NCBI RefSeq assembly: GCF_010500835.1
Contig: NZ_JAAAMJ010000016.1
Coordinates: forward strand, 1 to 64,000
Source of the DNA: Aurantimonas aggregata
Lineage (GTDB): Bacteria; Pseudomonadota; Alphaproteobacteria; Rhizobiales; Rhizobiaceae
Direction: 5' to 3'
Length of the DNA stretch: 64,000 bases
The translations under genes and the position numbers were made by a program. Below the pieces are notes generated by a model. That model made no database searches, was not told the origin of the DNA, and saw only the letters and a list, made by a program, of their open reading frames with translations. This document shows, one piece after another, positions 1 to 64,000 of this stretch; the stretch's first letter is position 1, and each line of letters begins with the position of its first letter.

Positions 1-20
1 AGTCGGTCGCCGCCAGGTCT
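1..20 (+). rRNA. rrf: 5S ribosomal RNA, 3' end only (partial)
   Basis: The first ~20 nt match the 3' end of a 5S rRNA: AGT-CGG-TCGCC-GCCAGGTCT lines up with the E. coli 3' end AGU-AGG-GAACU-GCCAGGCAU and is in the form usual for alphaproteobacteria. The rest of the gene lies before the window, so an rRNA operon on the + strand ends here. The exact 3' end (base 19-21) is an estimate. No tRNA follows directly. Confidence 0.82.
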
Positions 21-77
21 GCAAATCGCAAGCGTGATAACTTCACAACAAACAATCAGCACACATCGCCATATCAA

Positions 78-110
78 CGAACGCCCCCGTCCTAAAAACG
101 GGGGCGTTCG
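78..110 (+). terminator. Hairpin at the end of the rRNA operon
   Basis: A perfect 13-bp stem (78-90 with 98-110, core CGCCCCCGT/ACGGGGGCG) closes a 7-nt A-rich loop, 58 bp after the 5S end. The stretch after it is not T-rich, so it is a strong stem without a classic U-tract. Its position fits termination or 3' processing of the rRNA transcript. Confidence 0.7.
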
Positions 111-461
111 TGCGTCCGGATTCTGGAAATTAGCCGTGCCTGTGTCATGCGCGGCGGACAGCCGAGACCGGGCGAGGGCTCGGCTGCGGCGGTGTCGGTT
201 CGGACGTCTGGCGAAGCCGACTCGTACAGCGGCGGCCGCCGTGTCGCCTGCCACTCTCAAGACTGCCGCGGTAACTGGGGCAGCGACGCACCCTGCCTGA
301 AGAGGACTGATGGTTGCGGTGCGATCCGGGCCGCCACGCCGTGCCCGATCGGCCGCTGGCGCGCTTGCGGGCGGGTTTCTCGATTGACGTAAACGGAAAC
401 CATTGTCGTTCGCGTGCCGGTTCGGTTATCCCTAGCCTTCAAAACGGGAGGATAGAACCAC
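111..461. other. 350-bp non-coding stretch before fadD
   Basis: No convincing gene is seen. Open frames here lack a ribosome site and resemble nothing I know. The 3' part should hold the fadD promoter and the LiuR/FadR-like site at 384-400. The rest is GC-rich without clear structure. Confidence 0.6.
384..400 (+). promoter_or_regulatory. Candidate LiuR-type (MerR family) operator or promoter before fadD
   Basis: TTGACGTAAACGGAAAC lies 62 bp before the fadD start. It resembles the TTGACGT-TTACGTAAA-type sites bound by LiuR-family MerR regulators in front of acyl-CoA genes in proteobacteria, and its TTGACG half would also serve as a -35 element. The match to the family consensus is from memory, so this is a suggestion. 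Confidence 0.4.
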
Positions 462-2129
462 ATGGACAAACCCTGGCTGCAGCATTATCCCGCCGGCGTT
501 CCCGCGGAGCTGCCGGCGTTCCCCTACCATTCGCTGGCCGAGCTTCTGGACGAGGCTTTCGCCAAGAACCGCGACAAGCCGGCTTTTCACTTTCTCGGCG
601 CAACGATGAGCTTCGGCGAGATCGACGAAGCCTCCCGTGTCTTCGCCGCCTATCTGCAGTCGCTGGGGTTGAAGAAGGGCGACCGGGTCTCGCTGATGAT
701 GCCGAACGTCTTCCAGTACCCGGTCGCCGTGGCAGGGGTGCTGAGGGCCGGCATGGTGGTGGTGAACACCAATCCGCTCTACACGCCGCGCGAACTCGCG
801 CACCAGCTCAGCGATTCCGGCGCCAAGGCGCTGGTGATCCTCGAGAACATGGCCAGGACCTTCCAGACGTGCCGGGCCGAGACCCCGGTCGAGCACGTCG
901 TCGTGGCCTCGATGGGGGACATGCTGCCGAGGCTCAAGGGCCACATCGTCAATTTCGTGGTTCGCCGCGTGCGCAAGATGGTGCCGGCCTATGACCTGCC
1001 GAGCGCTGTAACGTTCAAGCAGGCGATGGCGAAGGGGCGCGCTGCCACCTTCCGGCCCGAACGGAGCGAGCTCAGCGATGTCGCGGTGCTGCAATATACC
1101 GGCGGGACGACGGGCGTCGCCAAGGGTGCTACGCTCACCCACGGCAATATCGTCGCCAATGTCCTGCAGTCGGAATTGTGGAACCAGCCGGCACTGCGCG
1201 GCCTGAAGCCGGGCGAGCAGCAGCTGACGGTCTGCGCGCTGCCGCTCTACCATATCTTCGGATTCACCGTGAACATGATGCTGTCGATGCGCAACGGCGG
1301 CTGCAACATCCTGATTCCCAATCCCCGGGACATCAAGGCGACGCTGAAGGAGCTGAAGAAGCATCGCTTCCACTCCTTCCCGGCGGTCAACACGCTGTTC
1401 GGCGCGATCGCCCGGCATCCCGATGCCAAGGATGTCGACTGGTCGGGGCTGAAGCTCTCCGTCGGCGGCGGCATGGCGGTGCAGGCGGCAACGGCCGAGC
1501 TGTGGCGCAAGACCACCGGGAGCTCGATCTGCGAAGGCTACGGCCTGTCGGAAACCTCGCCCTCGGCGAGCTGCAACCCGACCGATGCGACGGAGTTTTC
1601 CGGGACGATCGGCATGCCGCTGCCGTCCACCGAATTCCGCATCATCGACGACGCGGGCAACGATCTGCCAATGGGCGAACGCGGTGAGATCGCCATCAGG
1701 GGGCCGCAGGTGATGGTCGGGTACTGGAACCGGCCGGACGAGACCGCGCAGGTGATGACCCGCGACGGCTTCTTCCGCACCGGCGATGTCGGCATCATGG
1801 ACGAGCGGGGCTGCTTCAAGATCGTCGATCGCAAGAAGGACATGATCAACGTCTCCGGCTTCAACGTCTATCCGAACGAGATCGAGGAAGTCGCGACGCG
1901 CATGCCCGGCATCGTCGAGGCCGCGGCGATCGCCGTCATGGACGCCAACTCCGGCGAAGCGGTGAAGCTGTTCGTCGTCGCCAGCGATCCGGCGATCACC
2001 GAGGACGCGGTGAAGGCGTTCTGCAAGGACAATCTCACCGGCTACAAGCGGCCCCGCGAGGTGGTGTTCCGGGACGAGCTGCCGAAAAGCGGCGTCGGCA
2101 AGGTGTTGCGGCGCGAATTGCGGGATTAA
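462..2129 (+). CDS. fadD: Long-chain fatty acid--CoA ligase (AMP-forming)
   Basis: A 555-aa acyl-CoA synthetase of the ANL superfamily that activates fatty acids with ATP and CoA for beta-oxidation, at the inner face of the membrane. The P-loop-like motif YTGGTTGVAKGA lies near residue 212, then GYGLSETSP, FRTGDVG and the DRKKDMINVSGFNVYPNEIE block. The C-terminal SGVGKVLRR holds the adenylation lysine. Length is normal for FadD. GGGAGGA precedes the ATG by ~9 nt. It is transcribed alone between the rRNA operon end and tRNA-fMet, so it separates two elements that are usually adjacent in alphaproteobacteria. Acyl chain length cannot be read from sequence. Confidence 0.93.
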   Translation: MDKPWLQHYPAGVPAELPAFPYHSLAELLDEAFAKNRDKPAFHFLGATMSFGEIDEASRVFAAYLQSLGLKKGDRVSLMMPNVFQYPVAVAGVLRAGMVVVNTNPLYTPRELAHQLSDSGAKALVILENMARTFQTCRAETPVEHVVVASMGDMLPRLKGHIVNFVVRRVRKMVPAYDLPSAVTFKQAMAKGRAATFRPERSELSDVAVLQYTGGTTGVAKGATLTHGNIVANVLQSELWNQPALRGLKPGEQQLTVCALPLYHIFGFTVNMMLSMRNGGCNILIPNPRDIKATLKELKKHRFHSFPAVNTLFGAIARHPDAKDVDWSGLKLSVGGGMAVQAATAELWRKTTGSSICEGYGLSETSPSASCNPTDATEFSGTIGMPLPSTEFRIIDDAGNDLPMGERGEIAIRGPQVMVGYWNRPDETAQVMTRDGFFRTGDVGIMDERGCFKIVDRKKDMINVSGFNVYPNEIEEVATRMPGIVEAAAIAVMDANSGEAVKLFVVASDPAITEDAVKAFCKDNLTGYKRPREVVFRDELPKSGVGKVLRRELRD

Positions 2130-2345
2130 GGCGGCGACGCACGGCGCGGCGCGGCGCGGCGGCCGGGCGCTTCTCAGCCGAAGGAGGTTCTGCTAGCCTT
2201 CGCGCGTGCGATGACAGATCGGCTTGCGCGTCCGCTGGCCGAAGGAACGTTTTTGTTCCGGGTTTCGGCGAAGCCCCCCTTTTCATTCATCGTGCTGTCG
2301 CATATATCCCTCTCACCGGCGGCGCATTGAGTCGCACGGTCGTGA

Positions 2346-2422
<77 letters not shown>

Positions 2423-2426
2423 AAAT

Positions 2427-2462
2427 CGCCCGTGAAGCCCTTGGCTTCGCGGGCGTTTTCGT
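2427..2462 (+). terminator. Rho-independent terminator of tRNA-fMet
   Basis: An 11-bp stem (2427-2437 with 2445-2455, one G-T pair) with a short loop is followed by TTTTCGTTT. It starts 5 nt after the CCA end, as expected for a single tRNA transcript. Confidence 0.88.
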
Positions 2463-2465
2463 TTG

Positions 2466-2742
2466 TTGCGACAGGCGTCCTCGGCCCCTGGCATTTCGTC
2501 GTCTTTATGTCCCTCCTGCCGCCCACTTGGTGGCTCTGGTGGCTCGGCCTGGATATTTGGGTCAGGCCCAAGGAGGGCGCGGCTTGGAAGCGGATCGCCT
2601 GCGTCATGCCGGGGTCGTGAAGCAGCCCATGGCGGCGAAAGCTTCGCCTTGGCCACTCGTCAGGTGCGGCCAGCCGTGGCGCCAGACGCTCATCGCGCCC
2701 CTGAAGGCGTGAGTCCCATTTCCCAAGCCATCGAGCCGCGTC
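2466..2742. other. Intergenic stretch, nothing recognised
   Basis: About 275 bp between the tRNA terminator and the convergent transporter gene. I see no credible reading frame, RNA gene or repeat. Confidence 0.5.
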
Positions 2743-3705
2743 TCACCCGTTCGGAGCAGGCACCAGTTGCGGCACCAGCCACAGATAGACCAGCATGCCG
2801 AAGAGCTCGACGAGCGACTGGAAGACGATGACAACGGTCGCGGTCTGCCACTGTGGGGCCAGCGCCAGAGCCAGGGGCAGGACGAGAAACGAGTTCCGGG
2901 TGCCGAGGCTGAAGATCAAAGCGCGGCTGGCGGGGGCAGAGAGGCGCGCGAGGCGGCCGAGCGCCAGCCCGATCAGCAGGGCCGCGACGAGGAAGGCCAG
3001 AAAGGCGCCGAGCACCTGGCCAAGGACCGGCGTCGCGGCAAAGACAGCGTCGACCTGCGAGGCCGCGATCATGAACAGCACCAGCGCCAGCAGCGGCACA
3101 GGCAGCCAGCCGGTTGCCGCGATGCGCCCGGCACGCGATGCCTTGCGCCCGGCCCAGACTTCGGTGAGCCAAGCGGCCAGCAGCGGCAGGAGCAGCAGCG
3201 TGGCGAAGACTGTCGCGATCCGGTCCGCCGCCAGCAGATCGAGGAAGGTCTCGCCCATGAAGAGCCAGAGATAGGCAGGCAGGAGCAGGAGCTGGAGGAT
3301 CAGGTTCACCGGCGTGACCGCGATGGCGCGGGGCGTGTCGCCGCCGCCGAGATGGGTGAAGGTGACGTACCAGTCGGTGCAGGGCATCAGCAGCACCAGG
3401 ACGACGCCGAGCCGGATCGCCGGGTCGTCCGGGACGACCAGAAGCAGGCTCCAGACAAGAAGCGGGATCAGGACGAAATTGCCGGCCAGCACAGCGCCGA
3501 TGAAGCGGCCATCGCGGAACCCGCGGGAAATTCCGGTGAGCGGCACCTGGGTGAAGGTGGTGTAGAGCAGGAATCCCAGGGCCGGCCAGAGCGTGGTTTC
3601 CAGGAACGGGGCGACGGCCGGTGCCGCGGTCCCGGCGCCGAGTCCCGTGATGATCGCGGCGAGATAGAGCCAGACCTGGTGCCGTTCGAGCTGCTGCCTT
3701 GTCAC
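2743..3705 (-). CDS. ACR3-like transporter of the bile acid:Na+ symporter (BASS) superfamily
   Basis: A ~320-aa membrane protein with about ten hydrophobic segments. The stretch TDWYVTFTHLGGGD near the middle is typical of the ACR3/arsenic-resistance branch of BASS transporters, and the N-terminal RQQLERHQVWLYLAA block is where related proteins begin. I chose the GTG at 3705 for that reason. An ATG at 3780 would add 25 residues unlike the family, overlap the ATPase gene and lack a ribosome site. It sits 58 bp downstream of the P-type ATPase on the same strand, so co-transcription is possible. No arsR, arsC or arsH is nearby, so an arsenite substrate is not supported by context. Calling it a generic BASS/ACR3-like exporter is safer. 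Confidence 0.8.
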   Translation of the reverse strand: MTRQQLERHQVWLYLAAIITGLGAGTAAPAVAPFLETTLWPALGFLLYTTFTQVPLTGISRGFRDGRFIGAVLAGNFVLIPLLVWSLLLVVPDDPAIRLGVVLVLLMPCTDWYVTFTHLGGGDTPRAIAVTPVNLILQLLLLPAYLWLFMGETFLDLLAADRIATVFATLLLLPLLAAWLTEVWAGRKASRAGRIAATGWLPVPLLALVLFMIAASQVDAVFAATPVLGQVLGAFLAFLVAALLIGLALGRLARLSAPASRALIFSLGTRNSFLVLPLALALAPQWQTATVVIVFQSLVELFGMLVYLWLVPQLVPAPNG

Positions 3706-3763
3706 GTCACCAACTTCGCCTGCTTTCCTGCCTTCGAGCCCGAACCCGGCCGAACCTGGCGGA

Positions 3764-6469
<2,706 letters not shown>

Positions 6470-6752
6470 GGGGCATCCTGCAATGATCGGAGCGGGCCGG
6501 CCCCCACGAGGGAGCGCAGCCGGAAGAATGAGATCACGCACCGCTCGACGGCAACGCGCAGAGCGGCTGCACGCAGCTTCGCGCGGATCGGACCAGGGCG
6601 CCTTGTCCTCGATCAATCCGGGTCTGCCGACCCTGCCGGCCCGAGGCGGTTCCGGCGCGCAAGAATGTTCGGCGGGGTGCGTTGCCGACGCTCGACTGGC
6701 TCCCGCGCCCCGTCCGCGCTATCCCTGCGGCAACAGCCACGCAGGGGACTAC

Positions 6753-8267
6753 ATGAACCGACCGAATATCCTGATCATCATGGTCGACCAACTCAACGGC
6801 ACGCTGTTTCCCGACGGGCCGGCAGACTTCCTGCACGCGCCGGTCCTGAAGGCGCTGGCGGCCCGGTCGGTGCGGTTTCGCAACGCCTATACGCCGAGCC
6901 CGCTCTGCGCGCCGGGACGCGCCGCGGTCATGTCGGGGCAGCTGCCGTCGCGCAACGGCGTCTACGACAATGCCGCGGAATTTCCCTCGGCGATCCCGAC
7001 CTATGCGCATCATCTGCGGCGTGCGGGCTATTACACCTGCCTGTCCGGCAAGATGCATTTCGTCGGGCCGGACCAGTTGCACGGCTTCGAGGAGAGGCTG
7101 ACGACCGACGTCTATCCGGCGGATTTCGGTTGGACGCCGGACTACCGCAAGCCGGGCGAGCGGATCGACTGGTGGTACCACAATCTCGGCTCCGTCGCGG
7201 GGGCGGGGGTCGCCGAGATCACCAACCAGATGGAATATGACGACGAGGTTGCCCACCACGCCGAGCAGAAGCTCTACGATCTGTCGCGGGGCGCCGACGA
7301 CCGGCCTTGGGCGCTGACCGTGTCGTTCACCCATCCGCACGATCCCTATGTCGCCCGGCGGAAGTTCTGGGACCTCTACGAGGATTGCGATCAGCTGGCG
7401 CCGGCGGTGGGGGATATCCCCTACGAGCAGCAGGACCCCCACTCGCAGCGGCTCTACCGCGCGAACGACTCCACCAGTTTCGACGTCACCGAGAACGAGG
7501 TCCGCCGGGCGCGGCGGGGCTATTTCGCCAATATCTCCTATCTGGACGAGAAGATCGGCTCGATCCTCGACGTGCTCGCCCGCACGCGGATGGACGACAA
7601 CACCATCGTCGCCTTCCTGTCGGACCACGGCGACATGCTGGGCGAGCGCGGCATGTGGTTCAAGATGAACTTCTTCGAGGGCTCGGCCCGCGTGCCGCTG
7701 ATGCTGATGGCCCCCGGGCTCGATCCACGCAGCGTCGACGCGCCGGTGTCGACCATCGATCTGGCGTCGACGCTCTGCGATCTCGCCGGCATCGACCTCG
7801 AGGCAGTCGCGCCGTGGACCGACGGCCACTCGCTGCTGCCGGTGGCGCGCGGCGGCGCGTCGCCTGCGCCGGTCTACATGGAATATGCCGCGGAAGGCTC
7901 GGAGGCGCCGCTGGTGTCGATCCGGCGGGGACGCTTCAAGTTCAACCATTGCGAGCTCGACCCGCCGCAGCTCTTCGACCTAGACGCCGACCCGTACGAA
8001 CTGGTGAACCTGGCGGCCGATCCCGCCCATGCCGAGACGCTGGCGGGCTTTGAGGCCGAGATGCGGGCGCGCTGGGACATGGGGCGTTTCGACGCCGACG
8101 TGCGCGAAAGCCAGGCGCGCCGCTGGGTGGTCTACGAGGCGCTGCGCAACGGCGCCTATTATCCCTGGGATCACCAGCCGCTGCAGAAGGCGTCGGAGCG
8201 CTACATGCGCAACCACATGGACCTCAACACGCTGGAAGAATCGCAGCGCTTTCCGCGCGGCGAATAG
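6753..8267 (+). CDS. betC: Choline-sulfatase
   Basis: A 504-aa sulfatase that hydrolyses choline-O-sulfate to choline and sulfate in the cytoplasm. The formylglycine signature CAPGR has its Cys at residue 52. Metal ligands lie in the N-terminal MVDQLNG and in the SDHGDMLGERGMW block. The C-terminal segment RNGAYYPWDHQPLQ is the choline-sulfatase-specific tail. The flanks SPLCAPGRA and LPSRNGVYDNAAEFPSAIP closely match rhizobial BetC. AGGGG precedes the ATG at 6753. Unlike the rhizobial betICBA operon, no betI, betB or betA is adjacent, so the choline must be used by genes elsewhere. A formylglycine-generating enzyme is also not in the window. Confidence 0.93.
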   Translation: MNRPNILIIMVDQLNGTLFPDGPADFLHAPVLKALAARSVRFRNAYTPSPLCAPGRAAVMSGQLPSRNGVYDNAAEFPSAIPTYAHHLRRAGYYTCLSGKMHFVGPDQLHGFEERLTTDVYPADFGWTPDYRKPGERIDWWYHNLGSVAGAGVAEITNQMEYDDEVAHHAEQKLYDLSRGADDRPWALTVSFTHPHDPYVARRKFWDLYEDCDQLAPAVGDIPYEQQDPHSQRLYRANDSTSFDVTENEVRRARRGYFANISYLDEKIGSILDVLARTRMDDNTIVAFLSDHGDMLGERGMWFKMNFFEGSARVPLMLMAPGLDPRSVDAPVSTIDLASTLCDLAGIDLEAVAPWTDGHSLLPVARGGASPAPVYMEYAAEGSEAPLVSIRRGRFKFNHCELDPPQLFDLDADPYELVNLAADPAHAETLAGFEAEMRARWDMGRFDADVRESQARRWVVYEALRNGAYYPWDHQPLQKASERYMRNHMDLNTLEESQRFPRGE

Positions 8268-8372
8268 GCCGATTCGTGTCGCGATACGGCGCACCGTCTC
8301 GTCTACCTCCTCAAGGCGAGCGCATTTGGTGCGCTTGCTGACGAAAAAGCGGGCGATCGACGCGTTTCGAGG

Positions 8373-8401
8373 CTGTCATGAAAGCTTCATGATTGTGTCA
8401 T
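8373..8401 (+). promoter_or_regulatory. PHO box (PhoB binding site), three repeats
   Basis: Three heptamers, CTGTCAT (8373-8379), GCTTCAT (8384-8390) and GTGTCAT (8395-8401), are each separated by 4 nt, giving the 11-bp repeat period of PhoB sites. Matches to CTGTCAT are 7/7, 4/7 and 6/7. The array ends 89 nt before the ugpB start, so phosphate-starvation induction of ugpBAEC by PhoB is expected, as in other rhizobia. Confidence 0.85.
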
Positions 8402-8490
8402 GGACCGGTTTTGAAGCACTCTTACCAACAGCGGCTTGGACACGCTCGGCAACAGGGCACGAGAGTCGCTTCAACGGTGAGGAAACCAAC

Positions 8491-9795
8491 ATGACCCGCA
8501 ACCTTCTCAAGGCCGCCGTCGCGGTCGGCGCGCTGATCGCCGGCGCCAGCCAGGCCTTCGCCGTCACCGAGCTGCAGTGGTGGCACGCGATGACCGGCGC
8601 CAACAACGAAGTCGTCGACACGCTGGCCAAGGAATTCAACGAGTCCCAGGACGCCTACGCGATCCAGCCGGTCTTCAAGGGCACCTACCCGGAGACGCTG
8701 AACGCCGGCATCGCCGCCTTCCGCGCCAACCAGCCGCCGGCGATCATCCAGGTCTTCGACGTCGGCACCGGCGTGATGATGGGCGCCGAGGGCGCCGTTA
8801 TGCCGGTGGCCGAGGTGCTCGAGGCCGGTGGCTACGCGTTCGACAAGTCGAACTACCTGCCCGGCATCGTCGCCTATTACTCCAAGCCGGACGGCACCAT
8901 GCTGTCCTTCCCGTACAACTCGTCCTCGCCGATCCTCTATTACAACAAGGACGTGTTCGAGAAGGCCGGGCTCGACGTCGATGCCCCGCCAGCCACCTGG
9001 CAGGAGGTCTTCGAGGCCGCCCGCACGATCAAGGAATCCGGCGCGGCCGAATGCGGCTTCACCACGACCTGGCTGACCTGGATCCATCTGGAGAACTTCG
9101 CGGCCTGGAACAATCTGCCCTACGGCACGCAGGAGAACGGCCTCGCCGGTACCGATGTCCAGCTCGAGGTCAATGCGCCGATCTATGTCGAGCATTTCCA
9201 GGCGATCGCCGATCTCGCCAAGGACGGCGTGTTCCGCTACGGCGGCCGCACCTCGGAAGCCAAGCAGCTCTTCCTGTCGGGCGAGTGCGGCATCCTGACC
9301 GAGTCCTCCGGCGGTCTCGGCGACGTGGTGAAGTCGGGCCTCAACTACGGCATCGGCCAGCTTCCCTATGACGCCAACGCCGAAGGCGCACCGCAGAACA
9401 CCATCCCGGGCGGCGCCAGCCTCTGGGTGTTCGGCGGCAAGTCCGACGACGAGGTCAAGGGCATCGCGGAGTTCTTCAACTTCCTCTCGCAGCCGGAAAT
9501 CCAGGCTCGCCTGCACCAGGTGTCCGGCTATCTGCCGGTCACCATGGAAGCCTACGAGCAGACCAAGGCGTCCGGCTTCTACGACGAGAACCCAGGCCGC
9601 GAGACGCCGATCAGCCAGATGATGGGCAAGGCGCCGACCGAGAACTCGAAGGGCGTGCGCCTGCCGAACCTGCCGCAGATCCGCGACATCCAGAACGAGC
9701 AGTTCGAGGCGATGCTGGCCGGCGACATCGACGCCCAGACGGCGCTCGACCGGATCGTCCAGCTCGGCAACGAGGCGATCGCCGAAGCGCAGTAA
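8491..9795 (+). CDS. ugpB: sn-glycerol-3-phosphate-binding periplasmic protein
   Basis: A 434-aa family-1 solute-binding protein with a clear signal peptide (cleavage after ...GASQAFA, ~residue 27). It captures glycerol-3-phosphate, and often glycerophosphodiesters, for the UgpAEC importer. Typical UgpB blocks are WWHAMTGANNEVV, FKGTYPETLNAG, FPYNSSSPILYYN, AAWNNLPYGTQENG and GGASLWVFGGK. TGAGGA lies 8 nt before the ATG. It heads ugpBAEC under a PHO box and is separated from ugpA by a strong hairpin, which should keep its mRNA level above that of the permeases. Confidence 0.95.
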   Translation: MTRNLLKAAVAVGALIAGASQAFAVTELQWWHAMTGANNEVVDTLAKEFNESQDAYAIQPVFKGTYPETLNAGIAAFRANQPPAIIQVFDVGTGVMMGAEGAVMPVAEVLEAGGYAFDKSNYLPGIVAYYSKPDGTMLSFPYNSSSPILYYNKDVFEKAGLDVDAPPATWQEVFEAARTIKESGAAECGFTTTWLTWIHLENFAAWNNLPYGTQENGLAGTDVQLEVNAPIYVEHFQAIADLAKDGVFRYGGRTSEAKQLFLSGECGILTESSGGLGDVVKSGLNYGIGQLPYDANAEGAPQNTIPGGASLWVFGGKSDDEVKGIAEFFNFLSQPEIQARLHQVSGYLPVTMEAYEQTKASGFYDENPGRETPISQMMGKAPTENSKGVRLPNLPQIRDIQNEQFEAMLAGDIDAQTALDRIVQLGNEAIAEAQ

Positions 9796-9807
9796 AATCC
9801 TGCGATC

Positions 9808-9832
9808 GTGCCGGGCGGCGTTCGCCCGGCAC
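9808..9832 (+). terminator. Intercistronic hairpin after ugpB
   Basis: A perfect 10-bp stem (GTGCCGGGCG with CGCCCGGCAC) and 5-nt loop, followed by TTCTTTAT, sits 12 nt after the ugpB stop. It is best read as a partial terminator or 3'-stabilising element giving more ugpB than ugpAEC message. Confidence 0.78.
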
Positions 9833-9876
9833 TTCTTTATCTGCCCGCGGCGATCACGCCGAGCGGGCCAGCATGA

Positions 9877-10767
9877 ATGTCGCCCCTGGTGAAAGCCATC
9901 TTCCCGAACAAGTGGTTGCCCTATCTGCTGCTCGCGCCGCAGGTGGCGATCACGCTGGTCTTCTTCTACTGGCCGGCCAGCCAGGCAATCTACCAGTCGC
10001 TGCTCAGCCAGGACCCGTTCGGGCTGCGCACCCGCTTCGTCGGGCTCGACAATTTCCAGGCGGTGCTCTCCGACCCCGCCTATCTCAACGCCATCAAGGT
10101 CACCGCGATCTTCTCGATCGCGACGGCGGTGCTGGCCATGACGCTGGCGCTGCTGCTGGCGACGTCGGTGGAGAAGGTGCTGCGCGGCAAGACCTTCTAC
10201 CGGACGCTGCTGATCTGGCCCTACGCCGTGGCGCCGGCCGTCGCGGGCATGCTGTGGCTGTTCATGTTCAACCCGGCGATGGGCACCTTCGCCTACATGA
10301 TGCGGCGCAACGGCTATGACTGGGATCCGCTGCTCAACGGCGACCAGGCGATGGTGCTGGTGGTGGTCGCCGCGGCCTGGAAGCAGATCAGCTACAATTT
10401 CCTGTTCTTCGTCGCGGCATTGCAGTCGATCCCGAAATCACTGGTGGAAGCCGCGGCGATCGACGGCGCCGGCTCGACCAAGCGCTTCTGGACCATCGTC
10501 TTCCCGCTGATCGCGCCGACGACGTTCTTCCTGCTGGTGGTCAACACGGTCTACGCGTTCTTCGACACGTTCGGCATCATCGACGCGGTCACCGCCGGCG
10601 GCCCGGCGCGGGCGACCGAGACGCTCGTCTACAAGGTCTATATCGACGGGTTCGTGAACCTCAATCTCGGCAGTTCGGCGGCCCAGTCGGTGATCCTGAT
10701 GGCGATCGTCATCGCCCTGACGGCGGTGCAGTTCCGCTACGTGGAGAAGAAGGTGCACTATGGCTGA
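9877..10767 (+). CDS. ugpA: Glycerol-3-phosphate ABC transporter permease UgpA
   Basis: A 296-aa inner-membrane permease with six predicted helices. It has the binding-protein-dependent transport EAA motif near residue 190 ([23 protein letters not shown]), which contacts UgpC. The N-terminal PYLLLAPQ and [12 protein letters not shown] segments are characteristic of UgpA. The ATG at 9877 gives the family N terminus; its ribosome site is weak (GCGGGCC), and a second out-of-frame ATG lies 4 nt before. It is the second gene of ugpBAEC, with 18 nt to ugpE. Confidence 0.94.
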
Positions 10768-10785
10768 TGCCCTGACGAGGCTCGC

Positions 10786-11634
10786 ATGATCGAGCGCGGC
10801 GGCATCGGCCGCCCCATCGCCCACCTGGTGCTGATCCTCGGCGTGCTGATCGTGGCGTTCCCGATCTACTACACTTTCGTCGCCTCGACGCAGACGCTGC
10901 AGACCATCCTGCGGCCGCCGCTGCCGCTGGTGCCGGGCGGCGAGTTCGTCGACAATTACAGCCAGGCGCTGTTCGGCGGCGTCGGCCGGATCGGCGGCGT
11001 CGGGGTGGGCACGCTGCTGTTCAACACGACGGTGATGGCGCTCGGCATCGCCATCGGCAAGATCGTCATCTCGATCCTGTCGGCCTTCGCCATCGTGTTC
11101 TTCCGCTTCCCGTTCCGCATGGCGTTCTTCTGGCTGATCTTCATCACCCTGATGCTCCCCGTCGAGGTGCGCATCCTGCCGACCTACAAGGTGATGGTCG
11201 ATCTCGGCATGATCGACACCTATGCCGGGCTGATCCTGCCGCTGGTCGCCTCGGCGACCGCGACGCTCCTGTTCCGGCAGTTCTTCATGACGATCCCGCC
11301 GGAGCTGGTGGAAGCCGCGCGCATCGACGCGGCCGGGCCGATGCGGTTCTTCCGGGACATTCTCATCCCGCTGTCGAAGACCAACATCGCCGCGCTCTTC
11401 GTCATCCTCTTCATCTATGGCTGGACGCAGTATCTGTGGCCGCTGCTCGTCACCAACGACAACCAGATGAACACCATCGTCATCGCGCTGAAGAAGATGG
11501 TGTCGTTTGCCGACGCGGACACGCCGTGGCCGCAGGTGATGGTCACCGCGATCCTCGCCATCGCGCCGCCGGTCCTGGTGGTCGTCTTGATGCAGCGATG
11601 GTTCGTGCGCGGCCTCGTCGAATCGGAGAAATAG
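10786..11634 (+). CDS. ugpE: Glycerol-3-phosphate ABC transporter permease UgpE
   Basis: A 282-aa permease, partner of UgpA in the inner membrane. It has six hydrophobic helices, an EAA loop [23 protein letters not shown] near residue 170 and the UgpE-type stretch [23 protein letters not shown]. It starts 18 nt after ugpA. The ribosome site is poor (TGACGAGGCTCGC), suggesting translational coupling with ugpA. The gap to ugpC is 2 nt. Confidence 0.94.
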
Positions 11635-11636
11635 GC

Positions 11637-12710
11637 TTGGCTCGCATCGAACTCACCGACATCCGCAAGGTCTATCCCGGCGGCGTCGAAGCGGTGAAGG
11701 GCGTCTCGCTCGGCATCGACGACGGCGAATTCGTCGTGCTGGTCGGGCCGTCCGGCTGCGGCAAGTCGACCCTCCTTCGCATGGTCGCTGGGCTGGAATC
11801 GATCACTTCCGGCACGATCCAGATCGGCGAGCGGGTCGTCAACGAGCTGGAGCCGGCCGAGCGGGACATCGCCATGGTGTTCCAGAACTACGCGCTCTAC
11901 CCGCATATGAGCGTGCGACAGAACCTCGAATACGGTCTGAAGAACCGCAAGATGCCGAAGCCTGAGATCGCCCGGCGGGTGGACGAGGCGGCGGGAATCC
12001 TCGAGATCGCGCCGCTGCTCGCCCGCAAGCCCGGGCAGCTTTCCGGCGGCCAGCGTCAGCGCGTCGCCATGGGCCGCGCCATCGTCCGCGAGCCCGCGGC
12101 CTTCCTGTTCGACGAGCCGCTATCCAATCTCGACGCCAAGCTGCGGGTGCAGATGCGCGCCGAGATAAGGCGGCTGCAGCGGCGGCTGGCGACCACCAGC
12201 CTCTACGTCACCCACGACCAGCTCGAGGCGATGACGCTGGCCGACCAGCTGGTGGTGATGAACGGCGGCAGGATCGAGCAGGCCGGCAGGCCAATGGATC
12301 TCTACGAGCGGCCGGCGACCCTGTTCGTCGCGACCTTCATCGGCTCGCCGGCGATGAATCTCGTGCCGCTGGATGCGGCCGGCGGGGCGGGCGAGGGCCT
12401 CGTCGGCCTCGACGGGCTGCCGGGCGGCGTCTCGGACGGCGTCGTGCTGGGCATCCGCCCCGAGCACATGCGGCTGGTCGAGGCTGATGCGCACGAGGCC
12501 GGAGAGTTCGTGGCGGATCTCACGGTTACCGGCGTCGAGGTTGTCGGGGCGGAGAGCTACGTCTTCGGCGCCCTGGCGGAGAAGGGGCCGGAGATCGCCG
12601 TGCGGGTGCCGGGATACAGCCATCTGGAGCCGGGCACCAAGGTCCGGGCAGCGGGGCGACTTGATGCGGTCCACCGTTTTGATGGCGCCAGCGGCCGTCG
12701 GCTCGACTGA
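11637..12710 (+). CDS. ugpC: Glycerol-3-phosphate ABC transporter ATP-binding protein UgpC
   Basis: A 357-aa MalK-type ATPase that powers UgpAE. Walker A is GPSGCGKST (~residue 37), the signature [14 protein letters not shown], Walker B FLFDEP and the switch His in VTHDQ. A C-terminal TOBE domain (residues ~240-357) has the regulatory block GIRPEHM. I assign a TTG start at 11637, preceded by GGAGAAATAGG and 2 nt after the ugpE stop. Earlier start codons would lie inside ugpE. No ugpQ phosphodiesterase follows; instead a glycine riboswitch begins. Confidence 0.93.
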
Positions 12711-12754
12711 GCCGAGCCAGATCAGCCTGCTTCAGGCGTTTCGAGCGTCTGGCG

Positions 12755-12771
12755 GCCAGCCCTGCGCTGGC
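12755..12771 (+). terminator. Weak hairpin after ugpC
   Basis: A 6-bp stem (GCCAGC/GCTGGC) with loop CCTGC lies 45 nt after the ugpC stop, without a T-tract. It is the only visible candidate for the operon end before the riboswitch. Confidence 0.3.
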
Positions 12772-12867
12772 AGCATGTATGCCCTCCTCAATCTGCATGG
12801 GTTCCCTGCTTTGGCACGGTCTGCCGCGTCTTGCGGCAGTGCACATAAGCGCCTACAAGGAAGGCAC

Positions 12868-13060
12868 AGACGCATGCGGGAGAGACCAGCCGAGAGGCTG
12901 GCGCCGAAGGAGCAACCGCCCCGGAAACTCTCAGGCAAAAGGACCGCTGCGTCGGCGCGAATTCCGAAGAGCGACATTCCCTTGGGGATGTCCGCCGAAG
13001 GAGAAAGCGGCGCGAGGAATTCTCCGCGTTCCGTGAAACTCTCAGGCTCATGACGGGAGG
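12868..13060 (+). promoter_or_regulatory. Tandem glycine riboswitch (two aptamers)
   Basis: Aptamer 1 spans ~12870-12952: its P1 pairs ACGCA with TGCGT and GCGG with CCGC, and the conserved core has GGAGAGACC, GCGCCGAAGGAGCAA and AAACTCTCAGGCAAAAGG. Aptamer 2 spans ~12961-13059, with GAAGAGCGAC, a hairpin GACATTCCC/GGGGATGTC, GCCGAAGGAGAAAGC and GAAACTCTCAGGC. The two are joined by a short linker, as in cooperative glycine riboswitches. It lies directly upstream of the DadA-like gene. Confidence 0.92.
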
Positions 13061-13071
13061 GGCATGAACGA

Positions 13072-13092
13072 CATCCCCGCTGCGGCGGGATG
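13072..13092 (+). promoter_or_regulatory. Expression-platform hairpin of the glycine riboswitch
   Basis: CATCCCCGC and GCGGGATG pair around a TGCG loop just before the GAGAGGA ribosome site (13092-13098) of the dehydrogenase gene. Its place between aptamer 2 and the start codon suggests control of translation rather than termination. Confidence 0.5.
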
Positions 13093-13103
13093 AGAGGATC
13101 GTC

Positions 13104-14402
13104 ATGACTTCCATCGCCGTCATCGGTGCGGGCATCACCGGAATCACCACCGCCTACCAGCTTCTCCTTCGCGGCTTCGACGTCACGGTCTTCGACCGCA
13201 ACGCCTATGCGGGCATGGAGACCTCCTTCGCCAATGGCGGCCAGCTTTCGGCGTCGAACGCCGAGGTGTGGAACCAGCCGAGCACCTTCCTGAAGGGGCT
13301 CAAATGGATGCTGCGCAAGGACGCGCCGCTGCTCGTCCATCCGGCGCCCTCATGGCACAAGATCAGCTGGATGCTGGAATTCGTGCTGGCGGCCCGCAGC
13401 TACGAGGCGAACACCATCGCCACGACGAAGCTTGCCATCGAGGCCCGGCGGCATCTCCTGGAGATGGCCGACAACGAGGGCTTCGACTTCGACCTCGAGA
13501 AGCGCGGCATCCTGCACGTCTACGAGACGCAGGGCGAATTCGAGCATGCCGCCAAGGTCAACCGGCTCCTGGAAAAGGGCGGGCTCGCGCGCCGGTCGGT
13601 GACGCCGAGCGAGATCGCCGCCATCGAGCCGGCGATCCGCGGCAATTTCATCGGCGGGTTCTTCACCGAATCCGACTTCACCGGCGACATCCACAAATTC
13701 ACTCGGCGCCTCGCCGAGGCCTGTATCCGCAAGGGCGCGAGCCTGCAGTTCAACGCCGACGTGCGCTCCCTCGCGACGCGCGCCGGCGGCGGTGTCGACG
13801 TCGTCTGGCAGGGCGGCGCCATGCCCGCCAGGGAGCCGCGCCGCGACCACTTCGACGGGATCGTCGTCTGCGCCGGCGTCGGCAGCCGCCGCTTTGCCGC
13901 TCAGCTCGGCGACCGGGTGAACATCTATCCGGTCAAGGGCTACTCCGTGACGGTCGAGCTCGCCGATGCGGCGAGCCGCGAGGCCGCGCCGTGGGTCAGC
14001 CTGCTCGACGAACATGCCAAGATCGTCACCAGCCGCCTCGGCGCCAACCGGCTGCGCATCGCCGGGACGGCGGAGTTCGCCGGCGAGGATCGCGACATCA
14101 AGGCCTCGCGCATCCGTCCGCTGGTCGAATGGAGCCGCAGCCGCTTCCCGGGCGTGTCGACCGATTCCGTCGTGCCCTGGGCCGGCCTGCGCCCAATGAT
14201 GCCGGACATGCTGCCGCGCGTTGCCCCCGGCAAGCGGCCGGGCGTCTTCTACAACACCGGCCACGGCCATCTCGGCTGGACGCTGGCGGCCGCCACCGCC
14301 GACATGATCGCCGACCAGGTCTCCGGCAGCTTTGCCGGTGCGCGGGCACCCGGCCACGCGCCGGCGCACGCTTCCCGGACGTTCGCTTCCAACGCCGCCT
14401 GA
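13104..14402 (+). CDS. dadA: DadA-like D-amino-acid dehydrogenase (FAD-dependent)
   Basis: A 432-aa flavoprotein of the DAO family that oxidises D-amino acids (possibly glycine) to keto acids and ammonia, passing electrons to the membrane chain. The N-terminal Rossmann motif VIGAGITGITTAYQL binds FAD. FANGGQLSASNAEVW and the C-terminal GLRPMMPDMLP and NTGHGHLGWTLA blocks are typical of DadA. GAGAGGATCGTC precedes the ATG. The tandem glycine riboswitch directly in front implies induction by glycine, a control usually seen on gcvTHP. This makes glycine, or D-alanine turnover linked to glycine, a plausible physiological signal. No alanine racemase (dadX) or Lrp gene is adjacent. Confidence 0.88.
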   Translation: MTSIAVIGAGITGITTAYQLLLRGFDVTVFDRNAYAGMETSFANGGQLSASNAEVWNQPSTFLKGLKWMLRKDAPLLVHPAPSWHKISWMLEFVLAARSYEANTIATTKLAIEARRHLLEMADNEGFDFDLEKRGILHVYETQGEFEHAAKVNRLLEKGGLARRSVTPSEIAAIEPAIRGNFIGGFFTESDFTGDIHKFTRRLAEACIRKGASLQFNADVRSLATRAGGGVDVVWQGGAMPAREPRRDHFDGIVVCAGVGSRRFAAQLGDRVNIYPVKGYSVTVELADAASREAAPWVSLLDEHAKIVTSRLGANRLRIAGTAEFAGEDRDIKASRIRPLVEWSRSRFPGVSTDSVVPWAGLRPMMPDMLPRVAPGKRPGVFYNTGHGHLGWTLAAATADMIADQVSGSFAGARAPGHAPAHASRTFASNAA

Positions 14403-14506
14403 CGTTCGGCACGCTGTCCCGACAAGGGGCGGCGTGCAGGAAACTTCTCCCCCTGCCCATCACCGCTGCGACACTCGACCCGACACGTTTGGGACGGGAG
14501 CGATGC

Positions 14507-15319
14507 ATGGCGGTGGAGAAAATGGTGCTGGCGGCAGCGCGGCGCGCCGGCGAGGCGACCGGCGTCGATCCGAGGGTGCTGCTGGCGGTGGCGCTGGTCG
14601 AGACGCGGGCCGTCGCGCTGGCGGTGTTCGATGGCCGGGCAGAGCCGCTGATCCGCTTCGAAGGGCATTATTTCGACCGGCTGCTGGCCGGGCCGGCACG
14701 TCAGCGCGCGCGGGCCGAGGGCCTGGCGCACCCGCGCGCCGGGGCTGTCGCCAATCCCGGCGCCCAGTCGGCGCGCTGGCGGCTGTTCGAGCGGGCCGCA
14801 AGGATCGATCCGGCGGCGACGATCGCCTCCACGTCGTGGGGGCTCTGCCAGGTGATGGGCGCGCACTGGCAGGCGCTCGGCTTTTCCAGCGCCGAGGAAC
14901 TGCGACGCACGGCCCGCCTGTCGGTCGACGGCCAGTTCGCGATAGGCGCGCGCTTCCTGACGCTTGGTCATCTCGACAGGCGGCTGGCGGATGGCGACCA
15001 CGCCGGCTTTGCGCGGCGCTATAACGGCCCCGGCTACAAGCGCAACCGCTATGACGCGAAGATCGCGGCGGCGTGGCGCGAGGCGCACCGGTTGCTTGCG
15101 GCGCCCGCCGATGATGCACCCCTTGCGCGGGGCACGCGCGGCGCGGCAGTGAAGGACTTGCAGGCCGGCCTGCGCCAGCACGGCCACGCCGTCGCCGTCG
15201 ACGGACTGTTCGGACCGCTCACGGAAGCGGCGCTGAGCGCCTTCCAGCGGTCGGTTTCGCTGGCTGCGACCGGCGTTGCCGATGCTGCGACCCTCGCGCG
15301 CCTCGCCCGCCCCCTCTAG
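14507..15319 (+). CDS. N-acetylmuramidase family protein with C-terminal peptidoglycan-binding domain
   Basis: A 270-aa protein. Residues ~10-190 match the N-acetylmuramidase (DUF3380) fold known from phage endolysins: VLLAVALVETRA near the expected catalytic Glu, LIRFEGHYFDR, and ASTSWGLCQVMGAHW. Residues ~205-270 form a PG_binding_1 domain (GTRGAAVKDLQAGLRQHG...VDGLFGPLTEAALSAFQ). No signal peptide or lipobox is visible. Most relatives carry the binding domain first, so the order here is reversed. The ATG at 14507 follows GGGACGGGAG; an overlapping out-of-frame ATG lies at 14503. No phage genes are nearby, so this may be a domesticated cell-wall hydrolase. It follows the D-amino-acid dehydrogenase by 104 nt. 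Confidence 0.8.
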   Translation: MAVEKMVLAAARRAGEATGVDPRVLLAVALVETRAVALAVFDGRAEPLIRFEGHYFDRLLAGPARQRARAEGLAHPRAGAVANPGAQSARWRLFERAARIDPAATIASTSWGLCQVMGAHWQALGFSSAEELRRTARLSVDGQFAIGARFLTLGHLDRRLADGDHAGFARRYNGPGYKRNRYDAKIAAAWREAHRLLAAPADDAPLARGTRGAAVKDLQAGLRQHGHAVAVDGLFGPLTEAALSAFQRSVSLAATGVADAATLARLARPL

Positions 15320-15377
15320 TCCACGGCTGAGGCAATTTCTGGCTGCGAGGGAGCCGTTGCCTGTGTTAGGTCGGGTC

Positions 15378-16103
15378 ATGTCGCAGCCGCCGCTCATCGA
15401 TTCCCGCCGCCACGCCGTCTTCCTCGATTTCGATGGGACGCTCGTCGATCTCGTGGACGATCCGAGTGCGGTGGTCATCGCGCCTGCCGCGCTGGCGCGG
15501 CTCGAGGCGCTGCGGGCGGAGCTTTCCGGCGCCCTGGCGATCGTCAGCGGCCGCCGGATCGCGGATCTCGACCGCTTCCTGTCGCCGTTGCGCTTTGCCG
15601 CGGCCGGCGTCCACGGGCTGGAGCGAAGGCTCCACCCCGATGGCGCGGTCGAGCGGCTGGCCGGCCCGGAAACGCTGGACGCCCTCCGCGCGGCGCTGGC
15701 CCCGACGCTTCTGGCGGAAAGCCGGCTGACGCTGGAAGACAAAGGCACGGCGCTGGTCCTGCATTACCGGACGGCGCCGGATCTCAAGGATCGTGCGGAA
15801 CAGGCCATGACCGAGGCGACGCAGGGGCGCGACGATCTGGTCGTCATGCTCGGCGACAACATCGTCGAGGTGCACCCGGCCGGCATGGACAAGGGTGTCG
15901 CCGTCGCCGAGATGCTGCAACAGCCGCCCTTTGCCGGAAGGGTTCCGGTGTATGTGGGGGACGACACGACCGATGAATTCGCCCTCAGGCATGTGCGTGA
16001 CAATGGGGGTGTCTCGATCAAGGTCGGAACGAAGGAGAGCGTCGCGGCGCATCGCCTCGCCGATGTCGGGGCCGTGCACCACTGGCTGGGCGCCGCGACG
16101 TGA
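15378..16103 (+). CDS. otsB: Trehalose-6-phosphate phosphatase
   Basis: A 241-aa HAD-family phosphatase that releases trehalose from trehalose-6-phosphate in the cytoplasm. Motif I is LDFDGTLVD (~residue 17), the substrate region has LEDKGTALVLHYR, and the C-terminal GDDTTDEFA is motif IV. AGG lies ~9 nt before the ATG at 15378; a GTG at 15363 is possible. It is followed by otsA after 72 nt. Together with betC and the ugp genes it suggests a lifestyle with osmotic stress. Confidence 0.93.
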   Translation: MSQPPLIDSRRHAVFLDFDGTLVDLVDDPSAVVIAPAALARLEALRAELSGALAIVSGRRIADLDRFLSPLRFAAAGVHGLERRLHPDGAVERLAGPETLDALRAALAPTLLAESRLTLEDKGTALVLHYRTAPDLKDRAEQAMTEATQGRDDLVVMLGDNIVEVHPAGMDKGVAVAEMLQQPPFAGRVPVYVGDDTTDEFALRHVRDNGGVSIKVGTKESVAAHRLADVGAVHHWLGAAT

Positions 16104-16175
16104 GCGACGGATTTTGCCCGATGGGACGAGGCGGAGCCGGCGCTTGCCGGTTCCAGGGTGGCGGGAAGGGATCGA

Positions 16176-17588
16176 ATGGCTGACCGACAGCGACGACTGG
16201 TGGTGGTGTCCAACCGCGTGGGACCGCTCAACGACGAGGGCAAGGCCGGCGGTCTCGCCGTGGGCCTTTCCGACGCGCTGAAGCGCCGGGGCGGGCTGTG
16301 GTTCGGCTGGAGCGGCGACATCTCCGAGGAAGGTACGTTCAGCGCCGAGCATACCGAGGTTCAGGATCATGTGGCGATGACCACCATCGACATGAACCAG
16401 GAGGATATCGACGGTTTCTACTACGGCTACGCCAACCGCTCGCTCTGGCCGCTGCTGCACTACCGGCTGGATCTTGCGCATTTCGACCGCCAGTCCGACC
16501 GGGTCTATCGCTCGGTGAACCAGCGTTTCGCCTCGCGTCTCGCGCCGATGCTCGCCGAGGACGATCTCGTCTGGGTCCACGACTATCATTTCTTCTATCT
16601 CGGATCGGAGCTGCGCCAGTGCGGCTACGAGGGCCGGCTCGGCTTCTTCCTGCACATTCCGTTCTGCCCGCCGGAGATATTCACGGCGCTGCCGGCCAGC
16701 CACGACATCGTGCGCGCCATGCTCGCCTATGACGTGGTGGGCTTCCAGACCGAGACCGACCGGCGCAATTTCGTGGCGTTCTGCATCCGCGAACTGGGCG
16801 GCGAGAAGCTCGACGGCCGCCGCGTCCGGGTCGGCGACCGCACCGTGCTGGCCCAGACCTTCCCGATCGGCATCGACGCGCACGGCTATTCGCGCTTCGC
16901 CACGTCCCCGGAGGCCGGCGAGCACGAGGAGATGCTGCGCGATCTCGCCGGCGACCGCCTGCAGATCGTCGGCGTCGACCGGATGGATTATTCCAAGGGG
17001 CTGGTCGAGCGCTTCCGCGGCTTCGAGCGCCTGCTCGAGGACTATCCGGAGAATCGCGGCAACGTGCAGTTCCTGCAGGTCGCGCCGCTTTCGCGCTCGG
17101 AACTCGGCGCCTATGTCGACCTGCGGCGGGAACTGGAAGAACTCGCCGGGCACATCAACGGCCGCTTCGCGACGCTCGACTGGACGCCGATCCAAATCAT
17201 GACGCGCGGCTTCACCCGCCGCGCGCTGGCGGGGATCTACCGCGCCGCGCGGGTCTGCCTGGTGACGCCGCTGCGGGACGGGATGAACCTCGTCGCCAAG
17301 GAGTTTGTCGCCGCGCAGGCAGCGGACGACCCGGGCGTCCTGGTGCTGTCGCGCTTTGCCGGCGCGCGCGCCGAACTGTCCGACGCGCTGATCGTCAATC
17401 CCTATTCGACCGACGACATTGCCCGCGCCCTGCAGCGGGCGCTGACGATGTCCTTCGACGAGCGCAGCCATCGCTGGGAGCACATGCGCGAAGCGGTCTT
17501 CGCCGGCACGGCGGCGCACTGGTGCGACGACTTCCTGGCGTCGCTCGAAAGCTTCGACCCGGTCACGCCGGAGACGGACGCAGCCTGA
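16176..17588 (+). CDS. otsA: Trehalose-6-phosphate synthase
   Basis: A 470-aa GT20 glycosyltransferase that makes trehalose-6-phosphate from UDP-glucose and glucose-6-phosphate. VVVSNRV and KAGGLAVGL form the N-terminal substrate loop, [11 protein letters not shown] and [12 protein letters not shown] the acceptor side, and [10 protein letters not shown] and [13 protein letters not shown] the nucleotide-sugar site. GGGAAGGG precedes the ATG at 16176. An in-frame ATG at 16158 is less well placed. The last 26 bp overlap the 3' end of the convergent MFS gene. Confidence 0.95.
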
Positions 17589-18714
17589 CCGCCACCAGCA
17601 GCGCGATCAGGCCGAGAGCCAGCACGGATGCCGAGGCGGTGAGCGCCAGATTGTAGTCGGCGTCGCCGGCGACGAGAAAGCCGGCGACCAGCGGTCCGAG
17701 CATCTGGCCGAGCCCGAATCCGGCGGTCAGGACGGCAAAGCCGCGGCCGCCGAGCCCGTGGCGGCCGAGCGGCATGGTCAGCACGGTGATGGCCATGAAG
17801 GTGCCCCCGAACAGCAAAGCGGCAAGCAGGGCCGCCGTGGCGGAGCTGCTCAGCACCGGCAGCATGACCCCGAGAATCTGCGCGACGTAGGCAGAGGCGA
17901 GAGCCGCCGCAAAGCCGATGCGCTGCGCGATCATCGACCAGATCAGGCAGCTCGGCAGGCCGGCGAGGCCGACCATGATCCACACCCAGTCGCCCATCTC
18001 CGCCAGTCCCGGCCGGCTCTTGACGATCGCCACGATGAAGGTGGCGAAGACCGAATAGCCGAGGCCTTCGCAGGTGTAGTTGACGAGCAGCGGCCAGAAC
18101 GGCAGCGGCCGCGGCACGCGCCGCCGCGGATCGGGCTGGCGCGTCAACGCCGGCAACTGGCGGTCGCGCACCTCGGCAATGATCACCGGCACCAGCGGCA
18201 CGCAGATCAGGCCGGCGGCGATCCAGAGCCCTGATGCGTCGAGGGCCGGGGAGGCAGCGTGGACCAGCAGACCCGACACCGCGATCCCCGAGCCGACGCC
18301 GCCGAACACCCAACCGAGCTTGGCCTCGGCACCGATGCCCGCCAGCGCTTCGGCGATGATGCCGGCGGCGGCGATCATCGCGAAGGCGCTGGCGAGACCG
18401 GACACGCCGCGCAGCACCAGCCAGGCGGCGAGATCGTCGGTCAGGCCCATGCCGATCGTCGTTGCGACGCTGGCGACGAGGCCGATCTGCAGCGCCCGGC
18501 GCCGTGACGGCCCGGCCGGCACGAAGGAGGCGAGAATGGACCCTGCCAGATAGCCGGCGAAATTGGCCGCCGCGATGATCCCCGCGACGTCCGGCCCGAA
18601 GCCGTAGTCGCGCTGCATCAGCGGCAGCAGCGGTGTGTAGATGAAACGGCCTACCCCCATCACCACCGCGAGGGTGAGGAAGCCGCCGAGCAGCAGACGG
18701 TGGGTGGGGTTCAT
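17563..18714 (-). CDS. YbfB/YjiJ-family MFS transporter
   Basis: A 383-aa transporter with about twelve hydrophobic helices. The first helix GGFLTLAVVMGVGRFIYTPLLPLM, given here only as the location residues 9-32, is the hallmark of the YbfB/YjiJ MFS group. The mid-protein EGLGYSVFATFIVAI and the C-terminal GFGLGQMLGPLVAG are also typical. I took the ATG at 18714 for the family N terminus; the frame stays open much further upstream but that part overlaps ppk2. Its 3' end overlaps otsA by 26 bp. Substrate unknown; the group is thought to include sugar or drug exporters. Confidence 0.82.
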   Translation of the reverse strand: MNPTHRLLLGGFLTLAVVMGVGRFIYTPLLPLMQRDYGFGPDVAGIIAAANFAGYLAGSILASFVPAGPSRRRALQIGLVASVATTIGMGLTDDLAAWLVLRGVSGLASAFAMIAAAGIIAEALAGIGAEAKLGWVFGGVGSGIAVSGLLVHAASPALDASGLWIAAGLICVPLVPVIIAEVRDRQLPALTRQPDPRRRVPRPLPFWPLLVNYTCEGLGYSVFATFIVAIVKSRPGLAEMGDWVWIMVGLAGLPSCLIWSMIAQRIGFAAALASAYVAQILGVMLPVLSSSATAALLAALLFGGTFMAITVLTMPLGRHGLGGRGFAVLTAGFGLGQMLGPLVAGFLVAGDADYNLALTASASVLALGLIALLVAVRLRPSPA

Positions 18715-18891
18715 GGGGTGGGATCCGGTAAGGCGGCGGACGATGGTCACGCGACAATAGGCGTCGAAGCGACAAGGCGAGAGGATGCCGACGATACAGC
18801 CGCAAAGGTAAGGAGGCCAAACATTATCGGACCGTATCGCTGATGCCTTCGCAAGCCCTATGTGCAGCCCTGCAATCGAAGGATGACGGAC

Positions 18892-19683
18892 ATGTCCCAC
18901 AAGAAGTCGCCCGTGCGCCTCGCCGATCTCGATCTGACGACGCGGATCGACGAGCAGGACTACGAGACACGGCTCGCCGACGCGCAGACCTGCTTCCAGC
19001 AGATCCACCAGGCCTACCTCAAGACGAGCGATGATGGCGTCGTGGTCTTCGAAGGGTGGGATGCGGCCGGCAAGGGCGGTGCCATCCGCCGCATGGCAAG
19101 CGTCATGGACCCGCGCGGCTTCCGGGTATGGCCGATCGGCGCGCCCACGGGGCGCGATGCGGAACGCCACTACATGGCCCGGTTCTGGGAAAGGCTTCCG
19201 GCCGAGGGCGAAATCGCGGTGTTCGACCGGTCCTGGTATGGCCGCGTCCTGGTCGAGCGGGTCGAGGGCCTCGCAACAGAGCCGGAATGGGAGCGCGCCT
19301 ACGAGGAGATCAACGCCTTCGAGAAGCAGCTCGTCGACGGGGGAACGCGGATCGCCAAGGTGTTCCTCTACATCGACCGCGACGAGCAGCTGAAGCGCTT
19401 CGAGAAGCGGCTGCACGATCCGCTGAAGCGCTGGAAGCTCTCCTTCGAGGATTTCCGCAATCGCGACAAATGGGACGATTACGAGCGGGCCGCCGACGAG
19501 ATGCTGGCGCGCACCGACACGGCCTGGGCGCCCTGGCACGTCATCCCGGCCAACCAGAAGAAGTTCGCCCGCGTGGCCGCCCTCGAGGCGATCGGAGCAC
19601 GGCTTTCCACCGGTGTGGATCTGTCGCCGACGCCCCTCGACCCCGAATTGGAAGCGCGCTTCCTCCGCGAGACCGCTGGTTGA
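18892..19683 (+). CDS. ppk2: Polyphosphate kinase 2 family protein
   Basis: A 263-aa single-domain PPK2 enzyme that transfers phosphate between polyphosphate and nucleotides. Walker A is GWDAAGKGGAIRR (~residue 55), Walker B FDRSWYGRVLVERVEG (~residue 110), and the lid region has KRWKLSFEDFRNRDKWDDYE. The stretch APTGRDAERHYMARFW resembles polyphosphate:AMP phosphotransferases (PPK2 class II/III) more than class I, but the nucleotide preference cannot be settled by eye. AAGGA lies 8 nt before the ATG at 18892; starts at 18862 (GTG) and 18883 are possible. It stands alone, with a palindromic hairpin downstream. Confidence 0.88.
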   Translation: MSHKKSPVRLADLDLTTRIDEQDYETRLADAQTCFQQIHQAYLKTSDDGVVVFEGWDAAGKGGAIRRMASVMDPRGFRVWPIGAPTGRDAERHYMARFWERLPAEGEIAVFDRSWYGRVLVERVEGLATEPEWERAYEEINAFEKQLVDGGTRIAKVFLYIDRDEQLKRFEKRLHDPLKRWKLSFEDFRNRDKWDDYERAADEMLARTDTAWAPWHVIPANQKKFARVAALEAIGARLSTGVDLSPTPLDPELEARFLRETAG

Positions 19684-19720
19684 CGATGCGGGCGCCGGCC
19701 CGGAAAAGGAGGCCGTATAT

Positions 19721-19766
19721 CGAAAGCCCGGGCCGATCCTTCGATCAGCCCGGGCTCAAGCTTTCG
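19721..19766. terminator. Bidirectional hairpin between ppk2 and the rcnB-like gene
   Basis: GCCCGGGC occurs at 19726-19733 and again at 19747-19754, flanked by CGAAAG and CTTTCG, forming a long GC-rich stem with a loop containing two GATC sites. It lies between two convergent genes, as expected for a shared terminator, though no T-tract is present. Confidence 0.6.
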
Positions 19767-19780
19767 AGTGCCCCGCGCGA

Positions 19781-20142
19781 TCAGCGCGACGCGGCGACGA
19801 TGCTGGCGATCAGCCCGGAGGCCGCGGCGACCAGCAGATAGTCGTTGTCGACGCGGACCCAGCGCTGGCCGTTGGCCGGTCGGCGCAGGCCCTGGCGCTG
19901 CCAGTCGTTGACCGCCCGGCCGCGATATTGCGCCGGGACCGGCCGCCGCGATGGCGCCAGTTTCGCTGCTGCTGACGGGCGTCGCGGCGATCGTGGCGAA
20001 CGTCCTTGCCGCGATGGACGACGGTCTTCTGCTTGACGACCGTACGGTGGACTTCCTTGCCACCGGCGGCGCTGGCCGGCGAGGCGAAAGCCGGGAGCGC
20101 GACCGCGAGGCTGAGCGCGACGGCAAGTGATTTCATGAACAT
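19781..20142 (-). pseudogene. RcnB-family periplasmic protein, frameshifted
   Basis: The 5' part (20142 to ~19960) encodes a signal peptide (MKSLAVALSLAVALPAFA...) and a basic stretch with many Arg and His. The downstream frame continues as VPAQYRGRAVNDWQRQGLRR, then QRWVRVDNDYLLVAAASGLI and a stop at 19781. This is the typical C terminus of RcnB proteins but lies in a different frame. The two halves join only with a one-base shift at about 19935-19965. AGGAG 8 nt before the ATG at 20142 is intact. RcnB proteins are small periplasmic proteins linked to metal homeostasis. Either this is a recent pseudogene or there is a sequencing error in the GC-rich run. Read as is, the first frame gives an unnatural 110-aa product. 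Confidence 0.72.
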
Positions 20143-20233
20143 GGCTTGATCTCCTGACGTCCCTGTCGGTGAACTAACCGCGCCCGACGCCCATCGATCC
20201 GGTTACGAAACGTGTCTTTTGTTGCGGAGCCCG

Positions 20234-21487
20234 TCAGGCCGCCAGCGGCAGCCTCACGGTCTGCTCCAGCCCGCCGCCCGGCCGGTTGACGATGCTGATC
20301 GAGCCGCCGGCCCCGTCGATGATCTCCTTGGCGATGGCAAGCCCGAGCCCCGCACCCGGCTTGAACTGGCGCCGGCCGGGGTCGACCCGGAAGAAGGGCT
20401 CGAAGGCGCGGCCGATCACCGCCTCGGGGATGCCCGGTCCGTCGTCGGCGATGACGATCACCGCCTCCTTACTGTTGCGCCGGAGGCTGACATGGGCGCC
20501 GCCGCCATGCAGCGCGGCGTTGTCGATCAGGTTGCGCAAGGCGCGCTTCAGCGCGAACGGCCGGGCGGCGGCGGAGAGTGGCTCCTTGCCGGGGTCGACG
20601 TCTTCCACGATGCGCCCGATCTCGCGCAACTCGGCGGCGATCTCGCAGACCAGCGGCCCGAGCGCGATGGCCTCGCCGGGCGAGGGGTCGACCTCCTCGC
20701 GGACGAGACGGATGGCGCTGTCGGCGATGCGGTCGAGCTCAGAGAGATCCTTCAGCCAGACCTCGCGATCCTCGTCCGGCAGGAACTCGGCCCGCAGGCG
20801 CATCCTCGTCATCGGCGTGCGCAAATCGTGGCCGGCGGCGGCGACGAGGCGCATGCGGCTCTCGATCGCGTCGCGCACCCGGCTGGTCAGCCGGTTCAGC
20901 GCCGCGGCCGTGGCGCGGACTTCCGCCGGTCCGTCCTCCGGCACATGCGCCGGCAGGCCGTCTGTGCCGACCGTCGAGACTGCCTCGTCGAGCAGCCGCA
21001 GCGGCCGCGTGACCTTGGTCGCGGCAAACAGCGATACCGCCGCGGCGCCGGCGACGACGAGAGTCATATAGAAGACGAAGACCGGCCAATTGCGCGGCGG
21101 GAAGCCGGGATAGGGCAGATAGGCCCATTCGCCGGGCGCGAACTCGAACGCCAGCTGGCGGGTGCGCGCTTCCGGATCGCCGACGATGCGCACGGGGATG
21201 TCGAGACCGGCCTGCGTCAGGGAATCCTGGATGCCGCGCGCCTCGCGGACCATGAAGCCCGGCTCGCGCAGCGGCTCTCCGGCGGTGACGATGCCGTGCC
21301 GTTCGGCCGCGGAGGGGTCGTCTGCGAGCACCGAGGCGAGGATCCGCACCTCCTCCGAAAAGGTCTGGCGGAAGCTCTCGCGGTCGGGCCGCTCGATGAC
21401 CTGGACCGAAACCGCCGCGGCGATGGCGACGACGCCGACGATCGCCAGGACCAGCAGGATCGCGAATCGCGCCCGCAGCGAGCTCAT
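20234..21487 (-). CDS. Sensor histidine kinase (EnvZ/CpxA type)
   Basis: A 417-aa inner-membrane kinase. TM1 lies at residues ~8-30, then a periplasmic sensor of ~110 residues, TM2 (~145-167), HAMP (~168-220), HisKA with the phospho-accepting His in AAGHDLRTPMTR (~219), N-box NLIDNAALHG (~320), G1 DDGPGIP and G2 GAGLGLAIAKEI. The ATG overlaps the response-regulator stop (ATGA), so the two are translationally coupled. The pair is divergent from a Spy/CpxP-like gene, which suggests sensing of envelope stress or metals. The true signal is unknown. Confidence 0.9.
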   Translation of the reverse strand: MSSLRARFAILLVLAIVGVVAIAAAVSVQVIERPDRESFRQTFSEEVRILASVLADDPSAAERHGIVTAGEPLREPGFMVREARGIQDSLTQAGLDIPVRIVGDPEARTRQLAFEFAPGEWAYLPYPGFPPRNWPVFVFYMTLVVAGAAAVSLFAATKVTRPLRLLDEAVSTVGTDGLPAHVPEDGPAEVRATAAALNRLTSRVRDAIESRMRLVAAAGHDLRTPMTRMRLRAEFLPDEDREVWLKDLSELDRIADSAIRLVREEVDPSPGEAIALGPLVCEIAAELREIGRIVEDVDPGKEPLSAAARPFALKRALRNLIDNAALHGGGAHVSLRRNSKEAVIVIADDGPGIPEAVIGRAFEPFFRVDPGRRQFKPGAGLGLAIAKEIIDGAGGSISIVNRPGGGLEQTVRLPLAA

Positions 21488-22206
21488 TGCTCGGGCTCCT
21501 CGCGCCGGTCGACCCGCGCGGCGAACTGGTAACCGCCGTTGCGGACGGTCTTGAACAGGCGGAACACGCCGCCGTCGCTGAACTTGCGGCGCAGGCGGCT
21601 CATCGTCACGTCGACGGATCGGTCGAAGGGATCTGCAGTGCGCCCGTGCAGGAGGTCCATCAGCACGTCCCGCGACAGCACGCGGCCGGGCCGGTCGAGG
21701 AAGATCATCAGCATGTCGAACTCGGCGCCGGTGAGGACGATCTCCTCGCCGTCCGCGGCCCGAACGATGCGGCGCTCCGGGTCGACGGAGAAGCCGTCGA
21801 AATGATAGAGCGCCGGCGCGCGCTCGGCGGGGGCCTCGCCGCCGCGCCGCAGCACTGCCCGGATCCGCGCCGCCAGCTCGCGCGGATTGAACGGCTTGCC
21901 GAGATAGTCGTCGGCGCCGAGCTCGAGGCCGATGATGCGGTCGACATCCTCCTTGAGGGCGGTGAGAAGGATGATCGCCATGTCCGGCCGGCGCTCCTTC
22001 ATATCCCGGCACATGTCGAGGCCGGAGCCGTCGGGCAGCATCACGTCGAGCACGACGAGGTCGATGCGGGAATCGCCGATCTTCTGCTCGCAGGCCCGCC
22101 GGGACGCGGCGATCGAACAGCGAAATCCCTGGCTCTCGAGATAGCGCCCGAGAAGGCGGCCGATTTCCGGGTCGTCGTCGACGACGAGAATGTGGGGCTG
22201 GCTCAT
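21484..22206 (-). CDS. OmpR-family response regulator
   Basis: A 240-aa regulator with an N-terminal receiver (acidic pocket VVDDD; phospho-Asp in VVLDVMLPDGSG, ~residue 52; conserved Lys in GKPFNP) and a C-terminal winged helix (~140-235: LTGAEFDMLMIFLDRPGRVLSRD, RSVDVTMSRLRRKF, FKTVRNGGYQF, read as positions). The ATG at 22206 has AGGA 8 nt upstream; ATGs at 22215 and 22230 are alternatives. It is the first gene of the RR-HK operon. The helically phased GCAAC repeats upstream are a candidate target for this protein. Confidence 0.91.
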   Translation of the reverse strand: MSQPHILVVDDDPEIGRLLGRYLESQGFRCSIAASRRACEQKIGDSRIDLVVLDVMLPDGSGLDMCRDMKERRPDMAIILLTALKEDVDRIIGLELGADDYLGKPFNPRELAARIRAVLRRGGEAPAERAPALYHFDGFSVDPERRIVRAADGEEIVLTGAEFDMLMIFLDRPGRVLSRDVLMDLLHGRTADPFDRSVDVTMSRLRRKFSDGGVFRLFKTVRNGGYQFAARVDRREEPEQ

Positions 22207-22271
22207 GCTGCGCATCCTGAGGCTCGTCATCTTTTCTCGCCGGGGCCGAGGCGCGAGGCGAGGGAATTCTT

Positions 22272-22366
22272 GTAACGCGAGGTTGCAGGGCGCGCTTTGG
22301 CAACGTTTTGCAACAACTCTCCGCCGCGTGGCCATGTTTCGCAACACTTGGCCGCAAGACGGCAAC
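22272..22366. promoter_or_regulatory. Phased GCAAC repeats in the divergent promoter
   Basis: GCAAC occurs at 22300, 22310, 22341 and 22362 on the + strand, with spacings of 10, 31 and 21 bp, i.e. one, three and two helical turns. A related TTGTAAC lies near 22270. Each copy is preceded by a T-rich or CG dinucleotide context (for example TTTTGCAAC, TTTCGCAAC). This direct-repeat geometry is what OmpR-family regulators bind. It lies between the response regulator and the Spy-like gene. Confidence 0.5.
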
Positions 22367-22418
22367 ATCCGGCGCCTAGGTTCAGGGTCCACCAGTCATC
22401 GAACGAGAGGATATTCGC

Positions 22419-23318
22419 ATGACCCGTCTTTCCATGAATTCCCGCCGCCCGTCGAAACTGATCGCGCTGCTCGGCGCGGCGCTTATGGCCGGCACCGGTG
22501 CCGCCTATGCCCAGGCACCCACACAAGGCCCGGCCGGCGCAACCCAGGCCGGTCCCGCGACGCCAGGCGCTGAGCGCGGCGACGGTCCCCGCATGGGACG
22601 TGAGCGCGGCGGTCGTCACCACATGCAGCGCGGCCATCATGGCCCGCGCGGCGGCCACCACGGCCAGATGATGCGGATGTTCTCGCCGGCCAAGGTCGCC
22701 GGTGCGCTTGCCGCCATCGAGACCGGGATCGGCGTGCAGCCGGACCAGATGGCCGCCTGGCGGACCTTTTCCGGCGCTCTCGTCGCCTTCGCCGATGGCG
22801 CGCAGCCGCCGTACATGGGTCCGCGTCGTGGCGGCCGCATGATGATGCCGAACGCCGGGGCGGCGCCTGAGGCGCCGGGCGCCTTCGAGGATTCGCAGCT
22901 CGAAGAGACGATCGAGGATCAGGTCGAACTGCCGGGCGACGATGCCGATGAAGGCGCAGACTCGGTCGACACCGCTGACGATGCCGACGACACCGTCGCG
23001 GCAGAGGCAGCCGGACCGGGCTTCATGATGCTCGACCGTATGGCCGACCGGGCGATCGAGCAGGGCGAGCGGGCCGAGACGCTGAAGGCCGCACTGGCCG
23101 ACCTGCAGCAGACGCTGACCCCCGAGCAGATCGACACGGCGCGCAGCCTGGTGCGCTCGATGATGCGGGACGCGCGCAAGGAGCACCGCGCGGAGATGCG
23201 CGAGCGTCGCGGCGGCCGTGATGGCGAGATGCGGCACGGCAAGCCGGGTCACGGCGAGCATCACCGCAACCACGCCGAAGACGGCAAGGGCAAGGGCCCC
23301 AAGCACGATCGCGACTGA
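22419..23318 (+). CDS. Spy/CpxP-like (LTXXQ-motif) periplasmic protein
   Basis: A 299-aa exported protein with a signal peptide ending near ...GTGAAYAQ (~residue 31). A His/Met/Gly-rich region (residues ~55-95), an acidic spacer (~155-195, runs of Asp and Glu) and the LTPEQ motif (~233) followed by a charged helix are visible; the C terminus is again rich in His, Lys and Asp. LTXXQ proteins are periplasmic chaperones or stress sensors under two-component control. At nearly twice the usual length, with two histidine-rich ends and an acidic middle, this one may bind metals. GAGAGGA precedes the ATG. It is divergent from the RR-HK operon. Confidence 0.75.
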   Translation: MTRLSMNSRRPSKLIALLGAALMAGTGAAYAQAPTQGPAGATQAGPATPGAERGDGPRMGRERGGRHHMQRGHHGPRGGHHGQMMRMFSPAKVAGALAAIETGIGVQPDQMAAWRTFSGALVAFADGAQPPYMGPRRGGRMMMPNAGAAPEAPGAFEDSQLEETIEDQVELPGDDADEGADSVDTADDADDTVAAEAAGPGFMMLDRMADRAIEQGERAETLKAALADLQQTLTPEQIDTARSLVRSMMRDARKEHRAEMRERRGGRDGEMRHGKPGHGEHHRNHAEDGKGKGPKHDRD

Positions 23319-23341
23319 CCGAAGGGCCATCGACTGATGCC

Positions 23342-23373
23342 AAACGGCTGGTCCCTCGCGGGACCGGCCGTTT
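23342..23373. terminator. Bidirectional terminator after the Spy-like gene
   Basis: A 14-bp stem (23342-23355 with 23360-23373, one G-T pair) closes a TCGC tetraloop and is flanked by A and T runs on its arms. It lies between the convergent Spy-like and thiolase genes and can serve both. Confidence 0.85.
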
Positions 23374-23388
23374 CGGTTTGCGGGAGGA

Positions 23389-24570
23389 TCAGTCCGGCAT
23401 ATCGAGAGCCACCGCGGTCGCCTCGCCGCCGCCAATGCAGATCGCGGCGATGCCGCGCCTTGCGCCGCGCTGGCGAAGTGCCGCGACGAGGGTCACCAGG
23501 ATCCGGGCGCCGGAGGCGTCGATCGGGTGCCCGAGCGCACAGGCGCCGCCATTGACGTTCATGATGTCGTGCGAAATGCCGAGATCCTGCATGGCGATCA
23601 TCGGCACCACCGCGAAGGCCTCGTTGACCTCGAAGAGATCGACGTCGCCGAGCCGCCAGCCGGCGGCGTCGAGCACGCGGCGGATGGCCTCTACCGGTGC
23701 GGAGGTGAACCGGGCCGGCTCGCCGGCGAAGCGGCTGGTCGCGACGATCCGCGCCAAAGGCGCGAGCCCTCGTTTCTCGGCAAAGGATTTGCGCGACAGG
23801 ACCAACGCCGCCGCGCCGTCGGAGATCGACGACGAATTGGCGGCGGTGACGGTTCCGCCCTCCCGGAACGCCGGTCTCAGCAGAGGGATTCTGGCGGGGT
23901 CCGCCTTCCGGGGCTGCTCGTCATGGGTCACGGTCGACGTGCCCTTTCGGGTCGTCGTCGCCACGGGAACGATCTCGGTCGGCGTCTCCGGGCCTTCGGC
24001 GGCCAATGCCCGCGCCAGCGAGGCGGCGGCAAATTCATCCTGCGCCTGGCGGGAGAACTGGTACGCCTCGGCCGCGTCCTCGGCAAAGCTGCCCATCAGC
24101 CGCCCCTTGTCGTAGGCGTCCTCCAGCCCGTCGAGGAACATGTGGTCGAGGACCTCGCCGTGGCCGAGCCGGAGGCCGCCACGCGCCTTCGGCAGGAGAT
24201 ACGGCGCGTTGGACATCGACTCCATGCCGCCGGCAACCTGCAGCCCTTCGGGGCGGGCGATGAGGCCGTCATGTGCGATCATCACCGCCATCATGCCGGA
24301 GCCGCACATCTTGTTGACGGTGGTGCAGGGAACGGATGTCGGCAGGCCGGCACCGATCGCCGCCTGGCGTGCCGGGGCCTGGCCGAGGCCGGCGGGCAGG
24401 ACGCAGCCCATCGTCACTTCCGCCACGTCACCCGGCGCGCCGCCGCAGCGCTCCAGCGCCGCGGCAATGGCGCATGCACCCAGTTGCGGGGCGGTCAGCG
24501 GCATGAGTTCGCCCTGAAAGCTCCCGAGCGGCGTGCGGGCGGCGGCGAGGATGACGACGAGATCCGGCAC
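23389..24570 (-). CDS. Acetyl-CoA C-acyltransferase (thiolase)
   Basis: A 393-aa thiolase that condenses two acetyl-CoA or cleaves 3-ketoacyl-CoA. The nucleophile is the Cys of VNKMCGSGMM (~residue 88), with NEAFA, GGACALGHPIDASGAR (His) and the second Cys in CIGGGEATA. Length and motifs fit the PhaA/AtoB acetoacetyl-CoA thiolase class. The start is GTG, with GGAGG 7 nt upstream inside the end of the GST gene. It lies 12 nt after that gene. No phaB or phaC is nearby, so synthesis versus degradation is open. Confidence 0.92.
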   Translation of the reverse strand: MPDLVVILAAARTPLGSFQGELMPLTAPQLGACAIAAALERCGGAPGDVAEVTMGCVLPAGLGQAPARQAAIGAGLPTSVPCTTVNKMCGSGMMAVMIAHDGLIARPEGLQVAGGMESMSNAPYLLPKARGGLRLGHGEVLDHMFLDGLEDAYDKGRLMGSFAEDAAEAYQFSRQAQDEFAAASLARALAAEGPETPTEIVPVATTTRKGTSTVTHDEQPRKADPARIPLLRPAFREGGTVTAANSSSISDGAAALVLSRKSFAEKRGLAPLARIVATSRFAGEPARFTSAPVEAIRRVLDAAGWRLGDVDLFEVNEAFAVVPMIAMQDLGISHDIMNVNGGACALGHPIDASGARILVTLVAALRQRGARRGIAAICIGGGEATAVALDMPD

Positions 24571-24582
24571 CGGCCTGCCTCC

Positions 24583-25197
24583 TCAGGCAGGCGGCCGCGT
24601 CGCGGCCAGCGACGGCCTGTCGGCGAACCGGTCGCGCAGTCCCCGCAGATGCGGCGTCGGCGGGATCCAGTCGGCGGCGGGAAAGCGCATGTCGACGTAG
24701 TCCAGCGCGACGATCGCGACGAGCTGCCCGAGATCGAGGTCTGCCAAGTCGCGGCCGACAAGGGCCGTGTCGACGACGCGCAGACCCTCGATGATCGCGT
24801 GGCGGCGCTTGCGGCCGAGATCCTGCTCGTCGAAGCCCGTGTCCTGAAAGCCGCCGCTGAGGATGCGGCGGCCGATCATGGTCTGAACCGCCGCGTCGCA
24901 GACGCCGAGTGCGGTGCCGGCAACCGCCAGGCAGGCTGGGTCCCACCCGCCGGCCCCGTCGTCGCCGGCCTGCCGCAGCTGTTCGGCATAGGCGGCGATC
25001 AGCAGGCATTCGGCGATGGCGGTGCCGTCGTCCAGCACCAGGCAGGGCACCCGGCCGGCGCTGTTGGCGGCCAGGAGCTCGGCAGGATCCGACCAGAGAT
25101 CGACATTCCGAACGTCGAGATCGTCCACGCCCGCCTCGATCAGCGCGACATGGGCGATGCGGGCGAAGGGGGAGGTGGGGTTCTTGTAAAGACGCAT
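24583..25197 (-). CDS. Glutathione S-transferase family protein
   Basis: A 204-aa GST with an N-terminal thioredoxin-like domain (MRLYKNPTSPFARIAHVAL, Ser/Pro active-site region; GRVPCLVLDDG with the cis-Pro; ECLLIAAY in place of the usual ES motif) and an all-helical C-terminal domain. It is the first gene of a pair with the thiolase. Substrate unknown. The replacement of the usual Glu-Ser by Glu-Cys at the glutathione gamma-Glu site is a small oddity. Confidence 0.82.
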   Translation of the reverse strand: MRLYKNPTSPFARIAHVALIEAGVDDLDVRNVDLWSDPAELLAANSAGRVPCLVLDDGTAIAECLLIAAYAEQLRQAGDDGAGGWDPACLAVAGTALGVCDAAVQTMIGRRILSGGFQDTGFDEQDLGRKRRHAIIEGLRVVDTALVGRDLADLDLGQLVAIVALDYVDMRFPAADWIPPTPHLRGLRDRFADRPSLAATRPPA

Positions 25198-25240
25198 GTC
25201 CTGCCTCGTGCTGGTGTTCGGCGCCCGAAGCTATCCGGCT

Positions 25241-26521
25241 CTAGCGATAGAGCAAGGTCGGCAGCCACATGGTGACCGCGGGAATGAAGGTGACGAGGCC
25301 CAGGACGAAGAACAGCGGCACCAGGAACGGCATGGTGGCGCGCATGCAGCGCTCGAACGGGACGCCGGAAACGCGCGACAGCACGTAGAGCACCATGCCG
25401 ATGGGCGGCGTCAAAAGTCCGATCATCAGGTTCAGCACCATGATGACGCCGAAATGCACGGGATCGACGCCCATCTTGATGGCGATCGGCAGGAGCACCG
25501 GCGTCAGGATGGTGATCGCCGCGACCGTCTCCATGAAGCAGCCGACCACCAGCAGGATGAGGTTGATCAGCAAAAGGACGATAATCGGATTTTCTGACAC
25601 GGTCAGGATCAGCGAGGCGAAATGCTCGGGCGCCCGGTTGGAGGTGAGTATCCAGGCGAAGATCGAGGCCGCCGCGACGATGAACAGCACCACGGCCGTC
25701 GTCTCGATCGTGTCGAAGGAGACCCGCAGGAAGCGCTTCAGCGACAGGCTGCGATAGACGAAGAGGCCGAGGATGAGGGCCCAGGCACAGGCGGCGATCG
25801 CCGCCTCGGTCGGGGTGAAGGCACCTGACAGGATGCCGCCGACGATGATCACCGGCGTCAGCAGCGACAGGAAGGCGCGCTTGAAGGTGAAGCCGAGGAT
25901 CGACAGGCGGAAGGGCTGGTCGATCGGATAACCCCGCATGCGCGCATAGACGGCGATCATCACCATCAGCGACACCGCCATCAGGAGACCGGGGATGAAG
26001 CCGGCGGCGAAGAGCTGGCCGATCGAGGCGCCGGCGACGACCCCGTAGATCACCATCGGCAGCGATGGGGGGATGATCGGGCCGATGGTCGAGGAGGCGG
26101 CGGTGATGCCGACGGCGAAATCCGGCTCGTAATTGGCGTCGCGCATCGCCTTGATCTCGATGGCGCCGAGGCCGCCCGCGTCGGCGACGGCGGCGCCCGA
26201 CATGCCGGCGAAGATCACCGATGCGCCGACATTGACGTGGCCAAGCCCGCCGCGCATCCAGCCGAAGATCGCCTTGGCGAAGTCGAAGATCCGCTCGGTG
26301 ATGCCGGCGGCGTTCATCAAATTGCCGGCGAGGATGAAGAACGGGATGGCCAGCAGCGGGAAGGAATCGACGCCGTTGATCATGCGGTGGATGACGACGA
26401 CGTCCGGCACCCGGCCCTCGACCAGGATGAAGATCGCTGACGAGCCGGCGAGTGCGATGGCCACCGGCACGCCGAGGATGATCATCCCGAGAAGGGAGGC
26501 AAAGAGGAGGATCAGGAGCAT
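25241..26521 (-). CDS. dctM: TRAP transporter large permease DctM (system 1)
   Basis: A 426-aa inner-membrane permease with 11-12 helices. It carries DctM blocks: PVAIALAGSSAIFI, LAIPFFILAGNLMNAAGIT, NVGASVIFAGMSGAAVADAGGLG (given as residues ~95-117), AASSTIGPIIPPSLPMVIYG and GLLTPPIGMVLYVLSRVSG. It is the last gene of dctP-dctQ-dctM, 94 bp after dctQ, a longer gap than usual. AGG lies 6 nt before the ATG. By context it imports a hexuronate or related sugar acid. Confidence 0.92.
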   Translation of the reverse strand: MLLILLFASLLGMIILGVPVAIALAGSSAIFILVEGRVPDVVVIHRMINGVDSFPLLAIPFFILAGNLMNAAGITERIFDFAKAIFGWMRGGLGHVNVGASVIFAGMSGAAVADAGGLGAIEIKAMRDANYEPDFAVGITAASSTIGPIIPPSLPMVIYGVVAGASIGQLFAAGFIPGLLMAVSLMVMIAVYARMRGYPIDQPFRLSILGFTFKRAFLSLLTPVIIVGGILSGAFTPTEAAIAACAWALILGLFVYRSLSLKRFLRVSFDTIETTAVVLFIVAAASIFAWILTSNRAPEHFASLILTVSENPIIVLLLINLILLVVGCFMETVAAITILTPVLLPIAIKMGVDPVHFGVIMVLNLMIGLLTPPIGMVLYVLSRVSGVPFERCMRATMPFLVPLFFVLGLVTFIPAVTMWLPTLLYR

Positions 26522-26615
26522 GGGGACCTGTCGACGTGGGACGACGGGCGGCGGTCGCGCAGGGCTTCCGCCGGCGGTTGCGGTGGGCGGCGTCGCGGAG
26601 CGGCAGGTGTCGGCG

Positions 26616-27197
26616 TCAAAGGCCGGTACCGGTGAGAGCGAAGCGTTCCGGGTCGATCAGCCGGCTGGTGCCGGTGCGCAGGTGCCGCACGAGGGCAAGA
26701 AGCGCGTAGAGCGCCATGAAGGCGAAGCAGGCGGTGACACCCCAGTAGATCCAGGATTTCGGCACGTCGATCGAGACCATCATCTGCTGGGTCTTGGTCG
26801 CCAGTTCGGCGCAGAACCAGCCCATCGTCGCGAAGAAGACGAGGGAGATGACGTCGACCGTCAGCTGCGCCACGTAGCGGCCGCGGCGCGAGAGATAGCG
26901 GTAGAACAGCTCGACCGCGATGTGGCTTTCCTTGCGAGCCGCCATGACCGACCCGATGAAGGTGACGCCGATCAGCAGGAAGCGCGCCACTTCCTCGGTC
27001 CAGCCGAGCGAGTTGTTGAGCACGTAGCGCGTGAAGAACTGCAGGAAGACCACGAAGGACAGGAGCCAGAAGACGAAGAGCACCAGCCCGTCGCTCCATC
27101 GGATGTCCGACAGGTCGACCGGCTCGGAGCTGAGCGCGCTCGGCTCTTCCGCCCGGATGCCCGCTTCGGGCTCCGGTCTCTGGGCGTCTGATGCCAT
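26616..27197 (-). CDS. dctQ: TRAP transporter small permease DctQ (system 1)
   Basis: A 193-aa protein with four hydrophobic helices. The FFTRYVLNNSLGWTEEVARF block (~residues 60-80) is diagnostic for DctQ. A ~38-residue hydrophilic N-terminal extension precedes TM1, more than most relatives. The ATG at 27197 follows GGAGACGACG. The gene is second in the operon, behind a strong hairpin that separates it from dctP. Confidence 0.9.
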   Translation of the reverse strand: MASDAQRPEPEAGIRAEEPSALSSEPVDLSDIRWSDGLVLFVFWLLSFVVFLQFFTRYVLNNSLGWTEEVARFLLIGVTFIGSVMAARKESHIAVELFYRYLSRRGRYVAQLTVDVISLVFFATMGWFCAELATKTQQMMVSIDVPKSWIYWGVTACFAFMALYALLALVRHLRTGTSRLIDPERFALTGTGL

Positions 27198-27222
27198 CGT
27201 CGTCTCCGCTGCCTGCGTGAGG

Positions 27223-27246
27223 CCGGGCGGCGGCAGGGCCGCCCGG
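27223..27246 (-). terminator. Intercistronic hairpin after dctP (system 1)
   Basis: CCGGGCGGC (27223-27231) pairs with GCCGCCCGG (27238-27246) around a 6-nt loop, between the dctP stop and the dctQ start. No T-tract. It resembles the hairpins after the other solute-binding-protein genes here. Confidence 0.7.
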
Positions 27247-27265
27247 GATGATCCAGCCGAAGCGC

Positions 27266-28246
27266 CTATTCGATGGCCTGGAGGCGATCGTAGACCTCCT
27301 GTTCCCAGGTGGCGTCGGGGCCGTTGTGCAGTTCCATTGTCACCTCGCGGAAGGGCGCGACGTCGACCTCGTGGACGTTGACGCCCTGCTCCTTGAACCA
27401 GGCGGCGAGTTCCGCCTCGGTTTCGCGAACCTGCGTGGTGGCGCAGTCGGAAGCTTCCTTCAGAAGGCCGGTCAGGGCTTCGCGGTCGGCCTCGTCCATC
27501 TGGTCCCAGGTCGGGCCGCCGATAATGGTCAGCAGCGCGTCGTTGATATGGGCCGTCAGCGAGATGTCCGACTGGACCTCGTGGAACTTCTTCGCCTGGA
27601 TCGTCGGCAGCGGGTTTTCCTGCCCGTCGACCGTGCCTTGCTGCAGTGCAAGGTATACTTCGGCAAAGGCGATGGGGGTGGGGTTTGCGCCGACCGCCTT
27701 GGGAAACATCATGTAGAGCGGCGCGTTCGGCACGCGGATCTTCATGGCGGCCATGTCCTCGGGCTTCAGGACCGGCTTGTTCGCCGTCACATGCCGCTGG
27801 CCGTAATAGGTGGTGGCGACGATGTGGTTGCCAGAGGCCTCGCGATAGCCCTCGGCGAGCTCGGCGAAGAGGTCCGACGAGCGGAACTTGTCCCAGTGGT
27901 CGTAGTTGCGGAACATGTAGGGTGCGCCGCCGATGGCCACCGCGCCGAAGGCACGGCCGGCAAAGAGCTGGCCGGTATAGATGATGTCCACCGTGCCAAG
28001 GCCGAGCCCCTCGTTGATGTCCTCCTCCTTGCCGAGCGAGGACGCCGGGAACACCTCGATGGCGTATCGATCCTCGGTGGCTGCCTTGAGCTTGTCCGAC
28101 GTCTCGACGGCGCAGGTGTGGTAGGGCTCGCTGGCCTCGTAGACATGGGCCCATTTGAGCACCGTCTCCGCCGAGGCGGCGTTGGCGGACATCGCTAGCG
28201 CGGCCGCCGACGCGAGCAGCACGAACTTCTGGCGCGTATGTTTCAT
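27266..28246 (-). CDS. dctP: TRAP transporter substrate-binding protein DctP (system 1)
   Basis: A 326-aa periplasmic binding protein with a signal peptide ending near SANAASA (~residue 26). Family features are LKWAHVYEASEPYH, the carboxylate-binding Arg in MKIRVPNAPLYM, and AFAEVYLALQQGTVDGQENP. GGGAGGAAGAAC precedes the ATG. It heads dctPQM and is divergent from uxaA. The context points to galacturonate, glucuronate or a related acid. Confidence 0.92.
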   Translation of the reverse strand: MKHTRQKFVLLASAAALAMSANAASAETVLKWAHVYEASEPYHTCAVETSDKLKAATEDRYAIEVFPASSLGKEEDINEGLGLGTVDIIYTGQLFAGRAFGAVAIGGAPYMFRNYDHWDKFRSSDLFAELAEGYREASGNHIVATTYYGQRHVTANKPVLKPEDMAAMKIRVPNAPLYMMFPKAVGANPTPIAFAEVYLALQQGTVDGQENPLPTIQAKKFHEVQSDISLTAHINDALLTIIGGPTWDQMDEADREALTGLLKEASDCATTQVRETEAELAAWFKEQGVNVHEVDVAPFREVTMELHNGPDATWEQEVYDRLQAIE

Positions 28247-28261
28247 GTTCTTCCTCCCTAA

Positions 28262-28269
28262 TGTATACA
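28262..28269. promoter_or_regulatory. Candidate GntR-type palindrome in the dctP-uxaA promoter
   Basis: TGTATACA is a perfect 8-bp palindrome 16 nt before the dctP ATG, in the 189-bp divergent region shared with uxaA. GntR/FadR-type uronate regulators bind short GTATAC-like palindromes. Only one copy is visible, so support is limited. Confidence 0.35.
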
Positions 28270-28435
28270 CTGTTTTTTTGGCCATCATATTGGCTGCGCG
28301 TCGAAGCGCAATGGCGCGATGTGGTATTCTTCGGCGCGCCGCTTTGGCGGGCGCAGCCCATCCGCGGATGGCGATACCCACCATCACCGATCGCACCGGC
28401 GCCGGGGCGACCGCGAATGCAGGAACTCCCCGACC

Positions 28436-29950
28436 ATGACCACGCCGACGGTCCGCCTCGACCCATCCGACAACGTCGTCACTGCGCTGCGCGCCCTGGA
28501 GGCCGGCACGGCGGTCGAGGAGACGCTGACGCTCGGGCTGATCCCGCGCGGCCACAAGATCGCGACCCGGACGATCCCCGCTGGCCAGCCGGTGATGAAA
28601 TACGCGCAGATCATCGGCTACGCCGCCGAGGACATTGCCGCCGGCGCGCATGTCCACACCCACAATGTCGCGTTCCGCGGCACGGCGCATAATTACGACT
28701 TCGCCACGGATCTGCGGCCTGTCGCGATGGTGCCCGAGGCGCCGCGCGACACGTTCATGGGCTATCGCCGAGCCGACGGGCGGGTCGGGACGCGCAACAC
28801 CATTGCCGTCCTCACCTCGGTGAACTGCTCGGCGACGGCCGCCCGCAAGATCGCCGAGGCCTTCAGGCCGGAGGAACTGGCGGCCTTCCCGAACGTCGAC
28901 GGCGTCACGGCCTATGTCCACGGCACCGGTTGCGGCATGGGCGGCGACGGGGAGGGGTTCGACGCGCTGCAGCGGGTAATGTGGGGCTATGCGCGCCACC
29001 CCAACGTCGCCGGCGTGCTGATGGTCGGGCTCGGCTGCGAGGTCAACCAGATCGACTGGCTGCTCGAGGCCTACGGCATCGAGAAGGGCCCGATGTTCCA
29101 GGCGATGAACATCCAGGACGTCGCGGGCCTGCGCCGCACCGTCGAGATCGGCATCGAGAAGATCCGCGCCATGCTGCCGATCGCCAATGCCGCGACGCGC
29201 GAGCCATGCCCGGCCTCGGAGCTGATGGTCGGGCTGCAATGCGGCGGCTCCGACGCCTGGTCCGGGATCACCGCCAACCCGGCGCTCGGCTATGCCTGCG
29301 ACCTCCTGGTCGCGCAGGGCGGCACCGGGGTGCTGGCGGAGACACCGGAGATCTACGGCGCCGAGCACCTGCTGACCCGCCGCGCCATCGACGAGAAAAC
29401 CGGGCAGAAGCTCGTGAGACTGATCGAGTGGTGGGAGGACTACACCGCGCGCAACAAGGGCTCGATGGACAACAATCCCTCGCCCGGCAACAAGAAGGGC
29501 GGGCTGACGACGATCCTCGAGAAGTCGCTCGGCGCCGCCGCCAAGGGCGGCACCTCGCCGCTGACCGGGGTCTTCCGCTACGCCGAGCCGATCACGGCGC
29601 GGGGCTTCGTTTTCATGGATTCGCCCGGCTACGATCCGGCTTCGGTGACCGGCCAGATCGCGTCGGGCTGCAACCTCGTGGCGTTTACCACTGGGCGCGG
29701 GTCGGCGGCCGGCTTCAAGCCGGCGCCGTCGATCAAGATCGCGACGAACAGCGAGATGTACCGGCGGATGACAGAGGACATGGACTACGACGCCGGGCGC
29801 ATCGTCTCCGAGGGCATGTCGATCGAGACGGCCGGCCGCGAGATCTACGAACTGCTGCTGCGCGTCGCCTCGGGCGAGGCGTCGAAGTCAGAGGCCCAGG
29901 GCCTCGGCGACTACGAGTTCGTGCCCTGGCAGATCGGCGCGACGATGTGA
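28436..29950 (+). CDS. uxaA: Altronate dehydratase (UxaA family)
   Basis: A 504-aa protein with an N-terminal SAF domain (~residues 1-95: LIPRGHKIATRTIPAGQPVMKYAQIIG as positions ~32-58, HVHTHN) and a C-terminal metal-dependent dehydratase domain (YRRADGRVGTRNTIAVL, CSATAARKIAEAF, GTGCGMGGDGEGFD, GGSDAWSGITANPALGYA, TTGRGSAAGFKPAPSIKIATN by position). It converts D-altronate to 2-keto-3-deoxygluconate in galacturonate breakdown. Full length for the family. AGGA precedes the ATG at 28436. It is divergent from TRAP system 1. Galactarate dehydratase is a relative, but length and context favour UxaA. Confidence 0.92.
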   Translation: MTTPTVRLDPSDNVVTALRALEAGTAVEETLTLGLIPRGHKIATRTIPAGQPVMKYAQIIGYAAEDIAAGAHVHTHNVAFRGTAHNYDFATDLRPVAMVPEAPRDTFMGYRRADGRVGTRNTIAVLTSVNCSATAARKIAEAFRPEELAAFPNVDGVTAYVHGTGCGMGGDGEGFDALQRVMWGYARHPNVAGVLMVGLGCEVNQIDWLLEAYGIEKGPMFQAMNIQDVAGLRRTVEIGIEKIRAMLPIANAATREPCPASELMVGLQCGGSDAWSGITANPALGYACDLLVAQGGTGVLAETPEIYGAEHLLTRRAIDEKTGQKLVRLIEWWEDYTARNKGSMDNNPSPGNKKGGLTTILEKSLGAAAKGGTSPLTGVFRYAEPITARGFVFMDSPGYDPASVTGQIASGCNLVAFTTGRGSAAGFKPAPSIKIATNSEMYRRMTEDMDYDAGRIVSEGMSIETAGREIYELLLRVASGEASKSEAQGLGDYEFVPWQIGATM

Positions 29951-29966
29951 GGCGGGGCTCGCCCGG

Positions 29967-31595
29967 TCAGTTGCGGTGGAACGTGCCGAGGCCGGCCCGG
30001 TCGTAGAATTCCAGCGTCACGCTGTTGGCGCTGCCATCGCCACCCGATCGAAACCGCACCGCGGATAGCGGCGCGGCATTCTCGCCGATCGGCTCGAAGG
30101 TGAAGACGTCGCCATCGTAGGGGGTGAGCGGGAAGCGCTTGGGCGCGTCGGCGGGGCCCAGTTTCATCGACAGCATTCCATCGTCGGCCTCGACCACAAG
30201 CGGGCCGTAATAGCTGTTGTCATAGGTGCCGGCATAGGCGTCGTCGGTGCGCGGCGGTGCGGCGCGGGCGGGCGGTTCGGCATAATCGGGTCCGTCCCGC
30301 TCCGCGGCCATCATCTGGGCGAAGAAGCCGCCGATGAAGCTCAGCCAGTCGACGGTCTGCTCGCCATGTTGGGCGATGTCCATGAAGGTCGAGCCGATCG
30401 CCTCGGGCACGCCGATCGGCTCGCCGTTGGTGACGGCGGCGATGCCGAGCGCCTCGCCCGGCAGCAGCAGGATCGCCGTCGAGGTGCCGAGGACGAATGC
30501 ACCGGAATGGCCGAGCGTCACGCGGCCGAGATCGTCATAGCCGACATTCCACCCCAGCCCGTAGAAGCCGGCCCGCTCGGTCGGGTCGGCCGGCAGGCGC
30601 CCCGCGATATGCGGCAGATGGGTGGTCGCCAACGCACCGGCACCGACGATGGGCTCGCCCTCGAAGGTGCCTGCGCCCAGCTGCAGGCGCAGATATTGCG
30701 CAAGGTCCAAGATCGAGCCGCTGGCACCGCCGGCCGGTGCCTGGGCATCCGGCATGCGGTCGTAGCGCGCTTCCCAGCGCCGCTCGGCCGGATCGCCGAC
30801 GCGGACATGGATCCGCGCCCGGTTCGCATGGCTCAAATAATCCGCGTGGCGGAAGCTCGATCGGCTCATGCCGAGCGGCTCGAACAGAAGTCGCTGGGCC
30901 AGATCCTCGAATGGCTCGCCGGCAGCCTTGGCCGCCGCGACCGCGCCTGCGGTATAGCCGTAATTGCTGTAGTGGTAGGTGGAGCGGAACGGGTCCAGCG
31001 GCTGCTGATCGAGCCGCGACAGGATGGTCTCGCGGTCGAAGCCGAGATCCTCCAGGAGATCCCCGGCTCCGGTGTTCAGCCCCGAGCGATGCGACAAGAG
31101 GTCGGAGAAGGTCGCGTTTTCGGTGACATAGGGATCGGACAGCGCGAAGGACGGATCGTGGCCGCGCACCGGATCATCCCAGTCGAACAGCTCGTCGCCA
31201 ACGAGACGGGCGAGGATCGTCGAGGTGATCGGCTTCGATACCGACGCGAGCATGAACACCGTGTCGGTGTCCACAAGCGCCGGCTGTCCGATCTCGCGCA
31301 GGCCGAAGCCCTTGGCATAAAGGATCTCGTCCCTGTAGACGACCGCGACCGCGACGCCGGGGATCCCGGTTTTCGCCATCGCGGCCTCGACGACGTCGTC
31401 GAGTCGGCCGACGGCGGCCTCCACGTGCTGCCGGTCAAGAAGCGGCGGCACCGGCGCGATGGGGGCGGGGAGGAGCGTCGCTGGCGACGATTCCGCATCG
31501 TCGGCGCCGGCAGGCGCCGGCACGAGACCGATGAAGGCGCCGAGGAGAGGCCAAAGCAGCCTTGGGGATATTGCCAGAACAGCCAACCGGATCAT
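29967..31595 (-). CDS. Serine hydrolase, beta-lactamase/class C-like
   Basis: A 542-aa protein with an N-terminal hydrophobic export segment (~residues 1-30). It has a class-C-like serine hydrolase domain with SVSK (~residue 117), YSNYGY and GHSG, the three active-site motifs of this fold. The C-terminal ~100 residues form a lipocalin-like or DUF3471-type domain (YAGTYDNSYYGPLVVE...). It may act on peptides or esters in the periplasm. Substrate cannot be inferred. GAGGGAG lies 7 nt before the ATG at 31595; 7 extra residues from a TTG are less likely. It sits among uronate genes with no obvious link and converges on uxaA with a 16-bp gap. Confidence 0.85.
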   Translation of the reverse strand: MIRLAVLAISPRLLWPLLGAFIGLVPAPAGADDAESSPATLLPAPIAPVPPLLDRQHVEAAVGRLDDVVEAAMAKTGIPGVAVAVVYRDEILYAKGFGLREIGQPALVDTDTVFMLASVSKPITSTILARLVGDELFDWDDPVRGHDPSFALSDPYVTENATFSDLLSHRSGLNTGAGDLLEDLGFDRETILSRLDQQPLDPFRSTYHYSNYGYTAGAVAAAKAAGEPFEDLAQRLLFEPLGMSRSSFRHADYLSHANRARIHVRVGDPAERRWEARYDRMPDAQAPAGGASGSILDLAQYLRLQLGAGTFEGEPIVGAGALATTHLPHIAGRLPADPTERAGFYGLGWNVGYDDLGRVTLGHSGAFVLGTSTAILLLPGEALGIAAVTNGEPIGVPEAIGSTFMDIAQHGEQTVDWLSFIGGFFAQMMAAERDGPDYAEPPARAAPPRTDDAYAGTYDNSYYGPLVVEADDGMLSMKLGPADAPKRFPLTPYDGDVFTFEPIGENAAPLSAVRFRSGGDGSANSVTLEFYDRAGLGTFHRN

Positions 31596-31702
31596 CGCGG
31601 TGCTCCCTCGCGTCAAGCCGGCTGAAAGCTGCCGGCCGCGGAAGCTTACGCTAGGTCAGACGGATGGGGAAATCCCGCCGCCGGGAGGCAGGGTTTGCCG
31701 CG

Positions 31703-32605
31703 TCAGCGGATCAGCGCGCCATAGTGGCGGACGACTTCGCCGGCCAGCGCATGGCCGCGGCGGACGGCGTCGGGCGCCGGGACGCCAGCGAGCCGCGCCG
31801 CGAGATATCCGGCGTTGAAGCTGTCGCCGGCGCCGGTCGTGTCGACAGCGTCGGTGATCGTCGCGGGCTGGATGCGCTCGCGGTGTTTGGGGGTCGCGAC
31901 CAGCGCCGGATCGGCGCCGTCCTTGACCACCACTTCGCCGACGCCGCAGCCAAGATATCGCTCCGCCGTCGCATCAGGCGAAGCGTCGCCGAAGGCCGCT
32001 TCCTCGTCCGGGAAGCTGGGCAGGCAGATCGTCGAGACCGACGCGCCGGCGGTGATCGCATCGCGCATCTCGGCCGGGTTCGGCCAGAGCCGCGGCCTTA
32101 TGTTCGGATCGAAGGCGACGGTCTTGCCGGCGGCCTTGGCCGCGCCGAGCGACTCGATCAGGCGTTGCCGGTCGGGCGCGGGCAGGATCGCCAGCGTGAT
32201 GCCGGAGAAGTAGAAGGCGTCGCCCGCCGCGAAGGCCCGGGCGAGATGCGCCGGATCGGCGGCCAGCAGCCTGGCTGCGGCGCTGTCGCGCCAGTAGGAG
32301 AAGCTGCGCTCGGCACCTTCCAGATGGATCATGTAGAGGCCTGGCATACGCTCCGGTATGCGGCGGACGTGATCCGTCACGAGTCCGGCGTCGGCGAAGA
32401 AGGCCTGCATCTCGTCCGACGTGCCATCGGTGCCGAGGGCGGTCAGATAGGCGACGGCCCAGTCCGGGCCGAGTTCGCGGCGCAGATACCAGGCGGTGTT
32501 CAGCGTGTCGCCGGCAAAGCCCTTGCGGTAGAGCCCGTCTCCGGCGGAGGCGAGCTCCACCATGCACTCGCCGATCGAGACGATGATTGTCTTCGGCATG
32601 CTCAC
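31703..32605 (-). CDS. kdgK: 2-keto-3-deoxygluconate kinase
   Basis: A 300-aa PfkB-family sugar kinase that phosphorylates KDG to KDPG, the shared step of all uronate routes in this cluster. The N-terminal IGECMVELA, the GGDTLNTA-like GFAGDTLNTAWYL, and the C-terminal TTGAGDSFNAGYLA with the catalytic Asp support KdgK. The GTG at 32605 overlaps the uxuA stop (GTGA), so I list it; an ATG at 32599 two codons later is equally possible. Third gene of gntR-uxuA-kdgK. No KDPG aldolase is in the window. Confidence 0.92.
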   Translation of the reverse strand: MSMPKTIIVSIGECMVELASAGDGLYRKGFAGDTLNTAWYLRRELGPDWAVAYLTALGTDGTSDEMQAFFADAGLVTDHVRRIPERMPGLYMIHLEGAERSFSYWRDSAAARLLAADPAHLARAFAAGDAFYFSGITLAILPAPDRQRLIESLGAAKAAGKTVAFDPNIRPRLWPNPAEMRDAITAGASVSTICLPSFPDEEAAFGDASPDATAERYLGCGVGEVVVKDGADPALVATPKHRERIQPATITDAVDTTGAGDSFNAGYLAARLAGVPAPDAVRRGHALAGEVVRHYGALIR

Positions 32606-33798
32606 GCGGCGGCACCGTCGATGGCGTTCACCGCGGCGATCACGCCGCGCAGTTCGGCGAGGCCGCGCAGCCGTCCGATCAGCGGATAGCCGGGATGCGT
32701 GCCGCGGCCGACGTCGGAAAGCAGTTCGTGGCCGTGGTCGGGTCGCATCGGAATCTCCCAGTCGGCGCGGCCGGCGGTCTTGCGCCGGCGCTCTTCCGCA
32801 AGCAGGACGCGTATCAGCGCCACCATGTCGTTGTCACCACCCAGATGATCGGCTTCCTCGAAGGAGCCGTCTTCTTCCTTGGCGACATTGCGCAGATGGG
32901 CGAAATGGATGCGCTCGGCGAAACGCGCGGCGATGGCCGGCACGTCGTTGGCCGGGTTGGCGCCGAGCGAGCCGGCGCACAGCGTCAGGCCGTTCGCCGG
33001 CGAGTCGACGCAGTCCATGACGAAGGCGATGTCGTCGGCATTGGAGACGACGCGTGGCAGGCCGAAAAGCGGCCGCGGGGGGTCGTCCGGGTGGACGCAG
33101 AGCCGGATGCCGACCTCCTCGGCCGTCGGGACGACCTCTTCGAGGAAGCGCCGGAAATTCGCCCGGACGTCGTCGCGGCTTACGCCGTCATAGCGCTTCA
33201 GCACCTCGCGCAGGCCCGGCACGTCGTAGCGCTCGTAGGCGCCGGGCAGGCCCGCCATTATGGCGCTAAGCAGGCGCTCGCGCTCGGTCTCGTCCGAGGC
33301 ATCGAACCACGCCTTGGCGCGGGCCAGCAAATCGGGCGCGAGACCGTCGGCGGCGCCCGGCCGCTCCAGCATGAAAACATCGAAGGCGACATATTCGTGC
33401 ATGTTGAAACGCAGGCTGCTGCCGCCGCCGGGCAGGGGCTGGGCCAGTTGCGTGCGCGTCCAGTCGAGCAGCGGCATGAAATTGTAGCAGACGATCTCGA
33501 TGCCGCAGGCGGCGAGATTGCGCAGCGACTGGCGATAGGCGTCGAAGATGCGCGACAGGTCGCCGTCGCCGAGCTTGATGCCCTCGTGCAGCGGCAGGCT
33601 CTCGACCACCTGCCAGCGCAGCCCGAGGGTCGGATCGGCCTCGATGATCGCCTGGCGGTCGCGGATTGCCGCTTCGCTCCAGATTTCGCCATAGGGGATT
33701 TCGTGCAGTGCGTTGACGATTCCCCGTGCGCCGGTCTGGCGAATCTCATGAAGCCCTATCCGGTCCTGCGGGCCGAACCAGCGCCACGTTTCCTGCAT
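32602..33798 (-). CDS. uxuA: Mannonate dehydratase
   Basis: A 398-aa TIM-barrel enzyme that converts D-mannonate to 2-keto-3-deoxygluconate with Mn2+ or Fe2+. MQETWRWFGPQD, the WQVVESLPLHEGIKLG stretch, VCYNFMPLLDWTRT, LCVHPDDPPRP, NGLTLCAGSLG and MRPDHGHELL are all UxuA blocks, with Cys and His metal ligands. GGGGGAAGAC precedes the ATG. It lies between gntR and kdgK and overlaps kdgK by 4 bp. Confidence 0.95.
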   Translation of the reverse strand: MQETWRWFGPQDRIGLHEIRQTGARGIVNALHEIPYGEIWSEAAIRDRQAIIEADPTLGLRWQVVESLPLHEGIKLGDGDLSRIFDAYRQSLRNLAACGIEIVCYNFMPLLDWTRTQLAQPLPGGGSSLRFNMHEYVAFDVFMLERPGAADGLAPDLLARAKAWFDASDETERERLLSAIMAGLPGAYERYDVPGLREVLKRYDGVSRDDVRANFRRFLEEVVPTAEEVGIRLCVHPDDPPRPLFGLPRVVSNADDIAFVMDCVDSPANGLTLCAGSLGANPANDVPAIAARFAERIHFAHLRNVAKEEDGSFEEADHLGGDNDMVALIRVLLAEERRRKTAGRADWEIPMRPDHGHELLSDVGRGTHPGYPLIGRLRGLAELRGVIAAVNAIDGAAA

Positions 33799-33854
33799 GT
33801 CTTCCCCCGTCTTCCGGCCCGGTCTCGCGGTGCCTCAGTCAATATTGGCGACGA

Positions 33855-34559
33855 TCAGGCTTGTTCCGCGTCGTCGAAAAACTGCTCGAACTCGGCCTTC
33901 AGGCGCACGAGATGCTGGTTGAGGCGGCCGAGATGGGTGCGCATCGCGACCTCCGCCGCGGCCGGGTCGCCGGCCCTGATCGCCTCGTAGATCGCCATGT
34001 GGTCGTCGTAGACGGCCGGCTGGCCGAAGGCGAGGGAGAGGAAACGCATCCGGTCCATCTGCGCCTTCTGCTCGTCGATCAGCGTCCAGGCGAAGCCGCA
34101 GCCGGCGCCTTCCGCGATGAGGCGATGGAACATGTCGTCGAGCTGGTGGAATTCGCGCCGGTCGTCGGCGGCCTGGGCGGCGCGCTGCAGCTGCAGGTTC
34201 GCGCCCAGCTTCTCCACCAGCGCGGCGCGCTCGCCCTCGCAGGCCTCGCGAACGACCGCGACCTCGAGAGCTTCCCGGATGAAGCGGGCATTCAGCACTT
34301 CGCGGACGGAGATCTTGACGACTTCCGTGCGGCGCTGCGGCTGGATCTTGAGGTAGCCGGTCCGCGCCAGGCGGATGAACGCCTCGCGCACCGGCTGGCG
34401 CGAAACGCCCATGCGGCGGGCGATCTCCGCCTCCGAAATGCCGGTCCCCGGCGGCAGGCGCAGCTCGAGAATGGCCTGACGCAGCTCGGCAAACACCGCA
34501 TCCGCGATCGTGCCGCGGGCAGGCAAAACAGGTGCTGAAAGAGCGGGTTGGTGCGGCAT
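33855..34559 (-). CDS. GntR-family (FCD) transcriptional regulator of uronate genes
   Basis: A 234-aa regulator with an N-terminal winged helix (residues ~15-80: LRQAILELRLPPGTGISEAE by position, RMGVSRQPVREAFIRLARTG) and an FCD effector domain. The latter carries the Asp/His metal ligands in QLDDMFHRLI, DDHMAIYEAI and MRTHLGRL. I place the start at the ATG at 34559, 6 nt behind AAGAGG; an ATG two codons earlier lies directly on that ribosome site. It is divergent from uxaC and upstream of uxuA-kdgK, so it probably represses the uronate genes and is released by a hexuronate intermediate (inference, UxuR/ExuR-like). Confidence 0.88.
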   Translation of the reverse strand: MPHQPALSAPVLPARGTIADAVFAELRQAILELRLPPGTGISEAEIARRMGVSRQPVREAFIRLARTGYLKIQPQRRTEVVKISVREVLNARFIREALEVAVVREACEGERAALVEKLGANLQLQRAAQAADDRREFHQLDDMFHRLIAEGAGCGFAWTLIDEQKAQMDRMRFLSLAFGQPAVYDDHMAIYEAIRAGDPAAAEVAMRTHLGRLNQHLVRLKAEFEQFFDDAEQA

Positions 34560-34579
34560 GGCCATCCTCTTGACACCCT

Positions 34580-34602
34580 TCGCATACTACCATACCAGTC
34601 CA
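34580..34602. promoter_or_regulatory. Candidate operator in the gntR-uxaC divergent promoter
   Basis: The 69-bp gap holds CGCATACTACCATACCAGT: two CATAC-type half-sites 9 bp apart and a TACCATACC core. This spacing and the tiny divergent promoter fit autoregulation by the FCD regulator. The TGTATACA palindrome before dctP shares only the GTAT core. Confidence 0.35.
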
Positions 34603-34628
34603 CACACAAGCTGAGGGTGAGGAGAACC

Positions 34629-36035
34629 ATGGCGCTTCTGGCGGACGACAGGCTGTTTCCCACTGAAGCGCGCTCGCGGGCTATGGCCCGGTCGCTCTAC
34701 GAGACCGTGAGGTCCCTGCCGATCGTCAGCCCGCATGGCCACACCGATCCGCGCTGGTTCGCCGAGAACCAGCATTTTCCCGACCCGGCGCACCTGATCG
34801 TTGTGCCCGACCACTACATTTTCCGGATGCTGGTCTCGCAGGGCGTGCCGTTGGCGGCGCTGGGCGTGCCCTCCGCCGACGGTTCGCCGGTCGAGACCGA
34901 CGGGCGGGTGATCTGGCGGCGCTTCGCCGAGAACTACCATCTGTTCCGTGGCACGCCAACGCGGCTCTGGCTCGACGACGCCTTCCAGAACCTCTTCGGT
35001 ATCGATGAGCGCCTCTCGGCCGAGAATGCCGACAGGGCCTATGACCGCATCGCAGAGTGCCTGGCGCAGGAAGACTTCCGCCCGCGGGCACTTTTCGAGC
35101 GCTTCGGCGTCGAGGTCATCGCCACCACCGAGGGGGCGCTCGACGATCTGGCTTTCCACCGCGCCATCAAGGAGAGCGGCTGGAGCGGCCGCGTCGTCAC
35201 GACCTATCGCCCGGACGCGGTCGTCGACCCGGACTTTCCCGGCTTTGCCGCCAACCTCGTCCGGCTCGGCGAGCTGACCGGCTGCGACACCGGCACGTTC
35301 GCCGGCTATCTTGACGCGCATCGGGCGCGGCGGCGTTTCTTCCGTGAGCATGGCGCGACGGCGACGGACCACGGTCATCCGACCGCGCGCACCGCCAGTC
35401 TTTCCGCTGCCGAGGCTGCTGCGCTCTACGACCGCGTGCGCGACGGCCACGCTTCGGCCGACGAGCGCGAGCAGTTCCGGGCCCTGATGCTGACCGAGAT
35501 GGCCAAGCTCTCGGTCGAGGACGGCATGGTGATGCAGATCCATGCCGGCTCGTTCCGCAACCATTCGGGTCCGGTCGCCGCCGCGTTCGGCCGCGACAAG
35601 GGCTTCGACATCCCCATGCCGACGAACTACGTCGACGCGCTCAAGCCGATGCTGGACGTGGTGGGAATGGAGCCGGGGCTCACCATCATCCTCTTCACCC
35701 TCGACGAGACCGTCTATGCCCGCGAGCTCGCGCCGCTGGCCGGCGTCTATCCGGCGCTGCGGCTCGGGCCACCCTGGTGGTTCTACGATTCCTTCCAGGG
35801 GATGAAGCGGTTCCGCGAACAGGTCACCGAGACAGCCGGCTTCTACAACACCGTCGGCTTCAACGACGATACCCGCGCCTTCTGCTCGATCCCCGCCCGG
35901 CACGACGTCGCGCGGCGGGTGGACTGCGGCTATCTCGCCGAGCTCGTGACGACAGGACGCCTCGACGAGGACGAGGCGTTCGAGGTCGCGCACGATCTCA
36001 CCTATCGCCTGGCCAAGGAGGCCTACAGGCTCTAA
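34629..36035 (+). CDS. uxaC: Glucuronate isomerase
   Basis: A 468-aa amidohydrolase-fold isomerase that converts D-glucuronate to fructuronate and D-galacturonate to tagaturonate. The metal motif [14 protein letters not shown] (HxH), [26 protein letters not shown], and the C-terminal [10 protein letters not shown] and [17 protein letters not shown] are typical UxaC. GAGGAGAACC directly precedes the ATG at 34629. It starts a + strand operon with the second TRAP system, a UxuB-like enzyme, kdgF, kduI and kduD. Confidence 0.95.
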
Positions 36036-36073
36036 CGGCGGCATCGCCGCTGCATTCTGGGAGGAAGCACAAC

Positions 36074-37063
36074 ATGGGCATGATCAGAACTATCGCCACA
36101 CGGCTCGCCGTCGCCACCGCGCTCGCCGGTCTCGCGTCTTCGGCCTTCGCGCAGGAAATCGTCCTGCGCTCGTCGGACACGCATCCGGACGGCTACCCGA
36201 CCGTGGAGGCGGTCGAGTTCATGGGCGAACTCATCAAGGAGCGCACGGACGGGCGCATCGCGGTCGAGGTCTATCATTCGGCGCAGCTCGGCGAGGAAAA
36301 GGACACGATCGAGCAGACGCAGTTCGGCGTCATCGATCTCAACCGCGTCTCGATGGGCACGATGAACAACGTCGTCGAGGCGACGCGGGCGTTCTCGCTG
36401 CCCTACATCTTCCGCTCGACCGACCATCTGCATGCGGTCACCGACGGGCCGATCGGCCAGGAAGTGCTGGAGTCCTTCGCGCCGCACAACATGATCGGAC
36501 TGGCGATCTACGACGCCGGCTTCCGCTCCTTCTACAACTCCAAGAAGCCGATCAACTCGATGGAAGACCTGGCGGGCATGAAGTTCCGCGTCATCCAATC
36601 CGACGTCTTCGTCGACATGGTCAATGCGCTCGGCGCCAACGCAACGCCGATGCCCTACGGCGAGGTCTATTCGGCCATCCAGACCGGCGTCATCGACGGC
36701 GCGGAGAACAACTGGCCGAGCCTGGAATCCTCCAAGCACTACGAGGTCGCCAAGTACTACACGCTCGACGAGCACATGAGCGTGCCGGAGATCCTCGTGA
36801 TGTCGAAGATGAGCTGGGAGAAGCTCACGCCGGAAGACCAGGAGATCATCCGGACCGCGGCGCAGGACAGCGTCGCCGAGATGCGCAAGCTCTGGCAGGC
36901 GCGCGAGGCGGAATCGGAGAAGGTTGTCACCGACGCCGGCGTCGAGATCGTCCGCGAGATCGACAAGCAGCCCTTCATGGACGCGATGAAGCCGGTCTAC
37001 GAGAAGCACGTCACCAGCGACGTCCTGAAGGACATGGTCGCCCGCATCCAGGCGACCGAGTAG
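36074..37063 (+). CDS. dctP: TRAP transporter substrate-binding protein DctP (system 2)
   Basis: A 329-aa periplasmic protein with a signal peptide ending at SSAFAQ (~residue 26). [37 protein letters not shown], the carboxylate-binding Arg in [14 protein letters not shown] and [22 protein letters not shown] (by position) mark a DctP of the DctP/SiaP group. GGGAGGAAGC precedes the ATG. It lies 38 bp after uxaC in the uronate operon, so a hexuronate or unsaturated uronate is the likely ligand. Confidence 0.93.
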
Positions 37064-37074
37064 GCCCCAGAACC

Positions 37075-37105
37075 GGGCACCCGCCGGCGCGAGCCGGGGG
37101 TGCCC
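37075..37105 (+). terminator. Intercistronic hairpin after dctP (system 2)
   Basis: GGGCACCC (37075-37082) pairs with GGGTGCCC (37098-37105), and an inner GCCGG/CCGGC-type stem extends it. It starts 12 nt after the dctP stop and is not followed by a T-tract. It probably stabilises or partly terminates the message so that the binding protein is made in excess. Confidence 0.75.
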
Positions 37106-37142
37106 GTCATCCATTCCCGCAACGAACGAAAGCCGCACGCAC

Positions 37143-37658
37143 ATGCGTGACGCACTGCTCGCGATCGACCCCTTCATTCGGCTCCTCGCGAAAGCCGCGC
37201 TCTACGCCGCCGGCGTCGGGCTCGTGGCGATGACGCTGGTCATCTTCTGGCAGGTCTTCGGCCGCTACGTGCTCAACAGCAGCCCGAGCTGGTCGGAATC
37301 CGTCGCCGTCATCCTGATGGCCTGGTTCATCTTCCTGGGCGCCTCGGTCGGCATTCGCGAGGGTTACCACCTCGGCTTCGACGTGCTGATGTACGTCATG
37401 CCGCCGACGGGAAAAATCGTCCTGCGCACGATCTCGGACCTCGCGGTACTCGGTTTCGCGCTCGCGATGATGATCTACGGGACCCAGCTGCTCCAGGGCA
37501 CGTGGGGCGCTGTGATCCCGACGCTCGGCCTGTCCGTCGGCCTCAGCTTCCTGCCGCTCATCGTCGGCGGCGGCCTGTCCATCCTGTTCACCGTCGAGCG
37601 CATCCTGCGCCGCTTCAGCGGCCTCGAGAACGCCAACGCCTTCGCGATTGCGGACTGA
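37143..37658 (+). CDS. dctQ: TRAP transporter small permease DctQ (system 2)
   Basis: A 171-aa membrane protein with four helices and the family block VFGRYVLNSSPSWSESVAV, followed by FLGASVGIREGYHLG with the conserved Glu/His region. The ribosome site before the ATG at 37143 is weak. It ends 7 bp before dctM. Confidence 0.91.
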   Translation: MRDALLAIDPFIRLLAKAALYAAGVGLVAMTLVIFWQVFGRYVLNSSPSWSESVAVILMAWFIFLGASVGIREGYHLGFDVLMYVMPPTGKIVLRTISDLAVLGFALAMMIYGTQLLQGTWGAVIPTLGLSVGLSFLPLIVGGGLSILFTVERILRRFSGLENANAFAIAD

Positions 37659-37665
37659 AGCCACC

Positions 37666-38946
37666 ATGGAACTCACCATCCTCTTCGGGACCTTCGTGTT
37701 CCTGTTGCTGATCGGCACGCCGATCGCCTTCTGTCTCGGCATCGCCTCGCTGGCGACGGTCATGTATATCGGCATCCCGCCGCTGATCGTCTTCCAGCGG
37801 CTGAATTCCGGCCTCAGCGTCTATGCGCTGCTCGCCATTCCGTTCTTCATCTATGCCGGCGACCTGATGGTCCGCGGCGGCATCGCCGGAAGGCTCGTCG
37901 CCTTCGCCGGCTCGCTCGTCGGCCACGCCCGCGGCGGCCTCGGGCAGGTGAACGTCGCGGCGTCGACGCTGTTCGGCGGCGTGTCGGGCTCGGCGGTCGC
38001 GGATGCCTCGGCCATCGGCGGCCTGATGGTGCCGCAGATGGAAAAGCGCGGCTACGGCGCCGACTACGCGGTGAACATCACCGTCGTCTCCTCGATCATC
38101 GCGCTGATGATGCCGCCGTCGCACAACATGATCATCTATTCGATCTCGGCCGGCGGCACGATCTCGATCGCCGACCTGTTCACAGCCGGCGTCGTGCCGG
38201 GGCTGCTGCTCGCCGCGAGCCTGATGGTCGTCAGCTGGTGGGTGGCGGTCCGTCGGGGATACCCGACCGAAAGCTTCCCCGGCTGGCGGATGGTGGCCAT
38301 CCTGTTCGTCGGCGCCATTCCCGGCCTGCTGTTGATCGGCATCATCTTCGGCGGGGTGCGCTCGGGCGTCTTCACGGCGACGGAAAGCTCGTGCATCGCG
38401 GTCGTGTACGCCGTGGTGGCGACGATCATCTGCTATCGCTCGCTCAGCTTCCATGATTTCACCCAGGCAACCCTCGGGGCGGTCCGCACGACGGCCATGG
38501 TCCTGCTGATCATCGGCATGGCGGCTGCCTTCGGCTGGCTGCTCGCCTATCTGCGGGTGCCGGCCGAACTCGTCGCCTTCATGAAGAGCGTGTCGGACAA
38601 CCCGTTCGTCATCCTCCTGATGGTCAACGTGATGCTGCTCGGCCTCGGCTCGTTCATGGACATGTCGCCGCTGATCATCATCACGACGCCGATCTTCCTG
38701 CCGGTTGTCACCGCCTATGGCGTCGACCCGGTGCAGTTCGGGGTGATCATGGTGCTCAATCTCGGCATCGGCCTCTGCACGCCGCCGGTCGGCGCGGTGC
38801 TCTTCGTCGGCTGCGCCATCGGCAAGATCTCGGTCTGGCAGGCGATGCGCTCGATCTGGCCGTTCTACGGCGCCGCGGTCTTCGTGCTGGCGCTGGTCAC
38901 CTACGTCCCGGCCGTGTCGCTCTGGCTGCCGTCGCTGTTCCGGTGA
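37666..38946 (+). CDS. dctM: TRAP transporter large permease DctM (system 2)
   Basis: A 426-aa, 12-helix permease. PIAFCLGIASLATVMYIG, LLAIPFFIYAGDLMVRGGI, FGGVSGSAVADASAIGGLM, MMPPSHNMIIYSISAGG and GLCTPPVGAVLFVGCAIG are DctM landmarks. The frame is open from a TTG at 37648, but the ATG at 37666 gives the family N terminus and avoids overlapping dctQ. It is followed after 4 bp by the UxuB-like gene. Confidence 0.92.
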   Translation: MELTILFGTFVFLLLIGTPIAFCLGIASLATVMYIGIPPLIVFQRLNSGLSVYALLAIPFFIYAGDLMVRGGIAGRLVAFAGSLVGHARGGLGQVNVAASTLFGGVSGSAVADASAIGGLMVPQMEKRGYGADYAVNITVVSSIIALMMPPSHNMIIYSISAGGTISIADLFTAGVVPGLLLAASLMVVSWWVAVRRGYPTESFPGWRMVAILFVGAIPGLLLIGIIFGGVRSGVFTATESSCIAVVYAVVATIICYRSLSFHDFTQATLGAVRTTAMVLLIIGMAAAFGWLLAYLRVPAELVAFMKSVSDNPFVILLMVNVMLLGLGSFMDMSPLIIITTPIFLPVVTAYGVDPVQFGVIMVLNLGIGLCTPPVGAVLFVGCAIGKISVWQAMRSIWPFYGAAVFVLALVTYVPAVSLWLPSLFR

Positions 38947-38950
38947 TCGC

Positions 38951-40438
38951 ATGAATAGACTGTCGCTCCGGACGCTGCCGGACCTGGATCGCCAGGTCCG
39001 GAGGCCCACCTACGATCCGCGCACGACGGCGGCCGGCATCGTGCATCTCGGCGTCGGGGCGTTCCACCGCGCCCATCAGGCGGTGTATCTCGACGACATC
39101 CTCGCCGACGACCCGCAATGGGCGATCGTCGGCGCCTCGCTGCGCCGAGCCGACATGCGCGACGCGCTAGCCGCGCAGGACAATCTCTTCACGGTCGCCA
39201 TCCGCTCCGGCGACGAGACCAGGCTGCGCGTCGTCGGCTCGCTGAAGGCGATCCACGTCGCGCCGGAGAACCCTGAAGCGCTGCTGGCCGCGATGTGCGA
39301 CCCTGCGGTGCGCATCGTCTCGATGACCGTCACGGAAAAGGGCTATTGCCACGACCCGGCGACCGGCGATCTCGACCCGACGCATCCCGATGTTGCCGCC
39401 GATCTCGCCCGGCCGCGTGCCCCGATTTCGACGCCCGGCCTGCTGGCGGAGGCGCTGCGGCGGCGACGCGAGGCGAAGATCGTCCCGTTCACGGTGATGC
39501 CTTGCGACAATCTGCCGGAAAACGGGCCGACCGTGCACCGGATCGTCGCGCAATACGCCGCGCTGATCGATAGCGGCCTCGCGCGCTTCGTCGAGAACGA
39601 CGTCGCCTTCGCCGGAACGATGGTCGACCGGATCGTGCCGGCGACGAGCGAGGCGGATATCGCCGAGATTGCGGCGACACTCGGCGTCGCGGATGCCTGG
39701 CCGGTGATGACCGAGCCGTTCACCCAATGGGTGATCGAGGATCGCTTTCCGACCGGACGCCCGGACTTCGCTTCCGTCGGCGTCGAGATGGTCAGCGATG
39801 TCGAGCCGTTCGAGCGGATGAAGCTGCGGATGCTCAACGGCTCGCACTCGACGCTGGCCTATCTCGGCTATCTCGCCGGCTACGAGACGGTGTCAGAAAC
39901 CATGGCCGATCCGGCCTTCGAGCGGCTGGTCCGAGACCTCATGAGCGAGGAGGTCATCCCAACGCTCGACGTGCCCGGCGCCGACCTCGGGGCCTATCGC
40001 AACGCGCTCGTCCAGCGCTTCAACAACCCTGCGCTGAAGCATCGGACCTGGCAGATCGCCATGGACGGATCGCAGAAACTGCCGCAGCGGTTGCTCGGCA
40101 CGGTTCGCGACCGGCTCGCCGCCGGGGCGCCGATCGGCCGGCTGGCGCTCGGCGTCGCCGCCTGGATGCGCTATGTCACCGGCATCGACGAGAAGGGCGC
40201 GGCGATCGACGTCAGGGACCCGCTGGCCGACCGGCTGAAGGCGATCGGCGAGGCGGCCGGCCGCGATCCCGAGAAGCTCGCTGCGGCCTATCTCGGCGTC
40301 GAGGAGATCTTCGGTCGCGACCTGGCGGGCTCGGATGCTTTCGTTCGCCCCGTCGTCGCCGCACTCGCGGCGCTTCTCGATCGCGGCGCCGCGGCAACCG
40401 TTTCGGAATACGGCCGCGGCGGAGCCGCAACGGCCTGA
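38951..40438 (+). CDS. uxuB: Mannitol dehydrogenase family protein, probable fructuronate reductase
   Basis: A 495-aa NAD-dependent long-chain dehydrogenase. The N-terminal GIVHLGVGAFHRAHQAVYLDD (by position ~29-49), the SMTVTEKGYCH stretch, NLPENGPTVHRIV and the catalytic KLRMLNGSHS block are family features. Members reduce fructuronate to mannonate (UxuB), tagaturonate to altronate (UxaB) or oxidise mannitol. The surrounding uxuA, uxaC and kdg genes support UxuB. Because no other reductase is present, it might also serve galacturonate. It overlaps nothing; 4 bp after dctM and 10 bp before kdgF. Confidence 0.88.
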   Translation: MNRLSLRTLPDLDRQVRRPTYDPRTTAAGIVHLGVGAFHRAHQAVYLDDILADDPQWAIVGASLRRADMRDALAAQDNLFTVAIRSGDETRLRVVGSLKAIHVAPENPEALLAAMCDPAVRIVSMTVTEKGYCHDPATGDLDPTHPDVAADLARPRAPISTPGLLAEALRRRREAKIVPFTVMPCDNLPENGPTVHRIVAQYAALIDSGLARFVENDVAFAGTMVDRIVPATSEADIAEIAATLGVADAWPVMTEPFTQWVIEDRFPTGRPDFASVGVEMVSDVEPFERMKLRMLNGSHSTLAYLGYLAGYETVSETMADPAFERLVRDLMSEEVIPTLDVPGADLGAYRNALVQRFNNPALKHRTWQIAMDGSQKLPQRLLGTVRDRLAAGAPIGRLALGVAAWMRYVTGIDEKGAAIDVRDPLADRLKAIGEAAGRDPEKLAAAYLGVEEIFGRDLAGSDAFVRPVVAALAALLDRGAAATVSEYGRGGAATA

Positions 40439-40448
40439 AGGAGAGAAC

Positions 40449-40781
40449 ATGAGCAATGCTACCGCACAGACCGCCGGCGCGTGGACGCAGGTGGACGAGA
40501 AGGTCCGGCGGCGGATCCTGTCGCACACGCCGGAGATGATGGTCGTCGAGGTCGAGTTCCAGCCCGGCGGCTACGGTCCGCCGCACGCCCACCCGCATCT
40601 GCAGTCGACCTACGTGAAATCCGGCAGCTTCGACTTCACGATCTCAGGCGAGATGCGGACGATCGGCGAGGGCGACAGCATCGTCGTGCCGTCGAACGCC
40701 GTGCATTCCTGCCAGAGCGCCAGTGGTGGTGGACTGATCGACGTCTTCGCCCCGGCGCGGGAAGACTTCCTCACGCCCTGA
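40449..40781 (+). CDS. kdgF: KdgF-like cupin, unsaturated uronate linearising protein
   Basis: A 110-aa single-domain cupin. PHAHPHLQSTYVKSGSFDF gives metal-binding His residues and Glu/Gln positions, and the second cupin motif has SIVVPSNAVHSC. KdgF opens 4,5-unsaturated uronate monomers from pectin or alginate lysis to DKI/DEH. GGAGAG precedes the ATG. Its place right before kduI-kduD matches that role. Confidence 0.88.
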   Translation: MSNATAQTAGAWTQVDEKVRRRILSHTPEMMVVEVEFQPGGYGPPHAHPHLQSTYVKSGSFDFTISGEMRTIGEGDSIVVPSNAVHSCQSASGGGLIDVFAPAREDFLTP

Positions 40782-40802
40782 CATCCGGCCTGCCACCGAT
40801 TT

Positions 40803-40828
40803 ACCCACGGCACCGCGGCGCCGTGGGT
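40803..40828 (+). terminator. Intercistronic hairpin between kdgF and kduI
   Basis: ACCCACGGC (40803-40811) and GCCGTGGGT (40820-40828) form a 9-bp stem around a GC-rich loop. No T-tract follows, so it may tune downstream expression or protect mRNA. Confidence 0.65.
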
Positions 40829-40860
40829 GCACCTACCAGACACCTGAAGGACGAGACCCC

Positions 40861-41685
40861 ATGAAGATCGAAACACGCCAGGCGATCGACCCGCGCCACG
40901 CCAAGACCCTCGACACCGAAGGGCTGCGCGCTGAGTTCCTGATGGCGGGGCTGTTCCAGCCAGGCGAGATCAGCCTCGTCTACAGCCATTACGACCGGCT
41001 GATCGTCGGGGGTGCCGTGCCGGCCGGCGGCGAACTCGTGCTGGACAGCGCCAAGGAGACCGGCACGCCGGGCTTCCTCGACCGGCGCGAGGCGGTGGTG
41101 GTCAATGTCGGCACGGCGGGCAACGTGCGAACGGGGAGCGGCGCCTACGATCTCGGACATCGCGACATGCTCTATGTCGGGCTCGGCGACGCGCCGCTGA
41201 CCTTTTCCGGCGAGGGCGCCCGCTTCTACATCCTCTCGGCGCCGGCGCATCGCCGCTTCGACACGCGGCTGGTGACGATCGACGCCGCCAAGCGGGTCGA
41301 TCTCGGCGCCGCCGAGACGTCCAACGACCGCTCGATCTTCCAGTTCGTGCATCCCGACGTGATGGAGAGCTGCCAGATCGTCGTCGGCATGACGACGCTG
41401 CACAACGGCTCGGTCTGGAACACGATGCCGGCGCATCTCCATGACCGCCGCTCGGAAGCCTATCTCTATTTCGACCTGCCGGAAGAGGCGCGGGTGTTCC
41501 ACATGATGGGCGATCCGGCCGAGACGCGGCATCTGGTGGTCAAGAACGAGGACGCGGTGCTGTCGCCGCCCTGGTCGATCCATTGCGGCGCCGGCACCGC
41601 CTCCTACACCTTCATCTGGGCGATGGCCGGCGACAATGTCGACTATCGCGACGTCGACATGGTCGCCATGAGCGACCTCAAATGA
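40861..41685 (+). CDS. kduI: 4-deoxy-L-threo-5-hexosulose-uronate ketol-isomerase
   Basis: A 274-aa cupin-fold isomerase that converts DKI to 2,5-diketo-3-deoxygluconate. The zinc ligands lie in NTMPAHLHDRRSEAYLYFDL (His, His, Glu) and PPWSIHCGAG (His). The N-terminal RQAIDPRHAKTLDTEGLR and FLDRREAVVVNVG are KduI blocks. A strong hairpin lies 33 bp upstream. Its stop overlaps the kduD start (ATGA). Confidence 0.94.
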   Translation: MKIETRQAIDPRHAKTLDTEGLRAEFLMAGLFQPGEISLVYSHYDRLIVGGAVPAGGELVLDSAKETGTPGFLDRREAVVVNVGTAGNVRTGSGAYDLGHRDMLYVGLGDAPLTFSGEGARFYILSAPAHRRFDTRLVTIDAAKRVDLGAAETSNDRSIFQFVHPDVMESCQIVVGMTTLHNGSVWNTMPAHLHDRRSEAYLYFDLPEEARVFHMMGDPAETRHLVVKNEDAVLSPPWSIHCGAGTASYTFIWAMAGDNVDYRDVDMVAMSDLK

Positions 41686-42440
41686 GCGGACGCTTCGACC
41701 TTTCCGGCAAGCGCGCCTTCGTCACCGGCGCCAATACCGGCATCGGGCAGGGCATCGCCGTCGCGTTGGCCGCGGCCGGCGCGACGGTGGCCTGCGCCGG
41801 TCGTTCGCCGATGGCCGAGACGCAGGCGGCGATCGCTGCCGCCGGCGGTGCGGCGAGCGAATGGCTGGGCGATCTCGCCGACAAGGACGTCGCGGTCGGC
41901 CGGTTCGAGGCGGCAGCCGCCGAGCACGGGGCCTTCGACATCCTGATCAACAATGCCGGCATCATCCGCCGGGCCGACGCGGTGGACTTCACCGAGGCGG
42001 ACTGGGACGACGTGCTCGATCTCAACCTGAAGACGGCTTTCTTCCTGTCGCAGGCCTTCGGCAAGGCAGCGATCGCGGACGGGCGGCGCGGCTCGATCGT
42101 CAACATCGCCTCGGTGCTGACCTTCCAGGGCGGCATCCGCGTTGCCAGCTACACCGCCTCCAAGCACGGCATCGCCGGTGTCACCAAGCTGCTCGCCTGC
42201 GAGTGGGCCGGCAAGGACATCAACGTCAACGCCATCGCGCCGGGCTACATCGTCACCAACAATACAGCTGCCTTGCGCGACGATCCCGACCGGACCGCCG
42301 CGATCCTGTCGCGCATTCCGGCCGGTCGCTGGGGCGAGGCCTCCGACATCGGCGGCGCGGCGGTGTTCCTGGCGTCGGATGCGGCGCGCTACATCCACGG
42401 CGCCGTGCTGCCGGTGGATGGCGGCTGGCTCGCCCGCTGA
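41682..42440 (+). CDS. kduD: 2-dehydro-3-deoxy-D-gluconate 5-dehydrogenase
   Basis: A 252-aa classical SDR that reduces 2,5-diketo-3-deoxygluconate to KDG, the step after KduI. Cofactor motif TGANTGIG, NNAG in ILINNAGIIRR, catalytic Ser in IVNIASVLTF, and YTASK (Tyr and Lys). FDLSGKRAFVTGANTGIGQG and the C-terminal YIHGAVLPVDGGWLAR are typical of KduD. The start overlaps the kduI stop by 4 bp. Last gene of the + strand uronate operon, 7 bp from the convergent SMP-30 gene. Confidence 0.93.
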   Translation: MSGRFDLSGKRAFVTGANTGIGQGIAVALAAAGATVACAGRSPMAETQAAIAAAGGAASEWLGDLADKDVAVGRFEAAAAEHGAFDILINNAGIIRRADAVDFTEADWDDVLDLNLKTAFFLSQAFGKAAIADGRRGSIVNIASVLTFQGGIRVASYTASKHGIAGVTKLLACEWAGKDINVNAIAPGYIVTNNTAALRDDPDRTAAILSRIPAGRWGEASDIGGAAVFLASDAARYIHGAVLPVDGGWLAR

Positions 42441-42447
42441 GCAGCGG

Positions 42448-43326
42448 CTACAGCAGCACCTTCGGCTCGTGCCGGCCCTTGACCGGCAGGTCGAGCACGA
42501 AGGTCTTGCCGGCATCGGGGTCTTCCCGACGTTCGGCATCGGACAGCCCGCTCCAGGCGGAGGTGACGATCAGCCGGTCGGCGCTCTGGCCGACGAAGGC
42601 CGGACAGGTGACCCGGCTTGCGCCGATGGCGATGGAGCCGATGCGGGTGCCGCCCGGCGCGTAGGTGTCGAGCATGCCCGAGCCCCAGCGGGCGTTCCAG
42701 ACCTGCCCCTCGGCGTCGCAGACCGAGCCGTCGATGCCGCCCTCGCGGCTCGTGTGATCGAAGAACAGCTGCGGTTCGCCGATCGGCAGGCCGTTATCCG
42801 GGTCGATGTCGACGCGCATCAGCCGGTAGTTCTTGGTGTCGGTGAAATAGGCGATGCACCCGTCCGGCGAGAAGCAGATGGAATTCGGAATGCCGATGCC
42901 GGGATAGAGCTGGCGCATTTCGCCGGCCCGGTACCAGTAGATGGCGCCGAGCCCTGCCTCGCCGTCGATGCCCATCGTGCCGACCCACAGCGCGCCGGAG
43001 GGATGCACGCGGCCGTCATTCGAGCGCGTGGCGGCGTTTTCCGCCTCCATCGGCCTGTGCAGCGACAGCCGGCCGCTGCGCCGGTCGCGGACGTAGAGCC
43101 CGTCCTGCGCCGCCATCAGCTGGCGGTCGCCGTCGATGACCGCCAAGACGCTCGCCATGAAGGGCAGGGGATGGACAGTCGCCTCGTCGGCATCCGTCGG
43201 CTTCTCGAGCAGCGCCTTGCCCTCGATGTCGAACCACCAGGCGGTGCCGGTCGCCGGGTCGTAGGTTGCGCCCTCGCCGAGCCGGCAGGCGATGCTGGAA
43301 AACACGCCGACCTTCACATCCGTCAT
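42448..43326 (-). CDS. SMP-30/gluconolactonase family protein
   Basis: A 292-aa six-bladed beta-propeller lactonase. Metal ligands are suggested by LGEGATYD (Glu), ATRSNDGRVHPSGALWVG (Asn/Asp), GIPNSICFSPDG (Asn) and GGIDGSVCDAEGQVW (Asp). These enzymes hydrolyse sugar acid lactones such as glucono-, galactono- or arabinonolactone. GGGAGGAATCGAA precedes the ATG. It lies between the uronate operon and the DUF1045/PHP pair and could belong to either; the - strand order PHP, DUF1045, SMP-30 would allow one transcript. Confidence 0.88.
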   Translation of the reverse strand: MTDVKVGVFSSIACRLGEGATYDPATGTAWWFDIEGKALLEKPTDADEATVHPLPFMASVLAVIDGDRQLMAAQDGLYVRDRRSGRLSLHRPMEAENAATRSNDGRVHPSGALWVGTMGIDGEAGLGAIYWYRAGEMRQLYPGIGIPNSICFSPDGCIAYFTDTKNYRLMRVDIDPDNGLPIGEPQLFFDHTSREGGIDGSVCDAEGQVWNARWGSGMLDTYAPGGTRIGSIAIGASRVTCPAFVGQSADRLIVTSAWSGLSDAERREDPDAGKTFVLDLPVKGRHEPKVLL

Positions 43327-43384
43327 TTCGATTCCTCCCGGTCAGGACAGTCTGCACGAGGCAAGAACGGCAGCACGTGGCAAG

Positions 43385-44092
43385 TCAAGCGACAAGCGCG
43401 CCCGCGACCTCCGTCCGGTCGCGACGGGGATCGAACGGATGCATCGAATGCAGCCGGAACGGCGCGCCGGGCTCCGGCTCGACGAAGATCGCCAGCCGGT
43501 CGATCGCGATCGGGGCGCCGTCGAGCGCGCCGAAGTGCTTGGCGAGCCGCTTCCCGACCTTGGCCTGGTCCTTCGCATCGACGGACCCGGTCAGAGTCAT
43601 GTGGAAGCGGAAATCGTTGAACACGTAGGGATAGCCCCATTCGGCCAGCTGTTCGCGCTGGCGCTCGCTCAGCTTGTCCGGATTACGGCGCCGGATGTCC
43701 TCTTCGCTCATCGGCGCCCGCATCGGCTCGAACGTCCGCACGACTGCGGCGGCGAGTTCCACGAGCGCCACCGGCGGTGTTTCGGGGACGAAGGCGAAGA
43801 ACGATCCCAGCCGGTCGATGACCAGCGCATCGATCGCGACGGCGTCGCGGGAGGCGCAGAAGGCGGCCAGGCGGGCATCGAGATCGGCGAGATCGGTATC
43901 GTCGGCGAGGTGGAACGGCGCCTTCATCGTGGCGTGGAAGCCGTAGCGCGCCGGCTGCTCGACGAGGGGATCGAGGCGCTTGTCGCGCGGCCGCGTCGGC
44001 TCCCCGTCGAAGGCGCCGCGGCCAAGCCATTCCGCCGCCGCCCGTGTCAGGGGGGCTCCGGCGGGCGGCGTAAAGTAGATGGCGGCGCGCAT
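43385..44092 (-). CDS. DUF1045 (TIGR03223) protein, 2H-phosphoesterase-like, phosphonate-associated family
   Basis: A 235-aa protein with two HxT motifs: FHATMKAPFHL (~residue 54) and FHMTLTGSV (~residue 165). These are the paired catalytic histidines of the 2H phosphoesterase (LigT-like) superfamily. The family is called putative phosphonate metabolism protein because it often lies in phn operons. Here no phnG-M lyase genes are present; it follows a PHP metallohydrolase. I start at the ATG at 44092 (MRAAIYFTPP); a GTG at 44104 is possible and no strong ribosome site is visible. A role on a cyclic phosphate or phosphodiester is inference. Confidence 0.82.
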   Translation of the reverse strand: MRAAIYFTPPAGAPLTRAAAEWLGRGAFDGEPTRPRDKRLDPLVEQPARYGFHATMKAPFHLADDTDLADLDARLAAFCASRDAVAIDALVIDRLGSFFAFVPETPPVALVELAAAVVRTFEPMRAPMSEEDIRRRNPDKLSERQREQLAEWGYPYVFNDFRFHMTLTGSVDAKDQAKVGKRLAKHFGALDGAPIAIDRLAIFVEPEPGAPFRLHSMHPFDPRRDRTEVAGALVA

Positions 44093-44227
44093 GGGCGGGG
44101 TCACAGTCAGCTTGGTGGGGCGGCGGCCGCAGGAGGCGCCACGGGGAACCGCATATTGTCTTGCGGCGGGGCGGACATAGGCCCCTCGACGCGATTTGCC
44201 CAGCGCTGGCCGGTCCGCGTGGCGGGC

Positions 44228-45127
44228 TCAGAGCCAGATCGGGTTCGACCAGGCGCGGTGGCCGGCGGCATCGGTCACCACCACCCGGCACCAGTCGCCG
44301 GCAAACCGCGACAGCGGCAGGGTGGCTCTGGTCAGCTGGCGGCCGGTCGCGCATTCGGCCCGCGAACCGCGCCCGACGAGCGAGACCGTGACGGCCGGCG
44401 AGGAGGTGATCTCGATCTGGTCGGCTTCGACGACGATATCGAGGATCGCCGGCCCTTGCGTCGAGTAGTAGGCGCCGGCCTTCATCGCCGCGAGCAGCGC
44501 CTCGGGCTCGTTTGCCTCGGCCTTCACCATCATCCAGCCGCCGTTGTAGTCGGCCAGCTTGAAATGCGCGTCGTCGGCGGCGTAGCCGGTCAGGCGATGG
44601 CCTTCGTTGAGCAGCGCGTCGAGCAGCATCGTGCCGTCGCCGCGGGCGCATTCGACGTCGCAGCCGGTGTTCCAGATCTCGACTGCATGGGCGATGCCGG
44701 CCATCTGGCGTCCGTCCTCGATGGTCAGAGACGACCATTGCGGATGGGCGATTCCGAGGAAGGCGCCGGCGGCCACGGCCCGCGCCGCCAGCGCGACGGC
44801 ATCCTCGTCCGGCTCGAGCGGCGCGAAGTCGAGCGGCAGGCCGCAGGCCAGGAGGTGCCAGATCTCGCCGTGGCTGTTCTCGGGCGCGTGGATCTCGGCG
44901 CCGAAGATGGTCGTCAGCCGGTTGCTGCGGAAGGCCGTCGTGTCGGTGACGGGAAAGCCGAAGCGCTCGAGGAAATGGTCCGACAGGCAGAGAAAGTCGT
45001 AGCCGGCCTCCTCGTAATGGCGGCAGACCGATTGCGGCGAAAGCGCGCCGTCGGAGCGATCCGAATGTGTGTGGATGTTGCCGCGATGGAAGCGGCCGGC
45101 AGCCGTGAAGGCGGACAATCCGGTCAT
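44228..45127 (-). CDS. PHP-domain (CehA/McbA-like) metallohydrolase
   Basis: A 299-aa protein with a full set of PHP-type metal ligands: NIHTHSDRSDG (HxH, Asp), CLSDHFL (Asp-His), a Glu in FGAEIHAP, His in LGIAHPQWS, and GYAADDAHF (Asp-His). The C-terminal ~80 residues look like an extra beta domain. Relatives include phosphoesterases and the carbaryl hydrolases CehA/McbA. AGGAAAAAAG precedes the ATG. No signal peptide is seen, so it should act in the cytoplasm on what the divergent ABC importer brings in. Substrate unknown. Confidence 0.83.
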   Translation of the reverse strand: MTGLSAFTAAGRFHRGNIHTHSDRSDGALSPQSVCRHYEEAGYDFLCLSDHFLERFGFPVTDTTAFRSNRLTTIFGAEIHAPENSHGEIWHLLACGLPLDFAPLEPDEDAVALAARAVAAGAFLGIAHPQWSSLTIEDGRQMAGIAHAVEIWNTGCDVECARGDGTMLLDALLNEGHRLTGYAADDAHFKLADYNGGWMMVKAEANEPEALLAAMKAGAYYSTQGPAILDIVVEADQIEITSSPAVTVSLVGRGSRAECATGRQLTRATLPLSRFAGDWCRVVVTDAAGHRAWSNPIWL

Positions 45128-45235
45128 CTTTTTTCCTGCTCTTGCCGGATAACGGGTTACCGGTGCTTAATATCGGATTGATGACGGATCGTCGCCGAAG
45201 CATCTCGCCGATCACCAGTGGATTGCGGCGAGAGA

Positions 45236-45253
45236 GCGACATCCAAGTGTCAT
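45236..45253 (+). promoter_or_regulatory. PHO-box-like element in the PHP/ABC divergent promoter
   Basis: GCGACAT (45236-45242) and GTGTCAT (45247-45253) are separated by CCAA, the 7-4-7 layout of a PHO box, with 4/7 and 6/7 matches to CTGTCAT. It ends 90 nt before the binding-protein ATG, almost the same distance as the ugp PHO box (89 nt). Match quality is moderate, so chance cannot be excluded. Confidence 0.5.
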
Positions 45254-45255
45254 GT

Positions 45256-45275
45256 GCCGGTGCTAACGCACCGGC
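45256..45275. promoter_or_regulatory. Hairpin/palindrome next to the PHO-box-like element
   Basis: GCCGGTGC (45256-45263) and GCACCGGC (45268-45275) flank TAAC. This perfect 8-bp inverted repeat may be an operator or part of the 5' leader. A related GGTTACCGGTGC lies ~100 bp upstream. Confidence 0.4.
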
Positions 45276-45343
45276 GCTCCGAGTGAGACGACTGGGGTTG
45301 ACCGCCTTCGCCGATCCGGCGGAAGGCCAGAGAGGGTTTCCGC

Positions 45344-46468
45344 ATGAACAGCTCCTGCAAACGCGTCGCGGCATTGACCGCGATCCTGTCGCTTTCCACC
45401 AGCGCGGCCTTTGCCCAGACGGCCGACGGCGCGGCGATGTCGATGGACGAACTTGTCGCCGCGGCCAAGGAAGAAGGCCAGCTGACGACGATCGCCCTGC
45501 CGCACGACTGGTGCAATTACGGCGAGATGATCGCGGGCTTCAAGGAGAAGTACGGGATCGCCATCAACGAGCTCAACCCGAATGCAGGCTCCGGCGACGA
45601 GATCGAGGCGATCAAGGCCAACCAGGGCAATACCGGCCCGCAGGCACCGGACGTCATCGACGTCGGCCTCTCCTTCGGCCCGGCGGCGCAGGCCGAGGGC
45701 CTGCTGATGCCCTACAAGGTCTCCACCTGGGACGAGATCCCGGACGACGCCAAGGATGCCGACGGCCACTGGTACGGCGATTATTACGGCGTTCTTTCCT
45801 TCCAGGTGAACAAGGACATCGTCGACGAGGTTCCGCAGGATTGGGACGACCTCCTGAAGCCGGAATTCGCCAATTCGGTCGCGCTTTCGGGCGACCCGCG
45901 CTCGTCGAACCAGGCAATTCAGGCTGTCTACGCCGCCGGCCTGGCTGCCCAGCCGGACGGTGACGGCGCTGCCGTCGGACAGGCCGGTCTCGACTTCTTC
46001 AAGCGGCTCAACGAAGCCGGCAATTTCGTGCCGGTGGTCGGTTCGACCGCGACCTTGGCACAGGGCACGACGCCGGTGCTCATCCACTGGGACTACAACG
46101 CGCTTTCCTCGCGCGACACGCTGGGCGATAACCCGCCGACCGAAGTCGTCGTGCCGGCTTCCGGCGTCGTCGCCGGCGTCTACGTTCAGGGCATCAGCGC
46201 CTACGCGCCGCATCCGAACGCCGCCAAGCTCTGGATGGAGTATCTCTACTCGGACGAGGGCCAGCTGACCTGGCTGAAGGGTTACTGCCACCCGATCCGC
46301 TTCAATGCCATGTCGGCCGCCGGCAAGATCCCGCAGGACCTGCTCGACGCGCTGCCGCCTGCGGCCTCCTACGAAGCCGCGAAGTTCCCGACCCTCGAGG
46401 AACAGGACGCGGCCAAGACGGCAATCACCACGCAGTGGGACAGCGTCGTCGGCGCCACCGTTCAGTAA
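45344..46468 (+). CDS. ABC transporter substrate-binding protein, Fe3+/polyamine/aminoethylphosphonate type
   Basis: A 374-aa periplasmic family-1 binding protein with signal peptide (cleavage after STSAAFAQ, ~residue 25). PDVIDVGLSFGPAAQAEG, WYGDYYGVLSFQVNKD, VPQDWDDLLKPEFANSVAL and ALSGDPRSSNQAIQAVYAAG are typical of this cluster, which includes PotD-like, AfuA-like and PhnS-like proteins. GGAAGGCCAGAGAGG lies upstream of the ATG. It is followed by a hairpin, two permeases and an ATPase. The divergent PHP and DUF1045 genes and the PHO-box-like site suggest an organophosphorus ligand (inference). Confidence 0.88.
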   Translation: MNSSCKRVAALTAILSLSTSAAFAQTADGAAMSMDELVAAAKEEGQLTTIALPHDWCNYGEMIAGFKEKYGIAINELNPNAGSGDEIEAIKANQGNTGPQAPDVIDVGLSFGPAAQAEGLLMPYKVSTWDEIPDDAKDADGHWYGDYYGVLSFQVNKDIVDEVPQDWDDLLKPEFANSVALSGDPRSSNQAIQAVYAAGLAAQPDGDGAAVGQAGLDFFKRLNEAGNFVPVVGSTATLAQGTTPVLIHWDYNALSSRDTLGDNPPTEVVVPASGVVAGVYVQGISAYAPHPNAAKLWMEYLYSDEGQLTWLKGYCHPIRFNAMSAAGKIPQDLLDALPPAASYEAAKFPTLEEQDAAKTAITTQWDSVVGATVQ

Positions 46469-46478
46469 TCTGAACATG

Positions 46479-46503
46479 GGGGCCGCCGTCTCGCGGCGGT
46501 CCC
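46479..46503 (+). terminator. Intercistronic hairpin after the binding-protein gene
   Basis: GGGGCCGCCG (46479-46488) and CGGCGGTCCC (46494-46503) form a 10-bp stem with one G-T pair and a 5-nt loop, followed by TTC. It lies 11 nt after the stop and before the permease start, like the hairpins after ugpB and both dctP genes. Confidence 0.75.
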
Positions 46504-46531
46504 TTCATGCAGGCGTTTCGAGCGGGGAAGC

Positions 46532-47449
46532 ATGGCGTCAGTCGTCGACGGAGTTCTGCCCGATGCAAGGTCGGCGTCTGTCGCGGGTCCGCCCGTGAAG
46601 GGGGCTCCGTTCTCGCTCGCTTGGCTCGGGATCGTCCCGTTCTTCCTGTTCGCGCTACTCTTCCTGGTCGGCCCGACGGTGTATCTCGTCTTCGGCGCCT
46701 TCCAGGATCCGAGCGGCGCGCTGACGCTCGCGAACATAGAGGGCCTGTTCACGCCGCAGATCATGGCGGCCTACTGGATCTCGATAAAGATCAGCGTCGC
46801 CTCGGCCGCGCTCGGCGCGCTGATCGGCTTCTTCATCGCCTATGCGATCGTCCATGGTGGGCTGCCTGCCTGGATCCGCCCCAGCATCCTCACCTTCTCC
46901 GGCGTTGCCTCGAACTTCGCCGGCATTCCGCTCGCCTTCGCGTTTCTCGCGACGCTCGGGCGGCTGGGTCTCGTCACGGTGTTCCTGAACGAGAGCTTCG
47001 GCATCAATATCTACCGGCTCGGCTTCAACCTCCTGTCGTTCTGGGGCCTGACGATCACCTATCTCTATTTCCAGATCCCGCTGATGGTGCTGATCATCGC
47101 GCCGGCGCTGGACGGCCTGAAGAAGGAATGGCGCGAGGCGTCCTCCATTCTCGGTGCCACCAGCTGGCAATACTGGCGCATGGTCGGGCTGCCGGTGCTG
47201 GCGCCGTCGATCCTCGGCTGCTTCCTGCTGCTCTTCGCCAACGCCTTCGGGGCGATCGCCACCGCCTATGCGCTGACCGGCTCGTCGCTCAACATCGTGC
47301 CGATCCTGCTCTACGCCCAGATCCGCGGCGACGTGCTCTACAACCCCAATCTCGGCTATGCGCTGGCCTTCGGGATGATCGTCATCACCGGCTGCTCGAA
47401 CCTTCTCTATCTGTGGCTGCGGGCTCGTGCCGAACGGTGGCAGCGATGA
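46532..47449 (+). CDS. ABC transporter permease (first subunit)
   Basis: A 305-aa permease with about six helices after a ~28-residue hydrophilic N terminus. The EAA loop EWREASSILGATSWQYWRMVGLPVL lies at residues ~195-220. GRLGLVTVFLNESFGINIYR and the preceding GVASNFAGIPLAFAF are seen in PotB/PhnU-like permeases. GCGGGGAAG precedes the ATG. It overlaps the next permease by 4 bp (ATGA). Confidence 0.9.
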   Translation: MASVVDGVLPDARSASVAGPPVKGAPFSLAWLGIVPFFLFALLFLVGPTVYLVFGAFQDPSGALTLANIEGLFTPQIMAAYWISIKISVASAALGALIGFFIAYAIVHGGLPAWIRPSILTFSGVASNFAGIPLAFAFLATLGRLGLVTVFLNESFGINIYRLGFNLLSFWGLTITYLYFQIPLMVLIIAPALDGLKKEWREASSILGATSWQYWRMVGLPVLAPSILGCFLLLFANAFGAIATAYALTGSSLNIVPILLYAQIRGDVLYNPNLGYALAFGMIVITGCSNLLYLWLRARAERWQR

Positions 47450-48270
47450 AAGCGTCGACCGTCGGCCCCTATCTCGTCGTCCTCCTCGGCGGGCTGTATT
47501 TCCTGCTGCCGCTGGTGGCGACCTTCGAGTTCTCGTTGTCGATGCTGCGCGGCATCTGGAGCTTCGAGGCCTACCGCGTCGTCTTCGCCGACCCGCGTTT
47601 CCGCGAGACCTTCACCTTCTCGATCGTCGCGGCATCGGCGACGATCGTGCTCGGCGCGCTGCTGGTGGTGCCGACCGCCTACTGGGTGCGGCTGAGATTC
47701 CCGAAGCTGCGGCCTGTGGTGGAATTCATCACGCTGCTGCCGCTGGTGATCCCGCCGATCGTGCTCGTCTTCGGCTATCTGCGGCTCTACAATTCCTCGT
47801 CCTTCCTGCCGTTCACGGCGACCGCGAACGGCACCAACCTGCTGCTCGTCTTCGGCTATGTCGTCCTGTCGCTGCCTTACATGTTCCGCGCGGTCGACAC
47901 TGGCATGGCGGCGATCGACATCCGCACGCTGACCGAGGCGGCCGAGAGCCTCGGGGCCAGGCGCAGCACCATCTTGTTCAAGGTCATCCTGCCGAATGTC
48001 CGAGCCGCCGTGCTCTCGGGCGCCTTCCTCACCTTCGCGATCGTCATCGGCGAGTTCGTGCTGGCGAGCCTCCTCAACCGTCCGGCATTCGGCCCCTATC
48101 TCGCGCTGGTTGGCGCCGACCGGGCCTACGAGCCTGCGGCGCTGGCGGTGATCGCCTTCGCCATCACCTGGGCCTGCATGGCGCTGATCCAGCTCTCCGG
48201 CCGCAAGGCGACCGGCGGGCGCCGCTTGCCCCGTTCTCTGTTCACCCTGTCCAGGCGTGCCGCAAGATGA
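47446..48270 (+). CDS. ABC transporter permease (second subunit)
   Basis: A 274-aa permease with six helices and an EAA loop TEAAESLGARRSTILFKVILP (by position ~163-183). LLPLVIPPIVLVFGYLRLYN is typical of PotC/PhnV-like partners. It is translationally coupled on both sides by 4-bp ATGA overlaps, with the first permease and with the ATPase. Confidence 0.9.
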   Translation: MKASTVGPYLVVLLGGLYFLLPLVATFEFSLSMLRGIWSFEAYRVVFADPRFRETFTFSIVAASATIVLGALLVVPTAYWVRLRFPKLRPVVEFITLLPLVIPPIVLVFGYLRLYNSSSFLPFTATANGTNLLLVFGYVVLSLPYMFRAVDTGMAAIDIRTLTEAAESLGARRSTILFKVILPNVRAAVLSGAFLTFAIVIGEFVLASLLNRPAFGPYLALVGADRAYEPAALAVIAFAITWACMALIQLSGRKATGGRRLPRSLFTLSRRAAR

Positions 48271-49352
48271 GCTTTCTCGACATTGCCGGCGTTACCAAAA
48301 GCTTCGGCCCGAACACCGTGGTGCATGGCTTCGACCTCGCCATCCAGAAGGGCGAGTTCGTCTCGTTTCTTGGCCCCTCCGGCTGCGGCAAGACGACGAT
48401 GCTGCGCATGGTCGCGGGCTTTGAGCTTCCCACCGCCGGCACGATCCGGATCGACGGCGAGGACGTCACCCACCAGCAGCCGAACCGCCGGCGGATCGGC
48501 ATGGTGTTCCAGGCCTATGCACTGTTTCCCAATCTCTCGGTCGCCGACAATGTCGCCTTCGGGCTGAAGGTCGCGGGCCGGCCGAAACGGGAGATCGCCT
48601 TGCGGGTCGAGGAGATGCTGCAGCTGATCAAGCTGCCGCATCTGGCCGACCGTTATCCCTACCAGCTCTCCGGCGGCCAGCAGCAGCGCGTGGCGCTCGC
48701 CAGGGCACTGGCGCCGAGCCCGCGGGTTCTCCTCCTCGACGAGCCGCTCTCGGCCCTCGACGCCAAGATCCGCCTGTCGCTGCGCGAGGAAATCCGGGCC
48801 CTGCAGCGCGAGCTCGGGATCACCACGATCTTCGTCACCCACGACCAGGAAGAGGCGCTGTCGATGTCCGACCGCATCGTGGTGATGAGCGAGGGCCGCA
48901 TCGAGCAGTGCGGCGCGCCGTTCGAGATCTACAACCGGCCGAACAACCGTTTTGTCGCCGGTTTCGTCGGCACGCTCAGCCTGATCGAAGGGGTGAGGGC
49001 GGCCGGCGGCAGCGTGACGGTCGATGGCAGCCCGGTGACGCTCGCCGAGCCGAGCCCGGGCGCCGCCGGCTCGCCGGTGACGCTGGCGCTGCGGCCGGAG
49101 GCGGTGAAGCTCGAGCCGTCGCCGGAACGGGTCAACTGCTTACGCGGCCGCGTCGAGGACGCGCATTTTTTGGGGTCAGTGGTGCGGCTGCGGCTGTCCG
49201 TCGCCGGCGGCACGATCCTCGCCGACACGTTCAACCGCCCGACATCGCCGCCGCCCGTCCGCGGCACGGTCGTCGACCTGTTCTTTTCGCCACACGACGT
49301 GTTCGCGCTTCAGCCGGGCGCGACGCCGGCGACGATGGCGGCGGTGGCCTGA
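48267..49352 (+). CDS. ABC transporter ATP-binding protein (PotA/PhnT-like)
   Basis: A 361-aa ATPase. Walker A GPSGCGKTT (~residue 34), signature LSGGQQQRVALARAL, Walker B VLLLDEP, D-loop SALDAK and switch VTHDQEEA are all intact. A C-terminal TOBE domain (~residues 240-361) has LALRPEAVKLEP. The start overlaps the upstream permease by 4 bp. The importer is complete: binding protein, two permeases, ATPase. Confidence 0.92.
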   Translation: MSFLDIAGVTKSFGPNTVVHGFDLAIQKGEFVSFLGPSGCGKTTMLRMVAGFELPTAGTIRIDGEDVTHQQPNRRRIGMVFQAYALFPNLSVADNVAFGLKVAGRPKREIALRVEEMLQLIKLPHLADRYPYQLSGGQQQRVALARALAPSPRVLLLDEPLSALDAKIRLSLREEIRALQRELGITTIFVTHDQEEALSMSDRIVVMSEGRIEQCGAPFEIYNRPNNRFVAGFVGTLSLIEGVRAAGGSVTVDGSPVTLAEPSPGAAGSPVTLALRPEAVKLEPSPERVNCLRGRVEDAHFLGSVVRLRLSVAGGTILADTFNRPTSPPPVRGTVVDLFFSPHDVFALQPGATPATMAAVA

Positions 49353-49362
49353 GGCCTGGCTC

Positions 49363-49388
49363 GGGCGGCCGGACAGGCCGCGCCTTTA
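49363..49388 (+). terminator. Possible terminator of the ABC operon
   Basis: GCGGCC (49365-49370) and GGCCGC (49376-49381) pair around a 5-nt loop, followed by GCCTTTACTT. It lies between the ABC operon and the convergent purU gene. Confidence 0.5.
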
Positions 49389-50240
49389 CTTAAACACTAC
49401 CGTGCGGTGGCCGTTGATCATCACCCGCTGCTCCAGATGCATCTTCACCGCGCGGGCAAGCACGCGGCTCTCGACGTCGCGGCCGACGGCGACGAAATCG
49501 TCGGGCGACATCGCATGAGTGACGCGCTCGGTCTCCTGCTCGATGATCGGGCCCTCGTCGAGGTCGGCGGTGACGTAATGCGCCGTCGCGCCGATCAGCT
49601 TGACGCCGCGCTCATGCGCCTGGTGGTAGGGCTTGGCGCCCTTGAAGCTCGGCAGGAACGAGTGGTGGATGTTGATGATCTTGCCGGACAGGCGCCTTGA
49701 GAGATTGTCCGACAGGACCTGCATGTAGCGGGCGAGCACCACGAGATCGGCATCGCTCTCGCGCACCAGCGTCAGGAGCTTCTCTTCCTGCTCGGCCTTG
49801 GTCTCGCGGGTCACCGGCCAGTGATGGAATGGCACCCCCTCGTACTCGGCGGTGCGGCGGGAATCCTCGTGGTTCGAGACGATGGCGACGATCTCGGCGC
49901 GCAGCCAGCCGACGCGTATCTGGTAGAGCAGATGCAGCAGCGCGTGGTCGAATTTCGAGACCAGGAGCACGATCCGCGGCATGCGCGACAGGTCGGCGAT
50001 CGTCGTCTTCAGGTCGAAGCGCGAAACGACCGGCGCGAGCTGCCGCTCCAGCGCGTCGCGCTGCGTTCCCTGCGGCGCCGTGAAGGCGATCCGCAGGAAG
50101 AAGCGGTCGCTCTGGCGGTCCCAGAACTGCGCGCTCTCGGCGATGTTCGCACCGGCGTCGGCAAGTTCGGTCGTCACCGCGGCGACGATGCCGGGCTGGT
50201 CCCTGGAGGACAGCGTCAGGATGAAGGCTTGGTCGGTCAT
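49386..50240 (-). CDS. purU: Formyltetrahydrofolate deformylase
   Basis: A 284-aa enzyme that releases formate from 10-formyl-THF. An N-terminal ACT domain (residues ~1-80: LTLSSRDQPGIVAAVTTELA by position) senses glycine or methionine in E. coli PurU. The C-terminal formyltransferase fold has IVSNHED, NIHHSFLPSFKGAKPYHQA (catalytic His) and TADLDEGPIIEQ (Asp). I take the ATG at 50240 because it gives the family N terminus. A longer frame upstream is not conserved in style. It stands alone. Confidence 0.94.
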   Translation of the reverse strand: MTDQAFILTLSSRDQPGIVAAVTTELADAGANIAESAQFWDRQSDRFFLRIAFTAPQGTQRDALERQLAPVVSRFDLKTTIADLSRMPRIVLLVSKFDHALLHLLYQIRVGWLRAEIVAIVSNHEDSRRTAEYEGVPFHHWPVTRETKAEQEEKLLTLVRESDADLVVLARYMQVLSDNLSRRLSGKIINIHHSFLPSFKGAKPYHQAHERGVKLIGATAHYVTADLDEGPIIEQETERVTHAMSPDDFVAVGRDVESRVLARAVKMHLEQRVMINGHRTVVFK

Positions 50241-50531
50241 GGCAGGCCTGTCGGTCTCGTCTGCGGGATGCACGGATTCGCCGAGGCAGGAGCCAGCGGG
50301 CGAATCGCGCTGGTGCCTGCAGCATAGGCGGTGCAGTGCAGCAACGCATCGCGCGGCTGCGACACGGCGTTGCGCAGGCCGGACAGCGGTTGGCGCCCAC
50401 GTCCGAGAGCTCAGGCGAATTGTGCCCGTCGGGGCACACAGAGCGTTAAGCAAGCCTGAAGGGGATGCTGTCAGTTTGACAGGCCAAGCCGGGCGCGCCT
50501 AGCTCATTGAAACCACACCGAGGTTCGCCCC
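50241..50531. other. Divergent promoter region purU / D,D-carboxypeptidase
   Basis: About 290 bp without a gene. It contains a short hairpin GTGCCC/GGGGCAC near 50420 and the perfect palindrome CTGTCA-GTT-TGACAG (50468-50482), 50 bp before the GTG start of the carboxypeptidase. The rest shows no structure I recognise. Confidence 0.5.
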
Positions 50532-51485
50532 GTGAACGGAAACCGCCTTCGCCGGTTCTGCCTGATCGACGCCCCCAGAGCGGCGGTCGTCGCCTTCCTT
50601 GCTTTGTCGCTCGTCGCCTGCCGCTCGACGGAGCTGACGTCGGCGGGGCTGCTGCCCTATGCCCAGACCGGGACCCCTGCGATCGCCCTCGGTGAGCCGG
50701 AGATCCGCGGCGCCTCGACGCTCGTGCTCGACTATCAGAGCGGCCGGACGCTCTACGCCGACGCGGAGGACGGGCTGCGCTATCCGGCGTCGCTGACAAA
50801 GATGATGACCCTGTATCTGCTGTTCGAGACGGTCGAGAGCGGCAAGCTGTCGCTCGGCAGCGAGCTGGTCGTCAGCGAGAATGCCGCCGCGCAGGTGCCG
50901 TCGAAGCTGGGGCTGAAGCCGGGGTCGACTATCCGCGTCGTCGATGCGGCGCAGGCGCTGGCGGTGAAGTCGGCCAATGACGTGGCGACGACGATCGCCG
51001 AAAATCTCGGCGGATCGGAACCGGCCTTCGCCGCGGCGATGACCGCGAAGGCGCGGTCGCTCGGCATGCGGCACACGAACTTCGCCAACGCCTCCGGCCT
51101 GCCCCATCCGCTGCAGGTCTCCACGGCGCGCGACATGGCCACGCTCGCCCGCGCGCTGCTTGCCCGCTTTCCGGCCTATGCGCCGATGTTCTCGAAGACC
51201 GGGTTTGACTATGGCGGCCGGCACTACCAGGCGACCAACAAGCTGCTCGGCAAGGTGCCGGGCGTTGACGGCCTGAAGACCGGCTACATCCGCGATTCCG
51301 GGTTCCACCTCATCGCCACCGCGAAGCGGGGCGGACGGCGTATCCTCGTCGTCGTGATGGGTGGAAAGACCGGGCGCGAGCGGGATGCCTACATGGTCGA
51401 GCTGATCGATCGGTATCTCGGCGCGGCACCGGTCGTGGCGTTCTCGGGCGCCCCGTCGTATGCGCCCGGCATCGCGGTCGAATAG
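50532..51485 (+). CDS. D-alanyl-D-alanine carboxypeptidase lipoprotein (PBP5/6/7 family)
   Basis: A 317-aa penicillin-binding protein that trims or cleaves peptidoglycan peptides. The three active-site motifs are SLTK (~residue 87), SAN (~147) and KTG (~249). The N terminus has a hydrophobic stretch ending in LVAC (Cys30), a good lipobox, so it is probably a lipoprotein. Most D,D-carboxypeptidases of this family are instead anchored by a C-terminal amphipathic helix, which is not evident here. The GTG start has GAGG 8 nt upstream. It converges on the next gene with an 11-bp gap. Confidence 0.9.
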   Translation: MNGNRLRRFCLIDAPRAAVVAFLALSLVACRSTELTSAGLLPYAQTGTPAIALGEPEIRGASTLVLDYQSGRTLYADAEDGLRYPASLTKMMTLYLLFETVESGKLSLGSELVVSENAAAQVPSKLGLKPGSTIRVVDAAQALAVKSANDVATTIAENLGGSEPAFAAAMTAKARSLGMRHTNFANASGLPHPLQVSTARDMATLARALLARFPAYAPMFSKTGFDYGGRHYQATNKLLGKVPGVDGLKTGYIRDSGFHLIATAKRGGRRILVVVMGGKTGRERDAYMVELIDRYLGAAPVVAFSGAPSYAPGIAVE

Positions 51486-51496
51486 GCGCGTCGATC

Positions 51497-52645
51497 CTAA
51501 CGCGGGGTGCGGCGCGCGACCGCGTTGTAGCCATCGACGAAGCGGCGGTCGTTCCAGTCCTTCCAGCGCCAAACCCAGCGCCCCTCGGTGGAGAGGCCCC
51601 ATTTGTCGGCGACGGCGCTTCCGTCTGCGGTCGACAGCAGCGACAGCCAGTGGCGCTGCGGCCGGTAGGGCCCGAGCGGCGTGTCCTCCAATGCGTGCCT
51701 GATGTTGCGGGCGAGGATCGGTCCCTGCCGGACGGCGAAGACCCCGGCCTTGGGGCGCGGATCGGGCAGGGCGGCGATGTCGCCGGCGGCGAAGACCGAC
51801 GGATGCGAGAGCGAGCGAAGCGTCGCGTCGACGGCGATGAAGCCGCCTGCGTCCAGCGCCAGCCCGGTGTCGCACAGCCAGGGCGCCGCGGCGCTTTCGG
51901 TCGCCCAGAGCACCGTGTCAGCCATAATACGTCGCCCGTCGGCGGCGCGGAGTTCGCCGTCCTCGAAGCCGATCACGTCAAAACCCGTCGCGAGCCGTAT
52001 GCCCTTGTCGGCTAAAGCTCGGGTCAATCGCCTGCGGGTCCGGGGGCTACGCTCGGACAGGATCTCCGGATCGCGGCCGACGAGAATGATCGTCGCCCCC
52101 CTGCCGCCGCTCCGCAGGCGCATGGAGAGGGCGAAGGCGAGTTCGACGCCGGCCGGCCCGGTGCCGACGATCGCGACGGTGAAGCCTTCACCGTCGGCAG
52201 CCGCCGCGCGGCCGAGCACATCCAGGCGGTCGACGAAATCGCCGATCGGCTTGACCGGAATCCCGGCCGCGCCCGGCGCGCGGTTGGGCACCGAGCCGAT
52301 ATCGACCGACAACAGGTCGTAGTCGACCGCGCCCTGGCCACGAACATCCAGCGTCTGCGCCTCGGGGTCGATCCCGATGGCCTCGCCGCGCATGAGCGTC
52401 GCGCCAGCGTAGCGGGCCAGGCCGGCCGCGTCGATCAGCAACTCGTCATAGGCATAGAGGCCGGCGACGAAGCCCGGCAGCATGCCGGAATAGGGCGTAT
52501 GGACGTCGCGGGTCACCAGGGTCAGCCGGACGCCGGGCATCGGCCGATCGCCGAAAGCCTTCAGCACGGTCACATGGGCATGGCCGGCGCCGAGCAGCAC
52601 GACATGGCGGGGGGAGTCGGATCGGGGCAGGCGGCTGTTCCTCAT
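51497..52645 (-). CDS. FAD-dependent pyridine nucleotide oxidoreductase, SelD-associated type
   Basis: A 382-aa NDH-2-like flavoprotein. HVVLLGAGHAHVTVLKAFG, TPYSGMLPGFVAGLY, the second Rossmann motif VAIVGTGPAGVELA, and FAAGDIAALPDPRPKAGVFA are visible. The C-terminal WLSLLSTADGSAVADKWG and WVWRWKDWNDRRFV match the oxidoreductase module often fused to selenide, water dikinase (SelD). No SelD domain or gene is present here. Electron acceptor and substrate unknown. Same strand as the cyclase, 76 bp downstream; ribosome site weak. Confidence 0.82.
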   Translation of the reverse strand: MRNSRLPRSDSPRHVVLLGAGHAHVTVLKAFGDRPMPGVRLTLVTRDVHTPYSGMLPGFVAGLYAYDELLIDAAGLARYAGATLMRGEAIGIDPEAQTLDVRGQGAVDYDLLSVDIGSVPNRAPGAAGIPVKPIGDFVDRLDVLGRAAAADGEGFTVAIVGTGPAGVELAFALSMRLRSGGRGATIILVGRDPEILSERSPRTRRRLTRALADKGIRLATGFDVIGFEDGELRAADGRRIMADTVLWATESAAAPWLCDTGLALDAGGFIAVDATLRSLSHPSVFAAGDIAALPDPRPKAGVFAVRQGPILARNIRHALEDTPLGPYRPQRHWLSLLSTADGSAVADKWGLSTEGRWVWRWKDWNDRRFVDGYNAVARRTPR

Positions 52646-52721
52646 CGGCGGCAGGCAGGAGCGCCCGTCAACCGCGTCGTCGACAAGATAGGGGCATGCC
52701 GCGCCGGTTCACAGCATGGCA

Positions 52722-54587
52722 TCAGGGGGCGGGCGTCGCTTCCGGCCAGGCTGGGCGTTCGCCGTGCCAGAGCGCGACGGTGACCGGCTGTCGCCGGCCA
52801 CGGATATCGACCTGTCCGACCGAGTCCGGCTCGCCGAAACCGGCCCTGTCCTTGTCCAGGGCGTCGAGAAGCTCCGACGACACGGCCAGCGTCGCGCCAT
52901 GCGCCTTGGCGACCTCCATCAGCCGGCTCGCGACATTGACGTTGTCGCCGCTGACGGTGATCTGCTGGTGGGCGTCGTGGCCGAGCCGGGAGAGCACGAC
53001 GGTGCCGTAATGCAGGCCGAGCCGGACTCCGTTCCCATCGCTGGCGCCGGCCGCCGTCCGCAACCATGCGCCGACGTGTCGCGCCAGAGCGAAGGCAGCC
53101 GCCAACGCTTCGGAAGCCGTGTCCGGCGCCGCATCCGGCACGCCGAAAACCGTCATGGCGCCGTCGCCCATGAAGTTCAGCACTACGCCATGGTGGGCGG
53201 CCATTTCTTCGACGACGATCGTGTGAAACTCTTTCAGGAACGTCCGCGTGCGCAGCGGACCGAGCTCCTCGCTGCGGGTGGTGAAGCCGGAGAGATCGAC
53301 GAAGAGGATCGCCGCCGGTTGCTCGATTGGCTCGCGCAGGAATTGCGGATCACGGGCGATGCGCTGGGCGAGCGCCGGCGGCTGGAAGCGGCGCAGGGAC
53401 TGCTCCGCTTCCGCCAGCCGTCTGGTCAGGCGCCGCTCGTAGATCTGCCGGGCAAGGACGGCCACGCCGATCGGCGGAAGCGCGGCCGCGAGGGGCAGGC
53501 TGGCGCTCAGCCAGAAACCCTGGTCGAACAGCACGAAGGTCGCCGCGACCCAGAGCAGCAGGGCACCGGTCGCTGTGACCAGCCCGACGGTGAGCGGCAG
53601 CAGCGACACCAGCGCGACGCCGCCGACCGCCAGGACCAACGCCGCCGACGTGTCGATCCGGCGGATCGACCCGTCACGCACGAGTCCGGTGCCTTCGAGA
53701 AGGTTGGCGATGCCGTTCGCCAGGATCTCGACACCGGGCGTGACGGGATCGAAGGGCGTCGAGAAGGTGTCGCCGACCGCCGTCGCGGTGACGCCGAGGA
53801 CCGCGAGGCGACCGATGAGGGCTGCACTGTTTCCTGCCAGCACGTCGGCGGCGCTGACCGTCTCGATGCTGCGCGCCGGGCCGGAAATCCGCAGCGGCAG
53901 GTTCCAGCCGAGATCCAGCGGCACGGCCACGCCAGCGATTGTCACAACGTCGCGGCCCAATACCGGATCGGTGCCGTCGTAGAGCCCGACGGCCCGCAGC
54001 GCGAAGCCCGGCATCGGGCCGCGCGAGGTTTCGAAAAGAAGGGGAAGGTGACGCGGCGTGCCGGCGGCGTCGGTCGAGACATTGGCGAAACCGACCGACG
54101 CCGTTGAAGTAAAGGCGGGCAGGGGCCACAATTCTTCTGCCGTCACCGGAAACGCGTTCGTCACCGTGTTGCCGCGATCGAACCGGCCGGCAGCGGCGAT
54201 GACGGTCGGGATCGTCGCGAGCGCTTCTGCCAGGGCGGCATCGTCGCGTGGCGTGGTCGGATCGACCAGCAAGAGATCGATGGCCAGCGCGCGGGCGCCC
54301 GCCGCATCGGTAGCCCGGATCAGGGCGGCAAGCCGGCTGCGTGGCAGCGGGTAGCCGCCCTCGGACGCCACGGTCCCGTCATCTATCGCGACGATGACGA
54401 CCTTATCAGGCGAGGGCAGCGGCCCTGCGACGAGCAGCCGGAGGTCGGCCAGCGGATTCTCGATCCGGTCGACGAGGCTGCGCTCTCCGGCAAGGTGCAT
54501 GGTCGCCAGCCAGCCCGCCCAGGCAGCAGCGAGGAGGAGGGCGACGGCGGTCCACAGCAGCAAGCCGCCGGGCCGCCGCAGCATCAT
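52722..54587 (-). CDS. CHASE2-domain adenylate/guanylate cyclase
   Basis: A 621-aa membrane protein that should make cAMP (or cGMP) on an extracytoplasmic signal. After an N-terminal anchor (~residues 8-30), a CHASE2 sensor spans ~35-335 (VIVAIDDGTVASEGGYPLPRS, AIDLLLVDPTTPRDD). Three or so helices follow (~335-415) and then a class III cyclase domain (~440-600) with the metal Asp residues in LFVDLSGFT and NFMGDGAMTVFG. The ATG at 54587 overlaps the FecR stop by 4 bp, so the two are coupled. FecR plus CHASE2-cyclase pairs recur in alphaproteobacteria. Confidence 0.9.
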   Translation of the reverse strand: MMLRRPGGLLLWTAVALLLAAAWAGWLATMHLAGERSLVDRIENPLADLRLLVAGPLPSPDKVVIVAIDDGTVASEGGYPLPRSRLAALIRATDAAGARALAIDLLLVDPTTPRDDAALAEALATIPTVIAAAGRFDRGNTVTNAFPVTAEELWPLPAFTSTASVGFANVSTDAAGTPRHLPLLFETSRGPMPGFALRAVGLYDGTDPVLGRDVVTIAGVAVPLDLGWNLPLRISGPARSIETVSAADVLAGNSAALIGRLAVLGVTATAVGDTFSTPFDPVTPGVEILANGIANLLEGTGLVRDGSIRRIDTSAALVLAVGGVALVSLLPLTVGLVTATGALLLWVAATFVLFDQGFWLSASLPLAAALPPIGVAVLARQIYERRLTRRLAEAEQSLRRFQPPALAQRIARDPQFLREPIEQPAAILFVDLSGFTTRSEELGPLRTRTFLKEFHTIVVEEMAAHHGVVLNFMGDGAMTVFGVPDAAPDTASEALAAAFALARHVGAWLRTAAGASDGNGVRLGLHYGTVVLSRLGHDAHQQITVSGDNVNVASRLMEVAKAHGATLAVSSELLDALDKDRAGFGEPDSVGQVDIRGRRQPVTVALWHGERPAWPEATPAP

Positions 54588-55099
54588 TGCCCGAAGCGGG
54601 CGAGCAGCCGCGCGACGCGCTCCTGCGGCCAGCGGCGCACGACGAGCGGCTCGCCGGGGCGGACGTCGACGCCTTCGCCGGGCCCGAGCGTTACGGTGCC
54701 GGAGCCCTGCCGGGCCGCTACCTGCACCGCGCCGCGCGAGACGAACACCGCGGTGGCGCCGGCCTCGACATCGACCGCGTAGATGGTGCCCCGCACCGAG
54801 GCGATCGCGTGCGGCGTCTGGATCTGGAAGCTGCGGGGCGGCGTCAGGTCGATCAGCACCGCTCGGCCGGAGAGGGCAACGCTGGTGGGAGCGGCACCGG
54901 CGGCAGGCGCGCGGATCGTGATGGCGGCGGCGGCTTCCGCCTCGATCACCAGTCCGCCGGGACATCGGATCATCGCGCGGGGCGGATTGCCCAGGGTGGA
55001 GGACGTGCAGCCCGAAGCCTGCTGGGCCGCCGTCGCTCCGACTGAGAGGCAAAGGAAGGCCAGGATAGCCGCCATTCTGGCCGCAGATACCGTTATCAT
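54584..55099 (-). CDS. FecR-domain protein
   Basis: A 171-aa exported protein with a signal peptide (cleavage ~residue 25, ...GATAAQQ). A FecR-type beta domain is visible: SFQIQTPHAIASVRGTIYAV by position, FVSRGAVQVAA, VTLGPGEGVDV. No sigma factor or TonB receptor is adjacent, so it is not a classical iron-dicitrate FecR. Its coupling to the CHASE2 cyclase suggests a periplasmic partner or ligand for that sensor (inference). GAGGAG precedes the ATG. Confidence 0.85.
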   Translation of the reverse strand: MITVSAARMAAILAFLCLSVGATAAQQASGCTSSTLGNPPRAMIRCPGGLVIEAEAAAAITIRAPAAGAAPTSVALSGRAVLIDLTPPRSFQIQTPHAIASVRGTIYAVDVEAGATAVFVSRGAVQVAARQGSGTVTLGPGEGVDVRPGEPLVVRRWPQERVARLLARFGQ

Positions 55100-55203
55100 G
55101 CGTCACTCCTCGAACCCGGCGGCCGTCAGTGGCTACCACTCGACTGCCAGTATGCGCTTGTCTCGGGCGTGCCCCAACGGCTCTGCGCCGGCGCTCCGAC
55201 GCG

Positions 55204-56196
55204 TCAGCCGGCGAGGAAGCGGGCGTAGCTCGCCAGGTCGACATTGCCGCCGCTGACGATCACCCCCACCCGGCGGCCTTCGCATGCCACCGCGCCGCTG
55301 AAGGCGGCGGCTGCCGCGAGGGACCCGGTCGGCTCGACGACCATCTTCATCCGCTGGGCAAAGAAGCGCATGGCCTCGACCAGCGCCTCATCGGGCACCG
55401 TGACGATGTCGCTCGCCAATTCCCGGACGATCGGGAAGGTAAGTTGGCCGAGATGGGTGGTCAGCGCGCCGTCGGCGATGGAGCGGGGCACGGGAATGGT
55501 GACGATCTCGCCCCTGGCCAGCGACTGCCGGCCGTCGTCGCCGGCTTCCGGCTCGACGCCGATCACCTGGCAGCCGGGCGACATCGCGGCGGCGGCCAGG
55601 GCGCATCCGGACAGGAGGCCACCGCCGCCAAGGCAGACGAGGAGCATGTCGAGCGGGCCGGTCGCCTCGATCAGCTCGGCGGCCGCCGTGCCCTGGCCGG
55701 CGATGACCTCGAGATGGTCGTAAGGCGGGATCAGCGTCAGCCCGCGCTCGGCGGCGAGATCGCGGGCCAGTGTCTCGCGGTCCTCGGTGTAACGATCATA
55801 GGTGACTACCTCGGCGCCGTAGCCTCGCGTCGCCGCCATCTTCATCGCGGGCGAATCGATCGGCATCAGGATCGTCGCCGACACGTCCAGCAGCCGGCTC
55901 GCCAGGGCGATCGCCTGGGCGTGGTTGCCGGAGGAATAGGCCATGACGCCGCGCCGGCGTGCTTCGGGCGGCAGCGCGGCGATGGCGTTGTAGGCGCCGC
56001 GGAACTTGAAGGCGCCGGCCCGCTGCAGATTCTCGCATTTGAAGAACAGCCGGCCGCCGGTGCGCTCGTCGGCGAAGCGCGAGGTCAGCACGGGGGTGCG
56101 ATGCGCGATGCCGTCGAGGCGCCCGCGCGCCGCTTCGATGTCGGCGAAAACCGGCAGGCCGGTGCTGCTGCCGGCTTCCAGAACCGAAACTGCCAT
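55204..56196 (-). CDS. Threonine/serine dehydratase-like PLP enzyme
   Basis: A 330-aa fold-type II PLP enzyme. FKCENLQRAGAFKFRGAYNA holds the PLP lysine (~residue 63), SSGNHAQA binds the substrate carboxylate, and GGGGLLSG holds the phosphate. It lacks a C-terminal ACT domain, so it is of the catabolic TdcB or serine racemase type rather than biosynthetic IlvA. It converts Thr or Ser to the keto acid and ammonia, or racemises Ser. The ATG at 56196 is chosen; 56217 (better placed near GGAG) is possible. It is divergent from hydroxypyruvate isomerase. Confidence 0.86.
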   Translation of the reverse strand: MAVSVLEAGSSTGLPVFADIEAARGRLDGIAHRTPVLTSRFADERTGGRLFFKCENLQRAGAFKFRGAYNAIAALPPEARRRGVMAYSSGNHAQAIALASRLLDVSATILMPIDSPAMKMAATRGYGAEVVTYDRYTEDRETLARDLAAERGLTLIPPYDHLEVIAGQGTAAAELIEATGPLDMLLVCLGGGGLLSGCALAAAAMSPGCQVIGVEPEAGDDGRQSLARGEIVTIPVPRSIADGALTTHLGQLTFPIVRELASDIVTVPDEALVEAMRFFAQRMKMVVEPTGSLAAAAAFSGAVACEGRRVGVIVSGGNVDLASYARFLAG

Positions 56197-56270
56197 AGGT
56201 GTGCGTTCTCCGCGCATTGCGAGGTGCCCGTTCAACGGCATCTCGCGTTGTGGTGCATGATAGCCGCGCC

Positions 56271-56283
56271 TGGCATATTGCCA
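56271..56283. promoter_or_regulatory. Palindrome in the divergent promoter before hyi
   Basis: TGGCA-TAT-TGCCA is a perfect 13-bp palindrome, 75 bp before the dehydratase-like start and 145 bp before hyi. It has the look of a repressor operator; its owner is unknown. Confidence 0.4.
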
Positions 56284-56427
56284 AGCACCGCGATCACAGC
56301 GAAGCGCGGCTGGCGAGTCCTTGCTTTTCCTCCTCTTGCCGCTTCGGCTATGGATGCGCCAGTCTTTCCGGTTACCGCTGTCGGCAAACAGCCGTTGGCA
56401 CCGCGACGCCGCCAGGGAGTTCCACCG

Positions 56428-57198
56428 ATGCCGCGCTTTTCCGCCAATCTCGGATTCCTGTGGACGGGGATGAGCCTGCCCGATGCGATCCGTTCTGCTC
56501 ACCGCGTCGGCTTCTCGGCGGTGGAGTGCCACTGGCCCTATGACGAGGATGTCGGCGCGGTGCGCGACGCGCTTGCCGAGACCGGGCTGCCGATGCTCGG
56601 CATCAACACGCGCAAAGGGCCTGATGCCGGGGATTTCGGGCTGGCCGCCATGCCGGGCCGCGAGGCCGAGGCGCGCGCGGCGATCGACGAGGCCTTCGCC
56701 TACGGCGCCGCGATCGGCGCGTCCGCTGTCCACGTGATGGCCGGGAAGTCGCTCGGCGCAGACGGCGCGGCGGAAGCGTTCGAAGCCAATTTGCACCATG
56801 CCTGCGAGCTTGCGGCGGGACATGGAATGACCGTGCTGATCGAGCCGCTGAACCATCGCGATGCGCCCGGCTACTTCCTCGTCGGCATCGAGAATGCAGC
56901 GGCGATCATCGCGCGGGTCGGCCGGCCGGAGCTGAAGATCATGTTCGACTGCTACCATACGCAGATCACCCAAGGCGACCTGCTGCGTCGCTTCGAGGCG
57001 CACCGGGCGCTGATCGGCCATGTCCAGATCGCCGCCGTGCCGTCGCGGGCCGAGCCGGACGAGGGCGAGATCGCCTATGACTGGCTGCTGCCGGCGATCG
57101 ACGCGCTCGGCTATGACGGCTTCGTCGGCGCCGAATACCGGCCACGCGCCGGCACGGACGAGGGGCTCGGCTGGCTTGCCGGGATGCGGTCGGCCTGA
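56428..57198 (+). CDS. hyi: Hydroxypyruvate isomerase family protein
   Basis: A 256-aa TIM-barrel sugar isomerase/epimerase. SANLGFLWT, VECHWPYDEDV, the metal Glu in VLIEPLNHRDAPGYFL, MFDCYHTQI (Asp, His) and GAEYRP (Glu) are Hyi landmarks. It interconverts hydroxypyruvate and tartronate semialdehyde in glyoxylate metabolism. No gcl or glxR is adjacent, so the route is not confirmed. GGGAG precedes the ATG at 56428. 11 bp before xth. Confidence 0.88.
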   Translation: MPRFSANLGFLWTGMSLPDAIRSAHRVGFSAVECHWPYDEDVGAVRDALAETGLPMLGINTRKGPDAGDFGLAAMPGREAEARAAIDEAFAYGAAIGASAVHVMAGKSLGADGAAEAFEANLHHACELAAGHGMTVLIEPLNHRDAPGYFLVGIENAAAIIARVGRPELKIMFDCYHTQITQGDLLRRFEAHRALIGHVQIAAVPSRAEPDEGEIAYDWLLPAIDALGYDGFVGAEYRPRAGTDEGLGWLAGMRSA

Positions 57199-57209
57199 GC
57201 GCGCCGGCG

Positions 57210-58022
57210 GTGCGGATCGCGACCTTCAACGTCAACGGCGTCAACGGACGCCTCGCCGTTCTCTTGCGCTGGCTGGAGGAGACGACGCCGGACGTCGTCT
57301 GCCTGCAGGAATTGAAGGCGCCCGATGGCAAGTTTCCGGCGACCGCGATCGAGAAGGCCGGCTACGGCGCGATTTGGCACGGGCAGCGCAGCTGGAACGG
57401 CGTCGCGATCCTGGCGCGCGGCACCCAACCACTGGAAACACGGCGCGGCCTGCCCGGCGAGGATGCGGACGAGCAGAGCCGCTACATCGAGGCGGCGGTG
57501 CGAGGCGTCCTTATCGGCTGCCTGTATCTCCCGAACGGCAACCCGGCCCCGGGCCCGAAATTCGACTACAAGCTGCGCTGGTTCCAGCGCCTCGCCAACC
57601 ACGCCAAGATGCTGATCGAGACCGGCGCGCCCGTGGTGCTGGCCGGCGACTACAACGTCATGCCGACCGAGCTCGATGTCTACAAGCCGGAGCGTTGGGA
57701 GGGCGACGCCCTTTTCCGGCCGGAAGTTCGGGCGGCTTTCGCCGGGCTTCTGGATCAGGGCTGGCTCGACGCGCTGCGGGCGCTGCATCCGGACGCGGTG
57801 ATCTACACGTTCTGGGACTATCTGCGGAACGCCTATGGACGCAACGCCGGCCTGCGGCTCGATCATTTCCTGCTCAGCCCGGCGATCGCACCGCGTCTGG
57901 CCGCGGCCGGCGTCGACAGAGACATGCGCGGTTGGGAAAAGGCGAGCGACCACGCGCCGACCTGGATCGAACTCGCCGACACGCCGTTGAAGCGGCGGCG
58001 ACGCCCGGTCAAGGAGAGCTGA
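57210..58022 (+). CDS. xth: Exodeoxyribonuclease III
   Basis: A 270-aa AP endonuclease/exonuclease of the EEP fold for base-excision repair. Catalytic residues are visible in FNVNGV (Asn), LQELKA (Glu), GDYNVMP (Asp, Asn), LRLDHFLLS (Asp) and SDHAPTW (Asp-His). I assign a GTG start at 57210, 11 bp after hyi. It is followed after 1 bp by the DUF1810 gene. Length is normal for XthA. Confidence 0.93.
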   Translation: MRIATFNVNGVNGRLAVLLRWLEETTPDVVCLQELKAPDGKFPATAIEKAGYGAIWHGQRSWNGVAILARGTQPLETRRGLPGEDADEQSRYIEAAVRGVLIGCLYLPNGNPAPGPKFDYKLRWFQRLANHAKMLIETGAPVVLAGDYNVMPTELDVYKPERWEGDALFRPEVRAAFAGLLDQGWLDALRALHPDAVIYTFWDYLRNAYGRNAGLRLDHFLLSPAIAPRLAAAGVDRDMRGWEKASDHAPTWIELADTPLKRRRRPVKES

Positions 58023-58023
58023 G

Positions 58024-58461
58024 ATGGATGCCAAGTCCAACGATCTCGCACGATTCGTCGACGCGCAGGACCCGGTCATTGCCACGGTCCTGGCGGAACT
58101 CGCCGCCGGCCGGAAGCAGAGCCACTGGATGTGGTTCGTCTTCCCGCAGCTTGACGGTCTCGGCCGCTCGCCGACCGCGCAGTTCTACGCCCTCGCGTCG
58201 CTCGATGAAGCGCGCGCCTATCTCAATCATGTCGTGCTCGGGCCCCGCCTCAGGCGCTGCACGGAGACGGTGCTGGGGGTCGAGGGCCGCTCGGCCAACG
58301 CCATCTTCGGGGCGCCGGACGACATGAAGTTCCATTCGTCGATGACGCTGTTCGCCAAGGCCGCCGACGAGGATGCGCTGTTTCGACGGGCGCTGGACCG
58401 GCTCTTCGGCGGCCGGATGGACGCGGGGACGCTGGCGTTGCTCGGCCAGAACGAGGGGTGA
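58024..58461 (+). CDS. DUF1810 family protein
   Basis: A 145-aa conserved protein, mostly helical. Family features are LARFVDAQD, the SHWMWFVFPQLDGLGRS block and DDMKFHSSMTLF. The function of the family is unknown. It starts 1 nt after the xth stop, so it is co-translated with xth in hyi-xth-DUF1810. Confidence 0.9.
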   Translation: MDAKSNDLARFVDAQDPVIATVLAELAAGRKQSHWMWFVFPQLDGLGRSPTAQFYALASLDEARAYLNHVVLGPRLRRCTETVLGVEGRSANAIFGAPDDMKFHSSMTLFAKAADEDALFRRALDRLFGGRMDAGTLALLGQNEG

Positions 58462-58492
58462 CCGGCCTCGACCGGGCCGTCACGACCAGGGC

Positions 58493-58894
58493 TTAGCCGT
58501 CCTGGCGATCGCAATCGATCGCGGCGGGCACGGCTTCCGACGGCTCCGGCCGGGTTGCGACGAAGAGGCCGGCGCCGGCCAAAGCGAGGAACTGGATCAG
58601 AAGCACCGTCGTGCCGACGCCGACGAGCCAGCTGCCGGCGAAGGTGACGGCCATCACCGCCAGTGCGGTGCGCTTGGCCCGTCGGCTGATCGTGCCGCCG
58701 TCGCGCCAGTTGCGGATGGGCGGCCCGAGGTGGGAATGGCCAATCAGCCAGGCTTCGAGCCGCGGCGAGCCGCGCGAGAAGGCGAAAGCGCTGAGCAGCA
58801 GGAAGGGCGTTGCCGGCACGAGCGGGAGCACCACGCCGGCGGCGCCGGCGACGAGGGAAAGGCCTCCAAGGAGGATCCAGAGCCACCGCATCAT
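58493..58894 (-). CDS. DUF454 (YbaN) family membrane protein
   Basis: A 133-aa inner-membrane protein with three to four helices. GLSLVAGAAGVVLPLVPATPFLLLSAFAFSRGS (residues ~10-42) followed by WLIGHSHLGPPIRNWRD is the DUF454 signature. Function unknown. GGGAGACGA precedes the tandem ATG at 58894. It converges on the DUF1810 gene. Confidence 0.9.
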   Translation of the reverse strand: MMRWLWILLGGLSLVAGAAGVVLPLVPATPFLLLSAFAFSRGSPRLEAWLIGHSHLGPPIRNWRDGGTISRRAKRTALAVMAVTFAGSWLVGVGTTVLLIQFLALAGAGLFVATRPEPSEAVPAAIDCDRQDG

Positions 58895-59161
58895 TCGTCT
58901 CCCGGCCGCCGCCCGGCCGTTTCTCCCGCGGCAGATAGGGGCGGCAGGGGCAGGAAGCCAGATGCGAGGCGACGAGCGGCGCACGAAACGCTTTCCCATG
59001 TTATGCCGGCTGCCCCGCGTGCTCCGATGGCACGAGCGACGTGCCAGATGTGGCGCCGGACAACGGGCAGGAGATCGATTGAGCCGACATCTGACGAGAT
59101 ATGACGCCGCGATGACCCGGGCCGGGCTGCAAGACCGCCGGCCGCGGGCCGGGGGGAGCCG

Positions 59162-59785
59162 ATGACGTCATGGCTGCACCGGCAAAGGCTCGATGCCGTC
59201 CTGCGTGCCGTGCGGGCTTCGGGCGCGCGCAGCGTGCTGGATCTCGGCTGCGGCGATGGGGATCTGCTGACGGAGCTCGCCGGCGAACGGCAGATCGACC
59301 GGCTCGTCGGCATCGACCTGTCACACGAGGCGCTGGCGCGGCTGCGCACCCGGCTGGGGAGCCTGCTGGACGAAGGCGTCGAGCGCATCAAGCTCGTGCA
59401 CGGATCGCTGATCGAGGCCGGGCCGACCTATACCGGCTTCGACTGTGCGGTGCTGGTCGAGACCATCGAACATGTCGACCCAGCCCGCCTCGGTTCCCTC
59501 GAACGCGCCGTCTTTGCGGTGATGCGGCCGGCGACGGTGGTGGTCACCACCCCCAATGCCGAGTTCAACGGCCTGCTGGGCGTGCCCCCGAACCGCTTCC
59601 GGCATCCCGACCATCGCTTCGAGTGGGATCGGCCGCGTTTCCGCCAGTGGGCCGAAGGCGTCGCCTTGCGGAACCGCTATCAGGTGGCGTGCTCCGACAT
59701 TGCCGGAAACCACCGCGACCTCGGCGGCACGAGCCAGATGGCGGTGTTCGAGCGATTGCTCGCCGCAGATCAGGTCCCGGCATGA
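59162..59785 (+). CDS. Stand-alone Hen1-type RNA 3'-terminal 2'-O-methyltransferase domain
   Basis: A 207-aa class I SAM methyltransferase. The SAM site is VLDLGCGDGDLL (~residue 25). ETIEH at 100-104, then VVVTTPNAEFN and FRHPDHRFEW, are the specific motifs of Hen1. The metal ligands of Hen1 (Glu100, Glu103, His104 and a His at 148 or 151) are all present. Bacterial Hen1 has ~460 residues, with an N-terminal ligase-activating domain and a Pnkp partner in RNA repair. Here only the catalytic domain exists, and no Pnkp gene is in the window. GGGGGAGCCG precedes the ATG. Specificity for RNA 3' ends is inferred from motifs. Confidence 0.82.
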   Translation: MTSWLHRQRLDAVLRAVRASGARSVLDLGCGDGDLLTELAGERQIDRLVGIDLSHEALARLRTRLGSLLDEGVERIKLVHGSLIEAGPTYTGFDCAVLVETIEHVDPARLGSLERAVFAVMRPATVVVTTPNAEFNGLLGVPPNRFRHPDHRFEWDRPRFRQWAEGVALRNRYQVACSDIAGNHRDLGGTSQMAVFERLLAADQVPA

Positions 59786-59855
59786 CCTGGCCGGGCGATG
59801 GGCGTGCCGCCTGCAGGGACGGGTGCAGTGCGCATCCTCGCCATGCCCCGGGGAA

Positions 59856-59890
59856 CCGACCGCGGCAGCCGCATGGCCGCTCGCGGTCGG
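59856..59890. terminator. Bidirectional hairpin between the Hen1-like and heme-receptor genes
   Basis: CCGACCGCG (59856-59864) and CGCGGTCGG (59882-59890) are perfect arms with a GCC/GGC inner pair. It lies between convergent genes and lacks a T-tract. Confidence 0.6.
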
Positions 59891-59902
59891 GAGGCCGGAC
59901 GC

Positions 59903-62095
59903 TCAGAACTGGTAGGTCAGGTTCAGCTTGAACGAACGGCCAGGCTCGGAATAGTAGAGATCGGGCTGGGACGGGCTGTCGGGGACATTGACCGCATCGT
60001 AGTAGGTCTTGTCGAAGACGTTGAAGACGCCGCCGGCCACCTTGAAGCCGGGCAGGGCTTCGGGCGCATACCAAGCCGTCAGATCGACCACGCCGTAGCC
60101 CGGTGCCTCGTAGCCCTCGTCCACCTTGTCCCGGCGTGCCGCCAGCTTCGTCGAGACCTCGCCGCCCCATTCCAGCTGGGCGTAGCCGAGGCCGAGGATC
60201 GCCGTCAGCGGCGGTACGGAGTCGAGATAGGTGTCGTCCGTCAGGTTGCGGCCTTCGGCGTAGGCCAGCGAGCCGCGCGCCGTCCAGTAGTCGAGGAAGC
60301 GGACATGGCCGCCGAGCTCGACGCCGGAGATGCGGGCATCGGGAATGTTGCGGTAACTGGAGATGCCGCCCTGGGGGTAGAGACCTCCAGGAGGCGCCAG
60401 CTGAACGACGTCGATGAAGTTCTCGTACTCGGTCCGGAAGACGTTGATGTGGGCGCCGTAGTTCGCGTTCTCGTACTTCATGCCGATGTCGAAGCCGTTG
60501 CTGCGCTCGGCTTCCAGTTCGGGGTTGCCGGCGCGCAGATAGGTGCCGTCCGCGCCGAAGCGCGAGTAGAGTTCCGAGACGGTCGGCGCCCGGAAGCCCA
60601 TCGACCACTGCGCATAGGCAGTGAGTTCCGGCAAGAGGTCGTATTCGACGAGGATCTTGGGCGAGACCGCCGTGTCGCTGGAGCCGGGCGGCAGCGTCCC
60701 GTCATAGGCGGCGCTGCCGGCATATTCGTCGGTGAGCTGCGGTGTCTCCTCGTACCAGTCGAAGCGCAGGCCGGGCGTCAGGCGCAGGCGACCATCGTTG
60801 AAGCCCATCACATCTTCGGCGAAGAAGCTAACGGCGTTGCTGTCGACCTCCGGCGTGTCGGACTGGTTGGTGTGCAGATTGTTGCAGACCCTGAACGAGC
60901 CGGTATAGGGAAGGCGACAATTGTCCTCGCCGTAAGAATACTGGGTGGTCGTCGCGGTCCGCAACTCGGTGCCGAAGGTCAGCCGGTGCGAGACGATGCC
61001 GGTCTCGAAATTTTCCGTCGCATGGCCGTTGAAGCCGAAGGATTCCTCCGCAAAGCTGTTATCGCGGTAATAGGGGCCGACGACCGACGTCGAGCGGTAG
61101 GCGTCTATCGTCGAGTGCCGTTCGACGTTCTGGTAGTAAAGCACCGCCGAGGCCTCATCCAGCCAGCTAGCGCCCCAGTCCGGCGACAGATAGTCGTAGG
61201 TCAACATCGCGCGTTCGCGCTTGACGTCCTCGCCGGACGAATAATTCCCCGCCAGGTAGTTTCCCGTCGCGCCCTGGCTGGTGCGCGTGTCGATGTCGTC
61301 GTCGCGGCTGAAGATCTCGCCGGTGACGCCGAAGCGGTGCCCGCCCTCGACATATTGATGCAGCTTGGCAAGGATGTTGTACTGGTCGTAGTCCAGCGGG
61401 TTGGGCTCGGTCCGCGTCGCGCCGAGCGTGTCGATGTCGCCCTGGTTGTCTATCTCGTGGCCGCCGCGATAGCCGCCCTGGATCAGGGCGTAAGTGTTCT
61501 CGACGCGGATCGCCGCGGCGTTCGAGGTGAACCAGCTTTCGTCGACGGAATCGTAGCCGTTCTTGGTGAGGGCGCCGAGGGTCTTGTCGCCCGGCAGGAG
61601 GTCCTCGGGGTCGAGCGTGCGCAGAGCGAGGACGCCGCCGAGCGCGCCCGAGCCGAGCAGCGGGTCGGCGCCGCGCGTCAGGTCGAGCGCTGACAGCGAG
61701 CTGAAATCGAAGCTGTCGGCGCCGCCGCTGGCGCCGCGAACGACATCGGCGAGATAGGGCACCCGGATCCCGTCGATCGTGGTCAGCACGCGCGGCCCTT
61801 CCAGGCCGCGGATATTGATCGAACGCGTGGCGCGATTGAAGCTGATGCCGGCTTCCTCTGTGCGGCCGAGATCCTCGATGCTGTCGATCAGCTTGTTGTC
61901 GATGGTGGCACGCAGCGTGGTGCTGGTCGTGACCGTCCCGCCGACGCCATCTTGTGCCGCTGCTTCGCCTGACTCGATGATGACCGGGTCGAGGACAAGG
62001 TTGTCCTGCGTCGCGACGGTCTGTGCCCCCGCACCGCCCGTCAGAAGGGCCGAGACCGCCGCCCCCGTCATCATCGCTCGCATCATGTCACGCAT
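59903..62095 (-). CDS. TonB-dependent heme/hemoglobin receptor
   Basis: A 730-aa outer-membrane receptor of the hemoglobin/transferrin/lactoferrin family (ShmR/HmuR-like). After a signal peptide (~residues 1-24), a plug domain follows (~45-165: SINIRGLEGPRVLTTIDGIR by position) and then a 22-strand beta barrel. It contains the heme-receptor region with FRAPTVSELY, where receptors of this class have FRAP and NPEL boxes (here AGNPELEAERS). The last residue is Phe, as required for barrel insertion. The ATG at 62095 lies 8 nt behind GAGGGG; one at 62101 sits too close. It is divergent from hmuTU across an Irr-boxed promoter. Confidence 0.9.
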   Translation of the reverse strand: MRDMMRAMMTGAAVSALLTGGAGAQTVATQDNLVLDPVIIESGEAAAQDGVGGTVTTSTTLRATIDNKLIDSIEDLGRTEEAGISFNRATRSINIRGLEGPRVLTTIDGIRVPYLADVVRGASGGADSFDFSSLSALDLTRGADPLLGSGALGGVLALRTLDPEDLLPGDKTLGALTKNGYDSVDESWFTSNAAAIRVENTYALIQGGYRGGHEIDNQGDIDTLGATRTEPNPLDYDQYNILAKLHQYVEGGHRFGVTGEIFSRDDDIDTRTSQGATGNYLAGNYSSGEDVKRERAMLTYDYLSPDWGASWLDEASAVLYYQNVERHSTIDAYRSTSVVGPYYRDNSFAEESFGFNGHATENFETGIVSHRLTFGTELRTATTTQYSYGEDNCRLPYTGSFRVCNNLHTNQSDTPEVDSNAVSFFAEDVMGFNDGRLRLTPGLRFDWYEETPQLTDEYAGSAAYDGTLPPGSSDTAVSPKILVEYDLLPELTAYAQWSMGFRAPTVSELYSRFGADGTYLRAGNPELEAERSNGFDIGMKYENANYGAHINVFRTEYENFIDVVQLAPPGGLYPQGGISSYRNIPDARISGVELGGHVRFLDYWTARGSLAYAEGRNLTDDTYLDSVPPLTAILGLGYAQLEWGGEVSTKLAARRDKVDEGYEAPGYGVVDLTAWYAPEALPGFKVAGGVFNVFDKTYYDAVNVPDSPSQPDLYYSEPGRSFKLNLTYQF

Positions 62096-62238
62096 CGTCA
62101 TCGCCCCTCGCGCAGCGCCCCCGGACCCCTGCGCCGTCTGGAATTATTCCACGTTATACATTGTTAGATTTCCGGTATGACGCCACTTACTGAGGCAAAT
62201 GTTAGGGAGTCAACAGCAAATGAATATATAAATCTCAT

Positions 62239-62255
62239 TTTAGATGCATTCTAGA
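62239..62255. promoter_or_regulatory. ICE/Irr-box-like site 1
   Basis: TTTAGAT-GCA-TTCTAGA fits the iron-control element TTTAGAA-N3-TTCTAAA with two mismatches. It lies in the AT-rich divergent promoter between the heme receptor and hmuT, in a region with markedly lower GC than the rest of the window. Confidence 0.7.
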
Positions 62256-62270
62256 TGCTAACAATTCTAA

Positions 62271-62287
62271 ATTAGAAGAATTCTACT
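62271..62287. promoter_or_regulatory. ICE/Irr-box-like site 2
   Basis: ATTAGAA-GAA-TTCTACT matches the core TTAGAA-N3-TTCTA of the ICE motif. It starts 32 bp after the start of site 1, three helical turns. An overlapping TTCTAAATTAGAA palindrome lies at 62265-62277. Irr binding would link both heme operons to iron status. Confidence 0.72.
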
Positions 62288-62399
62288 GTACTTTTGATTA
62301 CGACTCTTCTTGACGGGTGCCGGTCTTTACGACAATCAGGCAGATGTACCTGAAGCCGGCTGCGGCCGAATTGTGCTCATCGAGCCAGAAGGATCGACC

Positions 62400-63275
62400 A
62401 TGCGCCTGTCCGCCATCGCTACTGCCGCCGTGTTGTGCGCCGTCGCCGCGCCGGCCGGCGCGCAAGCCGTCGCCGAGCCGCAGCGGGTGATCGCGATCGG
62501 CGGGGCGATCACCGAGATCCTCTATGCGCTGGGGGAGGAGGACCGCGTCGTCGCGGTCGACACGACGAGCCTCTACCCGCCGCAGGCGCTCGCCGAAAAA
62601 CCCAATGTCGGCTACATGCGCCAGCTCTCCGCCGAAGGCGTGCTGTCGCTCTCGCCCGACCTCATCCTGATGGATGACGGTGCCGGCCCGCAGCAGGCCG
62701 TCGACCTGATCGACGCGGCTGGGGTCGCCGTCCAGCACATGCCGACCGGGTACACGGTGGCGGAACTGACCGGAAAAGTCCGTACAGTTTCTGCCGCGGT
62801 GGGTAAGGCGGAAGCCGGCGAGACGATGGCCGGGACGATCGACGCGGGATTCGAGGCGCTCGCGGCCGACCTTGCCGGCATCGAGGACAGGAAGCGCGTC
62901 CTGTTCATTCTGTCGCTGGTCGACGGGCGGATCAACGCCGCCGGCAGCGGCACCGGCGCCGACGCCGTCATCCGGCTGGCGGGGGCGGAAAACGTCTTCG
63001 GCGATGTCGAGGGCTACAAGATCCTGTCGTCCGAGGCCGTCGCGGCGCTCGAGCCCGACGCCATCCTGATGGTGACGCGCCCTGGCCTCGAGGCCGTCGA
63101 TCCGCTGACGGTGCCGGGTCTCGCGGCAACCCCTGCCGGCCAGACGGGAACCGTCATCCGCATGGACGCGCTGCATCTCCTCGGCTTTGGTCCCCGCACG
63201 CCGGACGCCCTGCGGGAGCTCGCGGCCACGCTCTATCCGGGGATCGTCCCCGCCCGGACGGCAGATGTCCGCTAG
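62400..63275 (+). CDS. hmuT: Heme ABC transporter periplasmic binding protein
   Basis: A 291-aa cluster-A-II binding protein with signal peptide (cleavage after APAGA, ~residue 21). IAIGGAITEILYALGEEDRVVAVD (by position ~31-54), the PNVGYMRQLSAEGVLSLSPDLIL stretch with the heme-ligand Tyr, and GFGPRTPDALRELA are typical of HmuT. AGAAGGA precedes the ATG at 62400. It overlaps hmuU by 11 bp. Genes hmuS or hmuP are not in front as in some rhizobia. Confidence 0.92.
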   Translation: MRLSAIATAAVLCAVAAPAGAQAVAEPQRVIAIGGAITEILYALGEEDRVVAVDTTSLYPPQALAEKPNVGYMRQLSAEGVLSLSPDLILMDDGAGPQQAVDLIDAAGVAVQHMPTGYTVAELTGKVRTVSAAVGKAEAGETMAGTIDAGFEALAADLAGIEDRKRVLFILSLVDGRINAAGSGTGADAVIRLAGAENVFGDVEGYKILSSEAVAALEPDAILMVTRPGLEAVDPLTVPGLAATPAGQTGTVIRMDALHLLGFGPRTPDALRELAATLYPGIVPARTADVR

Positions 63276-64000
63276 TTCGGCGATCGGCGCAGTCCGGATG
63301 AGCCGCTCCGTCGGGCTTTCCGGCGATCGCAGTGTGCGGGCCAAGATCGGCCTCGGCGTGCTCGCCGCGCTGCTGACGCTTGCCGCGCTGCTGGCACTGG
63401 CGGTCGGGCCGGCGATGCTGTCGCCGGCAACCGTCATGCACGTGCTGCTCGACGGGCCGAACGGCACGGCCGCGACCATCTCCGACCGGGTGATCGTCTG
63501 GCAGATCCGGCTGCCACGCGTGCTGCTCGGCGCGCTGGTCGGCGCTTCGCTGGCGACGGTCGGGGCGATGATGCAGGGCCTGTTCCGCAACCCGCTGGCC
63601 GATCCGGGTCTGATCGGCGTCTCGTCCGGCGCGGCCTTCGCGGCGGTGGCGACAATCGTCCTGTCCGCCGGCGTGCTGGCCCCCTACGCCGCCTTCTTCG
63701 GGATCTACGCGCTGCCCGTCGCGGCCTTCGGCGGCGGGCTCGCGGCGACGCTGGTGATCTATCGCATCGGCACGCTGGCCGGCCGTTCCTCGGTTGCGCT
63801 GATGCTGCTGGCCGGCATCGCGCTCGGGGCGCTGGCAGCCGCCGGTACCGGGTTCCTCATCTACATGAGCAATGACGAGCAGCTGCGCGACCTGACCTTC
63901 TGGACGCTCGGCGGGCTCGGCGGCGCCAGCTGGGCGAAGCTGGCGGCCGCGGCGCCGATGATGGTCGCCGCGCTGGTCTTCGCGCCGCTGGTCGGCCGCG
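63265..64000 (+). CDS. hmuU: Heme ABC transporter permease, N-terminal part (cut by window end)
   Basis: The first ~245 codons of a FecCD/BtuC-type permease. Helix 1 lies at residues ~33-52, then RLPRVLLGALVGASLATVGAMMQG, LFRNPLADPGLIGVSSGAA and LMLLAGIALGALAAAG, all signatures of the family. The ATG at 63265 lies inside the hmuT end (11-bp overlap), indicating coupling; an ATG at 63298 is an alternative start. No stop occurs before base 64000. An hmuV ATPase is expected just beyond. Confidence 0.9.
   Translation, partial: MSASSAIGAVRMSRSVGLSGDRSVRAKIGLGVLAALLTLAALLALAVGPAMLSPATVMHVLLDGPNGTAATISDRVIVWQIRLPRVLLGALVGASLATVGAMMQGLFRNPLADPGLIGVSSGAAFAAVATIVLSAGVLAPYAAFFGIYALPVAAFGGGLAATLVIYRIGTLAGRSSVALMLLAGIALGALAAAGTGFLIYMSNDEQLRDLTFWTLGGLGGASWAKLAAAAPMMVAALVFAPLVGR

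Follow-up and report, generated by a model that had tools for sequence, protein, structure and literature searches.

Several described bacterial systems resemble the locus analysed here. In the C-P lyase accessory operon of alphaproteobacteria, DUF1045 is encoded together with phnM and phnN. PhnSTUV-type importers take up 2-aminoethylphosphonate, and ugpBAEC-ugpQ, which imports glycerophosphodiesters and encodes a phosphodiesterase, combines an importer and a phosphoester hydrolase with a PHO-like promoter. CehA/McbA metallohydrolases carry a name that points to carbamate hydrolases. Ethanolamine (Eto) operons are found in Phaeobacter and other bacteria. We compared these systems with a locus of Aurantimonas aggregata, a bacterium of soil or marine type (assembly GCF_010500835.1, contig NZ_JAAAMJ010000016.1), within a 64,000-nt stretch of DNA that was analysed as a whole and is referred to as the window.

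Gene content of the locus

Open reading frames and profile searches identify a four-gene ABC importer on the plus strand that is divergent from a minus-strand PHP hydrolase gene, followed by a DUF1045 gene. The importer comprises a solute-binding protein (SBP; 45344-46468; Pfam SBP_bac_6, 104.9 bits), two permeases (46532-47449, with an uncertain start and an alternative at 46595, and 47446-48270; both Pfam BPD_transp_1), and an ATPase with a TOBE domain (48267-49352; Pfam ABC_tran and TOBE_2). Each gene encodes its expected Pfam domain, in agreement with the complete importer of the initial annotation. The minus-strand gene purU (49386-50240; TIGR00655, 331.9 bits versus a cut-off of 285.95) is a flanking landmark.

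The importer subunits have weak to moderate similarity to PhnS, PhnU, PhnV, and PhnT2 models, but all fall under the model cut-offs. PhnS models score the SBP far too low (67 versus 310 bits and 61 versus 395.3 bits), and the PhnT2 model scores the ATPase at 423.6 versus 457.7 bits. Solved relatives of the SBP include Fe3+-annotated chains. The nearest solved chain is 5t1p; the literature checked did not support assigning it to a phosphate-starvation regulon of Campylobacter, and this match was given no weight. The locus is also similar to ugpBAEC-ugpQ in having an importer, a phosphoester hydrolase, and a PHO-like promoter, but its SBP is distinct from UgpB, which has its own gene at 8491-9795 (504 versus 411 bits).

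The PHP (44228-45127) and DUF1045 (43385-44104) genes are present and divergent from the importer as first described, although both lie just left of the 45128-49352 interval in which they had been placed. The PHP protein contains a PHP domain, barely over the Pfam cut-off (26.7 versus 26.4 bits), and a C-terminal beta region. It belongs to the NCBIfam CehA/McbA family (NF038032, 102.6 versus 80 bits). Eleven His/Asp/Glu positions (H19, H21, D26, H51, E78, H80, H91, H128, D185, D186, and H188) are invariant in an alignment of 32 PHPs. Given the PHP fold, we take these residues to be metal ligands, consistent with the full ligand set claimed initially. An AlphaFold2 model (pLDDT 84.1) matches PHP structures, and phmmer found no solved chain for the protein at E ≤ 0.01. 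No model named PhnPP occurs among the NCBIfam matches of the window proteins at E ≤ 0.001. The window PHP is like CehA/McbA enzymes in its NF038032 score and fold; unlike them, it keeps the genomic company of organophosphorus genes and importers, not of known carbamate degradation.

DUF1045 exceeds the cut-offs of TIGR03223 (262.6 versus 248.95 bits), the DUF1045 model of the C-P lyase (phn) system, of PF06299 (198.9 versus 24.3 bits), and of Pfam 2_5_RNA_ligase2 (27.7 versus 27 bits). Its translation contains GFHAT and FHMT, the two HxT/S motifs of 2H phosphoesterases. The minus-strand run ends with an SMP-30/gluconolactonase-like gene (42448-43326; Pfam SGL, 202.9 bits) that may be part of an adjoining hexuronate cluster.

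The locus was initially described as a free-standing system without C-P lyase. A free-standing system is not supported. The lack of C-P lyase applies to the window, in which BLAST with reference proteins (a set without phnW and phnZ) found no C-P lyase core genes. The genome as a whole does encode this pathway: a phnF/phnGHIJKL/phnCDE/phnMN cluster that holds the PhnG-PhnN core lies on another contig (C9), and the DUF1045 of the window locus is the only copy in the genome (one match). In the C9 cluster, PhnJ was identified by PF06007; PhnF, G, H, K, L, C, D, E, and a hexapeptide protein exceed at least one cut-off; PhnM and PhnN have model scores over cut-off; and PhnI is presumed by recall and position. 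No PhnP match exceeded the cut-off in 13 genomes. DUF1045 is more likely to work on a product of the C-P lyase pathway than to follow the PHP enzyme immediately.

Synteny in the genus

PHP, DUF1045, and the importer occur together in three of eight genus members. Conservation of the trio across Hyphomicrobiales had been suggested as a check; none of the other PHP loci fetched contained it with the window's importer, and a conserved functional unit was rejected beyond these three species. In a fourth genus member, the sister species G303, DUF1045-phnM-phnN (models over cut-off) is the operon divergent from the importer, and PHP is absent there. The importer also adjoins DUF1045-phnM-phnN in G095, an SMP-30 relative lies 3' of DUF1045-phnM-phnN in two sister species, and sister species likewise have purU next to either the importer or DUF1045-phnM-phnN.

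Because of the G303 arrangement, the window locus looks like a rearranged or displaced, and extended, C-P lyase accessory operon. It shares DUF1045 with that operon, whose neighbours in G303 and G301 likewise include purU, the importer, and SMP-30. It differs in having PHP where phnM and phnN, encoded on another contig, are missing.

PHO-like boxes and genomic neighbourhoods

PHO-like boxes were scored out of 14. The initial annotation placed a PHO-box-like 7-4-7 element 90 nt before the SBP start. The element in question, GTGTCATgtgcCGGTGCT (45247-45264, plus strand; 80-97 nt before the SBP start), scores 10.2. Its frame was rejected, as orthologs put the box one repeat unit further 5' (GCGACATccaaGTGTCAT; 45236-45253, plus strand; score 10.3), where it aligns with orthologous promoter boxes; a -10-like TGCTAAC follows about 7 nt 3'. 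The region's best score of 10.3 is reached by 40 of 500 shuffles, so the window box alone does not exceed chance. A weak pair upstream of PHP (CCGTCATcaatCCGATAT; 45170-45187, minus strand; score 10.3, not significant alone) is identical in loci L072 and L222.

Boxes scoring at least 11 are found in 22 of 45 importer-ortholog promoters versus 4 of 342 control promoters. Upstream of PHP orthologs, PHO-like boxes are found in 19 of 61 regions (12 of 342 control promoters), and in Jiella pelagia (L085) a perfect box separates PHP from a PotD-type importer. Nine phnG upstream regions served as a positive control and had scores of 9.3 to 11.8, so the box score does not set known Pho-type promoters sharply apart. 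About half of the better importer-promoter boxes have TGACA in their left half, which makes a palindromic operator (TGACA-N8-TGTCA) possible for these promoters instead of a PHO box. Phaeobacter may provide an analogy, as the excerpted text of PMC10132767 describes PhoB dependence for a PotD/PotA pair, a DUF1045, and the PHP protein MED193_18169.

Some PHP orthologs adjoin C-P lyase loci, ugpB with GDPD, or phnX/phnA with Phn_Fe-ADH. Organophosphorus reference genes lie within 9.5 kb of 22 of 61 PHP loci, compared with 1 of 40 stretches drawn at random from those genomes. In an evenly drawn sample of the order the counts are 6 of 40 versus 1 of 40 (p = 0.054), and the stronger counts stem mostly from one family. 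Such neighbours accompany 16 of 25 rows of the window's clade and few outside it. In one 15-row clade of the tree, 14 rows have neither an organophosphorus neighbour nor an assigned importer (labels assigned by the analyst). PHP orthologs are accompanied by at least five types of importer, and an ABC ATPase lies within 5 kb of 18 of 40 order-sample PHP loci (7 of 40 random stretches). At L067, an amino-acid-type ABC system was seen by eye beside PHP. Across whole genomes, PHP and C-P lyase show no tendency to occur together: PhnJ is not enriched in PHP-bearing genomes (25 of 44 versus 162 of 297 overall).

The importer is present in 63 of 297 sampled genomes of the order, about a fifth (at least 58% identity; counted from match rows), and organophosphorus genes occur at 4 of 39 importer loci (p = 0.17). 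In all five fetched genomes of the same family but outside the genus, the importer has ethanolamine-type neighbours: genes for Fe-ADH, ALDH, a GS-like protein, and N-formylglutamate amidohydrolase. These genes are found at 5 of 39 importer loci but at none of 40 random loci or 56 PHP loci. This association hints at an ethanolamine-phosphorus compound as ligand. The gene set resembles the Phaeobacter ethanolamine operon in the excerpted text of PMC10132767, but BLAST with five references found no such genes in the window.

Proposed role and alternatives

We read the locus, with a probability of roughly 0.55, as a system for Pho-controlled organophosphorus import, P-O ester hydrolysis by PHP, and a DUF1045 step serving C-P lyase. 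The organophosphorus role and Pho control proposed in the initial annotation are supported by ortholog promoters, the neighbours of some PHP orthologs, and the sister-species importer/DUF1045-phnM-phnN layout. We infer PhoB as the binder, as well as the ligand, the chemistry, and the order of steps. Phosphate starvation would switch on a scavenging unit derived from DUF1045-phnM-phnN. The importer would take up a phosphorus-containing organic compound (a phosphonate, an ester of a phosphonate, or a phosphodiester, which may carry an ethanolamine moiety), whose P-O ester the PHP metalloenzyme would cut in the cytoplasm. The freed phosphonate would pass to the C-P lyase encoded on C9, and DUF1045, in place of PhnP, would open the 5-phosphoribosyl 1,2-cyclic phosphate from the C-P lyase pathway.

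Alternatively, the PHP could itself serve C-P lyase as an accessory enzyme, namely as a cyclic phosphate (di)hydrolase like PhnPP, which we take to be a PHP-fold enzyme able to act on 5-phosphoribosyl 1,2-cyclic phosphate; DUF1045 would then be redundant or act on another intermediate. In the excerpted text of PMC8774927, phnPP is named only as giving ribofuranose 5-phosphate. The window's PHP subclade, in which 8 of 15 rows lie next to a C-P lyase operon and 4 next to DUF1045, would fit such a role, as would the missing PhnP matches. We nevertheless consider it unlikely, with PhnJ not found in 19 of 44 PHP-bearing genomes (some incomplete) and PHP also sitting with phnX, phnA, or ugp loci. 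DUF1045 moreover co-occurs with PHP in G323, G330, G166, G189, and G138, which weakens the case for PHP as a DUF1045 substitute.

Importers beside Eto-like genes, together with the scarcity of organophosphorus genes at importer loci, could also mean that the importer serves catabolism of ethanolamine or another nitrogen compound and lies by chance beside a PHP-DUF1045 pair with an independent organophosphorus function. This appears quite improbable given the importer's PHO-like boxes, which extend to the five ethanolamine-type loci (best scores 10.3 to 12.8), its position beside DUF1045-phnM-phnN in G303 and G095, and the absence of the Eto set at four importer loci of the genus. We give still less credence to an Fe3+, polyamine, or other importer next to a CehA/McbA-type carbamate or amide hydrolase, without a phosphorus role. 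The Fe3+-annotated SBP relatives and the NCBIfam name agree with that proposal, while the PHO-like promoters of importer and PHP orthologs, the G303 arrangement, and the phosphonate neighbours of PHP orthologs speak against it.

Points counted against the Pho-controlled organophosphorus reading are the weak window box (10.3), the small excess of organophosphorus genes near PHP in the order sample, the 15-row clade in which 14 rows have no such neighbour, the lack of PhnJ enrichment, the rarity of organophosphorus genes at importer loci, the ethanolamine-type neighbours, the CehA/McbA name, the possible palindromic operator, and the L067 importer.

Looking beyond this locus, we tentatively entertain that PHPs of the window's clade are intracellular hydrolases of phosphonate esters (and phosphodiesters), working with interchangeable importers (PotD-like, Ugp, Opp-type, and PhnS-like) and feeding C-P lyase, PhnX, or PhnA. 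We call this family undescribed because a literature search of open-licence papers found no description of a PHP enzyme in phosphonate catabolism. Phosphonates of marine polysaccharides are esterified, and the enzymes that free them are only postulated, as alkaline-phosphatase-type, in the excerpted text of PMC5649143. A PHP family that accompanies importers and three C-P cleavage routes (C-P lyase, PhnX, and PhnA) is a testable candidate and, if the proposal is correct, would release phosphonates from their esters once these have been taken up. Proteins whose present name comes from carbamate hydrolases would then gain a functional label, and the importer, which roughly one in five of the order's sampled genomes encodes, would gain a substrate class. 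The relatives of PHP suggest that it is a member of a little-studied family with a part in bacterial growth on organic phosphorus.

Locus layout and a probable C-P lyase link

The PHP metallohydrolase gene (44228-45127, minus strand) shares its strand with genes for DUF1045, a 2H-phosphoesterase-like protein (43385-44104), and an SMP-30-like protein (42448-43326). A four-gene ABC importer (45344-49352) diverges from these three genes and is followed by purU. The closest named relative of the PHP protein (94%) is from Aurantimonas endophytica, where gene order is identical. Left of this run lies a hexuronate catabolism cluster (31703-42440) that includes a glucuronate isomerase (34629-36035, 566 vs 387 bits) and a fructuronate-reductase-like gene; TRAP transporter, uxuA, kduI and kduD genes seem, by eye, to be present as well. 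At 6753-12710 (+), a choline-sulfatase (TIGR03417, 881 vs 433 bits) precedes UgpB (504 vs 411 bits) with apparent permeases and an ATPase, a possible second organophosphorus importer of the window. At 59903-63999, a TonB-dependent heme receptor (TIGR01785, 384.8 vs 316.85 bits) is divergent from genes that by eye appear to encode heme-binding and permease proteins.

Among eight genus genomes searched, we identified PHP in three (the window's genome G000, G297 and G299), the importer in six and DUF1045 in six. G303 lacks PHP and carries purU, the importer and a divergent DUF1045-phnM-phnN-SMP30 run; the corresponding site of G301 has no importer, and G298 has the importer and DUF1045-phnM-phnN on separate contigs. 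PhnJ, searched for in G000, G298 and G300 to G303, was found in G303 and in none of G298, G300, G301 and G302. The single PhnJ of G000 is on another contig (C9), in a cluster with PhnF, G, H, K, L, C, D, E and a hexapeptide protein (each above at least one model cut-off), PhnM, PhnN and a protein that we take to be PhnI. The sole DUF1045 of G000 is the window copy. Given the G303-type arrangements, the phn cluster on C9 and this sole DUF1045, the window appears to hold a C-P lyase accessory operon that has been rearranged.

PhnP scored above cut-off in none of 13 genomes searched (the E. coli control was positive). DUF1045 has been proposed to act as a phosphoribosyl cyclic phosphodiesterase (PMC8235418), and the same proposal is made for a 2H protein of operons lacking phnP (PMC10574752). 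DUF1045-phnM-phnN is kept in L228 and L229, loci of G298 and G301, where the PhnJ search found none; these genes may be relics, reflect assembly gaps or have an independent use. Adjoining the C-P lyase cluster on C9 (L138:931-5505) are a second Phosphonate-bd type binding protein, an ATPase and a permease beside an amidohydrolase, with an upstream PHO-like pair at 2923 (score 11).

The PHP family and its neighbors

PHP is present in 44/297 order genomes. Its model, built from a 16-sequence alignment (A1; pLDDT 84.1, pTM 0.87), shows a beta region C-terminal to the PHP domain. All 11 structure matches at E<=0.001 are PHP proteins (3e38, 2anu, 7ug9, 9etk and 3e0f), and the modelled fold does not point to one substrate. 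A tree was drawn from 61 rows, 60 of them distinct, with L060 left out for an in-frame stop. In it, the window PHP falls in a starred 25-row clade and, within it, a starred 15-row subclade in which phn genes adjoin eight rows and DUF1045 adjoins four. Another 15-row clade has 14 rows without an organophosphorus neighbor.

Wide stretches were taken for 40 of 46 order matches. Organophosphorus reference genes lie within 9.5 kb of PHP in 6/40 order loci (p 0.054), 12/16 named loci and 4/5 plasmid loci (drawn from 21 plasmid records with a match), vs 1/40 random stretches from the same genomes. These counts are not independent, since the named loci come mostly from one family (11 are from Aurantimonas, Aureimonas, Jiella or Fulvimarina) and named locus L081 duplicates order locus L033. 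An ABC ATPase lies within 5 kb in 18/40 order loci vs 7/40 random stretches (p 0.0075). PHP and PhnJ do not co-occur at genome level (PhnJ in 25/44 PHP-positive genomes vs 162/297 overall, p 0.44).

C-P lyase genes stand beside PHP at 11 loci (L036, L039, L040, L073, L074, L078, L079, L082-L085), phnM and DUF1045 at L080, phnF and aepX at L161, and an ABC with phnL, phnM and phnN at L160. UgpB scores above cut-off at L036 and L051, the latter also with GDPD, and L046, L048 and L064 pair PHP with an SBP_bac_1-type ABC and a HAD hydrolase. An Opp-type ABC recurs with phnX or phnA and the iron alcohol dehydrogenase PsrA (L158, L159; Phn_Fe-ADH model 437 vs 423.7 bits in L158), and with phnA (L086); these sets perhaps serve 2-hydroxyethylphosphonate or phosphonoacetate esters. 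Counting against an organophosphorus link are the 15-row clade with 14 such neighborless rows, amino-acid-type ABCs seen by eye in some cases, a Streptomyces plasmid locus (L162) that has no organophosphorus neighbor, and the lack of genome-level co-occurrence with PhnJ.

The importer and a possible ligand

The solute-binding protein (SBP) has matches in 90/297 genomes evenly sampled across the order (E<=1e-20); 64 match rows, from 63 genomes, show 58% identity or more, and all others are at most 46%. The four importer genes are contiguous across 39 fetched loci, bar L156 (SBP alone) and L152 (broken by the gene caller). Every subunit scores under the PhnSTUV model cut-offs. Among solved structures, 5t1p comes closest (E 6.5e-56); six further chains, up to E 1e-5, are much weaker matches and include the pyridoxal-phosphate binder 6wce and Fe3+-annotated chains.

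Genes for iron alcohol dehydrogenase, aldehyde dehydrogenase, GS-like and N-formylglutamate-amidohydrolase proteins adjoin the importer in 5/39 loci, namely the five retrieved from members of the window's family in other genera. The ethanolamine operon described in PMC10132767 holds this kind of gene set. At least two such genes occur in 0/40 random, 0/56 PHP and 0/4 genus loci. Together with a weak PhnS resemblance, these neighbors hint at a possible ethanolamine-phosphorus ligand. Organophosphorus genes occur near the importer in 4/39 loci vs 1/40, a difference that is not significant. In G302 (L230:11886-14999), genes that by eye make up an Eto-type cluster lie about 11 kb from the importer: an RpiR-like regulator, an N-formylglutamate-amidohydrolase-like gene and TRAP genes. 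The BLAST test of importer neighbors left this cluster out of its count.

Promoter elements and the probable role of the locus

Using a two-unit PHO consensus score, we found scores of at least 11 in 22/45 regions upstream of importer orthologs vs 4/342 control promoters, and of at least 10 in 37/45 vs 48/342. The window's own importer promoter scores 10.3, and nine phnG upstream regions, the positive control, score 9.3 to 11.8. PHP upstream regions, scored on both strands, reach 11 or more in 19/61 cases vs 12/342 (p 6.5e-10), and in Jiella pelagia (L085) a perfect CTGTCATcgcgCTGTCAT stands between PHP and a PotD-type importer. Aligned importer promoters read approximately NYGWCAY-N4-CTGTCAY, followed after a gap of about 7 nt by a -10-like GCTAGC. 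In many cases the left unit is TGACA, and the element may thus be a palindromic operator instead of a PHO box.

We consider an organophosphorus and Pho role of the locus probable, at somewhat better than even odds. A further reading, in which PHP proteins would form a family of phosphonate-ester hydrolases that pair with interchangeable importers, seems to us possible but rather unlikely.
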